A stretch of 64,000 bases of DNA, from positions 3,417,141 through 3,481,140 of the forward strand of contig RPFO01000165.1 of assembly GCA_009746045.1 (NCBI GenBank), written 5' to 3'. This DNA comes from Mesostigma viride. Taxonomy: Eukaryota; Streptophyta; Mesostigmatophyceae; Mesostigmatales; Mesostigmataceae. Made by a program: the position numbers and the translations under genes. Position 1 is the stretch's first letter. Each line of letters starts with the position of its first letter. The notes beneath the pieces were generated by a model. It made no database searches. It was not told the DNA's origin and saw nothing but the letters and a program-made list of their open reading frames with translations. Shown piece by piece: positions 1-64,000 of the stretch.

Positions 1-3000
1 GCTGTAGCTGCAGTGGTTACTCGCCAACGTGCCCGCCATGGCGGTGCTGAGCCTGAGGTAGGACCTGGTGATGTGGACCCAGGTGGATCTCAGAAGCATT
101 CTGACCGTGCAGGACTGGCACAGGATGGTCAGGATGAGGATAGGGCTGGAGACAGTCTGACAGGCACGACCCTGGTGCCTCCTGTACATAAGGGATCTGT
201 ACATACCTTGAGTGCTAATAATGACAATAAAAGATTTTCTCTCTTGTATGACATTGCCTCAAGGTTGCATACCATGTTTGGCCATGCAGCTCAGTCTTTG
301 CAAGTTGCTAGACGGCTGGGAGGAAGTGAGTTGTACTCCATCTGCCAACAGGTTGCTCAAGCTTGCAAGTGCAGGCTAGTTGCTAGAAAGCCCAAGCAGT
401 CTCATGCCAGGACTCCTATTTTGCAGCCAGGCCATGTGCAGGTAGATATTCAGAGAATCAGGGGTTTGAAGCTGCTGGTGGCAGTGGACAGATATACCAA
501 GTACAAGACCCTAGAGATCCTGCCTGACATGGAGAAGCCTACATTGATTGCTGCTCTGAAGTTGACAAGGAGCAGGTACCCTGGGTTGGAGTTGTTGCAG
601 TGTGACATTCAGTTTGAGTGCTGTGAGAACCTGCCAGAGTTTCCAGAGTTGCTGATTACACCCAGGGAGAGCCACGGCCAGCAAGGGGTGGTGGAGAGAG
701 CCATCCAAGAGATCAAGACTGTGCTGCTGGTGGAGAGGATTCCAAGGACGTCATCTGCCATTGTGACATCTGCATGGCTACGTTCTGTGGAGGATAGGCT
801 GAACCTCAGGACTCCCATGTTCTTTGGTGACATTGCCATCAATCCTCTTATGCTGCATACCAGGATGCTGCCAGCTGATGCTGAGCAGGCATGGAAGGAG
901 AAGCTAGAGGCCAAGTTCCTCAAGCTGAGGCAGAAAGACAAGGGCTGGAGTGTCCTAGAACCTAACGTTGGACAACAGGTTGTTGTGTGGAAGGAACCAA
1001 GCTTTCCAGGGAAACGTGGCAGCTGGCATGATGGGGTGGTGACCCGAGTAGAAGCCGCTGGCCATAAGTGCTGGGTGGCCATTGATGGCTCCCAAGCAGT
1101 GCACCGTCTGTCCTGGTCAAAGATCCGTCCCCGGGGAGGTAATCAAGGAGACCTCTTCCAGGTGCCCGTTGGTGTACAAGGCGGGGGTGACGTGGAGCTT
1201 CCTGATCAGGGTGCTACAGCTGTATCGAGCCCTCAGGGTGACCCTGGCCCGGCCCCTGGGGTACCTTCACATACGGTGGTTGGGCAAGCAGGCGGACAGG
1301 CTGCACCTCCGGAACGGCCCGACACCAGGCCTAGGGGTGTGCGTCTATCAGATATTGTACAGGCTTTGCAAAGAGCCAAGAAGGAGCCTAAGGTGTCCAA
1401 GCTTGTCCAGTTGGATGAACCTGAGGTAGCTGCCATGGAGATAGATACCAATGCACAGGTTTCTGTCATGGGACCTCAGCATACAGGAGAACTGCTGGTC
1501 GGAGAACCAAGTTGCCCCTGGGTGTCTGATTTCAGTGGTAGGACGCATCTAAGGGTGTTGGGAGAGGTTACTGCCCCTGTCATGGGTGTGGATGTGACCT
1601 TCCTTGTCCTAGAGGACTATGATGGCCCTGTGATTTTGGGTCAGAATTTTCTGGGCAATCCTGGGATTTCTATCAGAGCTACAGCTCTGAGAAGAGATGG
1701 CTGGGGGATGATTCCCCTAGAAAATTTCAGGACAACATTTCCAGTCAGGTGCAGGGCCAAGCCGGTCAAGGGTGTAAAATGGGATGAAGGGGAGGTGCCC
1801 CCAGCAGCCAGTTTGGTGATTCCAGCTGTGTTGCACCCCAGCAGTATTGGCATAACTCACAGGAGCCTTGCTGCACACTCTCCTTTGACATATGACCAGC
1901 TAGTCCAAGAGATGAGCTCGCCTACTTTGTTTGAGGCTTGGAAGCTCGCCTTCTCCAAGGCATTGGAGGAGTGGTTGCAGTTTGAGTGTGCTGCACCAAC
2001 AGACAGACGTCCCCCAGCATCAAGGAAGCTTGCTTTGAGATTTGTGCTGAAGAGGAAGGTTGTGGATGAGGTATCAGTGCCCCATGTCAGGCCTGTCCTG
2101 AATGAGTATCACGGCACGGGGAGTCTGCCAGGAGAGGAGCTGTACACGCCAGGGATGCTACACGACACATGGAGAATTTTGCTATGTCTCTACGTGGGGT
2201 TGCTGAACAGGGGAGCAGCTATGTCATCAGTGCTGCTGGACTTCAAGAGGGCATTTTTAAAATCTGATCCAGAAGTGGCCAGGAGGGTGTGGAAGCAGGA
2301 TGAGCCTTACTGTGTTGAGGTGCCTGCCATCTGGAAGCTGGAGCTGCATCAACAATTCCTGGTTATTCTGAAGGGCCTGGAAGGACTCAGGTCGAGCCCA
2401 ATCATCTGGAGACTCACGCTGCAGGAAGCTCTGATCAGTGAGTGTGGCTTGAGAGTGTCTTCAGTTGATCCCTGTTTGCTGCTGGCCCAATGGGAGGGTC
2501 TGCCAGTGTATGCTAGTTTGCATGGAGATGATCTGCATTTGCTAGCCCCCACGACCTGGCTGAAGAAGTTTATTCCTGTCATCAGTGGCAAGTTTTCACT
2601 GGGCAAGGAGCTGTGGCAGGAGCCCAACAAGCCTGTAGTGTTCTGTGGAATGCAGGCTACCCTGTTCAGGAGGGATGGGGAGTGGAGTATCAGGCTTCAG
2701 GCTGGAGGAGATTATAAACAGACCATTGTGAAGGCCTTGCCAGAGAAGATCACCCAGGCTGCAGGACCTGAGTTGAGAGGCATGTGGGCCTGGTTTGCCA
2801 GCATCTGTGGTCCGTCTTTGATGGTCCATAGCAGAATGCCTGATGAGGTGCTTGAGGATGAGAAGCCTCGAGTCATAGCCCGATTGGTGGAGAGTACCCC
2901 TGATCTGATTTTGTCTGGGATTGACTTTGCCCAGCCTATCACCTTGGAGATCTTTGTTGACAGTTCCATGGATGCTCGCCAGGTTACCAAGGTCAGGGGG

Positions 3001-3498
3001 AGATCTGCTGCTCTGTTTGCTTTTTATCAGAGCAGGGCAAGTTTGTTCAGCTGGTACAGCAGACTGCAGAAGAGGGTCTGTATCAGTTCAGATGTGGCAG
3101 AATGCAGGGCCATATGCGAGGGGATCCAGTCCAGCTTGTACATAAAGGAGTTAATGCTGGAGCTGGCTTCAGTTACCCCTTGGACCTTGCAGATGGAGAC
3201 GTTGTTGCTAACAGACAGCATGGGTATGGTCCAGTTTGTTCACAAGCAGCTGGCCAGAAGCCGGGACCTGGATTATTTGTTGCTGAAGGAGTTGGCCAGT
3301 TTGGTTGACTTGAAGCATATCCCTGGTGAGGAGAACCCTGCTGATGCATTGACCAAGCTGCCACACAAGGCCCCAGCCCAGTACAATGTACTGAGGAAGC
3401 TCATGAATGCTGACTGTCAAGTCGGTCTATCTGTCCAAAAGCTGAGAGCTGGGTGCTTAAGTCTCTGGATATCAGGCTGGGAGCTTGATTGTACATAA
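1..3498 (+). CDS. Ty1/copia polyprotein, 5' end outside the window
   Basis: The frame is open from base 1 to a TAA at 3496-3498, with no ATG at the edge, so the N-terminus (probably Gag) lies upstream. Numbering codons from base 13: a zinc-binding H/C segment at about 80-120; an integrase core with acidic residues D145, D198 and E228 (GVVERA); and an SH3-like integrase tail at about 320-365. A retropepsin-like segment follows, with DTNA at 478-481 and LGQNFLG near 545. Then come copia RT (LDFKRAF around D743, HGDD at 837-840) and RNase H, ending with the typical KHIPGEENPADALTKLP. It would integrate and reverse-transcribe the element. The ORF is long and free of stops, so it is young or under selection. 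Two oddities: the RT motif is HGDD rather than YVDD, and a protease-like segment lies between integrase and RT. The copia assignment is firm from RT and RNase H; the protease call is weaker because the usual G of DTG/DSG is N. Confidence 0.9.
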   Translation, partial: AVAAVVTRQRARHGGAEPEVGPGDVDPGGSQKHSDRAGLAQDGQDEDRAGDSLTGTTLVPPVHKGSVHTLSANNDNKRFSLLYDIASRLHTMFGHAAQSLQVARRLGGSELYSICQQVAQACKCRLVARKPKQSHARTPILQPGHVQVDIQRIRGLKLLVAVDRYTKYKTLEILPDMEKPTLIAALKLTRSRYPGLELLQCDIQFECCENLPEFPELLITPRESHGQQGVVERAIQEIKTVLLVERIPRTSSAIVTSAWLRSVEDRLNLRTPMFFGDIAINPLMLHTRMLPADAEQAWKEKLEAKFLKLRQKDKGWSVLEPNVGQQVVVWKEPSFPGKRGSWHDGVVTRVEAAGHKCWVAIDGSQAVHRLSWSKIRPRGGNQGDLFQVPVGVQGGGDVELPDQGATAVSSPQGDPGPAPGVPSHTVVGQAGGQAAPPERPDTRPRGVRLSDIVQALQRAKKEPKVSKLVQLDEPEVAAMEIDTNAQVSVMGPQHTGELLVGEPSCPWVSDFSGRTHLRVLGEVTAPVMGVDVTFLVLEDYDGPVILGQNFLGNPGISIRATALRRDGWGMIPLENFRTTFPVRCRAKPVKGVKWDEGEVPPAASLVIPAVLHPSSIGITHRSLAAHSPLTYDQLVQEMSSPTLFEAWKLAFSKALEEWLQFECAAPTDRRPPASRKLALRFVLKRKVVDEVSVPHVRPVLNEYHGTGSLPGEELYTPGMLHDTWRILLCLYVGLLNRGAAMSSVLLDFKRAFLKSDPEVARRVWKQDEPYCVEVPAIWKLELHQQFLVILKGLEGLRSSPIIWRLTLQEALISECGLRVSSVDPCLLLAQWEGLPVYASLHGDDLHLLAPTTWLKKFIPVISGKFSLGKELWQEPNKPVVFCGMQATLFRRDGEWSIRLQAGGDYKQTIVKALPEKITQAAGPELRGMWAWFASICGPSLMVHSRMPDEVLEDEKPRVIARLVESTPDLILSGIDFAQPITLEIFVDSSMDARQVTKVRGRSAALFAFYQSRASLFSWYSRLQKRVCISSDVAECRAICEGIQSSLYIKELMLELASVTPWTLQMETLLLTDSMGMVQFVHKQLARSRDLDYLLLKELASLVDLKHIPGEENPADALTKLPHKAPAQYNVLRKLMNADCQVGLSVQKLRAGCLSLWISGWELDCT

Positions 3499-3739
3499 TC
3501 CTGGGCACACCTTGAGGGGTGAGACATGTCTCTGGTGTGGGAATGTCTGACATTGTCTCTGATGGAGAGATGTCTATCTGGGTTTTTTCATCTCAGTTTG
3601 AGGTTTCCCCAGATCTGTGGTTTGTGGGCAGGGTTCGATTCCCTGGTGCCGTCCTAAGGCGGAGTTTCACGGACTGGCTGACCCATCCACCATGCTGGTG
3701 AGGTGGCGACAGGTCCCCTGATTTTCCACGGTTGGAATG
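3499..3739 (+). repeat. probable start of copia 3' LTR, interrupted
   Basis: A short purine tract (TTGAGGGG) lies just after the polyprotein stop and is followed at 3520 by TGAGACATG, the start of a 12-bp palindrome (GAGACATGTCTC, 3521-3532). This is the expected layout of polypurine tract plus 3' LTR. The sequence is cut at 3739 by the nested element and should resume at 8732. The 5' LTR is outside the window, so the boundary is inferred. Confidence 0.45.
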
Positions 3740-4484
3740 TGTTGAAAGAACTAATGGGTTTGCCTTCTACAATGCTTGTGATTGGAACCCAAATGTGCCT
3801 GTCCTTGCAGGTACAGGCTATGGAGGATGGAAGCAAAGAGACAGAGACTCAGTTTGAGGCAGAATGATAGTGAGGAGTACCTTAGGCAAGGCTCCTCAGT
3901 TGTTTTATTAACTCGAGGAAAAAACACAGGCAGAAAACTGGAATGACCTGATTGGCTGGCTAGGAATGTGCCTAGGAATATTCTCATGTAATACTCAGGC
4001 CACCAATCAGGTTAGGTCAGTGTACAGGCTACCAATCAGATCTAGACAAGAATAAATCTTATCTTGTAGCTGCTGTACAGTCTTATCTTGTAACTGATGT
4101 ACAGCCTTAACTTGTAACTGCTGCACAGTAATCTAACTATTTAATAAAAGATCTCTCTATGTGTGATCTGATGATGATGAAGTAAATCTGGCGTGAACAT
4201 ATCAGCGCCACATCTGACATGCACAGTGTACATGTCAATCAGTCAGCTGTCCTGTCATAGATTCTCATCTGACATGTCATAGGTCAGCTGACATAGACAG
4301 ATTTGTCAGCTGCCTATAAGGATCCACTTGGCATAGGTACTAATCCCTGATTACTAAAACTGGCCACAACTTTCTCATTTGTGGGCCAAATCCAACGGGA
4401 TAAAGAACAGTGGCTCCTGTACAAGAGCCTCTATCTATCTAGCCAGGTCAGGTGGGTACAAATACAAGGACCATGTCCTTGACA
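3740..4484 (-). repeat. 3' LTR of the gag-protease copia element
   Basis: This 745-bp direct repeat matches 7982-8726 almost base for byte-equal length. On the element strand it begins TGTCAAGG and ends TTCAACA, the usual TG...CA. The polypurine tract is at 4485-4492 (AAGGGGGG on the minus strand). Confidence 0.93.
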
Positions 4485-5824
4485 CCCCCCTTACAACACA
4501 TGACCTTGCTCTAGTGCTATCCTGTCAAGTATAACACTTAGAGGAAAAGCTCTCAGCCATAGCTAAGTCAAGCCTTGACCAAACATAGGACTCTAGAATT
4601 AAATTCAGTACTCACTATCAAGGTGACATTTGGGTACAACCTTGACACCCCCCTTACCCACATGGCACCAAACCAAAAATGGGATGCAACCCAGGCCAGT
4701 GGTAAGGATCAAACACTAACTGATCACGGGTAAGTGGGCGAAAAACATCCACCCCCCTCGCTAGCAAACACCGTGGTCAAAGTAGTCAAAAGACGATCTC
4801 CACGGAAACTGGAAACTGGAACTCCGGACCGGTGACGCGCCGAGTGTCCAACGAAAGCAGCAGGAAAGATTGCCGCATCGCCCAGCAACTAGCATGTGTT
4901 GCCAAGTCAAAAACTTCGTTGGGAAGATGCGCTTTGGATCACACCCCCCTCACTCTAGCGTCGCCTGAAAACATGAAGAAGCACACAAAATGCTCTAACA
5001 CGGGCAAACTCTTAGACAATGCAGGGGACATGATGTATGATTAACGCATAAAACATGTGATTAACGACATAAAGCATCCGACCTACGGCAGAGCACCAAC
5101 GGTGAACAAGGAGCAGAACACGTAGTCCTGACACACCTTAATCACACAGGTAACTAACATAAACCGACATAGTCATGGATCTTAGCATTAGCCAACATGA
5201 ACGAACTGAAAAGACAGCTCTGATTAACCAACGATAGTTGAAAGCGACTAAAAACGGGACATGAAGCGACGACAAAGTCAGGAGCACAAACGCAGGCTAT
5301 GTACAAAAGACACAACCGCAAACTGCATGAACAAACCTAGCATGCAACGAGAAAGTATGCCCTAAGAATGGGCAACACACACGACATGAAATGAACGTGC
5401 AGATTGACCACAAAAAGGGTCAGCAAGAACGGAGACATGGCCAGCAAACCGGCGCTAGCCAAACGTACCAAGATTACAAAGAACTTGGAAAACATACCAT
5501 TGCTGGTAGAAGAACGTCATGGGGACGATGAACACAGGTGGTCTAGAACTCAAATAACGCATCCCGACGAAGCGCTAAAAAGTCTAGCAGAAACAAAACA
5601 AGACTATGCGAGATGCATAAGGCCGGAAGGACCCCGCACCTAACAGCACAATAGACCACAAAATATTCGTGTCTAAAGCAATTTTTCACGAACGAAAAAC
5701 AGTGGCGACTTGAGATCATAGGGGTTAGTTAAGCTAGCTATCAAATTCCCAACGAACGTGACCATAGCGCATCCCCAAAAATCGCCATGAAAATAGCGGA
5801 AGCAGGGCTCCTGCACCGACCGCC
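4485..5824. other. internal non-coding part of the gag-protease element
   Basis: About 1.3 kb between the end of the Gag-protease frame and the 3' LTR. I find no integrase, RT or RNase H motifs on either strand. The LTR-border string CTTGACACCCCCCTTAC at 4478-4494 recurs at 4642-4658, which suggests a small duplication or remnant of an older border next to the polypurine tract. Confidence 0.6.
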
Positions 5825-7890
5825 TTAGTGCTCAAGGCAGCACTTGTGCCGGCAACTTGTTGGCTCAGCACAGTCCCAAATTGACAGGGACACGTGGCAG
5901 CCGACGACTCCAGCTCCAGGACTTGGCTCCAGGACTGGGCTTGGACTTGGTGCATCTGGTGGCCTCCCCTCACCAGGAATTCCCCCCGCAGCAAAATCCA
6001 AAATGCTGGCGCCCGAGACGCGCCACGCCAAACCCCCACTTGATTCTGGCCAGGGAGCGAAACCGTCACGCAGCAGGCTTGGTGACGTCTGCGTGTTGGC
6101 ACTAGTAGGCCAAACGATGCCAGGCTGGGGAAGCTCTCCCAGCACGCCACGTAGGTTGACATCCATGGACAACGGCAAGCCAGGTGAGCTCGCCGCTGGA
6201 GGGGTCAGGGAAACTGGTGGAGCAGAGTCCACCTGATCTGGCACGAGAGGGCTATAAGTAGTACTGCCCGACGCAGAACTCCAGGAACCGTCCTCCCCGT
6301 GTGCCCCAACGACCGGTACTAAGCCGATCCCATTCCTTGCCGTCCCCACCACGCCAAAATCCTGCACAATTGCAGGTTTGTCAGCGGAAAAACCGCCCTT
6401 GCCGCCACACGACAGTGGCGACGACACCGGGCGCAGCAAAGCGCCTCGGGAAGAAGCCTGCAGCCCCAAAGGCCGCGAAAAGCCAGGCAGAAAGCCCAGC
6501 GTCTTGGACATGGCCGCCACTGGCAGGCCAGCGCTCCACAGCGACCCCAACGGCCGCACGGTCGTGGCCGCCAGCGCCGCCTTCTTGTTGAGAGCAGGTA
6601 ACACGTAGACGTTGTCCCTCTGCTCCATCTTGTGCGCCTTGTTGTCCACCACAGCGATTTCCTGGTTGAAATCCAGCTTGTGGCCAGCCTTCACGAGCGC
6701 TCCAACAGAGAGCACCCGAACGGGCAGCTCGGGGACCAGAAGGGCTCCATCCAGTCGGAGCTCGCTCCCCGGCAAATGCACAGAAACTGTGCCAACTCCA
6801 GCAGCTTGCAGGTCGCCGCCTGATCCGACGATCTGCCTGTTGTGGGGGATAAGTGACACGAAGTCAGAACGGCACGGGGACATGTGGCTGCTCGCAGCCG
6901 AGTCCAGCACCCAGTTGAGTTTGTCGCCCGTATACTGCGTGAGAGCAGCAGCCTCCAGCGGCGTCGACGGCGACTCCTCGGCGATGGTGACCATGCAGAA
7001 GCCAGGCGGCAGTTCAGCCGCCTCCTGAGTTGCGTTGGCAGCGGATCCAGCAGGTGCGTTGCGTCCCTTGCTCTGGTTCCCTCGGTTGCCGCCCTTGCCC
7101 CCCCTGTGCTGGTTGGGGTACCAGCGTGGGGCCTTCTCAGGATGCTCCTTCCAGCAGTCTTTGTCCTTGTGATTTGACAGGCCACAGTGACTGCATTTCT
7201 TGGTCCCCCCGTTCCCCTTGCTGTTGGTGTGGTAGGCCTGGCCAGTGCCAGCACTCTCCTTTTTCACCACAGCACGTCCCCCCTTGAGCAGATCCTCCGC
7301 CTCCATGAGTGCCCTCTTCACCACAGGTAGTGGGTCCTCCTCGTTGAACCGTACAGACACCAGCGCAGGGCGGTACTCGTCTGTCAGTGCTCCCAGTAGA
7401 ATAGCAGCAAAATCACGGTCCTGGATGACTCCCCCTGCAGCCTGGTAGTCAGCACGTAGAAGCTCCGCCCTCCTCACGAGCTGTTGCATGGTCTCGTTAG
7501 GAAGCTTCTGTAGGCGGTGCAGCTTGCTCCTCAGCTCAAACCTGTGACTCTTGGTTAGCCTGGTTTGCTCATAGTTTTCCATGAGACACTGCCATGCTTG
7601 GCTACCAGTTTTGTTGGCCACAGTGGCCATTAGGCGTGCAGCAGTGTTAGACAGGTGAGCAAAGCTGCCCACAGGGCCTTATCAGCCCTGTCATTCTCCT
7701 CAGTGCCCAGCAGGACAGCATCCAAACTGAAAAGACTGACAACAGCCAAAAACAAATTCTTCCACTCCTCCCACTTGCTGTAATCATCACCAGCTGCACC
7801 AACAAATTTCTTGCAGCTCTTGGCAACTGTTGAAACAAGAGAGGTGTAGTCAGGCTGTCTGGTAGCAGTTTGGGTGTCTTGATCCTCCAT
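5825..7890 (-). pseudogene. copia Gag plus retropepsin, one frameshift
   Basis: Translation on the minus strand likely starts at the ATG at 7888-7890 (MEDQDTQTATR). It continues as a copia-type Gag (UBN2-like, including SQAWQCLMENYEQTR), then a CCHC zinc knuckle (CSHCGLSNHKDKDC), then a copia protease active site (LDSAASSHM). The protein ends in a Pro/Ser-rich stretch at 5825 with no integrase. A one-base frameshift near 7650 separates the first about 75 codons from the remaining frame (7672-5825). Gag would assemble virus-like particles, with the protease processing it. Whether the frameshift is real cannot be told. No slippery heptamer is obvious, so programmed frameshifting is unlikely. 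Confidence 0.85.
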
Positions 7891-7981
7891 GGTTGATCTG
7901 GGTCTGGGTGTTGTCTCTGGGGTAGTCAGATGAATGTCTCTGCTCCTCAAATGCAGGGTAGGCATCAAACCTCCGATACCA

Positions 7982-8726
7982 TGTTGAAAGAACTAATGGG
8001 TTTGCCTTCTACAATGCTTGTGATTGGAACCCAAATGTGCCTGTCCTTGCAGGTACAGGCTATGGAGGATGGAAGCAAAGAGACAGAGACTCAGTTTGAG
8101 GCAGAATGATAGTGAGGAGTACCTTAGGCAAGGCTCCTCAGTTGTTTTATTAACTCGAGGAAAAAACACAGGCAGAAAACTGGAATGACCTGATTGGCTG
8201 GCTAGGAATGTGCCTAGGAATATTCTCATGTAATACTCAGGCCACCAATCAGGTTAGGTCAGTGTACAGGCTACCAATCAGATCTAGACAAGAATAAATC
8301 TTATCTTGTAACTGCTGTACAGTCTTATCTTGTAACTGATGTACAGCCTTAACTTGTAACTGCTGCACAGTAATCTAACTATTTAATAAAAGATCTCTCT
8401 ATGTGTGATCTGATGATGATGAAGTAAATCTGGCGTGAACATATCAGCGCCACATCTGACATGCACAGTGTACATGTCAATCAGTCAGCTGTCCTGTCAT
8501 AGATTCTCATCTGACATGTCATAGGTCAGCTGACATAGACAGATTTGTCAGCTGCCTATAAGGATCCACTTGGCATAGGTACTAATCCCTGATTACTAAA
8601 ACTGGCCACAACTTTCTCATTTGTGGGCCAAATCCAACGGGATAAAGAACAGTGGCTCCTGTACAAGAGCCTCTATCTATCTAGCCAGGTCAGGTGGGTA
8701 CAAATACAAGGACCATGTCCTTGACA
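7982..8726 (-). repeat. 5' LTR of the gag-protease copia element
   Basis: This is the partner of 3740-4484, of identical 745-bp length. The primer-binding site TGGTATCGGAGG (minus strand, 7970-7981) follows with no spacer and resembles the initiator tRNA-Met site TGGTATCAGAGC common in plant copia elements. Confidence 0.93.
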
Positions 8727-9828
8727 GAATGAGTATATAGGAGCTTGTGTTTTGCATGTGCTTCGCGTAGATGTTGTGTCTGGTTCGATAAGGGGCAGCA
8801 GACCGGCGCCGACTCCCGTCTGGGGGTCAGCAATGTTTTCTGATGAGCTGTTGTGGGTGATCTGTGGGGTTTCGCCTAAGGTCCTGAAGGTTGTACATAC
8901 TTCTCAAGTTCTTAGCTGAACACCTATGGGCTGCCACAGTTGGCCAACCTCTTGTACATGGGTAACACAACGAGCCTCCCGTGAAGGGATAGGGACTCAT
9001 TGTAATTTGTTTGTGCTCCTGAACCAGTATGGGTGCTATGTACATATAATAAGGAATCCAAGCTGACTGTCATGCCCAGCGGGTTGTGACTTGTAGTCGG
9101 GGAGGAGGTCCAGTACCCATTATGTGTGTTTGTATGTAGACTTGTGTGAGCTGCTACAGCTCAAGAAAAGAAAGGATTGGAGTTAACGCCAAGCGCATTG
9201 GCGTGTACCCGATTCGGCATATCTCTGCGATTCCAGCGGCACTGGAACGAGTTCATTCCGACAAGTATCAAGAAAGTTATGGCGTTCCCACTTCCCGGTC
9301 GCGCGCGAGCGCGAGCCGGCTGTTCTTCTAAGTCGGACGTGAATATTTGCCGACGACATATGGGGTCGACAGTAATTCCTGGGCTGACAGGAATTAGGTG
9401 CTGAACCTACGGCGGTATTGGATTAATACGTCGTACGCAGGAAATAGGAACCTTAACCTGTGGTCTGTTGGTACCGCAGGCTTAGTCCTGGACTTCTAGG
9501 TGCAGATGCAATAGTCACTGTGGACTGTGCTCTGTGGTCACTGTGCCTGTATGGCCGACCTACTGTATAGGAACTGGGCGCTGTACAGGTAGTGAATACT
9601 GTACCGGGAGTGTTATTACTGAGCAGGCCTTCTAGGCTGCTCAGGACGTACTAGCAAGCACAGTGCACAAGTATATAAAGAATAGGCCAGTGCCAATTGG
9701 GCATCTCTTGCAAGCCCGCCTCACGTGTGTTGCCTTGACTTGGCAAACTAGTGTACAAGCCTCAAGTGTGTGAGCGCTGTAACATTATCCAATTTTAACA
9801 AAGCTCCGTTTCCAACCATATTCACACA
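8727..9828. other. no gene seen; probable continuation of copia 3' LTR, then unassigned sequence
   Basis: After the GAATG duplication the interrupted upstream sequence resumes. A TATA-like stretch (TATATAGG) lies near 8736, consistent with an LTR promoter. A second TATA box (TATATAAAG, 9672-9680) lies about 150 bp before the next open frame. No protein family is recognised and the end of the copia LTR cannot be placed. Confidence 0.4.
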
Positions 9829-10482
9829 TTGCTGCATTGCAACCATATCCTACACATTGCGTTTATAAAAACGTTAACTCCTGCGACCGACGTACCTGCG
9901 CCTCTGCGCGAGTCTTCCGCCCCAGCGGCCGCGCCCGCCGTCGTCGCTTCCGGGCCGCCCATAGCGCCAGCGCCGCCATCGCGGGGTTTCTTTAGCGACC
10001 CGGGCGGTCTTCCCAGGCTTTGGGAGGGTGGTCCTCCGCAGAGGATTCCGGTGCCCGACTGGAGCTTGGATGGTAACCAGTCGTATGCCGGATTGCCTGT
10101 CCCTACGGGCCCTGTTTTCAACATGTGGCCTGGGGGTGCGCCGCCACCGGAGACCGGAGCGCCAGCTGCGGTGGCGGGTCCGTCGCGACCCCCTCCGGCA
10201 GCGGGTCCGACGCGACCTCCTGTTGTACCGGCGCCGTCTGCGTCTGTGCCGGTTCCTACCCCTGCTTCGGCCCCTGTCCCTTCGGCCCCGCGGTCTTTGG
10301 CTGCGGTTGTTCGGGCCAGCGGCCCTGATCCTCGCGCCACCCGCGCTGCTGATTCCCTCCGGGAGTTGTCCGAGGGAGATCGGGATCGGGCCCCTTCTGT
10401 GGTGCATGCGACGCCGGAGTCGCGCGACACGCCTGTCCCTGGGTACGGGATGACTGCGCTCGCCTGCCGACAGTGTTGTCGT
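9829..10482 (+). CDS. Pro/Ala-rich open frame of unknown function, interrupted at its 3' end
   Basis: The frame is open through about 218 codons without an N-terminal ATG and is very rich in Pro and Ala, with short blocks such as PVPDWSLDGNQSYAG. It has no recognised domain. A TATA box lies at 9672-9680. At 10483 the frame enters the 1.1-kb direct repeat R. The bases before the junction (CGACAG) recur before 33270, where a further open frame continues in the same reading phase (CRQ then CDLP). This may therefore be the left half of an ORF split by the gypsy insertion. It could be the Gag-like region of another LTR element. Confidence that it is a real coding region is modest. Confidence 0.35.
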
Positions 10483-11600
10483 GCGCCGTTCCGATTCGCA
10501 CGAGTATTGGCTTTACGCGGGGCCGCCACGCGGCCGGCCCGGGGGACGAGGCGAGGCAGCTAGGCATTGCGCGTGTGCGAGTTGTTACGCCTTTGGCATT
10601 TGGGCCTTACGGGAGCAACGCATGCGCCGTAGCGCGACGCGCAGCACGGGGAGTTGACAGCGGTACTGACATGCGTCACCAGGAGGTCAGTGCCAACGCT
10701 GGCAAGCAGCACGCACTGGCTGCTGGACTACAACACGGACCAAGCTAGGCTGCCAGCCTGGCAATTATGCGGATCGTGCAGGCTGAACATGCACGTGCGC
10801 GCAAGCTGGCGCGTTATTGATTTCGAGAACTGTCCGCTGCAGGTAGATAATGTCGTGCAATATTGGCATTGATATTCGGCAGGCTGGCAAGCCGCTTTTG
10901 TGATTGCGACAAGGCAGCTTTTCTCGTCAGGGCCAGCTAGTTGTCGTACATGCTTGGTTGGTGATATAGTTGTTTGGCAAGCTCAGGGGTCGGCAAGTCG
11001 ACACTGGAGTGCTCTGCGACAAGGGCATTTTGTCGTCTGGGATTTCTGGCCTACCCAGGTTGTCTAGTTGATTTTGTCGTCTAAAGAGAAAGTGCTAGAT
11101 GATATGTTTCATATGCGGAACAGGGAGTCGTTGCAGACAACGACTTAGGATTTTGTGTACTTTTAGGTCTTGGTGCTGACCAAAGCCGAGTGCCACGGAG
11201 TAGCTTTGGTGTAATTGAAGCAGTATGGACGACAAAGCGGTTGTCGTCAGGATCAGATACTGAGCGTGGCTACGAGGTAAGGCTGACGCAAGATATTGCG
11301 TAAGTGTAAGGCATTCATTGGGATAAGTGTGTGTTTCCACCAGGGCGTTGGATGTAGCTCTGTGTGGATCCTTGAACTCTGTCTTGGTCATGGTGGTGCG
11401 TGGCAAGTGTGGCCAGCCCTCCTTTCTTTCATCGAGCCCAGCCATTGCTGAAACAGAGCTGCCAAGTTAGGTAGAGTATTGGTAATAAAAACGTTATTTC
11501 ATTTGCAACAAAGAACACAGTGTGAAGCCTAACCTAGCCATACCTCACTCTCAGGTCTCACCTTTTTGAGAAGTGCAGTTGGCACTGGCTTCTCGTCTTA
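10483..11600 (+). repeat. 1.1-kb direct repeat R, left copy (probable 5' LTR of the methyltransferase gypsy)
   Basis: The sequence is collinear with 32019-33136 at a constant offset of 21,536, 1,118 bp in both. I noticed two base differences (near 10798 and 10902). It lies just before the gypsy gag, and its partner lies just after the PHD finger and polypurine tract, which is LTR placement. Clear TG...CA ends are not seen at the homology limits, so the exact LTR borders are unresolved. Confidence 0.6.
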
Positions 11601-11926
11601 TCCACACAGAGCTAACTGAGAGTTGGTAGGTAAGCTTGGTCAAGGCTGAGGCCTCTTCCTGAATACTAGGAATAGAGGTAAAGCTGGCTGTGCAAGGCTG
11701 TCAAGGCAGGCAGCTTGCAAGCAGGTCCTGAAGCAGCATTGGTTTTCAGCTTTCAGGCAATTGTTTTCTTTCTCCTTGCCCTGTGCATCTGGTGTGGTGC
11801 CAGCAAGTTGAAGGGGCCAAGTGGTGGCCCCTGTGGTGCATACTGATTTTGCACTACGTCTGCTCACTCTGTAGCCCAGTGATTGTTGCAGAAACGGTGC
11901 TCACGAGAGCACAAGCACGAAGCTTG

Positions 11927-14900
11927 ATGGCAGACCAAGATGGTCAACATCAAGGGGGCGCCAACCCCAACCAAGGCACGGTGGTGGATGGCGCACCGCG
12001 GCAGGGTGATGCTGCAGGCACGCAGGCATCCTTGCCAACTGGCGACAACGGCAATGGGCCACTCGTCCCACCAGCAGCCTCGGGTTCCGGGATGGGCAAT
12101 GGGGGGGGGTCGCCGATCGGAGTGGTGGCGTTGTTGGTGGTGGTGGTGACACATCAGTCGTCAACGGAGGGCTGGGTGGCAGCGCGGCAGGTCCTCAAGA
12201 TGGAACAGTACTTCCCATCACACCATCATCGCAGATACGGCTCAGCGGGTTGGCAGGCACCGGGCTAGCGCCGGGGCCAAGTGCCAGCCAGGGGGTGGGT
12301 GCGGATGTGTTGCAGCAGATTTTGCAACATGTAGCACAATCCCAACAACAGATGCAGCAGCAACAGCAGGCTATGCAGTTGCAGCAGCAGCAGACGGCGC
12401 AGTTGGCGGCGCAGATTGCAAGTCTGCACGCGACGTGGACCGCGCAAGCAACGCTGACACCAGCGCCGCACCTACCACAGCCGCAAGTGTTGCAGCCGCA
12501 GCGCAAGTTTGGCAGCCCCAAGCGCAGGTGTTGCAGTCGCAGGTGCCTTTAATGTCGCAGGCACCATCCGTGCAGCCACAGGCGCAAGCGCCACAGATGC
12601 AGGCGTCGCGGCAGCATGTGCCTGGGATGCCTAGTGCACAAACTGGGTTTTCTTTTGGCGTGCCGCATGCGCCGGCACCAACAAACCCAGCGACGCCACG
12701 GCTACAAACACCGTGGGTGCGGCCAGGCATCATTCCGGGATTGCAGCGAGGCAGTCCATACACGGTGGAACGAGGCTATGGGCTGGAGCCGAGGTTTGTG
12801 GCTACTCTACCAAGGACGCCAAGCATGCCGGTGGGCTACAATGGGTCGCCGATTGAGGGATCCAAGGTGGGAATGCCGGTGCAAGCGCAGGTGGAGCTCA
12901 AGGACAGGTATACTGCTGACGGTGGGCTTGTTGACATCAACCAAGCCTATTGGAAATATAAGACTTGGCTGCACCAGCAGTATATCGTCACGCATAACCA
13001 GCTGCCGAAGTCCTTTGAGATGGACAACATCCCAATGTTTTTCTCGGGCAACACGCAAAAGCTGGTGCAGCGGTGGGTCACAGGCTACCATGAGGTGGCG
13101 CTGAAGACGGGAAGATCCGATGTGTGGTACAGGCGCGACCAACAAGGCTTGCCGGACTACCAACACGTGGTATTTGACGTCGACCCTGCCGAGGAGCTGT
13201 GGGAACTGCTGCGCGCCAAGTACGCCCACTCCTCCACCAAGGCGGAGGCGGAGTGGCATGATTTCAAGGTGGGGGACAAGGAGTCGCCTGACGCCACGAT
13301 GGACCGCCTGGAGGTCTTGCGGGATGAGGTCCCGGCATGGACGGAGGCGGAGGCGTGTGAGAAGTGGCTCAAGGCGTTGGGTCCAAAAGCTGCCATGATC
13401 CCACAACCTAGATTTGGTTGTCATTGGGACCTGGCCCAGCTGTGCACGGAAGTGCATGCGTTCAACCGGCGACAGGCACGGGGTCTCCCGGACCTAGTGG
13501 AGCTGGTACGCCAAGAAGTCGCCCAAGCGCACAAGGGTAACAGGGTGGGTGGCGCGCAATCAGGCGGTGGAGGGTCCAGCGGTGGAAGGGGTGGACCAAG
13601 CAGCCGGCAGTTTGGGTCGCAGGCGGACAAGCCAGCCAGCGCGGGGGGCGACAACACGGCCTCCAGCAGCACCGGCCAGGCGACGGCTGACCCGCACAAG
13701 GCATGTTGGATCTGCGGGAAGCCAGATCACGTGAAGCGGGCCTGCCCAGCCCAGTGCAAGAAGGAGCACGCGGCTGGAACGCCCGCCCATGCTCCGGCAG
13801 GGTGCAAGTACCCAGTGGTCACCAAGACCGTGCAAGCACATGCAGCGGCCATGGTGGCGGCCGACAGCACGCCAACAGAGCAGGCAGCTGAGGTATCGGC
13901 AGCGCCGGCGTCACCCAGCCAACCGAGTGGGCAGGCGGCGGGGATGGAAGCGTATGACGCGTATACGCTGGTGGAGCAACCCGACTTGTTCTGGGCTCCT
14001 ATCCATGCCGTCGAGGTCCAGGCAGCTACCCGAGGCAAGCAGGCACGGGCATTGCCGTCGTTCCTACCAACCACGGGAAATGGTGAGGGGGGGCCACCCC
14101 AGCTTCCTGCATCGTTCCCGGCAGGTTCAACCGGCGGTGAGTCATCGCTGCTGGAGCACCCGAACCCCGCCGACGCCGAGCAGCGGCGCAAGCTGCCACC
14201 ATTCTTGCCAGTGGATGGAGTGATTGATGCTCCCTTGTTTTCTGCCAGGCAAGTGATTGATGGCTGCGGGCAGCGGGGCATCACGTTGGTGCACCAAGCA
14301 GCTGCGGCACTGCAGCGGTGCGCCGACAGCCTAGACGCACGCACATTGCCGGTGGCGGAAACTGCGCGGCGGGTCACCATGCCAGTTATGCCGGCAACCC
14401 CGGCAGACGTCCCAGCACCAACCATGCCCCGGGAAGCAACCCGCGAGGAGCGGATGTCACGGGTGCCGAGGACAGTCACGGTGGCAAAGCACCCTGATGG
14501 GTCCCCGGCTATCGCTTTCCAGGCAATCAGCGAGGACGGCACTTGTTGGGGCCCTATGGTGTGCCCCAGCGCAAAGTCCGTCACCAAGCTGGATGGCGGA
14601 GCCGGGCCGCTCGTGATCACCATGGAGCTGGCCAAGATGTGTGGTGCGACCCGTGAGAACGGCGGGCTCATAGACAGCACCGTTCTCGTGGAGGGATGGA
14701 AAGGGCCAGCGGCGCGACCCGATGCAATGACTTCCATGCTGATCAACGTCATCCTCAACCCCACGGACCCAAAGCGGATGGCCTGCGTGGCTGTGCCGGC
14801 CTTGGTGGTCGACAGGTGTGGGTATGCAGCCCTTATCGGGATGGACGTCATGTATCGCCTCGGGCTCATAATTGACCCTTGGCTGGAGGTTGCGACCTAC

Positions 14901-15065
14901 CGCCGTGATTGGCAGGGGGAGGGGAAGCAAAAGGCGCTTCTTCCCATTCAGTGCAGCAGCGACCCGGAGCCTAACCCGCAGGGGGTGGTGTCGCTAGACG
15001 CGTGTGTGGCTGCAGTGGTGTCGCCCGCCAGCATAGAGGTGGAGCCAGGGGATGCGGCTGAGAAC
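11927..15065 (+). pseudogene. gypsy Gag and retropepsin (frameshifted)
   Basis: The likely start is the ATG near 11927 (MADQDGQHQGGANPNQ). A G-rich run at 12102-12110 and an indel near 12500 change frame. The main frame then runs from 12435: a Gln/Pro-rich segment, a Gag capsid-like domain (about 12900-13480, WHDFKVGDKESPDATMDRL), a CCHC knuckle (CWICGKPDHVKRAC, near 13700-13745), and a retropepsin. The retropepsin has an LDGGAG active site in place of DTGA near 14600 and ALIGMDVM near 14830. Gag packages element RNA and the protease matures the polyprotein. Coding then shifts frame again at the ten-G run at about 15067, before the methyltransferase. Confidence 0.85.
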
Positions 15066-15309
15066 TGGGGGGGGGCGTGTGGCCGGACGCGCAAGCGGTG
15101 CACATGGCGCAAGCGGCTAGCGACAAGCGCGCGCGCGATAGGCACCGGTGTGTGCTGCCTGCGGCGTTGCCAGCGCGGGATGCGCAGAGGCAAAGTTGGC
15201 TTGCCCAGGTTGCGCCCCTGCCACGCCTGCGCGATGTGCGTGCACGGGTGATGGCGGCATGTCAGGCACTGCCCAAGGGTGCTGGGGGGAAGCGGCGCCA
15301 GCCGGGTGC

Positions 15310-16370
15310 CATCACGCGTACCCCGGCTTTAGCGCAGAGGTGCTGGAACGCATCCCGGACTTCGGGCGTGCCACCGTCGTGCTGGAGCTGTTCGCAGGTA
15401 TGGGTGGCGGCATAGCCGGTTTCCTGAGCAGCGGGGGGGTATGCAGCAAGCTCATTGCGGTGGAGGCATCGCTCACAGCCAGGGCGGCATATTTGCACCA
15501 CTGCGCTATCTTGTCGCAAGCATACCCAGCACAATTTCCTCCATCCGCCTGGGCTGATGTCTTCGGCGAGGGCACTCATGACGTGCGCTTCCTTGGGCAG
15601 CAGCAGCTGCGCCGCCTCATCTCACAACATGGCGAGGTAGGGTTGGTCATTGCTGGCTGGGAGTGCCAAGGCATGAGCCAGGCTGGGCATGGCCGGGGCC
15701 TTGCCGACAGCAGGAGCGGCCTATTTGGGACATGCTGCGCATTGTGGGCGAGCTCCAGCAGCTGCAGCAGGTGCCACCCGCCTACTTATTTGAAAACGTA
15801 GTGGCGGTGGACAGTCCCAGCCCCACTGTTCGGGAGGATTGGGGCACCATTGTGGGTATTTTGGGGGAACCCGTGGTGTCGGACAATGCCGGGCTGGGAG
15901 GGAATACCCATCGGCTGCGCGCGTTCTGGACCAACATCGCTGGCCAAGGTTCTACGCAGGCGGTGATGCAGCATGTCGCTAGCCACATTGAGCTGCCACC
16001 GGTCGATGTCGTGTTGCCCAGTCAACTCACGGCGCAGTATGTGGAGCACGATGATCAGGCACCCTACGCGCCCGTCAACAAGGCAGGCGCCCCCATGCGA
16101 GCACTGCCCACCCTTGTCAGTTACCAAGGGTCCCAGGCTTATCGTGACCGGGGCAAGGGGCTTGTGTGGGAGCGTGCCACAGGTCTCTTGGTTCAGCCAC
16201 CCGCGGGGTTTCGTGAACTAAGCATGGGCTTTGCCGAAGGTGCATCCGCCGCCCCAGGGCTCCTGGAGGTGGAGCGATGGTCGCTCATTGGCCAGGCCAT
16301 GTCAGCCTGGCAGGTGGGGTACACCTTGCTAGCAGCGCAAGGTGTGCGGAGGGTGCAGCGGGTTGCACTT
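15310..16370 (+). pseudogene. C5 cytosine DNA methyltransferase domain within gypsy pol, one frameshift
   Basis: C5-methyltransferase motifs occur in canonical order. Motif I (SAM binding) is VVLELFAGMGGG at about 15376-15410. Motif IV is GWECQGMSQAG, with the catalytic Cys codon at 15664-15666 but Glu replacing the usual Pro of PCQ. A DSRSGLF segment follows. Motif VI is FENVV (ENV at 15792-15800), motif VIII-like is HRLRAFW near 15915, and motifs IX-X are FRELSMGF and LIGQAMSAWQVGYTLL (about 16208-16330). The first part is in the frame of 15310 and the second in that of 15663; the shift falls near 15725, where one T appears to be missing. The domain would methylate cytosine at C5 using SAM, possibly the element's own cDNA or host chromatin. 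It sits between protease and RT. Similar fusions are known in charophyte gypsy elements. Confidence 0.88.
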
Positions 16371-18085
16371 CCCGTCCATGCTGCGACTGCACAGGCGCAG
16401 AGTGACACTTCTCCACCCACCGGTGCTGCGCCGGCTGGTGTGCCTAAGGCGGAGCGTGCAGGCGGCAGGGGCCAAGGGTGGTCCTACACCTGGCGCCAGG
16501 TATGGTCAGTCATCCTCATGACTGCGCTCCTCACCAGCTGTGTGTTCTCGGCGGCTCCGGCCTTTCAGTTCCTCGTGGCGAAGGCACAACGGCAGGTGGG
16601 AGAGCGAGGCATTACGCCGGGAGCGGCGGCATACATGCTGTTTCAGTCGGCGGCCGTGCGCGGTCCCACGGTGGCTGTGCACAATGTCTCGAGCGCAAGC
16701 GACCCGGCAGCAAACCATCAATGGAGCGTCTGTGAGCACCTCACAGCTGAGCAACGTGCGAGGCTGCTCAAGTGGCTGGAAGGTGCGCGCAACGCGTTTG
16801 CATTCAGCAGTCAAGAGCTGGGATGCTACAATGGTGGGCAGATGCGGGTCCCGCTGGACACCGATCAGCCACTGTTTCGCCGACAACACCGGCTGAGTCA
16901 AGCTGAGCTGGAGTTTGTGCAGCAACAATGCGAGGAGCTGGAGGCTGCTGGCATCATTCGGTCATCCACATCCAACTATGCGGCCGCGACCGTCGTGGCG
17001 CCCAAGAAGGATGCGGTGACAGGTGAATGGACTGGGATGCGCATGGCGACGGACCTGCGGCAACTCAACGCACACACCCCGATGGACAGGTACCCCATGC
17101 CGCGAGTGGACGATGTGCTTGACCGGATATCGCCACGCGTGCAGTTCATCTCATCCCTAGACCTCCGCAGTGGGTTTCACCAAATCCAAGTGGCGGAGGG
17201 TGACCAACGCAAGCTCGCGTTCTGGGGGGGCCACCGACTCTATGAGTGGGTCAGGATGCCTTTCGGGCATAGGAATGCGAGTGCCATCTTTCAGCGTGCC
17301 ATGGATCAAGTGTTGAATGGCATGCCATTCGCTGCGTGTTACATTGATGATGTGATCATCTTCAGTGAGACATTTGAGCAACACCTCCAGCACCTTGAGC
17401 AGGTGCGCATGGCACTGGCGCGAGCCAACCTAAAGCTGCATCCCGAGAAGTGTCGGTTTGCGCAGCGGAGCCTCGACTTCCTCGGACACCAGATCATTCC
17501 TGGCGGCAGAACTCCACAAGCGGCCAAGGTGGAAGCGATCGTCAACGCGGCAACGCCCACGGATGTGGCGGGTGTGCGGGCTTACCTGGGGCTGGCGGGG
17601 TATTACCGAGGTTATATCCCCAACTTCAGCACCAAGGTTAAGCCACTGACGGAGCTGTTGAAGAAAGGTGCAGTCTGGGCATGGGGTCCGGCGCAGCAAC
17701 GCGCCATTGAGACCATCAAGGCAGAGCTCACCTCAGCGCCAATACTCCGTCAGCCCGACTATGCCCAGCCATTTGTGCTATACACGGATTGGTCCAGGGT
17801 TGGACTTGGTGCTGTGTTGGCACAGAAGGACGTGCATGGCAAGGAACATGTGGTGGCGTATGCCAGCAGGAGCAACAACACGGCTGAGGCCAAGTACTCA
17901 TCGTATGAGGGCGAGGCTCTGGCCGTGGTGTGGGCCATCAAACATTTTCGGCCATACTTGTTCGGGCGTCAGTTCACGCTGGTCACCGACCATCAGCCAC
18001 TGCAGTGGTTGATGACAAGTGCCAATCTGACTGGCAAGCTGGCGCGCTGGGCCATGATTATTCAAGAATATAACATGACCATAGT
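16370..18085 (+). pseudogene. gypsy reverse transcriptase and RNase H, cut by insertion
   Basis: The frame is continuous with the methyltransferase C-terminus. RT runs from about 16860 to 17560: RYPMPRVDDVL, SSLDLRSGFHQI (first catalytic Asp), FGHRNASAIFQ, the CYIDDVIIF active site at about 17337-17363, and LDFLGHQI. RNase H follows (VLYTDWSRVGLGAVL, SSYEGEALAVVWAI, LVTDHQPLQWL). The frame reads QEYNMTIV at 18085 and is then broken by the tandem LTR array. The natural continuation (TIVHRAGVDHSNADVLSR) is found from about 21583. The catalytic residues are intact. Confidence 0.92.
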
Positions 18086-18523
18086 TGAGAATGACTTTGG
18101 AAGGGTTTGGTTGCAATGGCTGCGGCTCCTTGGCCGCTGTTTATTGCTTTAATTTATACATTTACAGCGTCAACCTTCTAGAGATGCCTAGAAACCTTGT
18201 CCTGCACTGTCGTTACAAGTATGGCAATGCAGTATGCGTTGTGCACATGGAACCTTCTAGACACCAGACGCCAAACTTAAGTCTGCCATGGTTATATCTT
18301 AACAACCCGTGGCAAGACTGCAACCATTGTGGCAACCATTTTGGCCACCGACATGAGTCGCGCCGGATTCATTGTCCGCATCCAGGTAATCAACATCACG
18401 TGCGGCAAACTGATATATTGCATAACAGAAAACCTGGACAGAATAATGCATACGTTTATTTCAATGTGTCGTTCCGACAGTATTTTTCCGAGCCCTGCCC
18501 AGCATCATTTGTAATGCTTTACA
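18086..18523 (-). repeat. LTR copy 1 (438 bp) of the tandem element
   Basis: This is the 3'-most LTR on the element strand. The preceding purine-rich tract (GAAAAAGAAAAG on minus, about 18533-18544) is a plausible polypurine tract, although about 9 nt separate it from the LTR. Confidence 0.8.
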
Positions 18524-18750
18524 ACTCCAGCACTTTTCTTTTTCATGTGGCAAAGATGGCCAGCGTACTCTTATCAGTCATTAACGGCCGCGCGGGCCAT
18601 GCCATCATGAATAGCAACTACAACACCGACATAGTCTCAGAGGGTAATGCCCACTGAACATTATTATACAATAGGTAATCACTCCCGGGGAAAACCTACC
18701 AAGGCTGAAAACCCGTGGCGCGGGGCCATTCATGGTTCAACGCAACTCAA

Positions 18751-19583
18751 CTAGTGCGAAGACTGACCCAGTGATAGCCTATTCATCAGAGGAAAATTCT
18801 TGTTGGCATTGCAGCTGTCACGGTTGTGGCCAGTGCCCTGGCACCTCGGGCACTTCTCGCGTCTGTCGCCCTCCCCAAAAACAGCACTGATGCTTGCTGT
18901 TCCCGCGGGCTTGGTGGCAGATCCCCTTCCCGCCAATTCCTGTGCCGCGCCACCGAGGGCGAAGGCCTCCCGGATGGCAGTAAAGCTGGCAGCCCTGCTT
19001 TCCAGCTTTTCCTTTGTCAGGACGGGAGCCAAGCCTTGGATACTGCTGTCAGTAATCACACCACTGGCGAGGGCCTTGCCCAGGAAAAGCACGACGCTGA
19101 AATCGTCTGGAAAAGTCAACGTAGTGTCTTCCAGCATCCTCTCGAATGCCAGTGTCGCCTGGACCGGGTCGCCCGACACCTCAAAAGTGAGGATCCGCAT
19201 CATATCTTTGATCGACTTGAGCAGGCCCTCGGGCACCAGGAGTTCCTTCAAACGGCTGTAAAAGTCCGCCCACTCCATCTTCTTCTCGTGGGCAATCCGG
19301 ATCAAATCACGGACGGCCGGCATTCCCGACGAGCCGTGTCCACTGAATCGCAACGTAGCAACGTGGTCGTTGTCCAGGAAACTCACTAGGTCTTCGCGTA
19401 CCAGTACCCCAGGCCGTCGTAGTAGTCCTTCTTTTCCGGGTCCTTGCTGCCGGGTGGCAGCGGCTTGGGCAGCAAACGCATTGCCAATTCGTGCTGCTTT
19501 AATTTGTTCATTTCCTTCTTGTCCTGTCCAGTCAGGACAATGGCGTCAGTCTCAGCGCTTGCTGCAGCACGGCTACGAGCCAT
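18751..19583 (-). pseudogene. Gag with zinc knuckle, unit 1 (one frameshift)
   Basis: The ATG at 19581-19583 (MARSRAAASAETD) lies about 30 bp after the LTR. The first 65 codons end at a TAG at 19386. One missing base there would join them to the following frame (SFLDNDHVATLRF...), which runs to 18751. The second part has a Gag-like helical region (DFYSRLKELLVPEGLL, ATLAFERMLEDTTL) and one CCHC knuckle (CPRCQGTGHNRDSC, near 18800-18845). No protease or pol follows. Because the same break occurs in both units, it was present before the tandem duplication. This makes it a TR-GAG-like non-autonomous element. Confidence 0.8.
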
Positions 19584-19612
19584 GGAAAAAATGTGTGATT
19601 AAGAGTACGAGT

Positions 19613-20050
19613 TGAGAATGACTTTGGAAGGGTTTGGTTGCAATGGCTGCGGCTCCTTGGCCGCTGTTTATTGCTTTAATTTATACATTTACAGCGTCAA
19701 CGTTCTAGAGATGCCTAGAAACCTTGTCCTGCACTGTCGTTACAAGTATGGCAATGCAGTATGCGTTGTGCACATGGAACCTTCTAGACACCAGACGCCA
19801 AACTTAAGTCTGCCATGGTTATATCTTAACAACCCGTGGCAAGACTGCAACCATTGTGGCAACCATTTTGGCCACCGACATGAGTCGCGCCGGATTCATT
19901 GTCCGCATCCAGGTAATCAACATCACGTGCGGCAAACTGATATATTGCATAACAGAAAACCTGGACAGAATAATGCATACGTTTATTTCAATGTGTCGTT
20001 CCGACAGTATTTTTCCGAGCCCTGCCCAGCATCATTTGTAATGCTTTACA
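19613..20050 (-). repeat. LTR copy 2 (shared middle LTR)
   Basis: Same length as copy 1. It serves both flanking gag units, the hallmark of LTR-LTR recombination. Confidence 0.8.
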
Positions 20051-20277
20051 ACTCCAGCACTTTTCTTTTTCATGTGGCAAAGATGGCCAGCGTACTCTTA
20101 TCAGTCATTAACGGCCGCGCGGGCCATGCCATCATGAATAGCAACTACAACACCGACATAGTCTCAGAGGGTAATGCCCACTGAACATTATTATACAATA
20201 GGTAATCACTCCCGGGGAAAACCTACCAAGGCTGAAAACCCGTGGCGCGGGGCCATTCATGGTTCAACGCAACTCAA

Positions 20278-21110
20278 CTAGTGCGAAGACTGACCCAGTG
20301 ATAGCCTATTCATCAGAGGAAAATTCTTGTTGGCATTGCAGCTGTCACGGTTGTGGCCAGTGCCCTGGCACCTCGGGCACTTCTCGCATCTGTCGCCCTC
20401 CCCAAAAACAGCACTGATGCTTGCTGTTCCCGCGGGCTTGGTGGCAGATCCCCTTCCCGCCAATTCCTGTGCCGCGCCACCGAGGGCGAAGGCCTCCCGG
20501 ATGGCAGTAAAGCTGGCAGCCCTGCTTTCCAGCTTTTCCTTTGTCAGGACGGGAGCCAAGCCTTGGATACTGCTGTCAGTAATCACACCACTGGCGAGGG
20601 CCTTGCCCAGGAAAAGCACGACGCTGAAATCGTCTGGAAAAGTCAACGTAGTGTCTTCCAGCATCCTCTCGAATGCCAGTGTCGCCTGGACCGGGTCGCC
20701 CGACACCTCAAAAGTGGGGATCCGCATCATATCTTTGATCGACTTGAGCAGGCCCTCGGGCACCAGGAGTTCCTTCAAACGGCTGTAAAAGTCCGCCCAC
20801 TCCATCTTCTTCTCGTGGGCAATCCGGATCAAATCACGGACGGCCGGCATTCCCGACGAGCCGTGTCCACTGAATCGCAACGTAGCAACGTGGTCGTTGT
20901 CCAGGAAACTCACTAGGTCTTCGCGTACCAGTACCCCAGGCCGTCGTAGTAGTCCTTCTTTTCCGGGTCCTTGCTGCCGGGTGGCAGCGGCTTGGGCAGC
21001 AAACGCATTGCCAATTCGTGCTGCTTTAATTTGTTCATTTCCTTCTTGTCCTGTCCAGTCAGGACAATGGCGTCAGTCTCAGCGCTTGCTGCAGCACGGC
21101 TACGAGCCAT
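20278..21110 (-). pseudogene. Gag with zinc knuckle, unit 2 (same frameshift)
   Basis: This is a near-identical copy of the unit-1 Gag at an offset of 1,527 bp, with the same TAG interruption at 20913. The noticed substitutions change Leu to Pro (near 20718) and Arg to Cys next to the knuckle (near 20387). No other coding content. Confidence 0.8.
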
Positions 21111-21139
21111 GGAAAAAATGTGTGATTAAGAGTACGAGT

Positions 21140-21579
21140 TGAGAATGACTTTGGAAGGGTTTGGTTGCAATGGCTGCGGCTCCTTGGCCGCTGTTTATTG
21201 CTTTAATTTATACATTTACAGCGTCAACGTTCTAGAGATGCCTAGAAACCTTGTCCTGCACTGTCGTTACAAGTATGGCAATGCAGTATGCGTTGTGCAC
21301 ATGGAACCTTCTAGACACCAGACGCCAAACTTAAGTCTGCCATGGTTATATCTTAACAACCCGTGGCAAGACTGCAACCATCGTGGCAACCATTTTGGCC
21401 ACCGACATGAGTCGCGCCGGATTCATTGTCCGCATCCAGGTAATCAACATCACGTGCGGCAAACTGATATATATTGCATAACAGAAAACCTGGACAGAAT
21501 AATGCATACGTTTATTTCAATGTGTCGTTCCGACAGTATTTTTCCGAGCCCTGCCCAGCATCATTTGTAATGCTTTACA
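21140..21579 (-). repeat. LTR copy 3 (5' LTR of the tandem element)
   Basis: Matches copies 1 and 2, with an extra TA near 21470 and one substitution near 21382. It ends GCTTTACA, and the gypsy coding sequence resumes a few bases later. Confidence 0.8.
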
Positions 21580-21582
21580 ACT

Positions 21583-23263
21583 ACCATTGTACACCGCGCT
21601 GGGGTGGACCATTCCAATGCCGATGTCTTATCACGCTATGCTTTGGCAACGTCAGAGGACCGGACGGGGGCGCGAGCGCAGGGCGCGGAGGGACCACAGG
21701 GCTCAGTCGTCTTTGTCAACGCAGCCGGGCCATGCGATTCCGAGTCGCGATGGCTTTCCTGCAGTGATGCCGTGGCGGAGTTTGCGTGCTACGCCAATCC
21801 CGTACGGCCAGCGGCTTTCACGCCATCTCAGGGCGTGATATTTCTTCCTTTGGCTGAAGACACGCTTGCGCAGCCGGTGGATCCGGCGAGCATGGGCTGT
21901 GTGGTGCTGCATGCTGCCGCCAGTCACGCCATTGCGGTGGAGTGCTGCGCTGGGACGTGTGGTTGGATGGGAGGGTTCTCGAGCGGGTGCAGGGTTTGCC
22001 TGCCTCTCCAGCCCCTGCTGACTGGACACCGACGCAGAGGCAAGCCGAGCAAGAGCGCGTGGAGCGCCGGGCTGTGAATTATACCTGGGAGGGCAACCAG
22101 GTCTACAAGCTTGTGGGGCGCCGCAAGCTGGTCGTGCCGCCCCCTGACAAGCGTGCTGCCCTCGTTGCCCATTACCATGAGCGGTTCGGGCACATGGGTG
22201 CAAACCGCACAGGTGCCATGGTGCGTGGGGTGTATTGGTGGGCGGGCATGAAGCATGCCATAGCACGGCAGGTAGCCAGTTGTGCCGAGTGTGCTCGCGC
22301 GAAAGCGCGTTTCAACCTGGACCATCATGACAAGGAGCTCATGAGCTTGCCCATCCGGGGCTTGTTCTACCGGTGGCACGTCGACTTGTGTGGGCCCTTT
22401 GAGCTCAGCACTTCCGGCAACCGTTACGTCATGGTGTGTGTGGAATCGTTCAGCAAGTGGCTGGAACTGATTCCCCTACCCGACAAACACGCCGCCACCA
22501 CAGCCACCTACTTCCTGGATGTTATCATGCTCGGTATGGGGCACCGGCGGAGGTGGTTTCAGACCAAGGCGGGGAATTTCGTGGGGAATTCCAAGAGCTA
22601 TTGGATTCCTGCTCAATCGATCATCGGCACACCTCGCGGGAGCACCCTCAGGCCAATGGACTGGCTGAGCGTTTGGTTCAGACAGTCAAACAGGCGCTGC
22701 GCAAATGGGCGTTGCAAGCAGCACGTGTGGCCACCTGGGATCGGGAACTACCCTGGATCGCCATGGGCTACCGGATGAGCCCACAAGAATCCCTCGCCCA
22801 GTTCTCCCCCTATTTTCTGCTCTTTTGTCGGGCACCATTGTTGCCCTCTGAGGTGCAGGAAGCTCACCCCCAGCCGATTCAATGGGATGACGCCAATGAG
22901 TGGCTGCGGGAGGTTGTGGCGCGCGCCGCCACATTTAAGAAGGTGATGCCCATCGCGATGAACAATCTGTTAATCGCGCAGCACCGCGACACACTGCGGT
23001 ACGCCCAGCGACGGGGTGGCAAGTATATGGCCAGGCGGCTGCAGTTCCACCCAGGCCAGTATGTGTTTCTGCGGACTCAACCCCAACACACGCTGGACGT
23101 CACGGCCGGGCCCACCATCCTTCGCATTGTGGAGATTAAGCCTTCGGGGGTGGCCATCCTCGAAGGTGCGGATGGTAGTAAGACCACTGACAATGTGTCG
23201 AACCTGTCTCCTTGCTCCATGCCCCACCTGGCACGGAGCATCCCGGCAGCCGCACACCGCTAG
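21583..23263 (+). pseudogene. gypsy integrase, three frames
   Basis: The end of RNase H is followed by the conserved link HRAGVDHSNADVLSR (about 21595-21640). An H2C2 zinc module follows (HYHERFGHMG ... CAECARAKARF, about 22171-22310). Then comes the rve catalytic core: WHVDLCGPFE (first Asp, about 22375-22405), SDQGGEFRGEF (second Asp, about 22560), and NGLAERLVQTVKQAL (Glu, about 22655-22700). A GPY/F-like tail (PGQYVFLRTQPQH ... DNVSNLSPC) ends at a TAG at 23261-23263. Frame changes fall near 21940 and 22540. All three catalytic acids are present. The protein would integrate the cDNA; as it stands it is broken. Confidence 0.9.
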
Positions 23264-23265
23264 GC

Positions 23266-23270
23266 GCATC
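23266..23270. repeat. target-site duplication GCATC, left copy
   Basis: GCATC directly precedes the left terminal inverted repeat. The matching copy is at 31634-31638, directly after the right one. Removing the element and one copy rejoins the gypsy integrase tail to the PHD finger. Confidence 0.85.
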
Positions 23271-23301
23271 CCTGCCAGCCGTTAAGAATGTACTCCAGCA
23301 C
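23271..23301 (+). repeat. left terminal inverted repeat of the 8.4-kb element
   Basis: 31 bp, with two mismatches to the reverse complement of 31603-31633. It is followed by the subterminal motif AAGTACATTTTG (23302-23313), which recurs at the right end (31590-31601). Confidence 0.85.
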
Positions 23302-23313
23302 AAGTACATTTTG

Positions 23314-23940
23314 AGTTTTTCCAAGTTTGTTGTTTTTTGCTTGTTTCAAGTTCAGTTTTGCATAAAAAGTGTCCCCATAGCCCCTGGATCTCATCTGGAG
23401 GTAGTTGAACTAGTATATGCTACAATATACTAGGTTGTACTATTTTCTACTACATTTATACTATAATGTACTAAATTGAACTACATCTGAACTAAATGTA
23501 ACTGTGATTGATGCCCCTGTAACGTCTCCCAATGCTCAATAACAGGTCTGGCCACCATTGGTGACCTCCTAGAGCCATTCACAGCTGCATTTCGTGGATC
23601 ACCGCACAAAAAAAAATGTTTTACTTAGCCTTATCAACATGGGAATGAGGGCTTTGGTGTGCAAACATGCATGTGTGCTAAAAATTGGACATTCTGACAC
23701 TGCGCGAGAGTCTGGTAATACTTAAGCACTTCAGGTCATGATCGAAGTATAGAATGAACTGATGCAAGCAATCAAGCATTATGCAAGGAATGGAATGCTG
23801 CAATGAATTTTAGCAGTAATACTTGCAACTAGGGAACACACGATAAAGTCACGAATCTGACATGCATTGTGCCGTCATGGCACATGCATGAACATGTACA
23901 CGAACAGAGGATCACGCGGACGCCCACGTGCACGCGCATG
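23314..23940. other. AT-rich subterminal region of the 8.4-kb element, no gene
   Basis: About 600 bp of AT-rich sequence with irregular repeats of CTACA/GAACTA/ATACTA type around 23405-23510. No ORF or family is recognised. Confidence 0.6.
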
Positions 23941-23954
23941 GCAATCCCCATGCC

Positions 23955-25278
23955 CCCCCCCCCCCCCACACACACAAGCCCCAACTCCAAACATTGCACC
24001 AATGACCCACCCACCCAAACCCAACCCCAGCCCCCCTGACCCCCAACGCCCATGCACACGCCCATGCCCCCGCCCCCGCCCCCGCCCCCGCCCCGCCCCC
24101 GCCCCGCCCCCGCCCCCGCCCCGCCCCCGCCCCGCCCCCGCCCCCGCCCCGCCCCCGCCCGCCCCCGCCCCGCCCCGCCCCCGCCCCGCCCCCGCCCCCG
24201 CCCCCGCCCACGCCCATGCCCATGCCCACGCCCACGCCCACACCCACGCCCACGCCCACGCCCACGCCCACGCCCACGCCCACGCCCACGCCCACGCCCA
24301 CGCCCACGCCCACGCCCACGCCCACGCCCACGCCCACGCCCACGCCCACGCCCACGCCCACGCCCACGCCCACGCCCACCCTAGCCTCACCCCTACTCCA
24401 AGCCACAATTATACCCAAAGCCACAGCCAGAAGTAGAGCGCAGCTGCAACAATAGCAGACGTAGCTGAGACACACACCTACCCACGCCAACGCCCACGCC
24501 CACGCTCACGCCCACGCCCACGCCCACGCCCACGCCCACGCCCACGCCCACGCCCACGCCCACGCCCACGCCCACGCCCACGCCCACGCCCACGCCCACG
24601 CCCACGCCCACGCCCACGCCCACGCCCACGCCCACGCCCACGCCCACGCCCACGCCCACGCCCACGCCCACTCCACGCCCACTCCCACGCCCACGCCCAC
24701 GCCCACGCGCACGCCACGCCCACGCCCACGCCCACGCCCACGCCCACGCCCACGCCCACGCCCACGCCCACGCCCACGCCCACGCCCACGCCCACGCCCA
24801 CGCCCACGCCCACGCCCACGCCCACGCCCACGCCCACGCCCACGCCCACGCCCACGCCCACGCCCACGCCCACGCCCACGCCCACGCCCACGCCCACGCC
24901 CACGCCCACGCCCACGCCCACGCCCACGCCCACGCCCACGCCCACGCCCACGCCCACGCCCACGCCCACGCCCACGCCCACGCCCACGCCCACGCCCACG
25001 CCCACGCCCACGCCCACGCCCACGCCCACGCCCACGCCCCCACGCCCACGCCCACGCCCACGCCCACGCCCACGCCCACGCCCACGCCCACGCCCACGCC
25101 CACGCCCACGCCCACGCCCACGCCCACGCCCACGCCCACGCCCACGCCCACGCCCACGCCCACGCCCACGCCCACACCCACGCCCACGCCCACGCCCACG
25201 CCCACGCCCACGCCCACGCCCGCGCCCATGCCCACGCTCACGCCCACGCCCACGCCCACGCCCGCGCCTGCGCCCACC
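23955..25278. repeat. C-rich hexamer arrays: CCCCGCC-type then (CCCACG)n in two blocks
   Basis: A CCCCCG/CCCCGCC tract (24061-24212) leads into (CCCACG)n at 24210-24380. A unique spacer follows (24381-24477), then (CCCACG)n from 24478 to about 25278 with rare variants. The minus strand is GGGCGT repeated over 100 times, a textbook G-quadruplex-prone pattern. Long frames of His-Ala, Ala-Trp, Val-Gly or Gly-Arg dipeptides in these arrays are artefacts of the hexamer period. Confidence 0.95.
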
Positions 25279-25385
25279 CTAGCCTCACCCCTACTCCAAG
25301 CCACAAATGCACCGTAAGCCACAGCCAGAAGTACAGCACAGCAGCGACAATTGCAGACTTAGCCCAGACACACACCTACCCACGT
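25279..25385 (+). repeat. second copy of the 100-bp array spacer
   Basis: This segment starts with ACCCTAGCCTCACCCCTACT and ends CACACACCTACCCACG. It is a diverged copy of 24379-24485. Array plus spacer therefore forms a higher-order repeat of about 0.9 kb. Confidence 0.85.
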
Positions 25386-25546
25386 CAATGCCCCTGCCCA
25401 GAGACTCGCGGCCTCATCCCACCCCCCTGCACGAACAGTTCCCAAACAAAAGAAAAGGCAAACAAAAGGAACAAGAGTAGCAAGCTGCATTGCGAGCACA
25501 TATGCCAGTTCTGGTGCACATGCCAGGCCGAAAGCAACTCATGATT

Positions 25547-25698
25547 GCCCCTGCCCCTGCCCCTGCCCCTACCCCTGCCCCTGCCCCTGCCCCTGCCCCT
25601 GCCCCTGCCCCTGCCCCTGCCCCTGCCCCTGCCCCTGCCCCTGCCCCTGCCCCTGCCCCTGCCCCTGCCCCTGCCCCTGCCCCTGCTCCTGCCCCTGC
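25547..25698. repeat. (CCCCTG)n array
   Basis: About 25 near-perfect hexamers. It is followed at 25739-25795 by an AT-rich (AATAAT/AAGAAG) microsatellite. Confidence 0.95.
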
Positions 25699-25795
25699 CA
25701 TCACCATTCTAACCACCACACATTACGAAAAGCAAGAAGAAATTATAATAATAATAAGAAGAAATTATAAGAAGAAGAAATAATAATAATAAACA

Positions 25796-26894
25796 AGCAC
25801 AAAGTTGACTGCACATGCGACTGTACCAGTAGGCACGTAGCAAATTTTAGCTGCAGCTTCAATTTCAACTTCATTGCAATTGCAAGTGTGACTGCATGTG
25901 TAATTGCACTACCAATGCCTAATGCCCACTGCATGTGCCCAGTGCGAATGCAATTCAAAAGCAACATGCAATCGAAATTACAGCTGAAGCCGGCTATTAA
26001 CAAAGATATTTAAAGCAGTTGTTAACTACAGAGACCCAATGAAAATGCAAATGCAATGAAAAAGCAACAGAAGTTGAAGCCACTGCCACTCTACCTGCCG
26101 ACAGTAACACCACCGCCAGCACCCACTCATATCCCAACGACAAGGAAATAGAATTGCCCAAAGCCAGACATACATTGGGACGCATAAGCAAACGGCAACG
26201 CAAGCGCACATGCAAATGTATACGCAAAGGCAAAGGCAAAGGCAAACGCAAACGCAAACGCAAACGCAAGCTTGTCATGTACCTACGCTTAACTGCAAAC
26301 GCAAACTGTGCACGAAGCAAAAAGATTGGATGGCCAAGATCATGGCAAATACGAGGGCCGAAAACAATCCAACTTCATCTAAATGTCCGAAATCCTCACG
26401 ACGTTTCGATGCGCGCTTGAATGTCGAAGGCCTGCGCCGATTATCGATCATAAGTCGAATGTGTAATTGTCGGCTTATGAGAACTGCTTTGCGACAGTAT
26501 CACGTCAGGCCGTTCCTGTGCAGCCATTTTCCCTGTGCAGCGGGTGGACAACGTTCACTTTCCGCATTATTCATGGCTATCGAAGTTAATTCTTACCGAC
26601 CCCGGCTGCCATGGCCACTGGCCACGCATATCAAGTTCAGGTATTCCCGACCTGTAGCGCAGCAGATTTCTGTTGGAAGGCATCCTAAGCATCGTGATAA
26701 AAGAAATCCGAACAATAGACATTCATGCTGCATCTAAGGACATTATGGCATTTGTATATACTGCAAGTACATGTATCGACATTGCCGTGATTGCTAACCC
26801 CGACTCACCATGAACAGGAACTTTCCCTCTGCCTCCATGAAATGTACTTCGTGAAATGTACTGTAATACATATGATGTACTACGATGATAATCA
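25796..26894. other. no gene recognised; degenerate short repeats
   Basis: This stretch holds (GCAAAC)-type hexamers at about 26225-26275 and scattered CAATGCAATT-like words. At 26837-26862 there is one outlying pair of AAATGTACTTCGT-like motifs related to those inside the adjacent palindrome. No protein family is recognised. Confidence 0.5.
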
Positions 26895-27509
26895 TCCCAG
26901 CAAAGCCATAGTACACCTTCCGTTTCGACCGCCATGTCGGCCACTAGTCCGGATAGCTCAATGTGCACCTGACCTTGACACTAATCGCACAAACAGCCAC
27001 AATTTTGCAAGCAAGAAGACATGGCTACCTCGGCATTTCATGAAATGTACTTCGTGAAATGCATTTCGTGAAATGTACTAAGGAACGTGATTGGCCGGCG
27101 TTCGCTCGCCAAATCTCGCAAAATGTACTAAGGCACGTGATTGGTCCCGCAAAATGTACTAAGGAACGTGATTGGCCGGCGAAGATTCTGTTTGCTGCAA
27201 TTAAAATTCCCTACAGAATCTTCGCCGGCCAATCACGTTCCTTAGTACATTTTGCGGGACCAATCACGTGCCTTAGTACATTTTGCGAGATTTGGCGAGC
27301 GAACGCCGGCCAATCACGTTCCTTAGTACATTTCACGAAATGCATTTCACGAAGTACATTTCATGAAATGCCGAGGTAGCCATGTCTTCTTGCTTGCAAA
27401 ATTGTGGCTGTTTGTGCGATTAGTGTCAAGGTCAGGTGCACATTGAGCTATCCGGACTAGTGGCCGACATGGCGGTCGAAACGGAAGGTGTGCTATGGCT
27501 TTGCTGGGA
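26895..27509. repeat. giant inverted repeat: 297-bp arms, 21-bp loop
   Basis: Left arm 26895-27191, loop 27192-27212, right arm 27213-27509, with position p pairing to 54404-p. At least one mismatch is seen (near 26912), otherwise the arms are essentially identical. Each arm contains three copies of a block reading AAATGTACTAAGG then A/C ACGTGATTGG (27071, 27121, 27152 and mirrors), that is, ACGTG cores next to reversed CCAAT boxes. The outer end of both arms encodes the same N-terminus (MHIELSGLVADMAVETEG), reading outward in both directions. Confidence 0.95.
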
Positions 27510-27985
27510 CATAATCGTGGCTATCTGCTTCCTGGCTTTCGCTATCATGGTGATGGGACACCATGGGAAGCGCAAGTTCGCAGCCATAGTGCTAAGCGGC
27601 AGCACCCATGCCGGCAGCCTAGTGACCGACGAGACGTTCGACTGTAAGTGCGGCCACGAGTGCATGAAGCCCATTAGAATATCACATCTCCAGGCATTGC
27701 GAAGCGCCTGGTTTTCGCCCGGGCGGAAGCAAGAGGACAGGAAGGCGGCGATAAAGCAGCAGCTGCACCAGGGGGGGTACGACGCCATAACCACGATGTC
27801 GTCATCTACTCGTCACAAGTTCGTTCATGGCGCTGGTTTTCGGTTCGTTCTCGACGGGGGAGTCAAGGATATGAACATAGGGTTTGTGACCCCTTTTCAC
27901 TTTCGCGTTTCACTTTCGAGGCGGCCTTCAGGCACTGCCTGAAAATTAGCAACCACGTTTGGAACTCTTCGGACCACCTGTGAAA
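27436..27985 (+). CDS. Cys-rich protein of unknown function, 5' end in the palindrome
   Basis: The ORF begins MHIELSGLV in the right arm of the inverted repeat. It then has a hydrophobic stretch (IIVAICFLAFAIMVMG) and a Cys-rich unit (CKCGHECMKPIRI, near 27649-27680), followed by a basic helical region. The frame stops at 27942, but in another frame AFRHCLKISNHVW follows (about 27922-27960), so a frameshift or short intron is likely. The pattern C-x-C-x3-C ... VC/AF...LGIS-W resembles the N-terminal region of a family of uncharacterised transposase-associated eukaryotic proteins. That comparison is from memory and weak. It may be the element's own DNA-binding or transposition protein. Confidence 0.4.
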
Positions 27986-28370
27986 CTAATCACATTTGAT
28001 GATGTGCTGGCGGGCCTGGGCATCGCATTTGAGCATTACTTCGAGCAGGGCTCAACAAGCTCGATTCGCCAACTCAACCCGAAGAAGCCCTAAGCTGCGG
28101 TAAGACATATATTTGTGTGGATGGCTCTTGATATCATGCTGAATTTCTAGTCTTCTCTAGGTGGACAGTTCATGTGCAGCCATACAGGTCATCCATGTGT
28201 GTTTTAACCATGTTGCATGTGCCACAGATATTATGAGCAGTATTTACTAAGTGTGCTGGAGTCGTTGTTGCATGCTTGTTGTATTTCACAGTTCACGCCT
28301 GCATGAACGCATCGTTGATACTAATGATTATTCATATTGCATGACTGTTCTATTGGGGACGCCGCGCTTG

Positions 28371-30128
28371 ATGTCACAACGTGGCCGAAAGGGTGCATCC
28401 ACCGCTGACGGCCGGTGGGTGAAATCGATGGACGCATTTCCGAAGAAGCCAGCCGCGGGCCACACCCATGGCGCGGGCGGGGGCGCGGGCGGGGGCGGGG
28501 GCGGGGGAGAAGGCGCGGGTGCGGGCGCGGGCGCCACCCAAGACGCGGGCGCGGGCGCGGGCCCGGGCGGGGCGGGGGCGGGGGCGCAGGCGCCGGCGCG
28601 GGTGCGGGCGCGGGCGCCACCCAAGGCGCGCGCGCGGGCGCGGGCGGGGGTGGGGGCGCAGGCGCCGGCGCGGGTGCGGGCGCGGGCGCCACCGCCGACT
28701 TGGATGATGAGCCAGCAACCGAAGCCGAGAGGGAGAGGCACCGCTCTTCGAAGGTGTTCGATCTCGAAGTGTTTTGGGGCCCGGATATGACCGTGTATGT
28801 CCGCTGGCGCCTAGCCGCATCGGAGACGTTGGTAAATGCACCGGTGAACAAGTGGCAGCCCACAGGGCCTAATGGCGAGGCTTGTGACGGGGTCACGCCC
28901 ATTGGGTACACCCCGCAGGGAGATCCTGTCTATGGGTGCCTCCTCATAGAGCGTGGCAAGGCCCCCAAAGGAAGTCCTGGTCTAGTGCCGCTTTTTGAAT
29001 GGGACGAGGGCGGTGCCAGGAGATGTACCTGCGCTAGCCTTCACAGCCTTTTTCCTGACATCGTCGCCGCTGAGAAGCAGCAGTTGCTGGACGGATGGAT
29101 TGAGCAGGTGCCAAAGTCCGTGGAGGATGTGCGTGCCAACAACGAGAATCTGTTCGACATCATGGAGCAAAAGCTCAAAGAGAAGCGTGAACTGCAAGCG
29201 AACAAGGCGGTACCCTTACCGCTGCGATCTGCAGGCGACCAGTCGGTTGCGCGGGCAACACGAGCACTGAGGCTGCCCATAAAACAAGTAATCTCACACG
29301 TCGCTTGCCCTGCCCGCGAGATTCAAGCGCAGATCAACCGCGCATGTGCGCCCGCTGCGCGAGGGAGCACATCAACGGCAACGCCCGCTTTGCGCACACT
29401 GATTTCCGGCAGGCACACCTTCAAGGTGAATGGAAGCCTCATACGACGCAGCGACCTACTCGTTGTTAAGCGGCCAGCCGTCACCTGCGGGCAGGGAATG
29501 CCGTGGGCACCACACATGCTGGTGAAGGTCCTTGATCTGGAAGGCGATCGCACGGAGCGTGACAGCATTGTCGCCTCTCCTTACTACGCACCGTCGTGGA
29601 CGGGCCAGTTTTCTAGAGTGACATTAGGTGGCGGCAGCGCAGGGATGACGGTCCCCATTTCTGATGTACACCTGCAGCACTGGACAGTGGGCGGTACGGC
29701 AGAGGTGCACCAGCCTGAGCTGATCAGTACCGGCAAACTGTCAGCTGCCACGGTGGCGGCGTTGAAAGAGCACCCGCAGATTGACTTTGAGCATTACAAG
29801 ACTGCCACCGCCGCCAGGGCAGCAGCAAAGGATGACTGCAATGCCTACTTTGCCGAGCATGGAGCACGTGCGCTTATCGGGATGCGCCTGTGTGCCCTGT
29901 TTCCGGGGATAGCGAGGAAGAGGGAGCGCTTCCATGGCTGGGTCACTAAGGTTCAGGAAAGGGGAGGTCACCTGCTCATCAAGGCGATGTGGGCTGATGG
30001 GCAGTGAGGACTATCATGCCCTGGCGGAGGTGACGCAGTTCGTGTGCGGCTGCCCACACCCAGTCGAGGCATTTGGCCGCGCTCGCTTCTTTCCACAGGA
30101 GCTAGGCTGGCACCGTGAACGCAGGTGA
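28371..30128 (+). CDS. Gly/Arg/Ala-rich protein with Tudor-like C-terminus, frameshifted
   Basis: A plausible start is the ATG at 28371 (MSQRGRKGASTADGRWVKSMD). The next 230 bp (28467-28690) are GGCGCG-type repeats, where the frame must change. The longest frame then runs from about 28690 to a TGA at 30005-30007. It contains no known catalytic domain, but the last part (ALIGMRLCALFPGIARKRER, FHGWVTKVQERGGHLLIKAMW) looks like a Tudor/Agenet-type barrel. Its expected DGS-ED continuation appears one frame over (to 30128), implying a second frameshift at about 30000. Such barrels often bind methylated lysine or arginine. It lies in the 8.4-kb element, so it may be a captured host gene. The function is not established. 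Confidence 0.45.
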
Positions 30129-30363
30129 TGGCACCCACATAGACGATGCCGTCCCTGCTGTGCACAGTGACAGTGAAGGCGGGGAGGAGGAGGAAGAGGG
30201 AGAGAAAGAGGGGGAGAAAGAGGGGGAGGAGGAGGAGGAGGGAGAGGGGAGGGAGAGGGGAGGGAGAGGGGAGGGAGAATGGGAGGGGGAGGGGGAGGAG
30301 GAAGAGGGAGAGGGAGAGGGAGAGGAGGATGCGGAATGGGAGCCGGGGATGACTGGTAGATGA
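30115..30363 (+). other. purine-rich (GAGGGA/GGAGGA) tract with acidic open frame
   Basis: Bases 30180-30345 are almost all purine on the plus strand, a candidate triplex-forming tract. One frame reads Glu/Gly repeats ending EEDAEWEPGMTGR. It could be an acidic tail of the upstream protein, but it is in another frame and may simply reflect the base composition. Confidence 0.4.
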
Positions 30364-30789
30364 GACGGTGCCATCTACCGGCGCATGGAATGAAGTGGTA
30401 GACAAGTTTACTCATGGTTGTCGGCAAGTAGAGCATGCACGCCTGGCCTAGCTGAATTTAAATCAATGAGTTGAGTTTGGAGAGGCTGCATTTTGCTTGG
30501 ATGAAGAATGTGTTAGCATGGCCAAACTTTTATGGCTTGTAGCCAAATCCTCTTGGGGTATGTGCACAGTGTACTAGCGGTGTTGTGCAATTGCGAGGAT
30601 TCCTGTCTTGTAGCGATGTGGCCTCTCACCCTGCAGCCTGGTAGATGTGTTGGCATGCAGCCACCCATCATTGGTCATCCGATCTGGTGTGATTTGCATT
30701 TGCACACCTTGTATTAAGGCCATGATATGATGATGTCTTGTTATTTTTAATGTGTATATGCGAAAAGAGGCATAATATGCTTGTATATA
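30364..30789. other. no gene seen
   Basis: AT-rich intergenic sequence inside the 8.4-kb element; no motif recognised. Confidence 0.5.
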
Positions 30790-31550
30790 GTGCTAGCAAA
30801 TGTCACTACCTTTACCTATGCCTGACCTTACAAGTTGAGGATGGTCTAATGTAGTGGCAAACAGGTTATTTACAACAATTCACAGTTTTCTGACATAGTT
30901 TGAGGCAACTATACTTACCAAAATGCTTGAAAAAGGCAAAAATTGCACCATTTATGCTAGCAAACGTCACTATTTTGAGATCAAACTGGGCCCAAACTTG
31001 GCCCATGGTCTAATCTAGTGGTGTTTAGGTTGCTTCCAACATTTCATAGCTTTCTGACATAGTTTGATATTGTTTAGTAGCTTACACTGAGCAAAATGCT
31101 TGAAAATGGCAAAAAATGCACCATTTATGCTAGCAAACGTCACTATTTTGACGTCAGACTGAGCCCAAACTTGGCCCATGGTCTAATCTAGTGGTGTTTA
31201 GGTTGCTTCCAATATTTCATAGCTTTATGACGTAGTTTGATATTGTTTAGTAGCTTACACTTAGCAAAATGCTTGAAAATGGCAAAAAATGCAGTATTTA
31301 TGCTAGCAAACGTCACTATTTTGAGTTCAGATTGACCCCAAACTTTGTGCATGGTCTATTCTAGTGGTAATTAGGTTGCATGCAAATATCCATGATGGTT
31401 TGACGTGATTTAGTACTGTTTCCTATTTATTACTATTTAATTTAACAAAAAATGACAAAAATGTACCTTTATTGCTAGCAAATGTCACCAAGATGACGTC
31501 CGATCGATACCAAACTTTGTACGAGGTCTATTTTGGTTGCAAACATCATG
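30790..31550. repeat. about 172-bp tandem repeats, 4-5 copies
   Basis: The word TGCTAGCAAA followed by C/T GTCAC recurs at 30791, 30955, 31128, 31301 and 31473 (spacings 164, 173, 173, 172). Flanking sequence is conserved too (CCAAACTTGGCCCATGGTCT, CATAGCTTTCTGACATAGTT). The outer copies are the most diverged. They lie next to the right TIR. Confidence 0.9.
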
Positions 31551-31602
31551 CATGACAATTTTCAGCATAAAAAGACAAACTTCGGTACGAAGTACATTTT
31601 GC

Positions 31603-31633
31603 GTGCTGGAGTACATTCTTAATGGCTGGTAGG
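31603..31633 (-). repeat. right terminal inverted repeat of the 8.4-kb element
   Basis: Inverted partner of 23271-23301; the TSD GCATC follows at 31634-31638. Confidence 0.85.
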
Positions 31634-31638
31634 GCATC

Positions 31639-31866
31639 CGCGATGCGCAGTGTCAAATTTGTCACCGGGTCGACCAGCCTGAGGTCATGTTGCTGTGTGA
31701 TCACTGCAACTGCGGCTGGCATCTTCACTGCCTTCAACCCCCTCTGTCTCAGGTACCTGAGGGTTCCTGGTTTTGCCCTGTGTGCATTGCTGCGGGGTTC
31801 ACCACCCATGCGATTCAAGCAGCTACTGCCACTTTGTTGCTCGCTACCCAGCAAAGGACTTGGTAG
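31639..31866 (+). pseudogene. PHD finger, C-terminus of the gypsy polyprotein
   Basis: The frame contains a complete C4-H-C3 PHD signature from Cys 31651 to Cys 31785: C-x2-C, 11 residues, C-x2-C, x4-H-x2-C, 14 residues, C-x2-C (including CDHCNCGWHLHC and WFCPVC). It ends with QQRTW and a TAG at 31864-31866. A polypurine tract follows at once. PHD fingers bind histone H3 tails, so the module could guide integration to chromatin. It was joined to the integrase before the 8.4-kb insertion; its frame is shifted by one relative to the integrase tail, so another indel must be assumed. Confidence 0.85.
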
Positions 31867-31867
31867 C

Positions 31868-31884
31868 GAGGGGGGGGAGAAAAG
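31868..31884 (+). promoter_or_regulatory. polypurine tract of the gypsy element
   Basis: GAGGGGGGGGAGAAAAG lies directly after the pol stop and is followed by TGGGCAGC. It would prime plus-strand DNA synthesis next to the 3' LTR. Confidence 0.7.
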
Positions 31885-33269
31885 TGGGCAGCACTAGTGG
31901 GGTAAGGCTAGCATGTTGGCCCATCGATCACTCATGCAGCCATACCTCATGAGGGCCAACGAGGTCGTGGGCTACTGTCAGTGCAGGGAGTTTGGCACGA
32001 GTACGCGACAGCTGTCGCGCGCCGTTCCGATTCGCACGAGTATTGGCTTTACGCGGGGCCGCCACGCGGCCGGCCCGGGGGACGAGGCGAGGCAGCTAGG
32101 CATTGCGCGTGTGCGAGTTGTTACGCCTTTGGCATTTGGGCCTTACGGGAGCAACGCATGCGCCGTAGCGCGACGCGCAGCACGGGGAGTTGACAGCGGT
32201 ACTGACATGCGTCACCAGGAGGTCAGTGCCAACGCTGGCAAGCAGCACGCACTGGCTGCTGGACTACAACACGGACCAAGCTAGGCTGCCAGCCTGGCAA
32301 TTATGCGGATCGTGCAGGCTGAACATGCACGTGCACGCAAGCTGGCGCGTTATTGATTTCGAGAACTGTCCGCTGCAGGTAGATAATGTCGTGCAATATT
32401 GGCATTGATATTCGGCAGGCTGGCAAGCCGCTTTTGTGAATGCGACAAGGCAGCTTTTCTCGTCAGGGCCAGCTAGTTGTCGTACATGCTTGGTTGGTGA
32501 TATAGTTGTTTGGCAAGCTCAGGGGTCGGCAAGTCGACACTGGAGTGCTCTGCGACAAGGGCATTTTGTCGTCTGGGATTTCTGGCCTACCCAGGTTGTC
32601 TAGTTGATTTTGTCGTCTAAAGAGAAAGTGCTAGATGATATGTTTCATATGCGGAACAGGGAGTCGTTGCAGACAACGACTTAGGATTTTGTGTACTTTT
32701 AGGTCTTGGTGCTGACCAAAGCCGAGTGCCACGGAGTAGCTTTGGTGTAATTGAAGCAGTATGGACGACAAAGCGGTTGTCGTCAGGATCAGATACTGAG
32801 CGTGGCTACGAGGTAAGGCTGACGCAAGATATTGCGTAAGTGTAAGGCATTCATTGGGATAAGTGTGTGTTTCCACCAGGGCGTTGGATGTAGCTCTGTG
32901 TGGATCCTTGAACTCTGTCTTGGTCATGGTGGTGCGTGGCAAGTGTGGCCAGCCCTCCTTTCTTTCATCGAGCCCAGCCATTGCTGAAACAGAGCTGCCA
33001 AGTTAGGTAGAGTATTGGTAATAAAAACGTTATTTCATTTGCAACAAAGAACACAGTGTGAAGCCTAACCTAGCCATACCTCACTCTCAGGTCTCACCTT
33101 TTTGAGAAGTGCAGTTGGCACTGGCTTCTCGTCTTAGAAAAGTGGGCAGCACTAGTGGGGTAAGGCTAGCATGTTGGCCCATCGATCACTCATGCAGCCA
33201 TACCTCATGAGGGCCAACGAGGTCGTGGGCTACTGTCAGTGCAGGGAGTTTGGCACGAGTACGCGACAG
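31878..33269 (+). repeat. X-R-X: 134-bp direct repeats bracketing the right R copy
   Basis: Segment X (31878-32011) is repeated at 33136-33269, and between them lies R (32019-33136). Both X copies end with GCGACAG. The left R copy is also preceded by CGACAG but not by X. X begins inside the polypurine tract and contains the first 33 codons of the downstream 310-aa ORF. The right copy could be a 3' LTR of about 1.25 kb (X+R) followed by the start of a second one, but the borders lack a clean TG...CA. Confidence 0.6.
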
Positions 33270-34103
33270 TGTGACCTGCCGCGCGCCTCCGCCGAGCTTG
33301 CCATCTCGCCCATGTCCTACGGGTTCTCCCAGGTGTGTCGGGTGCCGCGGGACCGTGGCCTACCCATTGAGACTGATCGGCCTCCTTTTGATATGGTTAT
33401 TTTAGCTGATCCTGTGTTCCAGGGCGAGATCCTGGTTCGGCGCGTTCTGTATCGCTGGGCTAGGCGTCACAATGACTTGGACACCTACGGTGGGTTCCAG
33501 TGGGCTTACCCTCCGCCTCTGGGCATTATGGCCTCAGATGCCCTTACGGTAGAGTTTCCTGCAGTGCCGGGTGCTACGTACAGCACGGTTCTCCAGCCCA
33601 TCCTGGAGTGGGATGCCCGTCGTCCAGCGCCCATCCCGGGCCAGGGTCTGGACTCCCGTGGCCATCCTCCTCCTCGGGCTAGCGACTACCTCGAGACGTT
33701 CGGGTCGCGACAGTGTGCTCGTCGGTGGCGCTCCCGTGAGGTTTGGCACATGCGGATGTGGCCGTCTAACGTGGAGCCCCTGGTAGATCTGTTCTTCCCG
33801 ACGGGTTTGCGCCCTCGGATCCGGTACCATCGCCTACTCCTGCGGGCTCTCTGCTTGATCGCGGTAGAGCCTTTCCGGCTACGCCTCTTTGCCTGTGGTT
33901 TCCTGGACTGGGCCCGTGGCCAGGTCGTTCTTACGCAGCATAGGTATTACTGGGCCTTTCTGGGCCTTTTTCCTGATGGCGTGTGGGCCGATGTTTTCCT
34001 CACTGTATATAGGAATGACAATGCCGATGATGTGGCCCACTACCAGGCGTACCTGGATGTTCTGCTGGCCTCTCGTGGCACTTACCAGACGGATGGCAAC
34101 TAG
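33171..34103 (+). CDS. 310-aa protein of unknown function upstream of an LTR
   Basis: An intact ORF from ATG 33171 (MLAHRSLMQPYLMRANEV) to TAG 34101-34103. It is rich in Arg, Trp, Tyr and Leu with no recognised domain, signal peptide or clear membrane helix. Segments such as WARRHNDLDTYGGFQWAYPP and FGSRQCARRWRSREVW suggest a basic, nucleic-acid-binding-like surface, which is inference only. It is followed by about 370 bp, then a polypurine tract and an LTR, so it occupies the additional-ORF (env) position of an LTR element. The first 33 codons lie in repeat X2. The part after CRQ could once have continued the frame ending at 10482. Confidence 0.5.
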   Translation: MLAHRSLMQPYLMRANEVVGYCQCREFGTSTRQCDLPRASAELAISPMSYGFSQVCRVPRDRGLPIETDRPPFDMVILADPVFQGEILVRRVLYRWARRHNDLDTYGGFQWAYPPPLGIMASDALTVEFPAVPGATYSTVLQPILEWDARRPAPIPGQGLDSRGHPPPRASDYLETFGSRQCARRWRSREVWHMRMWPSNVEPLVDLFFPTGLRPRIRYHRLLLRALCLIAVEPFRLRLFACGFLDWARGQVVLTQHRYYWAFLGLFPDGVWADVFLTVYRNDNADDVAHYQAYLDVLLASRGTYQTDGN

Positions 34104-34456
34104 ATAGAGGGCCTTAGGCCCGACCTGAGGGTGTTGTCCCTCCGGTATATAGAGTCGCCCTCATATTCTGGCCAGTTGACTGGTCGTTCTTGGTCCTTGG
34201 TACTGATTTGTTTACTCTGTGTGTCCTGCCCAGTGCCGTTCCCCCCGGCAAGGACTCTGTTCCAGGCAGTTAGGGGAACCTACCACCAGGCTTGGTGCTG
34301 GCTAACCCTACACCTCCCGGCGTGGTGGTGGAACCGAGTTAACACGTTGGTGCTTTGTATCTTGGATGGCCTGCCGATTGTGTTGGTGTGTGCTGGGTGC
34401 ATTAGGTTTCCTACCCCTTGGTTTCCTCCCTGTGCGTAGGGAGAGGGCTCCCTACC

Positions 34457-34472
34457 TTTGTGGGGGGGGAGG
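34457..34472 (+). promoter_or_regulatory. polypurine tract
   Basis: TTTGTGGGGGGGGAGG immediately precedes an LTR that starts TGTTACG, the standard arrangement for plus-strand priming. Confidence 0.75.
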
Positions 34473-35036
34473 TGTTACGTCGCGTAACAATTCGTTGTAG
34501 TTACGGACGTAAATTAGGTTCCTTGCCTCGGTTGTTCTTAGGTTTACGTGTAGTTCCAACTGGGACACTATTGTCCTCGTAACAGAACTGTGGTACATTG
34601 GGTGCTTTTGGGCGCCGCGCCGCGTACTTTATTAGTGGTCCTTATCCTTTGGTAGAATGTAGTGGACCAGCGTGCATCTGTGCAGCTGCCTGTGCATTTG
34701 TAGGCGAGGGCCAGGTCGGCCCGAGCATGTTGGACCGTTGGTGACCATTTATGCACGTTCTACCCCTCGTGTGGTCACTCGGCGTGTGTTAAATGAATTA
34801 ACACATATAGGCTTGGGTCACGGCAGTGTAGTGTGTTTCCTTCCTCTATTCCTGGAATAAACGGGTTCGGGTAAATGGTTGTATGGCGTATTATAGCAAC
34901 ACATACGTGAATGCATTGAGATCAGCTCCGTCTCGTTCGTCTTTCGCTAGGGGTTTGAGTAGAGGAGGCCTGACCAATTTAGGTAGCATCAGGCCCAGTA
35001 GAGGTAGAGGTGGAGGTAGAAGTTTAGGACGTAACA
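34473..35036 (+). repeat. LTR (3' LTR of the element carrying the 310-aa ORF)
   Basis: 564 bp, starting TGTTACG and ending CGTAACA, a perfect 7-bp terminal inverted pair. The start is itself palindromic (TGTTACGTCGCGTAACA). It is related along much of its length to the LTR at about 42100-44589 (shared blocks around the GCGCCGCGC word, AGTGGTCCTT, AACACATAT, ATGGCGTATTAT). No internal gag or pol belonging to it is seen on the left, so the element is incomplete or was broken by the gypsy. Confidence 0.75.
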
Positions 35037-35625
35037 CCATCCATCCATCCATCCATCCATCCATCCATCCATCCATCCATCCATCCATCCATCCATCCAT
35101 CCATCCATCCATCCATCCATCCATCCATCCATCCATCCATCCATCCATCCATCCATCCATCCATCCATCCATCCATCCATCCATCCATCCATCCATCCAT
35201 CCATCCATCCATCCATCCATCCATCCATCCATCCATCCATCCATCCATCCATCCATCCATCCATCCATCCATCCATCCATCCATCCATCCATCCATCCAT
35301 CCATCCATCCATCCATCCATCCATCCATCCATCCATCCATCCATCCATCCATCCATCCATCCATCCATCCATCCATCCATCCATCCATCCATCCATCCAT
35401 CCATCCATCCATCCATCCATCCATCCATCCATCCATCCATCCATCCATCCATCCATCCATCCATCCATCCATCCATCCATCCATCCATCCATCCATCCAT
35501 CCATCCATCCATCCATCCATCCATCCATCCATCCATCCATCCATCCATCCATCCGTCGCGATTAATGCTCCATGACTCCCCAACGGGGGCTAGCAGGATT
35601 TTAATAAGTTAATTAATTAATACAT
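35037..35625 (+). mobile_element. 5'-truncated LINE-A 3' end with (CATC)n array
   Basis: About 129 uninterrupted CATC units (35037-35553) are followed by GATTAATGCTCCATGACTCC, CCCAACGGGGG and a TTAA-repeat tail. The same 3' end, array included, follows a LINE RT at 48336-49804, which identifies this as a LINE remnant truncated within its microsatellite. It abuts the end of the LTR exactly. Long Ile-His-Pro-Ser or Met-Asp-Gly-Trp frames are artefacts. Confidence 0.8.
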
Positions 35626-35640
35626 CTCAGGCATGCATAG

Positions 35641-35795
35641 TTAAAAAAAAATAAATTAAATTATAACATGCCTCCGTGGGGAGGTCATGTAGCACATATT
35701 CCATGATGGATGGGGTGGAGGAAGCCGCGTGATCGAACTATCCTAACTCTAAGCTATCTAGAAAATCGACTAACTACACTACTCATAAAAACGCA
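35641..35795 (-). mobile_element. LINE-B 3' fragment, inverted
   Basis: This is a reverse-complement copy of the 3' UTR and A-tail of the LINE at 36300-38954 (matching about 38800-38953), at roughly 95% identity by eye. The T-rich start here is the A-tail. It is a short 5'-truncated insertion that forms an inverted pair with the larger copy 3 kb away. Confidence 0.8.
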
Positions 35796-36288
35796 TGCAT
35801 AGTTGTCTCACTTAATCTCAAGGAGACAACCAGCGCAGGCCAGAATCGGGAGAATCCGGACCATGGTAGCTCGAGCCTGCCGTTATATCTTCACTTAATC
35901 TAGTCAATCGAATCCATCGGGGTTGATGAATTAAACTCGTGCACACAATCATACCGCGGCTTAACAAACAATTGCTCACACCACATTGGACCGCAATGCG
36001 TTGATCAAGAAATATCAAGGAGACAACCAGCGCATGCGCAGGCCAGAAATCGAGAGATGCGTTGATCAAGAAATATAATTGTCTCCTTGATAATTGTGTG
36101 ATTTGTGTCTAGTTATCTCAGTAAGTTAGACAAGTAATATCCTTGACTACTTCTGTGGAACTGAAAGTGGTCAACGAGCAAGAGGCTTTGAGGATGGATG
36201 AATAATGCGAACCTCATTATACCATGTTAGATTAGATCACAACAAACGTTCCAGCAATGGCAACCCATACGTCCTAATATCAACGTGC
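35796..36288. other. no gene; dispersed short repeats
   Basis: Contains two copies of a word starting TCAAGGAGACAACCAGCGCA (35818 and 36015), also present at 53203. A small hairpin (GTTGTCTC...GAGACAAC) lies at about 35802-35830. The source of the repeats is unknown. Confidence 0.5.
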
Positions 36289-36299
36289 ATGTCGAGCAT

Positions 36300-37100
36300 T
36301 GCTAGCAGATGACGACCATAGCTGCCGGGTAGAGGAGCTAGTCGCATTTTGCATAGAGCATCGTGTATCTATTCTAGGCGTCCAGGAACACCGTCGCCAG
36401 GTGCCATTTGGCACGGTGAGCACTAACCGCCTTGCAGGCGGTTGGCGTTTCTACTTCGCTGGAAGTGGGACGCCAGGCCAAGGTGGTGTTGGTCTTTTGT
36501 GTTCGCCGTTGGCAGTTGCTAGCCTCAGTACGCTTAAGTTCCTAACCCCACGCCTTATGGTAGCCCATTTCACCTCCGTCGAGGGGCGGTCTAAGCACCA
36601 CCTCACGGTGGGGGTGGGCTATGCACCCCATAGTGGTCTACCTGAGTCGGAGCGCCAAGAGTTCTTCGAGTCTTTGCATAACCTTGAGGGGGTCACTCCG
36701 GCCCGCCACTTTTTGGTTATGCTGCTCGACGCCAATGCTACGCTCCCCGTGGGCACTGCTGGCAGTCGCTTTGCGCCTGCTGACACGGAAGCTAACGCCA
36801 ACACTCCCCTTTTCTCTGCCTTTTTGCGGGATAGCGGGATGGTTGCTGTCAACTGCCAATTCCAACGTCCCTCACAGGACTTGGGTCACTTTTCGTGGCC
36901 CTAACGGCCGTCAGGCCTGTCTGGACTACGTGGTGGTACGGCAGCCCAGGTGCACCTCGGTTCTGGACGCCCGAATGTTTGACACGCCCACGGTGTGCTC
37001 TGACCGCTGGTTGGTGCGCGCGACCCTTCGGCTCCGGTTCCACGTCCCCGCGCGCCGCGCCGCACTGGTCCGCCCTGACTGGTCTGCTCTACGCCCGGTC
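36300..37100 (+). pseudogene. LINE-B apurinic-type endonuclease domain (frameshifted)
   Basis: An EEP/APE fold is indicated by VSILGVQEHRR, GYAPHSG, LVMLLDANA and GHFSWP (to 36904). A frame change near 36890 then leads to FRGPNGRQACLDYVVV and SDRWLV, the usual C-terminal D/S-D-H block with Arg in place of His. It would nick target DNA. The N-terminal edge of the domain coincides with the insertion boundary. Confidence 0.85.
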
Positions 37101-37771
37101 CGGGGAGATCCTGAGGACTGGACGGACGCCGAGCACGAGCGGAACCGGTGCCGCCAGGAGTCGGCCCTGGACGCCCGGGCGGACGTCGACGAGCTGGACA
37201 AGGGTGCCCCCAACGCCGCCATTTTTGCGGGCTTTGCGGCCCGTGGCCCGTTGCTGGCGGCCCGGCACCCGCCGGTCATGCCCCGCCGGCCGCCCCGGCC
37301 CGCTCTACCGCCAGGACCCCCAGGTCTTGGCCGCCGGGCACCGCCTCAAGCGTAACCGGGACCCGCTGCAGAAACCATTGCTCAAGGCCGCCCTTGTGGA
37401 GGCCTACGAGCACGCTCAGGACGCGGAGGCGGCCCAGTGCATCGCGGATGCCAAGGCCTGCCAGGCTCGCAACCAGGGCAAGGACATGTGATACCACCTC
37501 GACCGGCTCGGCGGCCGGCGGCAGCGCACCCCGGTGGAGCACACGGGGGACGGCACGGCGCCGGTCAGCCTTGACCGCTGGTTGGCCCACAATGTTTCCT
37601 TGACCAGTGGGGCTCGCGCCCCCCCCCGCCGCTTCACCCCGAGACGGCCGCCCGCCTCGGGGTCGCCGGACCCCCGCCGCCGCCAGCGCCCCCCTCCTCG
37701 GCCGCGGACTACCAAGTCCCCGCCTTGCAGGAGGGCTGCCTTGCCACTGACGACGTCGTCCCCCCTTCACT

Positions 37772-38400
37772 TTGAAGGAATTGGACGGCGCCCTTGCTCG
37801 CCTGCGGTACGATGCGGCGGTCGGTGCCGACCACCTTTCTGCTGAGCTGCTGAAGACCCCTGATCTGGCGGTTAGGGATCTTCTGCTGGCGTTCTGCAAC
37901 CGTGTCCTGCTCTCTGACGAGCCTCCGCCTGCTGAGTGGCAGACGGCCATCCGCTTCATGCTGTACAAGAAGGGCTCTGCTGCTGACCCGGGCAACTACC
38001 GGGGTGTCTGCCTCCAGAGCGCCGCGCTGAAGGTCTTCATGCGCATGATGCTGAACAGGCTCCGCGCCGCGCTGGACCCACACCTGGGTGAGTCTCAGAT
38101 GGGTTTCCGTCGTGATCGTAACACTGTCATGGCTGTGTTTGTCGCGCGCCGGTTGATGGAGGAGGTGCGTCGACTTCCCCCTGACAGTTTGCCGCTGGTC
38201 TTCATTTTTGTTGACTATAAGCTCCGTTCGCTCACACCCTACTGGCGCTCGAAGGGCCTGAGCGGGCACCGCAAGCGCATGCTCTTCAAGGTCCTCGTCC
38301 TCACGGTGCTCACGTATGGCGCCGAGGCGTGGACCCTCCCACCCAAACTGGCAGCTAGGCTAGACGGCACGGTTTACAGGATGCTCCGACAGGTCCCGTA
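37772..38400 (+). pseudogene. LINE-B reverse transcriptase with palm deleted
   Basis: RT fingers are present: AVGADHLSAELLK, EWQTAIRFMLYKKG, NYRGVCLQSAALKVF, SQMGFRRDRNT, LVFIFVDYK. The frame then jumps straight to the C-terminal LTPYWRSKGLSGHRKRMLFK and VLTYGAEAWTL. The segment that should contain the catalytic YADD box is missing, so the copy cannot reverse-transcribe. The frame stops at 38399-38401, and further degenerate coding (GHLARTSQVDT) follows in other frames. Confidence 0.85.
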
Positions 38401-38965
38401 GTTTTTTCCGAGCGTCCGTCATCAGAGTCTTTGTATCATGGCATGCCTCGTGTTTCGGACGAGATTAGGCAGCGTAGGAAAGCATTTGTAGGACACCTTG
38501 CTCGCACCAGCCAGGTCGACACCACCCTCGGTCTGGCCGGCCGGCCCAGCGGCTTGGCCAGCCAGGGCGGCACATTCTAACCTGGCCTGGCCCCGAGGAC
38601 ATTCCCAAAAGGGTAGGAAAACCTGTCACGAACTACGTTCAGATGTTGCTGGACGACCTAGTGGTACCAGCCCAGTTTGAGCACCGCATCCACTCTCTCT
38701 CCCGTCTTTGGACTGCCATGCAGGACAAGACGCGGTGGAAGAAGATTGTCAAGGCGCACACGCCCGACCCTGTGGGCAAGCCACCTCCCCCCAAGCGGCG
38801 GAGGCGTTTTGATGAGTAGTGTAGTTGGGATTTTCTAGATAGCCTAGAGTTAGGATAGTTCGATCACGCGGCTTCCTCCACCCCATCCATCATGGAATAT
38901 GTGCTACATGACCTCCCCACGGAGGCATGTTATAATTTAATTTTTTTTTTTTTAATGTCGAGCAT

Positions 38966-39500
38966 GCTCCACCGTTAGCCTGAAATGGACCAATCAGGTT
39001 ACAGCATCACAAGGTAAGATTCTTTCGTCCCTCTAACTAGACACGTAACAGAAGAGCACACAAACCAGCCTGGCAGAATCCAGACGTGGAATCACCGAAT
39101 CTTGATAAGCACTGGAGTCATAAAGGATCATTTAAGACTTGGCAGAACCGACAAACTAATAACCCCACGTGGATCAGGCCACGACCAATGGGGGTCTAAA
39201 CAAGTCAGTTGACAAAGTCCAGGTCTCAAAATATATCTGCACGTGGGAAACCTCATAACTAGCTCAATACTTGTCCAAAAGGCCTCAAATAAAATCCCAA
39301 ACTATTACAAAACTCAGGATGTAACAACAAGTCAGATTTGGTTGTTACATATTGACATGTCAAGCAAATGTGGGTCAGCAAGTATTGACTGTCCTCCCTA
39401 ATGGTGGCGGTTGCTAGGGAACATCCAGTAATTTTATCCTGAGGGGGGGCACTCAGGGTTCAAGGGAACTCCCACAGCAACCTTGGGTTGGTACCACAAT
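38966..39500. other. no gene seen
   Basis: Unique-looking AT-rich sequence between the LINE-B TSD and the GGC array; no motif recognised. Confidence 0.5.
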
Positions 39501-39514
39501 GCATGGCACTACCC

Positions 39515-39845
39515 AACGCCAGCGGCGGCGGCGGCCCGGCTAAGGCGGTGGCAGCCCAGAGGAGGCGGCGGGGGCAGCAGCCCGGAGCCGGCGGCGGCAG
39601 CGGCGGCCCGAAGGAGGAGGCGGCGGCGGCGGCCCGGAGGAGGCGGTGGCGGCTTGGAGGCGGCAGCGGCCCGGAGGAGGCGGCGGCGGCCCGGAGGCGG
39701 CAGCGGCCCGGAGGAGGCGGTGGCGGCGGCGGCGGCCCGGAGGCGGCGGCGGCAGCGGCGGCCCGTAGGAGGCGGTGGCGGCCCGGAGGCGGCAGCGGCC
39801 CGTAGGAGGCGGCGGCGGCCCGGAGGAGGAGGCGGCGGCGGCCAT
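39515..39845. repeat. imperfect (GGC/GGA)n G-rich array
   Basis: Trinucleotide-based minisatellite with higher-order units GGCGGC...CCCGGAGG. All six frames are open because of the repeat; the Ala/Arg/Gly-rich translations are not credible proteins. Confidence 0.9.
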
Positions 39846-41260
39846 TGAAACCACCACTCAGTTGGACAGCCTACACGAGCTTTCACCAACAAAGCCTGAC
39901 ATGTCAAACTACCAGTGAAGATTCGCTTTTTGCACCCGAGTGGGTTGAGAGCCCACTACTCGTCTAGCCACTGAATCGGCACATGCCAAACCAGCCACTT
40001 CAGGCTGGCTTCAACCATGCTTGAACCACCGTCAACATGAGTGGCTCAACACATGTAGTGAACGTTGGAACTGATGGGAAGCACAGATGTCCACCGGGGG
40101 AAGTGATGGCACCACGGCTCCATCGCAAGCAAGGGCCACTAGGCCTACTGTCCACACCATGATGGCTGATTGAGCTTCAAACATTGCCAATCATTATGAT
40201 GATGGCACCACTGATATGCCACATCCTTGATGATAAGTGTAGCAATAGTAGCCGGGCCGCAGCAGCAAGAAGATATGTCGCATGCAGCGCCACGTAGGTC
40301 CGTCCACCATGCGCCGCACCTGCAAGTGTGTAAGCAAGGGCATGGTTCCATGTCTGGGGGTGGCCTTGTACATTTGGGAGGAGTTGGCGCCACATGTATA
40401 AGTAACGCAAAGAAGCCAAGCACTCAAGTCCATCGTTGAAAGAAAATACACACATGAGATTCAAGGCCACATCTCACGATCATGGAGTCATCCAACAAGC
40501 ACTACAATGGACACCACAACTCCAACATTCCATTATAGTGCTTAAAGCCAAACACCGCAAAATGTTCGGGAGCAAGACAATGGCCCGGCACATATGTTTG
40601 AGATACTCATATTACACTACGGCAAGAAGATGTTCAATGTTGATACGAAGTTTTATGGCCGAGGAAACGCACCAACTTACAACAAACACAGATGAAATGT
40701 AGCCAGGATACACATGTTGTCCCACTTAGGATTGTTAACGTGAAGATGGATGTGCCGGAAAGGATGTAGGCAGCCTGTGGTGCATAGAAGTTGCACCTTC
40801 CCTATTGCACTAAGCAAGCGCTGCCATGCTAGCAACATTGCCAGCAAATACCTCCAAATGATCCATGAGGGCATTGACCTCGTGAAGGTGCATCGAGGTT
40901 GCAGTTTCATATTCGCTCATGGGAGTTGGGGTTGCGAACAAGCACTGCCAACACTTGGAGCAGACGCGGCATTGCTAGGGCAGTTGCCGTGACCAAGAGA
41001 AGCAACGAACCCGCATCGGGCCCGGGCCCGCTTCGAAGTACCCGTAGCCTCACCGACAACGCTTCCACCAAGAGTTGCAGAGACCTTGCGTTTTGACGTG
41101 GGTGGCTCGTTGGGATGGTGTGCTCTTTGTTTACGTGGTTGTTTTCCCCGACCACGGGGTGGAGGACCTAAAGGGTTTTCTACCAAGCGAGCAGCACTTC
41201 CATCCCCTCCCGGCAGTGTCGCATTGTGACTGACCTGACTTTATGGCAGTGTCTTCTGCT
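39846..41260. other. no gene recognised
   Basis: Moderate-complexity sequence. Short open frames on both strands have no recognisable domain. Confidence 0.5.
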
Positions 41261-41261
41261 G

Positions 41262-41887
41262 TCAGTATGACTTACAACGCCTGAGAAAATCCGAGCCACA
41301 ACGACCCTCATGCGCCAAAGAAGCCCATGCCTTCATGTGAGCGAGAATGTCAGTATACGTAGGCTCCGTGCCTTGAGCGACATCCACGTTGACATCATCA
41401 TCACGGCTGTTCTCAGGGTGTACAGTTACCATCTGTTGGAATTGTAGCTGGCTCTCAATAGTGTCCGGCTTTAGTTGCTTCCACCTATCGCACACCAATT
41501 GAATCGGCACCTGCTTGCACTGATGAAGATGCACCTCAACGGCTAAACAATGGCGGCATGGGAGGCCTACAAAGGCTGGAAATCGGCATGTGCACTCCAA
41601 AACATGGCCGTCCTCCCCGGTCGTAACCAAACGTTCATTTTGTGCCTGACCACAGGAATCCAAGCACAGATCAAGCTTCTCCTTCACATTTGAACATTCT
41701 CCAACAAAGGAAACCTTGAACACGTTAGCAGTCTCTGACGGCTCAACCCCGGATAGTGCTGTGATGCGGCAAGCTCTACCGAGTACTGGGTGCAACGGCG
41801 TGGTGGCCAGGAAGTCGTTTTTACGCCACGTTCAAAATCATCGTTCATAAACACTTTACGCGGCCGCCTTGGCATGGTATGGCCCAC
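41262..41887 (-). pseudogene. MULE/FAR1-type transposase C-terminus with SWIM zinc finger
   Basis: A minus-strand frame (41795-41262) contains GHVLECTCRFPAFVGLPCRH, the CxC...CxH SWIM signature that follows the DDE core in Mutator-like and FAR1 transposases. The N-terminal part (MPRRPRKVFMNDDF, from about 41875) is in another frame, so there is a frameshift near 41820. No DDE core is present. A small domesticated SWIM protein is an alternative, but the broken frame argues against it. Confidence 0.7.
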
Positions 41888-42324
41888 AGGCCGCCATCTT
41901 GACCCACAAACGGTTTTCGCAAGTATGAGCCAGTAGGCTGCGCTTTTCGTTCGTTTCGTCCCTGATCACAATGTTTCCCGCTTATGCCGACGCGTCTGCA
42001 AGCGTTACCCGTATTTATCGGCCCACACCGTTCCTTTCGCAAGCGTTACCCGTATTTATCGACGCGTACCGTAGCCTCTCGTCGTTGTCATCTGTCATCG
42101 GGTGTTGCCAACACCGGGTGTGATTTCCAAAAACCCACCGGCCGGTCGGTACCGGGCCTTGTGACGTGGCAATTGTACAGTATGGTGGTTCGGTGCAGTC
42201 GCGCCGCGCTGCGTACTTCAGTAGTGGTCCTTTTATCCTCCGTGTGAACCTTGTGGACATGCGTTGGTCCTGTAGGCGAGGGTCAATGTCGGCCCGAGCG
42301 TACACGCTGTCGACGATCATTTAT

Positions 42325-44314
42325 TAATTAATTAATTAAACTCGTGCTCCCGTTGGGGAGTCACGGAGCACCGAAGTGCTTTTAATCCCTGTGTGTGCAC
42401 TACAGGAGAAAGGGCAGAGACCCCCAGTCTCCTTCATGCCAAAGGCATGCCACAGCTGCAATCGGGCGCGGCTAGCGAAAAGGACAGGCTAACGATCCGG
42501 CAAACTGTGGGTGCAATAAGACCCATGTGAGCATATCATAGCAAGGAGCGTGGGCAAGTAATCTGAACATAGCCAGGGCGTAGCATGGCTGTACTAGGAC
42601 TAGGCTAAGGCTATGGCTGGTTGTGTACCGTGCGTTGGCGGCACGTGACTAGGTGTGTTGGCACAGCTAGGCATGGCTGCCTTAGCGGCAGTGACGCCAA
42701 TGGTTACAAGCTAGGGCTATTGCTATTCTAGCCCGCTGGGGGCGTCCACATCTTGTGGTTGATCATCAGGTCCCCGCCCCTCCAGTACACCTTGGGCTTC
42801 TGGGGGTCCTGCTTATGGCGGAGGTATTCCGGCCACAGGTCGCGTCGCTGCTGTTGCTGAGCGGGGGTGAGGTCGTCATCCAGCGTCCAGGTGAGGTCGT
42901 GCAACCGCTTGCGACGAGAGAGGAACCGCTGCTTATCCTCAGGGGAGGGGAAGGTGAGTAGGACTGGTGGGGGGGCCGCCTTGTCCCGTGAGTGGGGAAG
43001 GCGGTGGCACCCACGCAGTTCTACCTCACCTACCAGGCCCATGAGGGTAAGAAGCTGGTTCTTGAGCTCGTCAGCAAGAGAGGTTGACGTCTCACCTGGC
43101 TTCTGGGGGAAGCGACGTAGCACCACTCGGCACTCGCGGCGAGCGCGATCGGTGACCTCCCGTTGCTGGGCCTGGCGGTGGTCCTCCAGCTCCTGGAGCT
43201 TTGTGGCGATGGCGTCGGTGGTGGAGGCGGTCGCTGACCGCAGCAGGTCCGCGTAGGAGAGCGGCGGGAGGTCGCCAGCATCCTGCCGGGGTGGCTGGGA
43301 TGCAATGGTGGCCGTCTGCTCCGCTATCTTGGGGACCTGTGTGGCCAGGGCCTCGGTGTGGGCGGTGATGGCCTCAAGCTTCTTCAGGAGCACGCCACAC
43401 TTGCCCTCCACCTGGTTAAGGCGAGAGACAAGTGCAGCATGCGTTTCCGAAGCCTGCGCCGTGGTGTGTAGCGCCGTGAACTGGGGTTGTAGCTTGTGGA
43501 CGACCTTGGTTTCCACGTTGGAGACCCGGGCCTCGACCGTGTTGAGCGTGGTGTTCAGCGATGTCAGCTGCTCGGCCAGCGGCCAGGTCACGTGCTCCTC
43601 CAGCACTGCGCGGATGTCATCCTTGCCGAGGGAGGAAGCCGATGGCGCTGCCGGCTGTGCGGGGGCTGGGGTGCGGAGCGTTCTGGTGATGTCGCCGAGG
43701 CGGATCTGGAATTGGCTGGTCAGGATAATCAGGCGTTGTTGTACTTCGTTCAAAGCATAGAGCCAGGACATGTCTCCATTGTAGTCGATAGCCGCCCCCT
43801 TCCTGGGCACGAAGAGCTTCCGCTCCTGTTCGAGGAACTGGAGAACCTCAATGCATTCCTGCGGCGACAACTCTTGCCACTCGGTGAGGGAGAATCGTCG
43901 GTCGCCGGGGAGGAACTCGCTCCATTTTCGATCGTGGCAGGGTTTCTTGGGCTCAGGCGAGGCGCTTGGCGAGGGTTTGGCGGGTAAGCCTGTCGGCTGA
44001 ACAATGGCGAGGGCGAGAGGGTTGGGCTGGGCGCTGGGAAGCTGTGCCAGCTCCTTTTCCAGCCCTCGTTTTGCTTTGGGAGTCGTCATAGCTGGTCACG
44101 TGCGTAACTTTGTCTATACTGCGTGGCAGCCGTAACCGTTTATACTGGCAAGTGCGTCTTAGAAAGGCGCATCGAATGCAAGTGGTCTGACCGAATTTGG
44201 GGCTCAGACGCAAAAGATCTGAACTCCGCCGTCAGCCATACCGCCGTCAGCCATTTTCGTTAAGCAAAATATGGTGTTGTTCTTTCTCCCCACCCCTAAC
44301 TTCCCAGGAAGGGT
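42325..44314 (-). mobile_element. ORF1-only LINE (LINE-A family), 1,990 bp with 12-bp TSD
   Basis: Flanked by ACGATCATTTAT (42313-42324 and 44315-44326). On the minus strand it has about 225 bp of 5' UTR, a full ORF1, about 400 bp of 3' sequence, the LINE-A end block (CTCCGTGACTCCCCAACGGG) and a TTAA tail. No endonuclease or RT is present. The shared end block shows that it uses the machinery of the LINE-A family. Confidence 0.9.
42728..44089 (-). CDS. LINE ORF1 protein (L1-like, coiled coil plus RNA-binding fold)
   Basis: An intact 453-codon ORF starting MTTPKAKRGLEKELAQL. The N-terminal third is Pro-rich and then acidic. The middle (about residues 150-320) is a heptad-rich coiled coil (EQLTSLNTTLNTVEARVSNV, VSRLNQVEGKCGVLLKKLEA). 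The C-terminal part (about 335-445) matches the RRM plus C-terminal domain layout of L1 ORF1p: RRECRVVLRRFP, LADELKNQLLTLMGL, GCHRLPHSRD, VLLTFPSPEDKQRFL. It would trimerise and coat LINE RNA as a chaperone. The intact frame in an element without ORF2 suggests recent mobilisation. Confidence 0.85.
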   Translation of the reverse strand: MTTPKAKRGLEKELAQLPSAQPNPLALAIVQPTGLPAKPSPSASPEPKKPCHDRKWSEFLPGDRRFSLTEWQELSPQECIEVLQFLEQERKLFVPRKGAAIDYNGDMSWLYALNEVQQRLIILTSQFQIRLGDITRTLRTPAPAQPAAPSASSLGKDDIRAVLEEHVTWPLAEQLTSLNTTLNTVEARVSNVETKVVHKLQPQFTALHTTAQASETHAALVSRLNQVEGKCGVLLKKLEAITAHTEALATQVPKIAEQTATIASQPPRQDAGDLPPLSYADLLRSATASTTDAIATKLQELEDHRQAQQREVTDRARRECRVVLRRFPQKPGETSTSLADELKNQLLTLMGLVGEVELRGCHRLPHSRDKAAPPPVLLTFPSPEDKQRFLSRRKRLHDLTWTLDDDLTPAQQQQRRDLWPEYLRHKQDPQKPKVYWRGGDLMINHKMWTPPAG

Positions 44315-44590
44315 ACGATCATTTATGCAGCAGTTGTCCTTCGTGAATTGACCCAGCGTGTGTTATGAATTAACACATATTAGCTAGGGTCATGGCAGTG
44401 TAGTAGTGTTTCCTTAGTAGTACCCTGGTTTTATTCGGTGTATGGCGTATTATATAATAGAATGCATTGAGAACAGAGTCGTCACGTCCCAGGTCTTTCC
44501 ACAACATAGCTCCTCATCACTAGGTATCCTCACTAGTTTAGGTGAAGTCAGGCTAGGCGTTTGGAATAGAGAGGAGCCAGGGCGTAACAA

Positions 44591-44605
44591 TGGTAGCGGA
44601 GATAG
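44591..44605 (+). promoter_or_regulatory. primer-binding site of the gypsy at 45-50 kb
   Basis: TGGTAGCGGAGATAG lies one base after the LTR end and is similar to the TGGTATCGGAGG site of the copia element, pointing to the same kind of initiator tRNA-Met primer. Confidence 0.7.
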
Positions 44606-45270
44606 TTTAGGTGGACGCGACGATATTCCCTTGCATCGGTCACCTTATACGCCAGAGGCCTTCCGCGGCCAGGGTACAGAAGAAGACAACCTCTTGACAG
44701 GTAATGGGCGGGTCGCCTGCAAGCTAGGGGGGTAGTGCTGCCCGATTCGGGACACGCCCTGCCTAGAAGTTAGACCTGCTCAAAGCGGATGAACTCCTCA
44801 CGTAGCTAGTTTCTTTTCCTTTTCCTTCTGTGTGTGCATTTCCTTGCTGCATGGTGCTGTTTGACGTTAGATAGTGGGTTAGCCGGTTCAACAGGGCTGG
44901 ATAGTGGGACGATTAGCGTCTCTTTAGACCACACCTCTTTTCCGTGCATGCTGCTGTGTTTTCTTAGATGCTTTGTCGTGCAGAATCTGGAGCCGGATGT
45001 TTATTTACCAACGGGCGCTGGTTTCAGGCTCGTCCTCGAGATTTCGGTGCACTTGCTGATTCATGTTGATAATCTAATTCGTTACTCCTCCGTCCCCTCC
45101 ACGCCCTACCTTTTAGGAGCATGTTTTCTCATTGCTTAAGTGTCTTCCTTTGTTTCCTTTTTATTAAATCCTTGATCAGATTTTAGGTTATTCTTTCCTT
45201 TTCCTTGCTTTAATTTAGGTTGCTGTAATTTTTCTTAATGAAACCTTAATTGTTTTTCCTCATATTAAAC
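44606..45270. other. 5' leader of the gypsy element, no gene
   Basis: T-rich leader between the primer-binding site and the first Gag ATG (45271). Confidence 0.6.
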
Positions 45271-48200
45271 ATGGATCCAGTGGGTGGAGGGATGTCACCT
45301 ATACCTACCGCTAATAATACTAATACTAATAATAATAATAACAACAATACTAGTGGTAATAGACGGGACTCCTTGGAAACGGTACACCATCTCACTCCTC
45401 AAGGTATCCTACGTACCTCACCTCCTTCCCCTACCACTAGTGGTCGTCGTCGTTCCTCTGTTACCCCTCCTACCTTTGAACAACGTATGCATGTCAGATT
45501 TAGTGAAGACCCCTCTTTTACCCTGAACCAGGCCCCTGCCCCTCCTGCAACCTTGGCTCAACCCTCAATTAGGTCCTCACTTCCTGACAATGCTTCTAGG
45601 CCTCCTCCTCACCCTGTTCCTTCCATCCCTGCTTATAACATGGGTCGTACCTCTGCCCCTGTAGGACCTTCTGGTCGCCCTAGTGCAGTTCCATTTCATC
45701 CTCCTGCTTCTTGGTCCTACCCTGAGACGGCCTACGAGGCTGCCCAGGTCCCTTCCCGCGTTGCAGAGTTAGAAGTTAATAGTGATTTCAGCACCATGCC
45801 TCTAGATGACAGAAATTATGATCATTTTGCCTACTCCTCCCTTCGTGAACCATATACTGTCCCCTTCTCCTATGGGCATCAGCCTGAAACGGTGGCCCTT
45901 CTAGACCCCTATCCAAAACCTTTCCTCTTCCTTCTTTCTATCCCTCTTATGTAGCAGTAGAAGACAGTGGTCGCATGGGTAGATCTGATCCTTCCCATCC
46001 TCCTAAGCCCCCTGCTCTTCCCCTCTTTGCTAACCTTCCCAAATTAGATGTCAAGTCTTCCCCTCAACAGTTTTTCACTTTTATTATGCTGCTTACCCAG
46101 AACACAGAGTCGTGGCAAAATCATAATAGATGGCGTCTCCTAGCTGATGGTGTTTTAGTCCCTCACTATCTTACTACCTGTATTACCCCTGAGCTTGCTA
46201 ACCTCATTCAGTGTGAATCTTTGGCCTCCCATGTCTACCCTAACTCAGTAGCAGAATTGTTTAAGAGGTTAGAGAGTCATCTAGTTCCTCATGATGCAGA
46301 TTGGCAGGATAGATTAGCCTTTGGTACTCTGCAGCAAGGTACTAAATCGTTTAAGGAGTATATGAAAGAATTTGATGCACAGATGGTACGTATTAGTAGG
46401 GATTTGTCGGGCGCAGAAGTACGTGCTCGTTTCCTTCAAGGCCTCAGTAGCCCCTTATTACGTGAGGTAAAACGCCAGTTCTCTGCCTACCGTTTCACTG
46501 ATCTACCCCTCAAGCATGTGCGACAGCATCTATTAAGAGTAGCAGATTTCTTTACCACTCCTCTTCCTACCCCTCTCCTCCGTGTTGCTGATTTTATGTA
46601 TGCTCATGCTCCTTTGTGTACTAGGGTCCATAACCTTGTCCTCACTCCTGAAGAAGAAGAGGCATATGTAGAAGAATTAGATATTTGTGTTACAGATATA
46701 TCTGCATTGGATGTGTCTCACATCACGTGTTATCACTGTCATGAGGTGGGCCATCTTAAGGGGGAGTGCCCCAAGTTTCTTTCTGCCCCCCCCCCCCTCA
46801 TCCCAATGCCCGCCCTCCGCGTACTCCTCAGTGGGCCTCTCCCCTTCGCCCACCCTCTGGTCGTTCCTCTTGTGCTCCTTAACCCTCTAGGTTAAATGCT
46901 GTACAGACAGGCTCCTTAGTGAATCCCCATTATTATGATCAGGATGCCGTCCCCTCTCAATACCCTCGTGATTCTCCAGCAATGGCTTTCTCACCGGGGT
47001 TTCCTCCAGGGTTCGTTCCCTTGGATGATGTGGGGGGGGAGGGAAAACAGTAGACCTGTCAGCATGGGGTAGCCTGGTCAGGTCCTCAGCTAGTACCCCA
47101 AGCTCAGAAAAATTTTGTTTACCTGATTTTGTCACTACTATGGATGCTGCATCCTCTGCACCCCTACGAGATGTTTCTAAAAGGTGGCCTTACCGTTCCT
47201 ACTACCGTGGTAGACCCTTTTCTGCATCCTCATGATATCCTCAATGTTTCTGTCCTCGTAGATAGTGGGGCTGCCAGCTCCTTTGTGAGCGAGGCCCTTG
47301 TTAGGAGACTAGGATTACATATAGCTATCCCTCATGCCTCTCATGTGATTGTGCACTATATATGCTGATGGTCGCACTAGTCACTCTCAGGGGAATGTGT
47401 CCTTACCACTCCTCATTCAGGGTCGCCAGATTAAATTAGTGGCGACCATAGGCCCTATAACGATTGTTGATATATTGTTGGGCTTAGATTGGCATCAAGG
47501 CCATAAAATCACTATTAATTATAACACTGTGGTCCTAGGTTCGATTCCTTGCTGGTAGCTTCTAGGCTTTCTTACTTTCAGTGTTCCGCGGAATCTTAGA
47601 TTTGGGCAGCTAGCGTTTTCACATTTGTTGCCTTCTGACGAGAACATGACACCATGGTTATAGTAAGCCTCGGGCCGGAGGCTAGCTGTTACCTGGTTCC
47701 CTGATAGCACCTATTAGCCCATGTTGCCAGAACGACACTGTAAGGTAGAGAATTTATCCCTAGTAGATGTAACCCCTATTGAGTTACCCGGTGATCCTCC
47801 TGCATGACCTATGGCTGGTCATCAATTACCAACAATGACAATATATGTTTTATTGCGCATGTTCCTCCGTGTCTTACCAATAAAGTCCGTTACATGTCTA
47901 TTATAGATTCCTCTCGGGTCTTTGAAGAAAAGACTCTCTCATACCCTCCTCCTCGGGTGGTTTTCTCCGATGTATCGTATCATTCGTATGGGCCCCTCCG
48001 AATTATAAGAGTTATAACAAATACTTGTGTCGTTATTAGAAGCAGATTTAAGGGATCCTAGTAATTCCCCATATTCTACCAGTGTTTTGCTAGTCCCTCT
48101 GCCCAATGGCAAATTTAGCCTAGTTACAGACTATTGTAAAGTTGATTATGATAATCGCCGTGCAAAATACTACGCAGACATCACTTCCTCATGGCCTAGT

Positions 48201-48335
48201 ATTTTCCTTTCTTGGGCTGATGCACATAGTGTGATTAATAACCCCTCCGTTTACGTGATTAGGTATAAGAAGTTTCACCTTGAAGAAGCACAGCATCTCT
48301 GTCTTTGGTATCAAAGAGGCATTCATCAGCAGTTC
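45271..48335 (+). pseudogene. decayed Ty3/gypsy gag-protease-RT start
   Basis: Gag starts MDPVGGGMSPIPTANNTNTN, a Pro/Ser/Asn-rich region, with a frame change near 45940. The Gag core follows (ESWQNHNRWRLLADGVL, LQQGTKSFKEYMKEFDAQMV) and then a CCHC knuckle (CYHCHEVGHLKGEC, about 46727-46770). After further frame changes comes a retropepsin (VLVDSGAASSFVSEALVRRLG at about 47253-47315 and DILLGLDWHQGH near 47475). A short RT start (NSPYSTSVLLVPLPNGKF) lies near 48070. The rest of RT, RNase H and integrase is missing. The copy is defective through internal deletion as well as frameshifts. Confidence 0.8.
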
Positions 48336-49409
48336 CTGTATGAAGGGTCCACCACTTCGGTGCGCACTTCTTACGGGACCACGCCCCCATGCCCTTTACA
48401 GAAGGGTGTGTGGCAGGGCTGCGTGCTGTCGCCCTACCTGTTCATTATTGTTGTCAAATACGTAATGATTCAGGCGCGCAAGCGATTTGCCCGCATCGTG
48501 GGCAGGGAACCAGGAGTGCAGGTTGCTAACAAATTCTGGCATGGCGGTGCGGACACGGAGATTCGGCTGGCAGACATCATCTACGCAGACGACACCACCC
48601 TCTTCGAGGACACTGAGCACGTGCAGACATGGCTTGACTGCCTGGCTCTCGAGGCCCGTGCAGTGGGGCTTGAGGTCAGCAAGAAGACAGAGGCCCTGGC
48701 GGTTGGGCTCACCAACTCACCGCCGCCCCTCTATCTCCTAGACGGCTCTCGAGTCCTGTATCGGGACCGCGTTAAGCTGCTGGGCAGCCTGCTCCCCAGC
48801 TGCGAGGTTGATGTGGACCATCGCATCTCCCTCGCCTGGCACGCTTTACGCCAGTACCGGGCCCTGTGGCGCAAGCCCCTGGGCAAGATCGAGAAACAGG
48901 ACCTGTTCAAGGTCCTCGTCCTTCCTGTTCTCACGTATGGAGCCGAGACGTGGACCCTCACCGCCGACCTGGCCCGCAAGCTGGACGGCGCGGTCACCAG
49001 CCTGCTGCGTTCCATTTTCAGAGTAGGATATGCTGCTCATGTCCGCAATGAGGACCTGTACCAGGGCATGCCCTATATCACCCGCACCATTACGCAACGA
49101 CGCCTGCAGCTAGTAGGGCACCTAGCTCGCACCAACCAGGTAGACACCTCACGTGGCCCCCCCGCAGGACTGCGACCAGCCCAGCCTGGCCGGCACCTCC
49201 TGACGTGGGCCGGGCCCAGTGATGTTAGACGCCGCAAGGCCCGCACCTTCAAAGAACAGCTAGTAGAGGACATGGGGGGCCTAGGCCTCTCCGTAATTTG
49301 GAAGAAGATGATGGACAAGGCCAAGTGGGCCCAGGTCATAGAGGACAACGAGCCCCCCCCAGTGGGGAAGCGCCCGCGTGTGCAATCCCGTGGGAGGCAC
49401 GCCAGATAG
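48336..49409 (+). pseudogene. LINE-A reverse transcriptase, C-terminal two thirds
   Basis: The frame enters at LYEGSTTSVRTSYG and contains GVWQGCVLSPYLF, the catalytic IIYADDTTLFED, VKLLGSLL and the thumb/C-terminal block VLPVLTYGAETWTL ... RRLQLVGHLARTNQVDTS, ending GRHAR at 49409. The fingers and endonuclease are absent through 5' truncation. The open frame happens to fuse with the upstream gypsy RT start in phase (from 48027), giving a chimeric ORF that is an insertion accident. Confidence 0.88.
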
Positions 49410-49804
49410 CTCCCCTAGGGCAGCGTGCGGCTGCCTAGATAGATGTTGTAGTTAGAATGCTGTTAGATAGATGTAGTATGTAGCCAATGAAGATAGATTA
49501 GACCGGTAGGACTGTTTGCACCCATCCATCCATCCATCCATCCATCCATCCATCCATCCATCCATCCATCCATCCATCCATCCATCCATCCATCCATCCA
49601 TCCATCCATCCATCCATCCATCCATCCATCCATCCATCCATCCATCCATCCATCCATCCATCCATCCATCCATCCATCCATCCATCCATCCATCCATCCA
49701 TCCATCCATCCATCCATCCATCCATCCATCCATCCATCGGGGTTAATGCTCCGTGACTCCCCAACGGGAGCACGAGTCTAATTAATTAATTAATTAATTA
49801 ATTA
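48336..49804 (+). mobile_element. LINE-A, 5'-truncated, with RT end, (CATC)n and TTAA tail
   Basis: Inserted in the decayed gypsy and flanked by ATCAGCAGTTC (48325-48335 and 49805-49815). It contains the C-terminal RT region, a 3' UTR, about 54 CATC units (49521-49738), the end block CTCCGTGACTCCCCAACGGG, and a tail of TTAA repeats. Confidence 0.88.
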
Positions 49805-49815
49805 ATCAGCAGTTC

Positions 49816-50752
49816 ATGTCTTTGGTATAGTCAAACCGACATAGGAATACATCCTCGTCCTGCAGGTCCTCCTACAATTCGTACAGAAGCTGTTCCTTCT
49901 CCATTTCATATCCCTGACAGATTTCTAACTCTGGCCATCCCCAGCCTGGAGGATGGAAGCAGCCGGTGGTGGCAGCGGTCGGATGGGCTGAGTGTTTCCA
50001 AGGTTTAATTTCATTGTGGCCTGCTCTGTAATAGATAGCATAAGACGTGCAGCGAGTAAACGTGATGACTAGCAGCTATCTAGTTCTAAGAAAAAGACCT
50101 TTGCCCCCCGAGTAAAACTCACTGTAACACTGAAGTTCAATTCGCTAGGATACAATCATGGATATGGCATGGTAAGGGAGGCAAGTGTTTCTGCAGAGTC
50201 CCAGTGAGGTCGAACTGCTTCCCCCAAAGAAGGCTTGCCCTCTGTCATTGTCACAAGTAGTTTGAGTGCTTTCTGGCCTCCCCATGGAGCCAAGTGACTA
50301 ACAAACCACTTAGGAAAAACCTTGAAAGCACTCGACAGTGCTCTGGGGCCTCCTAAATGCAGGCACGTGCTATATTACAGCTCCCAGCGCTCTGTCACGT
50401 TCTTTTTATGTGTGACATTACATCCCACGAGCCTATTTTTCATTCCACCCTCTCTTAGGGCTGTTGGGTGCCAACCGTGAAGGCTTCCGCACAGAGGTGG
50501 CGGCAGACTCTTTTAAGCGAGACAACTATTGATGTACCCTACACAGCAATGTCCTCGACTGACCGCCTCGCCCTGTCACTAATGAGGCTCTATGCTACCT
50601 GCAACGCACTTCAATGTAACTCCATTAAATCTCGACATGCATCCTTTGTCATTCCTGCACAATCCGTGGCTCTCCGATTGGATCGCGCGTATCAATTGAT
50701 TGATTAGTTCACTGATACGGTGTAAAACTTAACATGGGCGTGACAACTCCTG
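49816..50752. other. remains of gypsy, then unassigned sequence
   Basis: A short frame near 49860-50010 (FHIPDRFLTLAIPSLEDG) continues the gypsy after the TSD. No 3' LTR is identified and no other gene is seen before the exostosin gene's stop. Confidence 0.4.
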
Positions 50753-57028
<6,276 letters not shown>

Positions 57029-59470
57029 GGGTACGTAATAGTACAGCGGAGGAGGGAGATCAGGGGGCGATGGATTATGGATGATGTATTTTAGTACCCC
57101 AGTGATGAGGGGGTGAATGCGTTTGTGGTGGGGATGGGAGCCTTTGTGGTGAGGTGAATGCCTTTATGGTGGGGATGGGATGGTGACTCTGGTGGGTGAG
57201 AGGATGGGTTAGGGGGCCGATGGATGATGATGGGTTGAGAATTTATGCAATGGGGGATGGGATGGTGACGAGGTGACAGGTCGCGTGGTACTTGTTGGAG
57301 AGGTGACAGCTGGCACGGCGCGGCTGGCTCTGGTTGTCCCTACACTGAGTATCCAGGGGCACCCTGGCAGGTCGCTTGCGGATGTCGCGGGCGCGTCCTG
57401 CAGGGAGGGAAGACGGCCAACAGCAAGAACGCGAGGTTAAACCGGCTGAAGGGGGTGAGGCTTCAGGCTTCATCATGATATAACAAAAATAATAAAATAA
57501 TGCTCAGCAAGGGGCAGGCGGAGTCACCGGTAACCTGTCTGGTCAGCAGTTACAGAGTAGTCTAGAGCAGTAACTGCTTGAGTAGAGAACAGGGGGACGA
57601 CGGCAGCATAAACAATGTATCAAACAAAACGTATCGCAAATGGAACAATTACGTCTGACAAAAAGATATTGTGCTGGACATGGCGCACAAAAAAGATATC
57701 AGCTATGGCAGGATTGTAGTTTAAACATACTTATGTGTGATGGTTACAGGGTTGCAATGACAAGAAAGCAAGGAGCGATGAGGGAGTTAAGTCCAATGAT
57801 AGTCTGTCATCTCGTCCTTTGCATGCAATCACATCGCATGGGCCGCTGGTCAAGGGGGAAGTCCCTGCCCATATGAGCCAGGTAGCCAGCCCAGTGTCTA
57901 CCTTGCCCAACCTTTTTTAAAAAGATACACATCAGCGGGCGCGATGCCACGAGGCGATGGACAAGTGAAACCCAGACGACGACCAAAGAGCAGTTAGACC
58001 AGATCATGCTGCATTTAGAAATTTTTGTGGCCCGGTATGCGGCACGCTCAGTTCAGAAACGGGCAACTGCCGATTGCCGCACCAGTCTGATGATTCGCAT
58101 ACCCTACGCAATAAAGGAACGACGGAAACCCCGGGGATATCAAGAGTGCGAGAAAGCCACAAAATCTCACGTCCTACGCTGAGAAGATTTACATCAGTGC
58201 AGCGCTAATCAGCGCCTGTGTGTTACTGAATAACAATCTATATGCTCGCAAGTGGCAGCGCTCTCGCTGCCCTAAGATGAACGGTGAATTTCAGCCAGTG
58301 TATGGTGGGACTTCCTATTGCGGGGCATGGACTCACCAAAGCTCTGCTTGCGTTTTTGTGCCTGAGCACGTTTGGCAGTTCCACCTTTATCCTGGTAATA
58401 GTAATTTACGGAATCCCTTGCACAAGCGCATTGACCTAGCTATGTAGACTGCGTCTCGTCTTGTGTAGCATATCGAGAACAACCGAGAATTACCCGCGAT
58501 AGTGGCATAAGAATTGTTTGACTTCTGCAGGTCAAATTCGCAGGCTGCATCCCAGAATGAGGGCAATCGCAGTTATGTGCCCTTAACCTAATAAACTTGG
58601 CCCGCCACAAAAGCAGGAGGTAATTCGCTCTGCTGTTTGTTCGTCAGTAGCACTATACAGCCCAATTTATTTTGGGGTGCCATTACTGAACCGTAGGAAG
58701 ATCATTACAGCGAGCGGGTCACCGCTGATCGTGATCAGTCGTGCTGACGACGTGACGATAGCTGTTCACTGCCGTTTATAAGTTGGTTTCGAGGCTCATG
58801 CAAGGCCTGTTCGCCTGTCCCGGCCAGCTAAAAAATCCAGAAATAAAGATGCTATTGCTTTTGGCGAGTAGAACTGCACCCTGCCCCTATGTTCTCTAGT
58901 ACTTTTTTACCTTCAGGTAAGTACTTAGGTAAATGCATGACAGCATGAGGATTCACTGATTCAGGTGGGAACAGTCGAAGAGACGGGCAGCGGGAACCAC
59001 ATTAGGCCGAATAGGCTTCATTTACGTCAATCCATTTATGGCCTTGCCTTGCTTTGCATGCATCACCACAAAACATCAAATTTATTATGAATATGTGTGC
59101 TAGCTCTATACGGTGGAATAACACAGACATGTCTACCAGATGGCAACACGGCCATCTGTATGCTAGGGTGAGCACACTACGTGAATGTGCAGGGCCAGCC
59201 CACAGCAGCTGTGCCCCTGCTCTAACCACATCTCCTTACATGGCTAACAGCCGAAAATACGTAGGACATGCAAAAAAGAAAACTTAAACTACCTAGCTAT
59301 GGGGGTACTTTGTCCCAACCCAGGTTCACCCTCGGGTTAGTTAAACCAGTTCCCCCTTGACCTCCCACACAAGGGTGAGGTCAGATGATAGCTAAAAGAC
59401 GAGAGATGAACTAGACATGAAGACGTCAAAACTCGACGCCACCGAAGTGGCGCCGGAAGGCCGTTGGGTC
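57029..59470. other. upstream region of the exostosin gene; no further gene recognised
   Basis: The first about 450 bp should contain the exostosin promoter and 5' UTR (GATGG-rich imperfect repeats at 57060-57260). The remainder has only short frames without recognisable domains. Confidence 0.45.
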
Positions 59471-59482
59471 AAAACCCAGGGC

Positions 59483-59990
59483 CTAATGAGCCCAGAGGGC
59501 GGGCGGGATGTCGCGTCCCAGCCGGAGGCTGCGGTGGAGGCCAATGTAGCGCGTGACCGAGCGGGCCGAAGCCCACCGGCCGCGCAGCTGAATGGCCTCC
59601 GGCGACTTGCCAGCGATGGCGTCGTGCGTCGCCCCTCCATGCCGGAGGCTGTGAATGAAGGAAAACATCCCCGAGATGCCCATGCGGGCCTGCACAGCTT
59701 CCCACTGCAGCCTACTAGTAGCCTGGCTGTACGTTAAGCCCCGAAAAAGAAGTGCATCCGGGGGTTGGCCAGCCGTCAGGCGTCGCAGGAGCCACAAAGA
59801 AAGTGGATCCCGGACGAGCACGTGCTGGGCCGCCCCCTGGGCAGTCTTGGGGTTGCGCAGCACAAGGGCACCGACCGTGGGCCCTGGCTCGAGAAGGGGG
59901 TGGCCAGGATGAGACACATCCCGAACCCCGGCGCAGCCCTAGCGCCTCGCTAATGCGTAAATCAGTACTGTTGGAAAGCAATAATAATCA
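59483..59990 (-). pseudogene. tyrosine recombinase C-terminal domain (DIRS/Crypton-type), one frameshift
   Basis: On the minus strand the first Arg box, DLRISEALGLR (about 59935-59967), is followed after a one-base frame change by LRNPKTAQGAAQHVLVRDP. The box II/III block HSLRHGGATHDAI (H-x-x-R, about 59625-59663) comes next, then GRWASARSVTRYI (about 59560-59600) with the candidate nucleophile Tyr. The frame stops at 59483. This R...K...HxxR...W...Y order is the tyrosine recombinase fold used by DIRS, Ngaro and Crypton elements. The N-terminal half and any RT are not found nearby, so the parent class is open. Confidence 0.8.
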
Positions 59991-60148
59991 ACTGAACGCA
60001 AATGGTTTTCACCTTTGCGGCGTGCCAAATCAGAATAATCAACGCACTCAAATTGTTGCACGGATGCAACATGCCATTTGTGGTATTAAATTATCCGTCC
60101 CGGTCGATCGGCGCCGACTGTAGTCCGGCGCCAGTGCCGAGGCCATAG
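59991..60148. other. no feature seen
   Basis: Short unique stretch before the MITE. Confidence 0.4.
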
Positions 60149-60149
60149 T

Positions 60150-60461
60150 ATACCGTAGTGGCTCTTATATCAGTACGCCTAATTATGTACGAATCGACCC
60201 CGTACAGGCCGAAAAAAAACCTCCTTCCGGCCTCGTACGGCATCCCAAGATATTACCCTCAGATGCTACGATATACGTATGATGGGCTTCCATATGTTGT
60301 CCCTAGGGTACTGCCTCCCAATTATACCTACGATATACCCTTACAGTACGATCTACCTACGTACACTAAGAAAAAATCCCCAAAACCCCGTACGCGTAAC
60401 AAAAATCGCTAAAAGCCCTCGTACGATAATTAAGCGTACACATATAAGAGCCACTACGGTA
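60150..60461. mobile_element. MITE with long TIRs, TA-flanked
   Basis: The ends are inverted repeats of about 40 bp beginning TACCGTAGTGGCTCTTATA. The right end is the inverse (TATAAGAGCCACTACGGTA). TA on both sides fits a TA target-site duplication (mariner/Stowaway-like). There is no coding capacity inside; the interior has palindrome-rich CGTACG words. Confidence 0.8.
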
Positions 60462-60758
60462 TAGTTGGCAGCCGAGGCAATCCGTGTGGAAGTAAGTGTA
60501 GAAGTTTTGCTGACGAACTTGGCCTTTGCGCCGTAGGCAGACCTAGCGCCTGAACGGGAGTTACGGGACAGCCAAGCGGCACTGCACACGCGTTATGATG
60601 GTACCTACGCACATTTGGATATTTTTCAGGAGAGGCCTGTAGCCGTACTGGTCTTTAATGTGTTCTAGACGGTTCGAGAAGCCCGTCCCTGCGGACCTGA
60701 CGTCATGCCTGGTTGGCAGCGCCAGGCGCAGCCACCAACGGGGACGAAGGGACAAAAT

Positions 60759-60821
60759 ACCGTAGTGGCTCTTATACGTGTACGCTTAATTATTTCCTCC
60801 TGTTTCACTTGCCCGGACTTA
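60759..60821 (+). repeat. half copy of the same MITE end
   Basis: TACCGTAGTGGCTCTTATAC and the following GTGTACGCTTAATTAT match the MITE terminus, but the copy is cut off at 60821, where a Harbinger-like end begins. Confidence 0.75.
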
Positions 60822-61139
60822 GGCCCTTTCCACATTCGTCAGTTCCGGGGAGTTAGGGTCCTAATTCAGTCGGTTCCGGAACTAGAGGTTTCCACATTGG
60901 GCCGTCCAATTAGAAATGTAATTCGATTTAACCGCTAATTCGACCGGAACTGGGGTGGAACTCCTGGAACTCGAAAAAAGCAGTTCCGGCCAGTTCCAGT
61001 CAGAATTAATTTTTTTTTTTTGGTCGATGCACGAAAAGGGCGGGGAACACGACGTGAAAAGGGAGGGGAACACGTGCACGCCGGGAAGACAGTGCGGCCA
61101 CCATCGCTGCCGCGCGTTAGTGGATGAAAGTGCGTAGCC

Positions 61140-61809
61140 ATGATCGCGAGACTAATAGTTATATTTCTCATCGTGCTGGTGCGCTACCTGCAGCTACTAC
61201 GCAGGAAGCAGGCCGCGATACGCATTATTCAGGAAAATGCGGCTCGCGAGGCGGAATACATGGCAACCGCCACACAAGTGATGATGGGGATGGCAATGGA
61301 CGACAAGCCAGACGACCGACGAGGCGGGTGGCAGCCCGGTCGCCCGTGGGCATATGATAGGGCCGCAGGACGTGGATTTTGGGAATCAGCAAAGCGAGGG
61401 GGTGTCATGACGGACGCGGACTTCCGTGCAACATTTCACATGACCCGTGATTCCTTTGATCGTGTAGTGCAGGAAGCTGGGCACGTGCTGGAAAAGGAAA
61501 AGGGAAAGCGTGGATACCCCATCCCTGTAGACCAGAGGGTTGCAGCATGTATTCTTTACCTAACGAACGGGTGCAGCATGCACGAGGCGGGGCAGAAGGT
61601 CGGAATCAGTAAGTCGACTGTAACCAAGGACCTGCCGCTGTTTTGTGAGCAAGTTGCCTGTGTTATGGGTCCGGAATACATCCAACTGCCCAGGGGTCCG
61701 GCGTTGGCGGCCACCGCTAGCCGTTTCTGGCACGACAAGGACCTTCCGCAGGTCGCGGGAGCGATCGACTGCACCCATATCTACGTCAACATGCGCGGGT
61801 TCTTAACTG
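61140..61809 (+). CDS. Harbinger transposase (DDE_Tnp_4/HARBI1-like), first exon
   Basis: Starts at ATG 61140 with a hydrophobic N-terminus (LIVIFLIVLVRYLQLL). HARBI1-type features follow: TFHMTRDSFDRVVQEAG, IPVDQRVAACILYLTNG, a helix-turn-helix (AGQKVGISKSTVTKDL), and VAGAIDCTHIYV with the first catalytic Asp (about 61770). The coding part ends at a consensus donor GTGAGT (61810), after the first D of DDE; the remaining D and E must lie beyond the minisatellite, outside the window. Reading on gives a stop at 61853. An unspliced truncated protein is the alternative. It would cut and paste the element at TWA sites together with a Myb-like partner, not seen here. Confidence 0.82.
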
Positions 61810-61849
61810 GTGAGTGCCAAGCACAACAGGGTTCGGCAATGTCTGCAGC

Positions 61850-64000
61850 TTGAGTGTTTCACGTGTGGCATGGTTTTTGTGTCCCAGTTTTTTTTACCCA
61901 CCTTGGTGTATGCTTGAGTGTGACACGTGGGGCATGGTTTTTGCTTGCCAGTTTTTTTTACCCACCTTGGTGTATGCTTGAGTGTGACACGTGGGGCATG
62001 GTTTTTGCTTGCCAGTTTTTTTTACCCCTTCTTACCTTGGTGCATGTATGCTTGCTTGCCAGTTTTTTTTTACCCACCTTGGTGTATGCTTGAGTGTGAC
62101 ATGTGGGGCATGGTTTTTGCTTGCCAGTTTTTTTTACCCACCTTGGTGTATGCTTGCTTGCCAGTTTTTTTTACCCACCTTGGTGTATGCTTGCTTGCCA
62201 GTTTTTTTTACCCACCTTGGTGTATGCTTGAGTGCCAGTTTTTTTTACCCACCTTGGTGTATGCTTGCTTGCCAGTTTTTTTTTACCCACCTTGGTGTAT
62301 GCTTGAGTGTGACACGTGGGGCATGGTTTTTGCTTGCCAGTTTTTTTTACCCACCTTGGTGTATGCTTGCTTGCCAGTTTTTTTTACCCACCTTGGTGTA
62401 TGCTTGAGTGTGACACGTGGGGCATGGTTTTTGCTTGCCAGTTTTTTTTACCCACCTTGGTGTATGCTTGAGTGTGACACGTGGGGCATGGTTTTTGCTT
62501 GCCAGTTTTTTTTACCCACCTTGGTGTATGCTTGAGTGTGACACGTGGGGCATGGTTTTTGCTTGCCAGTTTTTTTTACCCACCTTGGTGTATGCTTGAG
62601 TGTGACACGTGGGGCATGGTTTTTGCTTGCCAGTTTTTTTTACCCACCTTGGTGTATGCTTGCTTGCCAGTTTTTTTTTACCCACCTTGGTGTATGCTTG
62701 AGTGTGACACGTGGGGCATGGTTTTTGCTTGCCAGTTTTTTTTACCCACCTTGGTGTATGCTTGAGTGTGACACGTGGGGCATGGTTTTTGCTTGCCAGT
62801 TTTTTTTACCCACCTTGGTGTATGCTTGCTTGCCAGTTTTTTTTACCCACCTTGGTGTATGCTTGAGTGTGACACGTGGGGCATGGTTTTTGCTTGCCAG
62901 TTTTTTTTACCCACCTTGGTGTATGCTTGAGTGTGACACGTGGGGCATGGTTTTTGCTTGCCAGTTTTTTTTACCCACCTTGGTGTATGCTTGAGTGTGA
63001 CATGTGGGGCATGGTTTTTGCTTGCCAGTTTTTTTTACCCACCTTGGTGTATGCTTGAGTGTGACACGTGGGGCATGGTTTTTGCTTGCCATTTTTTTTT
63101 ACCCACCTTGGTGTATGCTTGCTTGCCAGTTTTTTTTTACCCACCTTGGTGTATGCTTGAGTGTGACACGTGGGGCATGGTTTTTGCTTGCCAGTTTTTT
63201 TTTACCCACCTTGGTGTATGCTTGAGTGTGACACGTGGGGCATGGTTTTTGCTTGCCAGTTTTTTTTACCCACCTTGGTGTATGCTTGAGTGTGACACGT
63301 GGGGCATGGTTTTTGCTTGCCAGTTTTTTTTACCCACCTTGGTGTATGCTTGCTTGCCAGTTTTTTTTACCCACCTTGGTGTATGCTTGAGTGTGACACG
63401 TGGGGCATGGTTTTTGCTTGCCAGTTTTTTTTACCCACCTTGGTGTATGCTTGAGTGTGACACGTGGGGCATGGTTTTAGCTTGCCAGTTTTTTTTACCC
63501 ACCTTGGTGTATGCTTGCTTGCCAGTTTTTTTTTACCCACCTTGGTGTATGCTTGAGTGTGACACGTGGGGCATGGTTTTTGCTTGCCAGTTTTTTTTAC
63601 CCACCTTGGTGTATGCTTGCTTGCCAGTTTTTTTTACCCACCTTGGTGTATGCTTGAGTGCCAGTTTTTTTTACCCACCTTGGTGTATGCTTGCTTGCCA
63701 GTTTTTTTTACCCACCTTGGTGTATGCTTGAGTGCCAGTTTTTTTTACCCACCTTGGTGTATGCTTGAGTGTGACACGTGGGGCATGGTTTTTGCTTGCC
63801 AGTTTTTTTTACCCACCTTTGTGTATGCTTGCTTGCCAGTTTTTTTTACCCACCTTGGTGTATGCTTGAGTGTGACACGTGGGGCATGGTTTTTGCTTGC
63901 CAGTTTTTTTTACCCACCTTGGTGTATGCTTGAGTGTGACACGTGGGGCATGGTTTTTGCTTGCCAGTTTTTTTTACCCACCTTGGTGTATGCTTGCTTG
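61850..64000. repeat. minisatellite of mixed 64-bp and 37-bp units, to window end
   Basis: The full unit is 64 bp: a 27-bp part with GTGACACGTGGGGCATGG plus a 37-bp part with GCCAG-T8-ACCCACC-TTGGTGTATG. Many units lack the 27-bp part. At least 30 units run to the end of the window. All plus-strand frames are open through several units, so the long Phe/Leu/Cys-rich translations are artefacts of the repeat. Confidence 0.95.

Follow-up and report, generated by a model that had tools for sequence, protein, structure and literature searches.

A stretch of 64,000 nucleotides from Mesostigma viride, hereafter the window, contains an element that probably belongs to a recently amplified family of large DNA transposons with terminal inverted repeats (TIRs), moved by a cut-and-paste transposase. 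The features of a cut-and-paste TIR transposon (class II, subclass 1) are present, namely TIRs, a target-site duplication (TSD), empty sites and repeated copies. The cut-and-paste step itself is one that we infer from its products, because no transposase has been identified. Literature searches on Mesostigma and transposons, and on 5-bp TSDs and green algae, listed no description of the family. The M. viride NIES-296 genome was obtained with PacBio plus Illumina, and the genome paper, in the portion of its text available, dwells on LTR elements (PMC6947507).

Ends, target-site duplication and empty sites

The limits of the element (Table 1) lie one base further out on each side than 23271–31633, where an earlier note on this DNA had placed them. 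The inverted ends described there are real, with 29 of 31 positions identical when compared as a 31-bp pair; their true length is 32 bp, with 30 of 32 positions identical. The termini read CCCT...AGGG in all 16 full copies except at the altered right end of one (L028). In the window, 3139 exact 16-bp inverted pairs lie 1–15 kb apart, mostly in low-complexity arrays, against 0 to 3 per dinucleotide shuffle of the window (20 shuffles). Among the complexity-filtered pairs, of which the first 80 were listed, are the TIR pair of the element and a 154-bp inverted repeat at 35641–38955.

Table 1. Features of the element, with positions numbered along the window
Feature	Position	Strand	Remarks
Whole element	23270..31634	.	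8365 bp; ORF1 and ORF2 on +; ends from comparison with 15 other full copies
Left TSD copy	23267..23269	.	3 bp, CAT
Right TSD copy	31635..31637	.	3 bp, CAT
Left TIR	23270..23301	+	32 bp, CCCTGCC...; 30/32 match to right TIR
Right TIR	31603..31634	-	32 bp, CCCTACC... on minus strand
C-rich hexamer array (ACGCCC)	24046..25277	.	207 copies; alignment to the other copies becomes fragmented in it
Second C-rich hexamer array (TGCCCC)	25546..25699	.	26 copies
Central cluster of AATGTACT motifs	26841..27360	.	10 of 15 in the element; within and next to the palindrome
Near-perfect palindrome	26895..27509	.	2 x 297 bp, 21-nt loop; right arm holds ORF1 start
ORF1	27472..27939	+	156 aa; CxCx3C cluster
ORF2	28371..30128	+	Open for 586 aa from its first ATG in 3 of the 16 copies
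173-bp tandem repeat	30841..31379	.	~3 copies; near right end

The length of the TSD is set by the other copies. Beyond the window copy, 20 of 39 loci were fetched, and both ends were recovered in 15. The remaining five meet a gap (L012), leave the element inside the palindrome (L014), carry an insert (L020), stop at a contig end (L026), or have an altered right end and many indels (L021). An exact 3-bp TSD flanks 14 of the 16 full copies, the window copy included, and eight of nine further pairs of short end pieces (20 pieces read, two without a partner being left out). In total, the 3-bp TSD is exact in 22 of 25 end pairs; L009 and L010 have their flanks in common, so the figure for independent sites is 21 of 24. 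The TSDs vary in sequence, and no common motif was seen by eye. The end pairs without a 3-bp TSD are L022, L028 and the L039/L040 pair on contig C20. The earlier note had read a 5-bp duplication, GCATC. Among the 16 full copies checked, a 5-bp duplication fits the window copy only, and the other copies thus rule it out. The longer reading arose because its outer C and G are TIR bases, and adjoining bases completed the 5-bp match by coincidence.

The element is inserted in a gypsy element, uninterrupted paralogues of which are present in the genome. Both flanks, joined with a single CAT (216 nt), served as the empty-site query. In 38 of the 40 scored candidates (best 40 of 316), the joined flanks can be aligned at 94–98% over their full length or close to it. 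Of the remaining two, one is the left flank in the window itself, and the other, a copy on C335, runs through the junction and is interrupted ~20 bp past it. Three such alignments (L051–L053) are identical at the junction, their sole difference being a 4-bp gap away from it. Insertion in a gypsy element is confirmed by these paralogues; in the window copy, the joined gypsy flanks have no single open frame across the site. Direct repeats of 1124 bp lie on both sides of the host gypsy and have 3 differences between them.

A recently mobile family

Genome-wide counts come from the 440-Mb Mesostigma viride assembly. The exact 46-nt left end occurs 192 times, and the TIR pattern, with up to three mismatches, is found at 479 sites (235 + 244), a control pattern being found at 0. 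With the left 200 bp as query, each of the best 40 of 282 candidates, those scored, is displayed as 100% identical. The lack of any second copy with the same ends, which the earlier note had named as a refutation, is contradicted by the 192 exact left ends. That note had proposed a search for further copies with empty sites and 5-bp TSDs; copies were found with the end sequence and empty sites with the joined flanks, and the TSDs are 3 bp instead of 5.

One hundred of the 479 sites were listed, all without mismatch and from the first contigs, and they are a sample of the family. Pairing one left-type with one right-type end at a distance below 40 kb places 80 of them in 40 convergent pairs and leaves 20 unpaired; the unpaired listed sites include no like-type neighbouring convergent pairs within 40 kb. 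The span is 7.6–8.9 kb in 36 of the 40 pairs, and no short deletion derivative is among them. The full copies are 8175–8604 bp long, differing in length mainly in the hexamer arrays, and the 16 of them occupy 15 separate sites (L009 and L010 are at one). The 15 other full copies diverge from the window copy by 0.12–0.98% over the ~5.9 kb that follow the arrays on the right. The family has moved very recently.

Older siblings are represented by four sites with a hybrid TIR. One of these siblings (L062) shows 91% likeness to the element along 568 bp and then runs into an assembly gap; in another (L063), 1 kb at the expected place of ORF1 has no match to the element.

Coding capacity, arrays and palindrome

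Two ORFs stand out. The CxCx3C cluster of ORF1 is typical of some transposase N-termini. Cys-cluster domains are also found in Kyakuja-Dileera-Zisupton (KDZ) elements, to which ORF1 bears a likeness in this respect. Frames adjoining ORF1, read by eye, look as if they belonged with it to a longer gene that has been interrupted. From 27380 to 28150, two sites vary among the 16 copies and indels are absent; the frame breaks at ORF1 are therefore common to all 16. The other ORF, ORF2, is open from the first ATG to its end only in L015, L017 and L025 among the 16 copies. Four copies at four different sites (L016, L019, L023 and L028) share a nonsense change at 29285. A full ORF2 is dispensable in cis, as the subfamily with this common stop has multiplied. 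In the window copy, the ORF2 frame changes in a G-rich tract, and two bases near 30004, carried by 11 of the 16 copies, are missing.

ORF2 matches a single protein cluster, Mesostigma viride P0001 (eukprot jgi/Mesvir1, 7 member sequences), which is 99% identical over 64% of the query (7978 candidates sharing most words scored). P0001 is the product of another copy, because its reading includes the two bases near 30004; used in turn as a query, it finds only itself among 7995 candidates sharing most words. For ORF1, 193 length-limited candidates in the protein collection gave no match at E up to 10. No relative of P0001 or ORF1 was found in viral contigs, and a search of the PDB by sequence gave nothing convincing. 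Pfam was scanned at E up to 5 with four ORFs, i.e., ORF1, ORF2, 26108–26734 and 30009–30128, and none of the four passed a cut-off. ORF1 and 30009–30128 have no Pfam family at all up to E 5. Below the cut-off, ORF2 matches DUF1242 at 0.042 and Sporozoite_P67 at 0.52, and 26108–26734 matches Fer4_23 at 0.047 and TFIIA at 0.6. Two single-sequence AlphaFold models reached a mean pLDDT of 35.3 and 36.8, which is too low for use. These searches bear on three claims made earlier. The statement that no transposase is recognisable agrees with the profile search of ORF1 and ORF2, in which no Pfam cut-off was passed. The Tudor-like label for ORF2 has no profile support in Pfam. The capture of genes likewise lacks support: among the candidates scored, ORF2 matches nothing but a protein from Mesostigma, and both ORFs stay short of the Pfam cut-offs.

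The quadruplex arrays reported earlier correspond to the two C-rich arrays of Table 1. Of the quadruplex-type motifs in the window, 47 of 52 on the C-strand and 5 of 10 on the G-strand start inside the element. The giant palindrome is confirmed as well: on direct comparison, its arms (26895–27191 and 27213–27509) are identical at 296 of 297 positions, and the palindrome is kept in 16 of 16 full copies, with arms matching at 295–297 of 297. Since the right arm includes the ORF1 start, the left arm repeats that start in inverted orientation. Gene conversion from arm to arm was considered and rejected, there being no mirrored changes and only two variable positions, each one-sided.

Of the 16 AATGTACT motifs in the window, 15 fall inside the element, whereas 300 shuffles of the non-repetitive parts gave a mean of 0.14 and a maximum of 2. 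Outside the central cluster, three occurrences lie at 23287–23465, within ~200 bp of the left end, and two lie at the right, at 31591 and 31610.

Affinities and source of the transposase

Since a TSD length of 3 bp is known for several DNA transposon superfamilies, the case for a new one can no longer draw on the TSD, and the element is assigned to no superfamily. Transib elements have a 5-bp TSD. The same length is given for hAT5 in the excerpted text of a further paper (PMC12730594), and both groups differ from the element, with its 3-bp TSD; they fit only with the superseded 5-bp reading. The same excerpt gives TSDs of 7–8 bp for KDZ elements (PMC12730594), again unlike the 3 bp seen here, and the KDZ transposase domain (PF18758) has no match in the four scanned ORFs. 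More broadly, no DDE/D transposase was recognised in these four ORFs, and no partner was found in the sampled stretches.

The source of the transposase was sought on two fronts. Transposase_21 genes are numerous in the Mesostigma genome (150 scored matches, the best of 239 candidates, many with equal scores), and one stretch from each of three Transposase_21 groups (L054–L056) was taken for the CACTA comparison. None of the three has the element's TIRs; AATGTACT occurs once in two of the stretches and is absent from the third. A second copy of L056 (L057) is 98.8% alike, and the right end of this L056/L057 family, the one end read, is CACTAGGAACTC. Comparison of ORF1 and ORF2 with the frames of L054–L061 and L063, by phmmer and blastp, gave nothing below E 0.31 (best, phmmer). 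A partner among the CACTA families was thus rejected for the three groups sampled, which share neither TIR nor protein with the element. The second front was the four long TIR pairs, any of which might have been an autonomous copy; the parts read hold inserts or retroelement-like ORFs and no fuller version. The 10.3-kb pair (L020) has an insert of ~1.7 kb, the 15.6-kb pair has EN/RT-like ORFs in the 8 kb read (L029), and the 16-kb pair has gag- and integrase-like ORFs in the 7 kb read (L050). About 8.5 kb of the 30.7-kb pair was read in three samples, two with retroelement-like ORFs (L059 and L060) and the third (L061) with low-complexity ORFs only. The ORF labels in these long pairs were assigned by eye. 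The survey covered the 100 listed of 479 TIR sites, and a rare autonomous copy may lie among the rest.

CACTA/EnSpm elements carry short repeated motifs near their ends. By analogy, the element would work most like these, given its TSD length, its lack of a target motif, its size and its repeated motifs near the ends: the 3-bp TSD is within the 2–3 bp of CACTA elements, and AATGTACT is repeated near both ends as well as in the centre. From this likeness and the abundance of Transposase_21 genes comes the possibility, which we hold as tentative at best, that the element is a CACTA/EnSpm derivative which is non-autonomous, has altered ends and relies for its movement on a Transposase_21 family of the Mesostigma genome. 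Against it stand the ends, which are CCCT..AGGG and not the CAC..GTG listed for CACTA/EnSpm (CMC) in the excerpt cited above (PMC12730594). Because the defining CAC ends were looked for and are absent, the element is not filed under CACTA. The four scanned ORFs also lack a Transposase_21 (PF02992) match, and the sampled stretches disagree with the element in TIRs, AATGTACT content, the right end of L056/L057 and protein matches. A 3-bp TSD is likewise found in PIF/Harbinger elements, which duplicate a TWA target. A PIF/Harbinger-like origin agrees with the element in TSD length and is nonetheless very unlikely, as TWA accounts for just 2 of 22 TSDs, which come from a single locus present twice (L009/L010), and no Harbinger transposase matches the four scanned ORFs.

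That the 8.4-kb unit is autonomous, with ORF1 (spliced) and/or ORF2 encoding a transposase of a new or unmodelled lineage too diverged for Pfam, is doubtful. In its favor, the 16 full copies align through both ORFs, 36 of the 40 pairs agree in size, ORF1 has its CxCx3C cluster, and the four scanned ORFs give no Pfam match above the cut-offs. However, ORF2 is fully open in only three of 16 copies and has a common stop in four that still multiplied, the ORF1 frame is interrupted alike in all 16, a catalytic triad was not seen, and neither structure model was usable. Still less probable is a new superfamily with 3-bp TSDs, CCCT..AGGG ends, a transposase encoded by ORF1/ORF2 and a fixed 297-bp palindrome of end-like motifs that covers the start of its own gene and acts as a regulatory or replication element. 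As for an assembly artefact or a chance inverted repeat, misassembly is a risk with large palindromes and hexamer arrays, but the same ends and palindrome recur in 16 full copies at 15 separate sites, most with their own TSD, and empty sites exist; we give this explanation almost no weight.

We therefore favor a recently amplified family of TIR transposons moved by cut and paste. Its transposase would make a 3-bp staggered cut without an obvious target motif and may bind the 32-bp TIRs together with the AATGTACT motifs near them. The AATGTACT motifs in the palindrome over the ORF1 start could let the transposase control ORF1. The transposase might be supplied in trans from elsewhere, by a rarer relative or by a fuller version of ORF1. 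Against the favored reading, three of 25 end pairs have no 3-bp TSD, and a purely non-autonomous family would not usually be as uniform in length, or as free of short deletion derivatives, as the 40 pairs are.

If every one of the 192 exact left ends marks a full copy, the family amounts to ~1.6 Mb and shows that DNA transposons have been active very recently in a streptophyte alga of an early-branching lineage. With near-identical copies and a known empty site in hand, the missing transposase, the role of the palindrome and the role of the C-rich arrays are directly testable.

The interrupted gypsy and neighbouring repeats

The gypsy retroelement that hosts the TIR element, and the repeats found in and near it, are listed below.

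Repeats and integrase region in the window
Feature	Window coordinates	Remarks
Gypsy integrase core and Cys/His stretch	21858-23263 / 31660-31800 region	core divided between two frames
Direct repeat, ~1.97 kb	18083-20053 / 19610-21582	period 1.5 kb; 99.7% identical; inside the host gypsy
Direct repeats, 1124 bp	10477-11600 / 32013-33136	3 differences; around the gypsy
Inverted repeat, 154 bp	35641-35794 / 38804-38955	96% identity; spans 3.3 kb in all

Past the insertion site, in another frame, lies a Cys/His stretch that looks by eye like a PHD finger. We are unsure that the 1124-bp repeats are the LTRs of the gypsy, because no clear TSD was seen around them in the window and because ~150 bp ahead of the second repeat is found again after it. 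The inverted repeat is possibly another TIR element or a fold-back.

Other copies of the TIR element

In L014, a locus of the element family on contig C533 of the 440-Mb Mesostigma assembly (G000), the left part of the copy stops inside the palindrome, at L014 position 3909, beyond which the sequence is unlike the element. Breakage at the palindrome is a possible reading. The copy at L020 (contig C335) carries, by eye, a nested insert of ~1.7 kb at the place equivalent to window 23725, with ends ACTCGTCGTCTGTCCC.. and ..GGGACAGACGACGAGT and a likely TTA duplication; because of this TSD, the insert is likely Harbinger-like. A further left end of the family, at C1216:91111, stands 457 bp from a Transposase_21 (CACTA) match (C1216:90121-90654), perhaps as a nested insertion.

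Transposase_21 genes in the assembly

Elsewhere in the assembly, Transposase_21 (CACTA) genes, such as those in the fetched stretches L054-L058, form groups of equal score, some with tens of members; the two pairs compared within these groups are 98.6-98.8% alike. The equal-score groups suggest other recent DNA transposon bursts in the Mesostigma genome.
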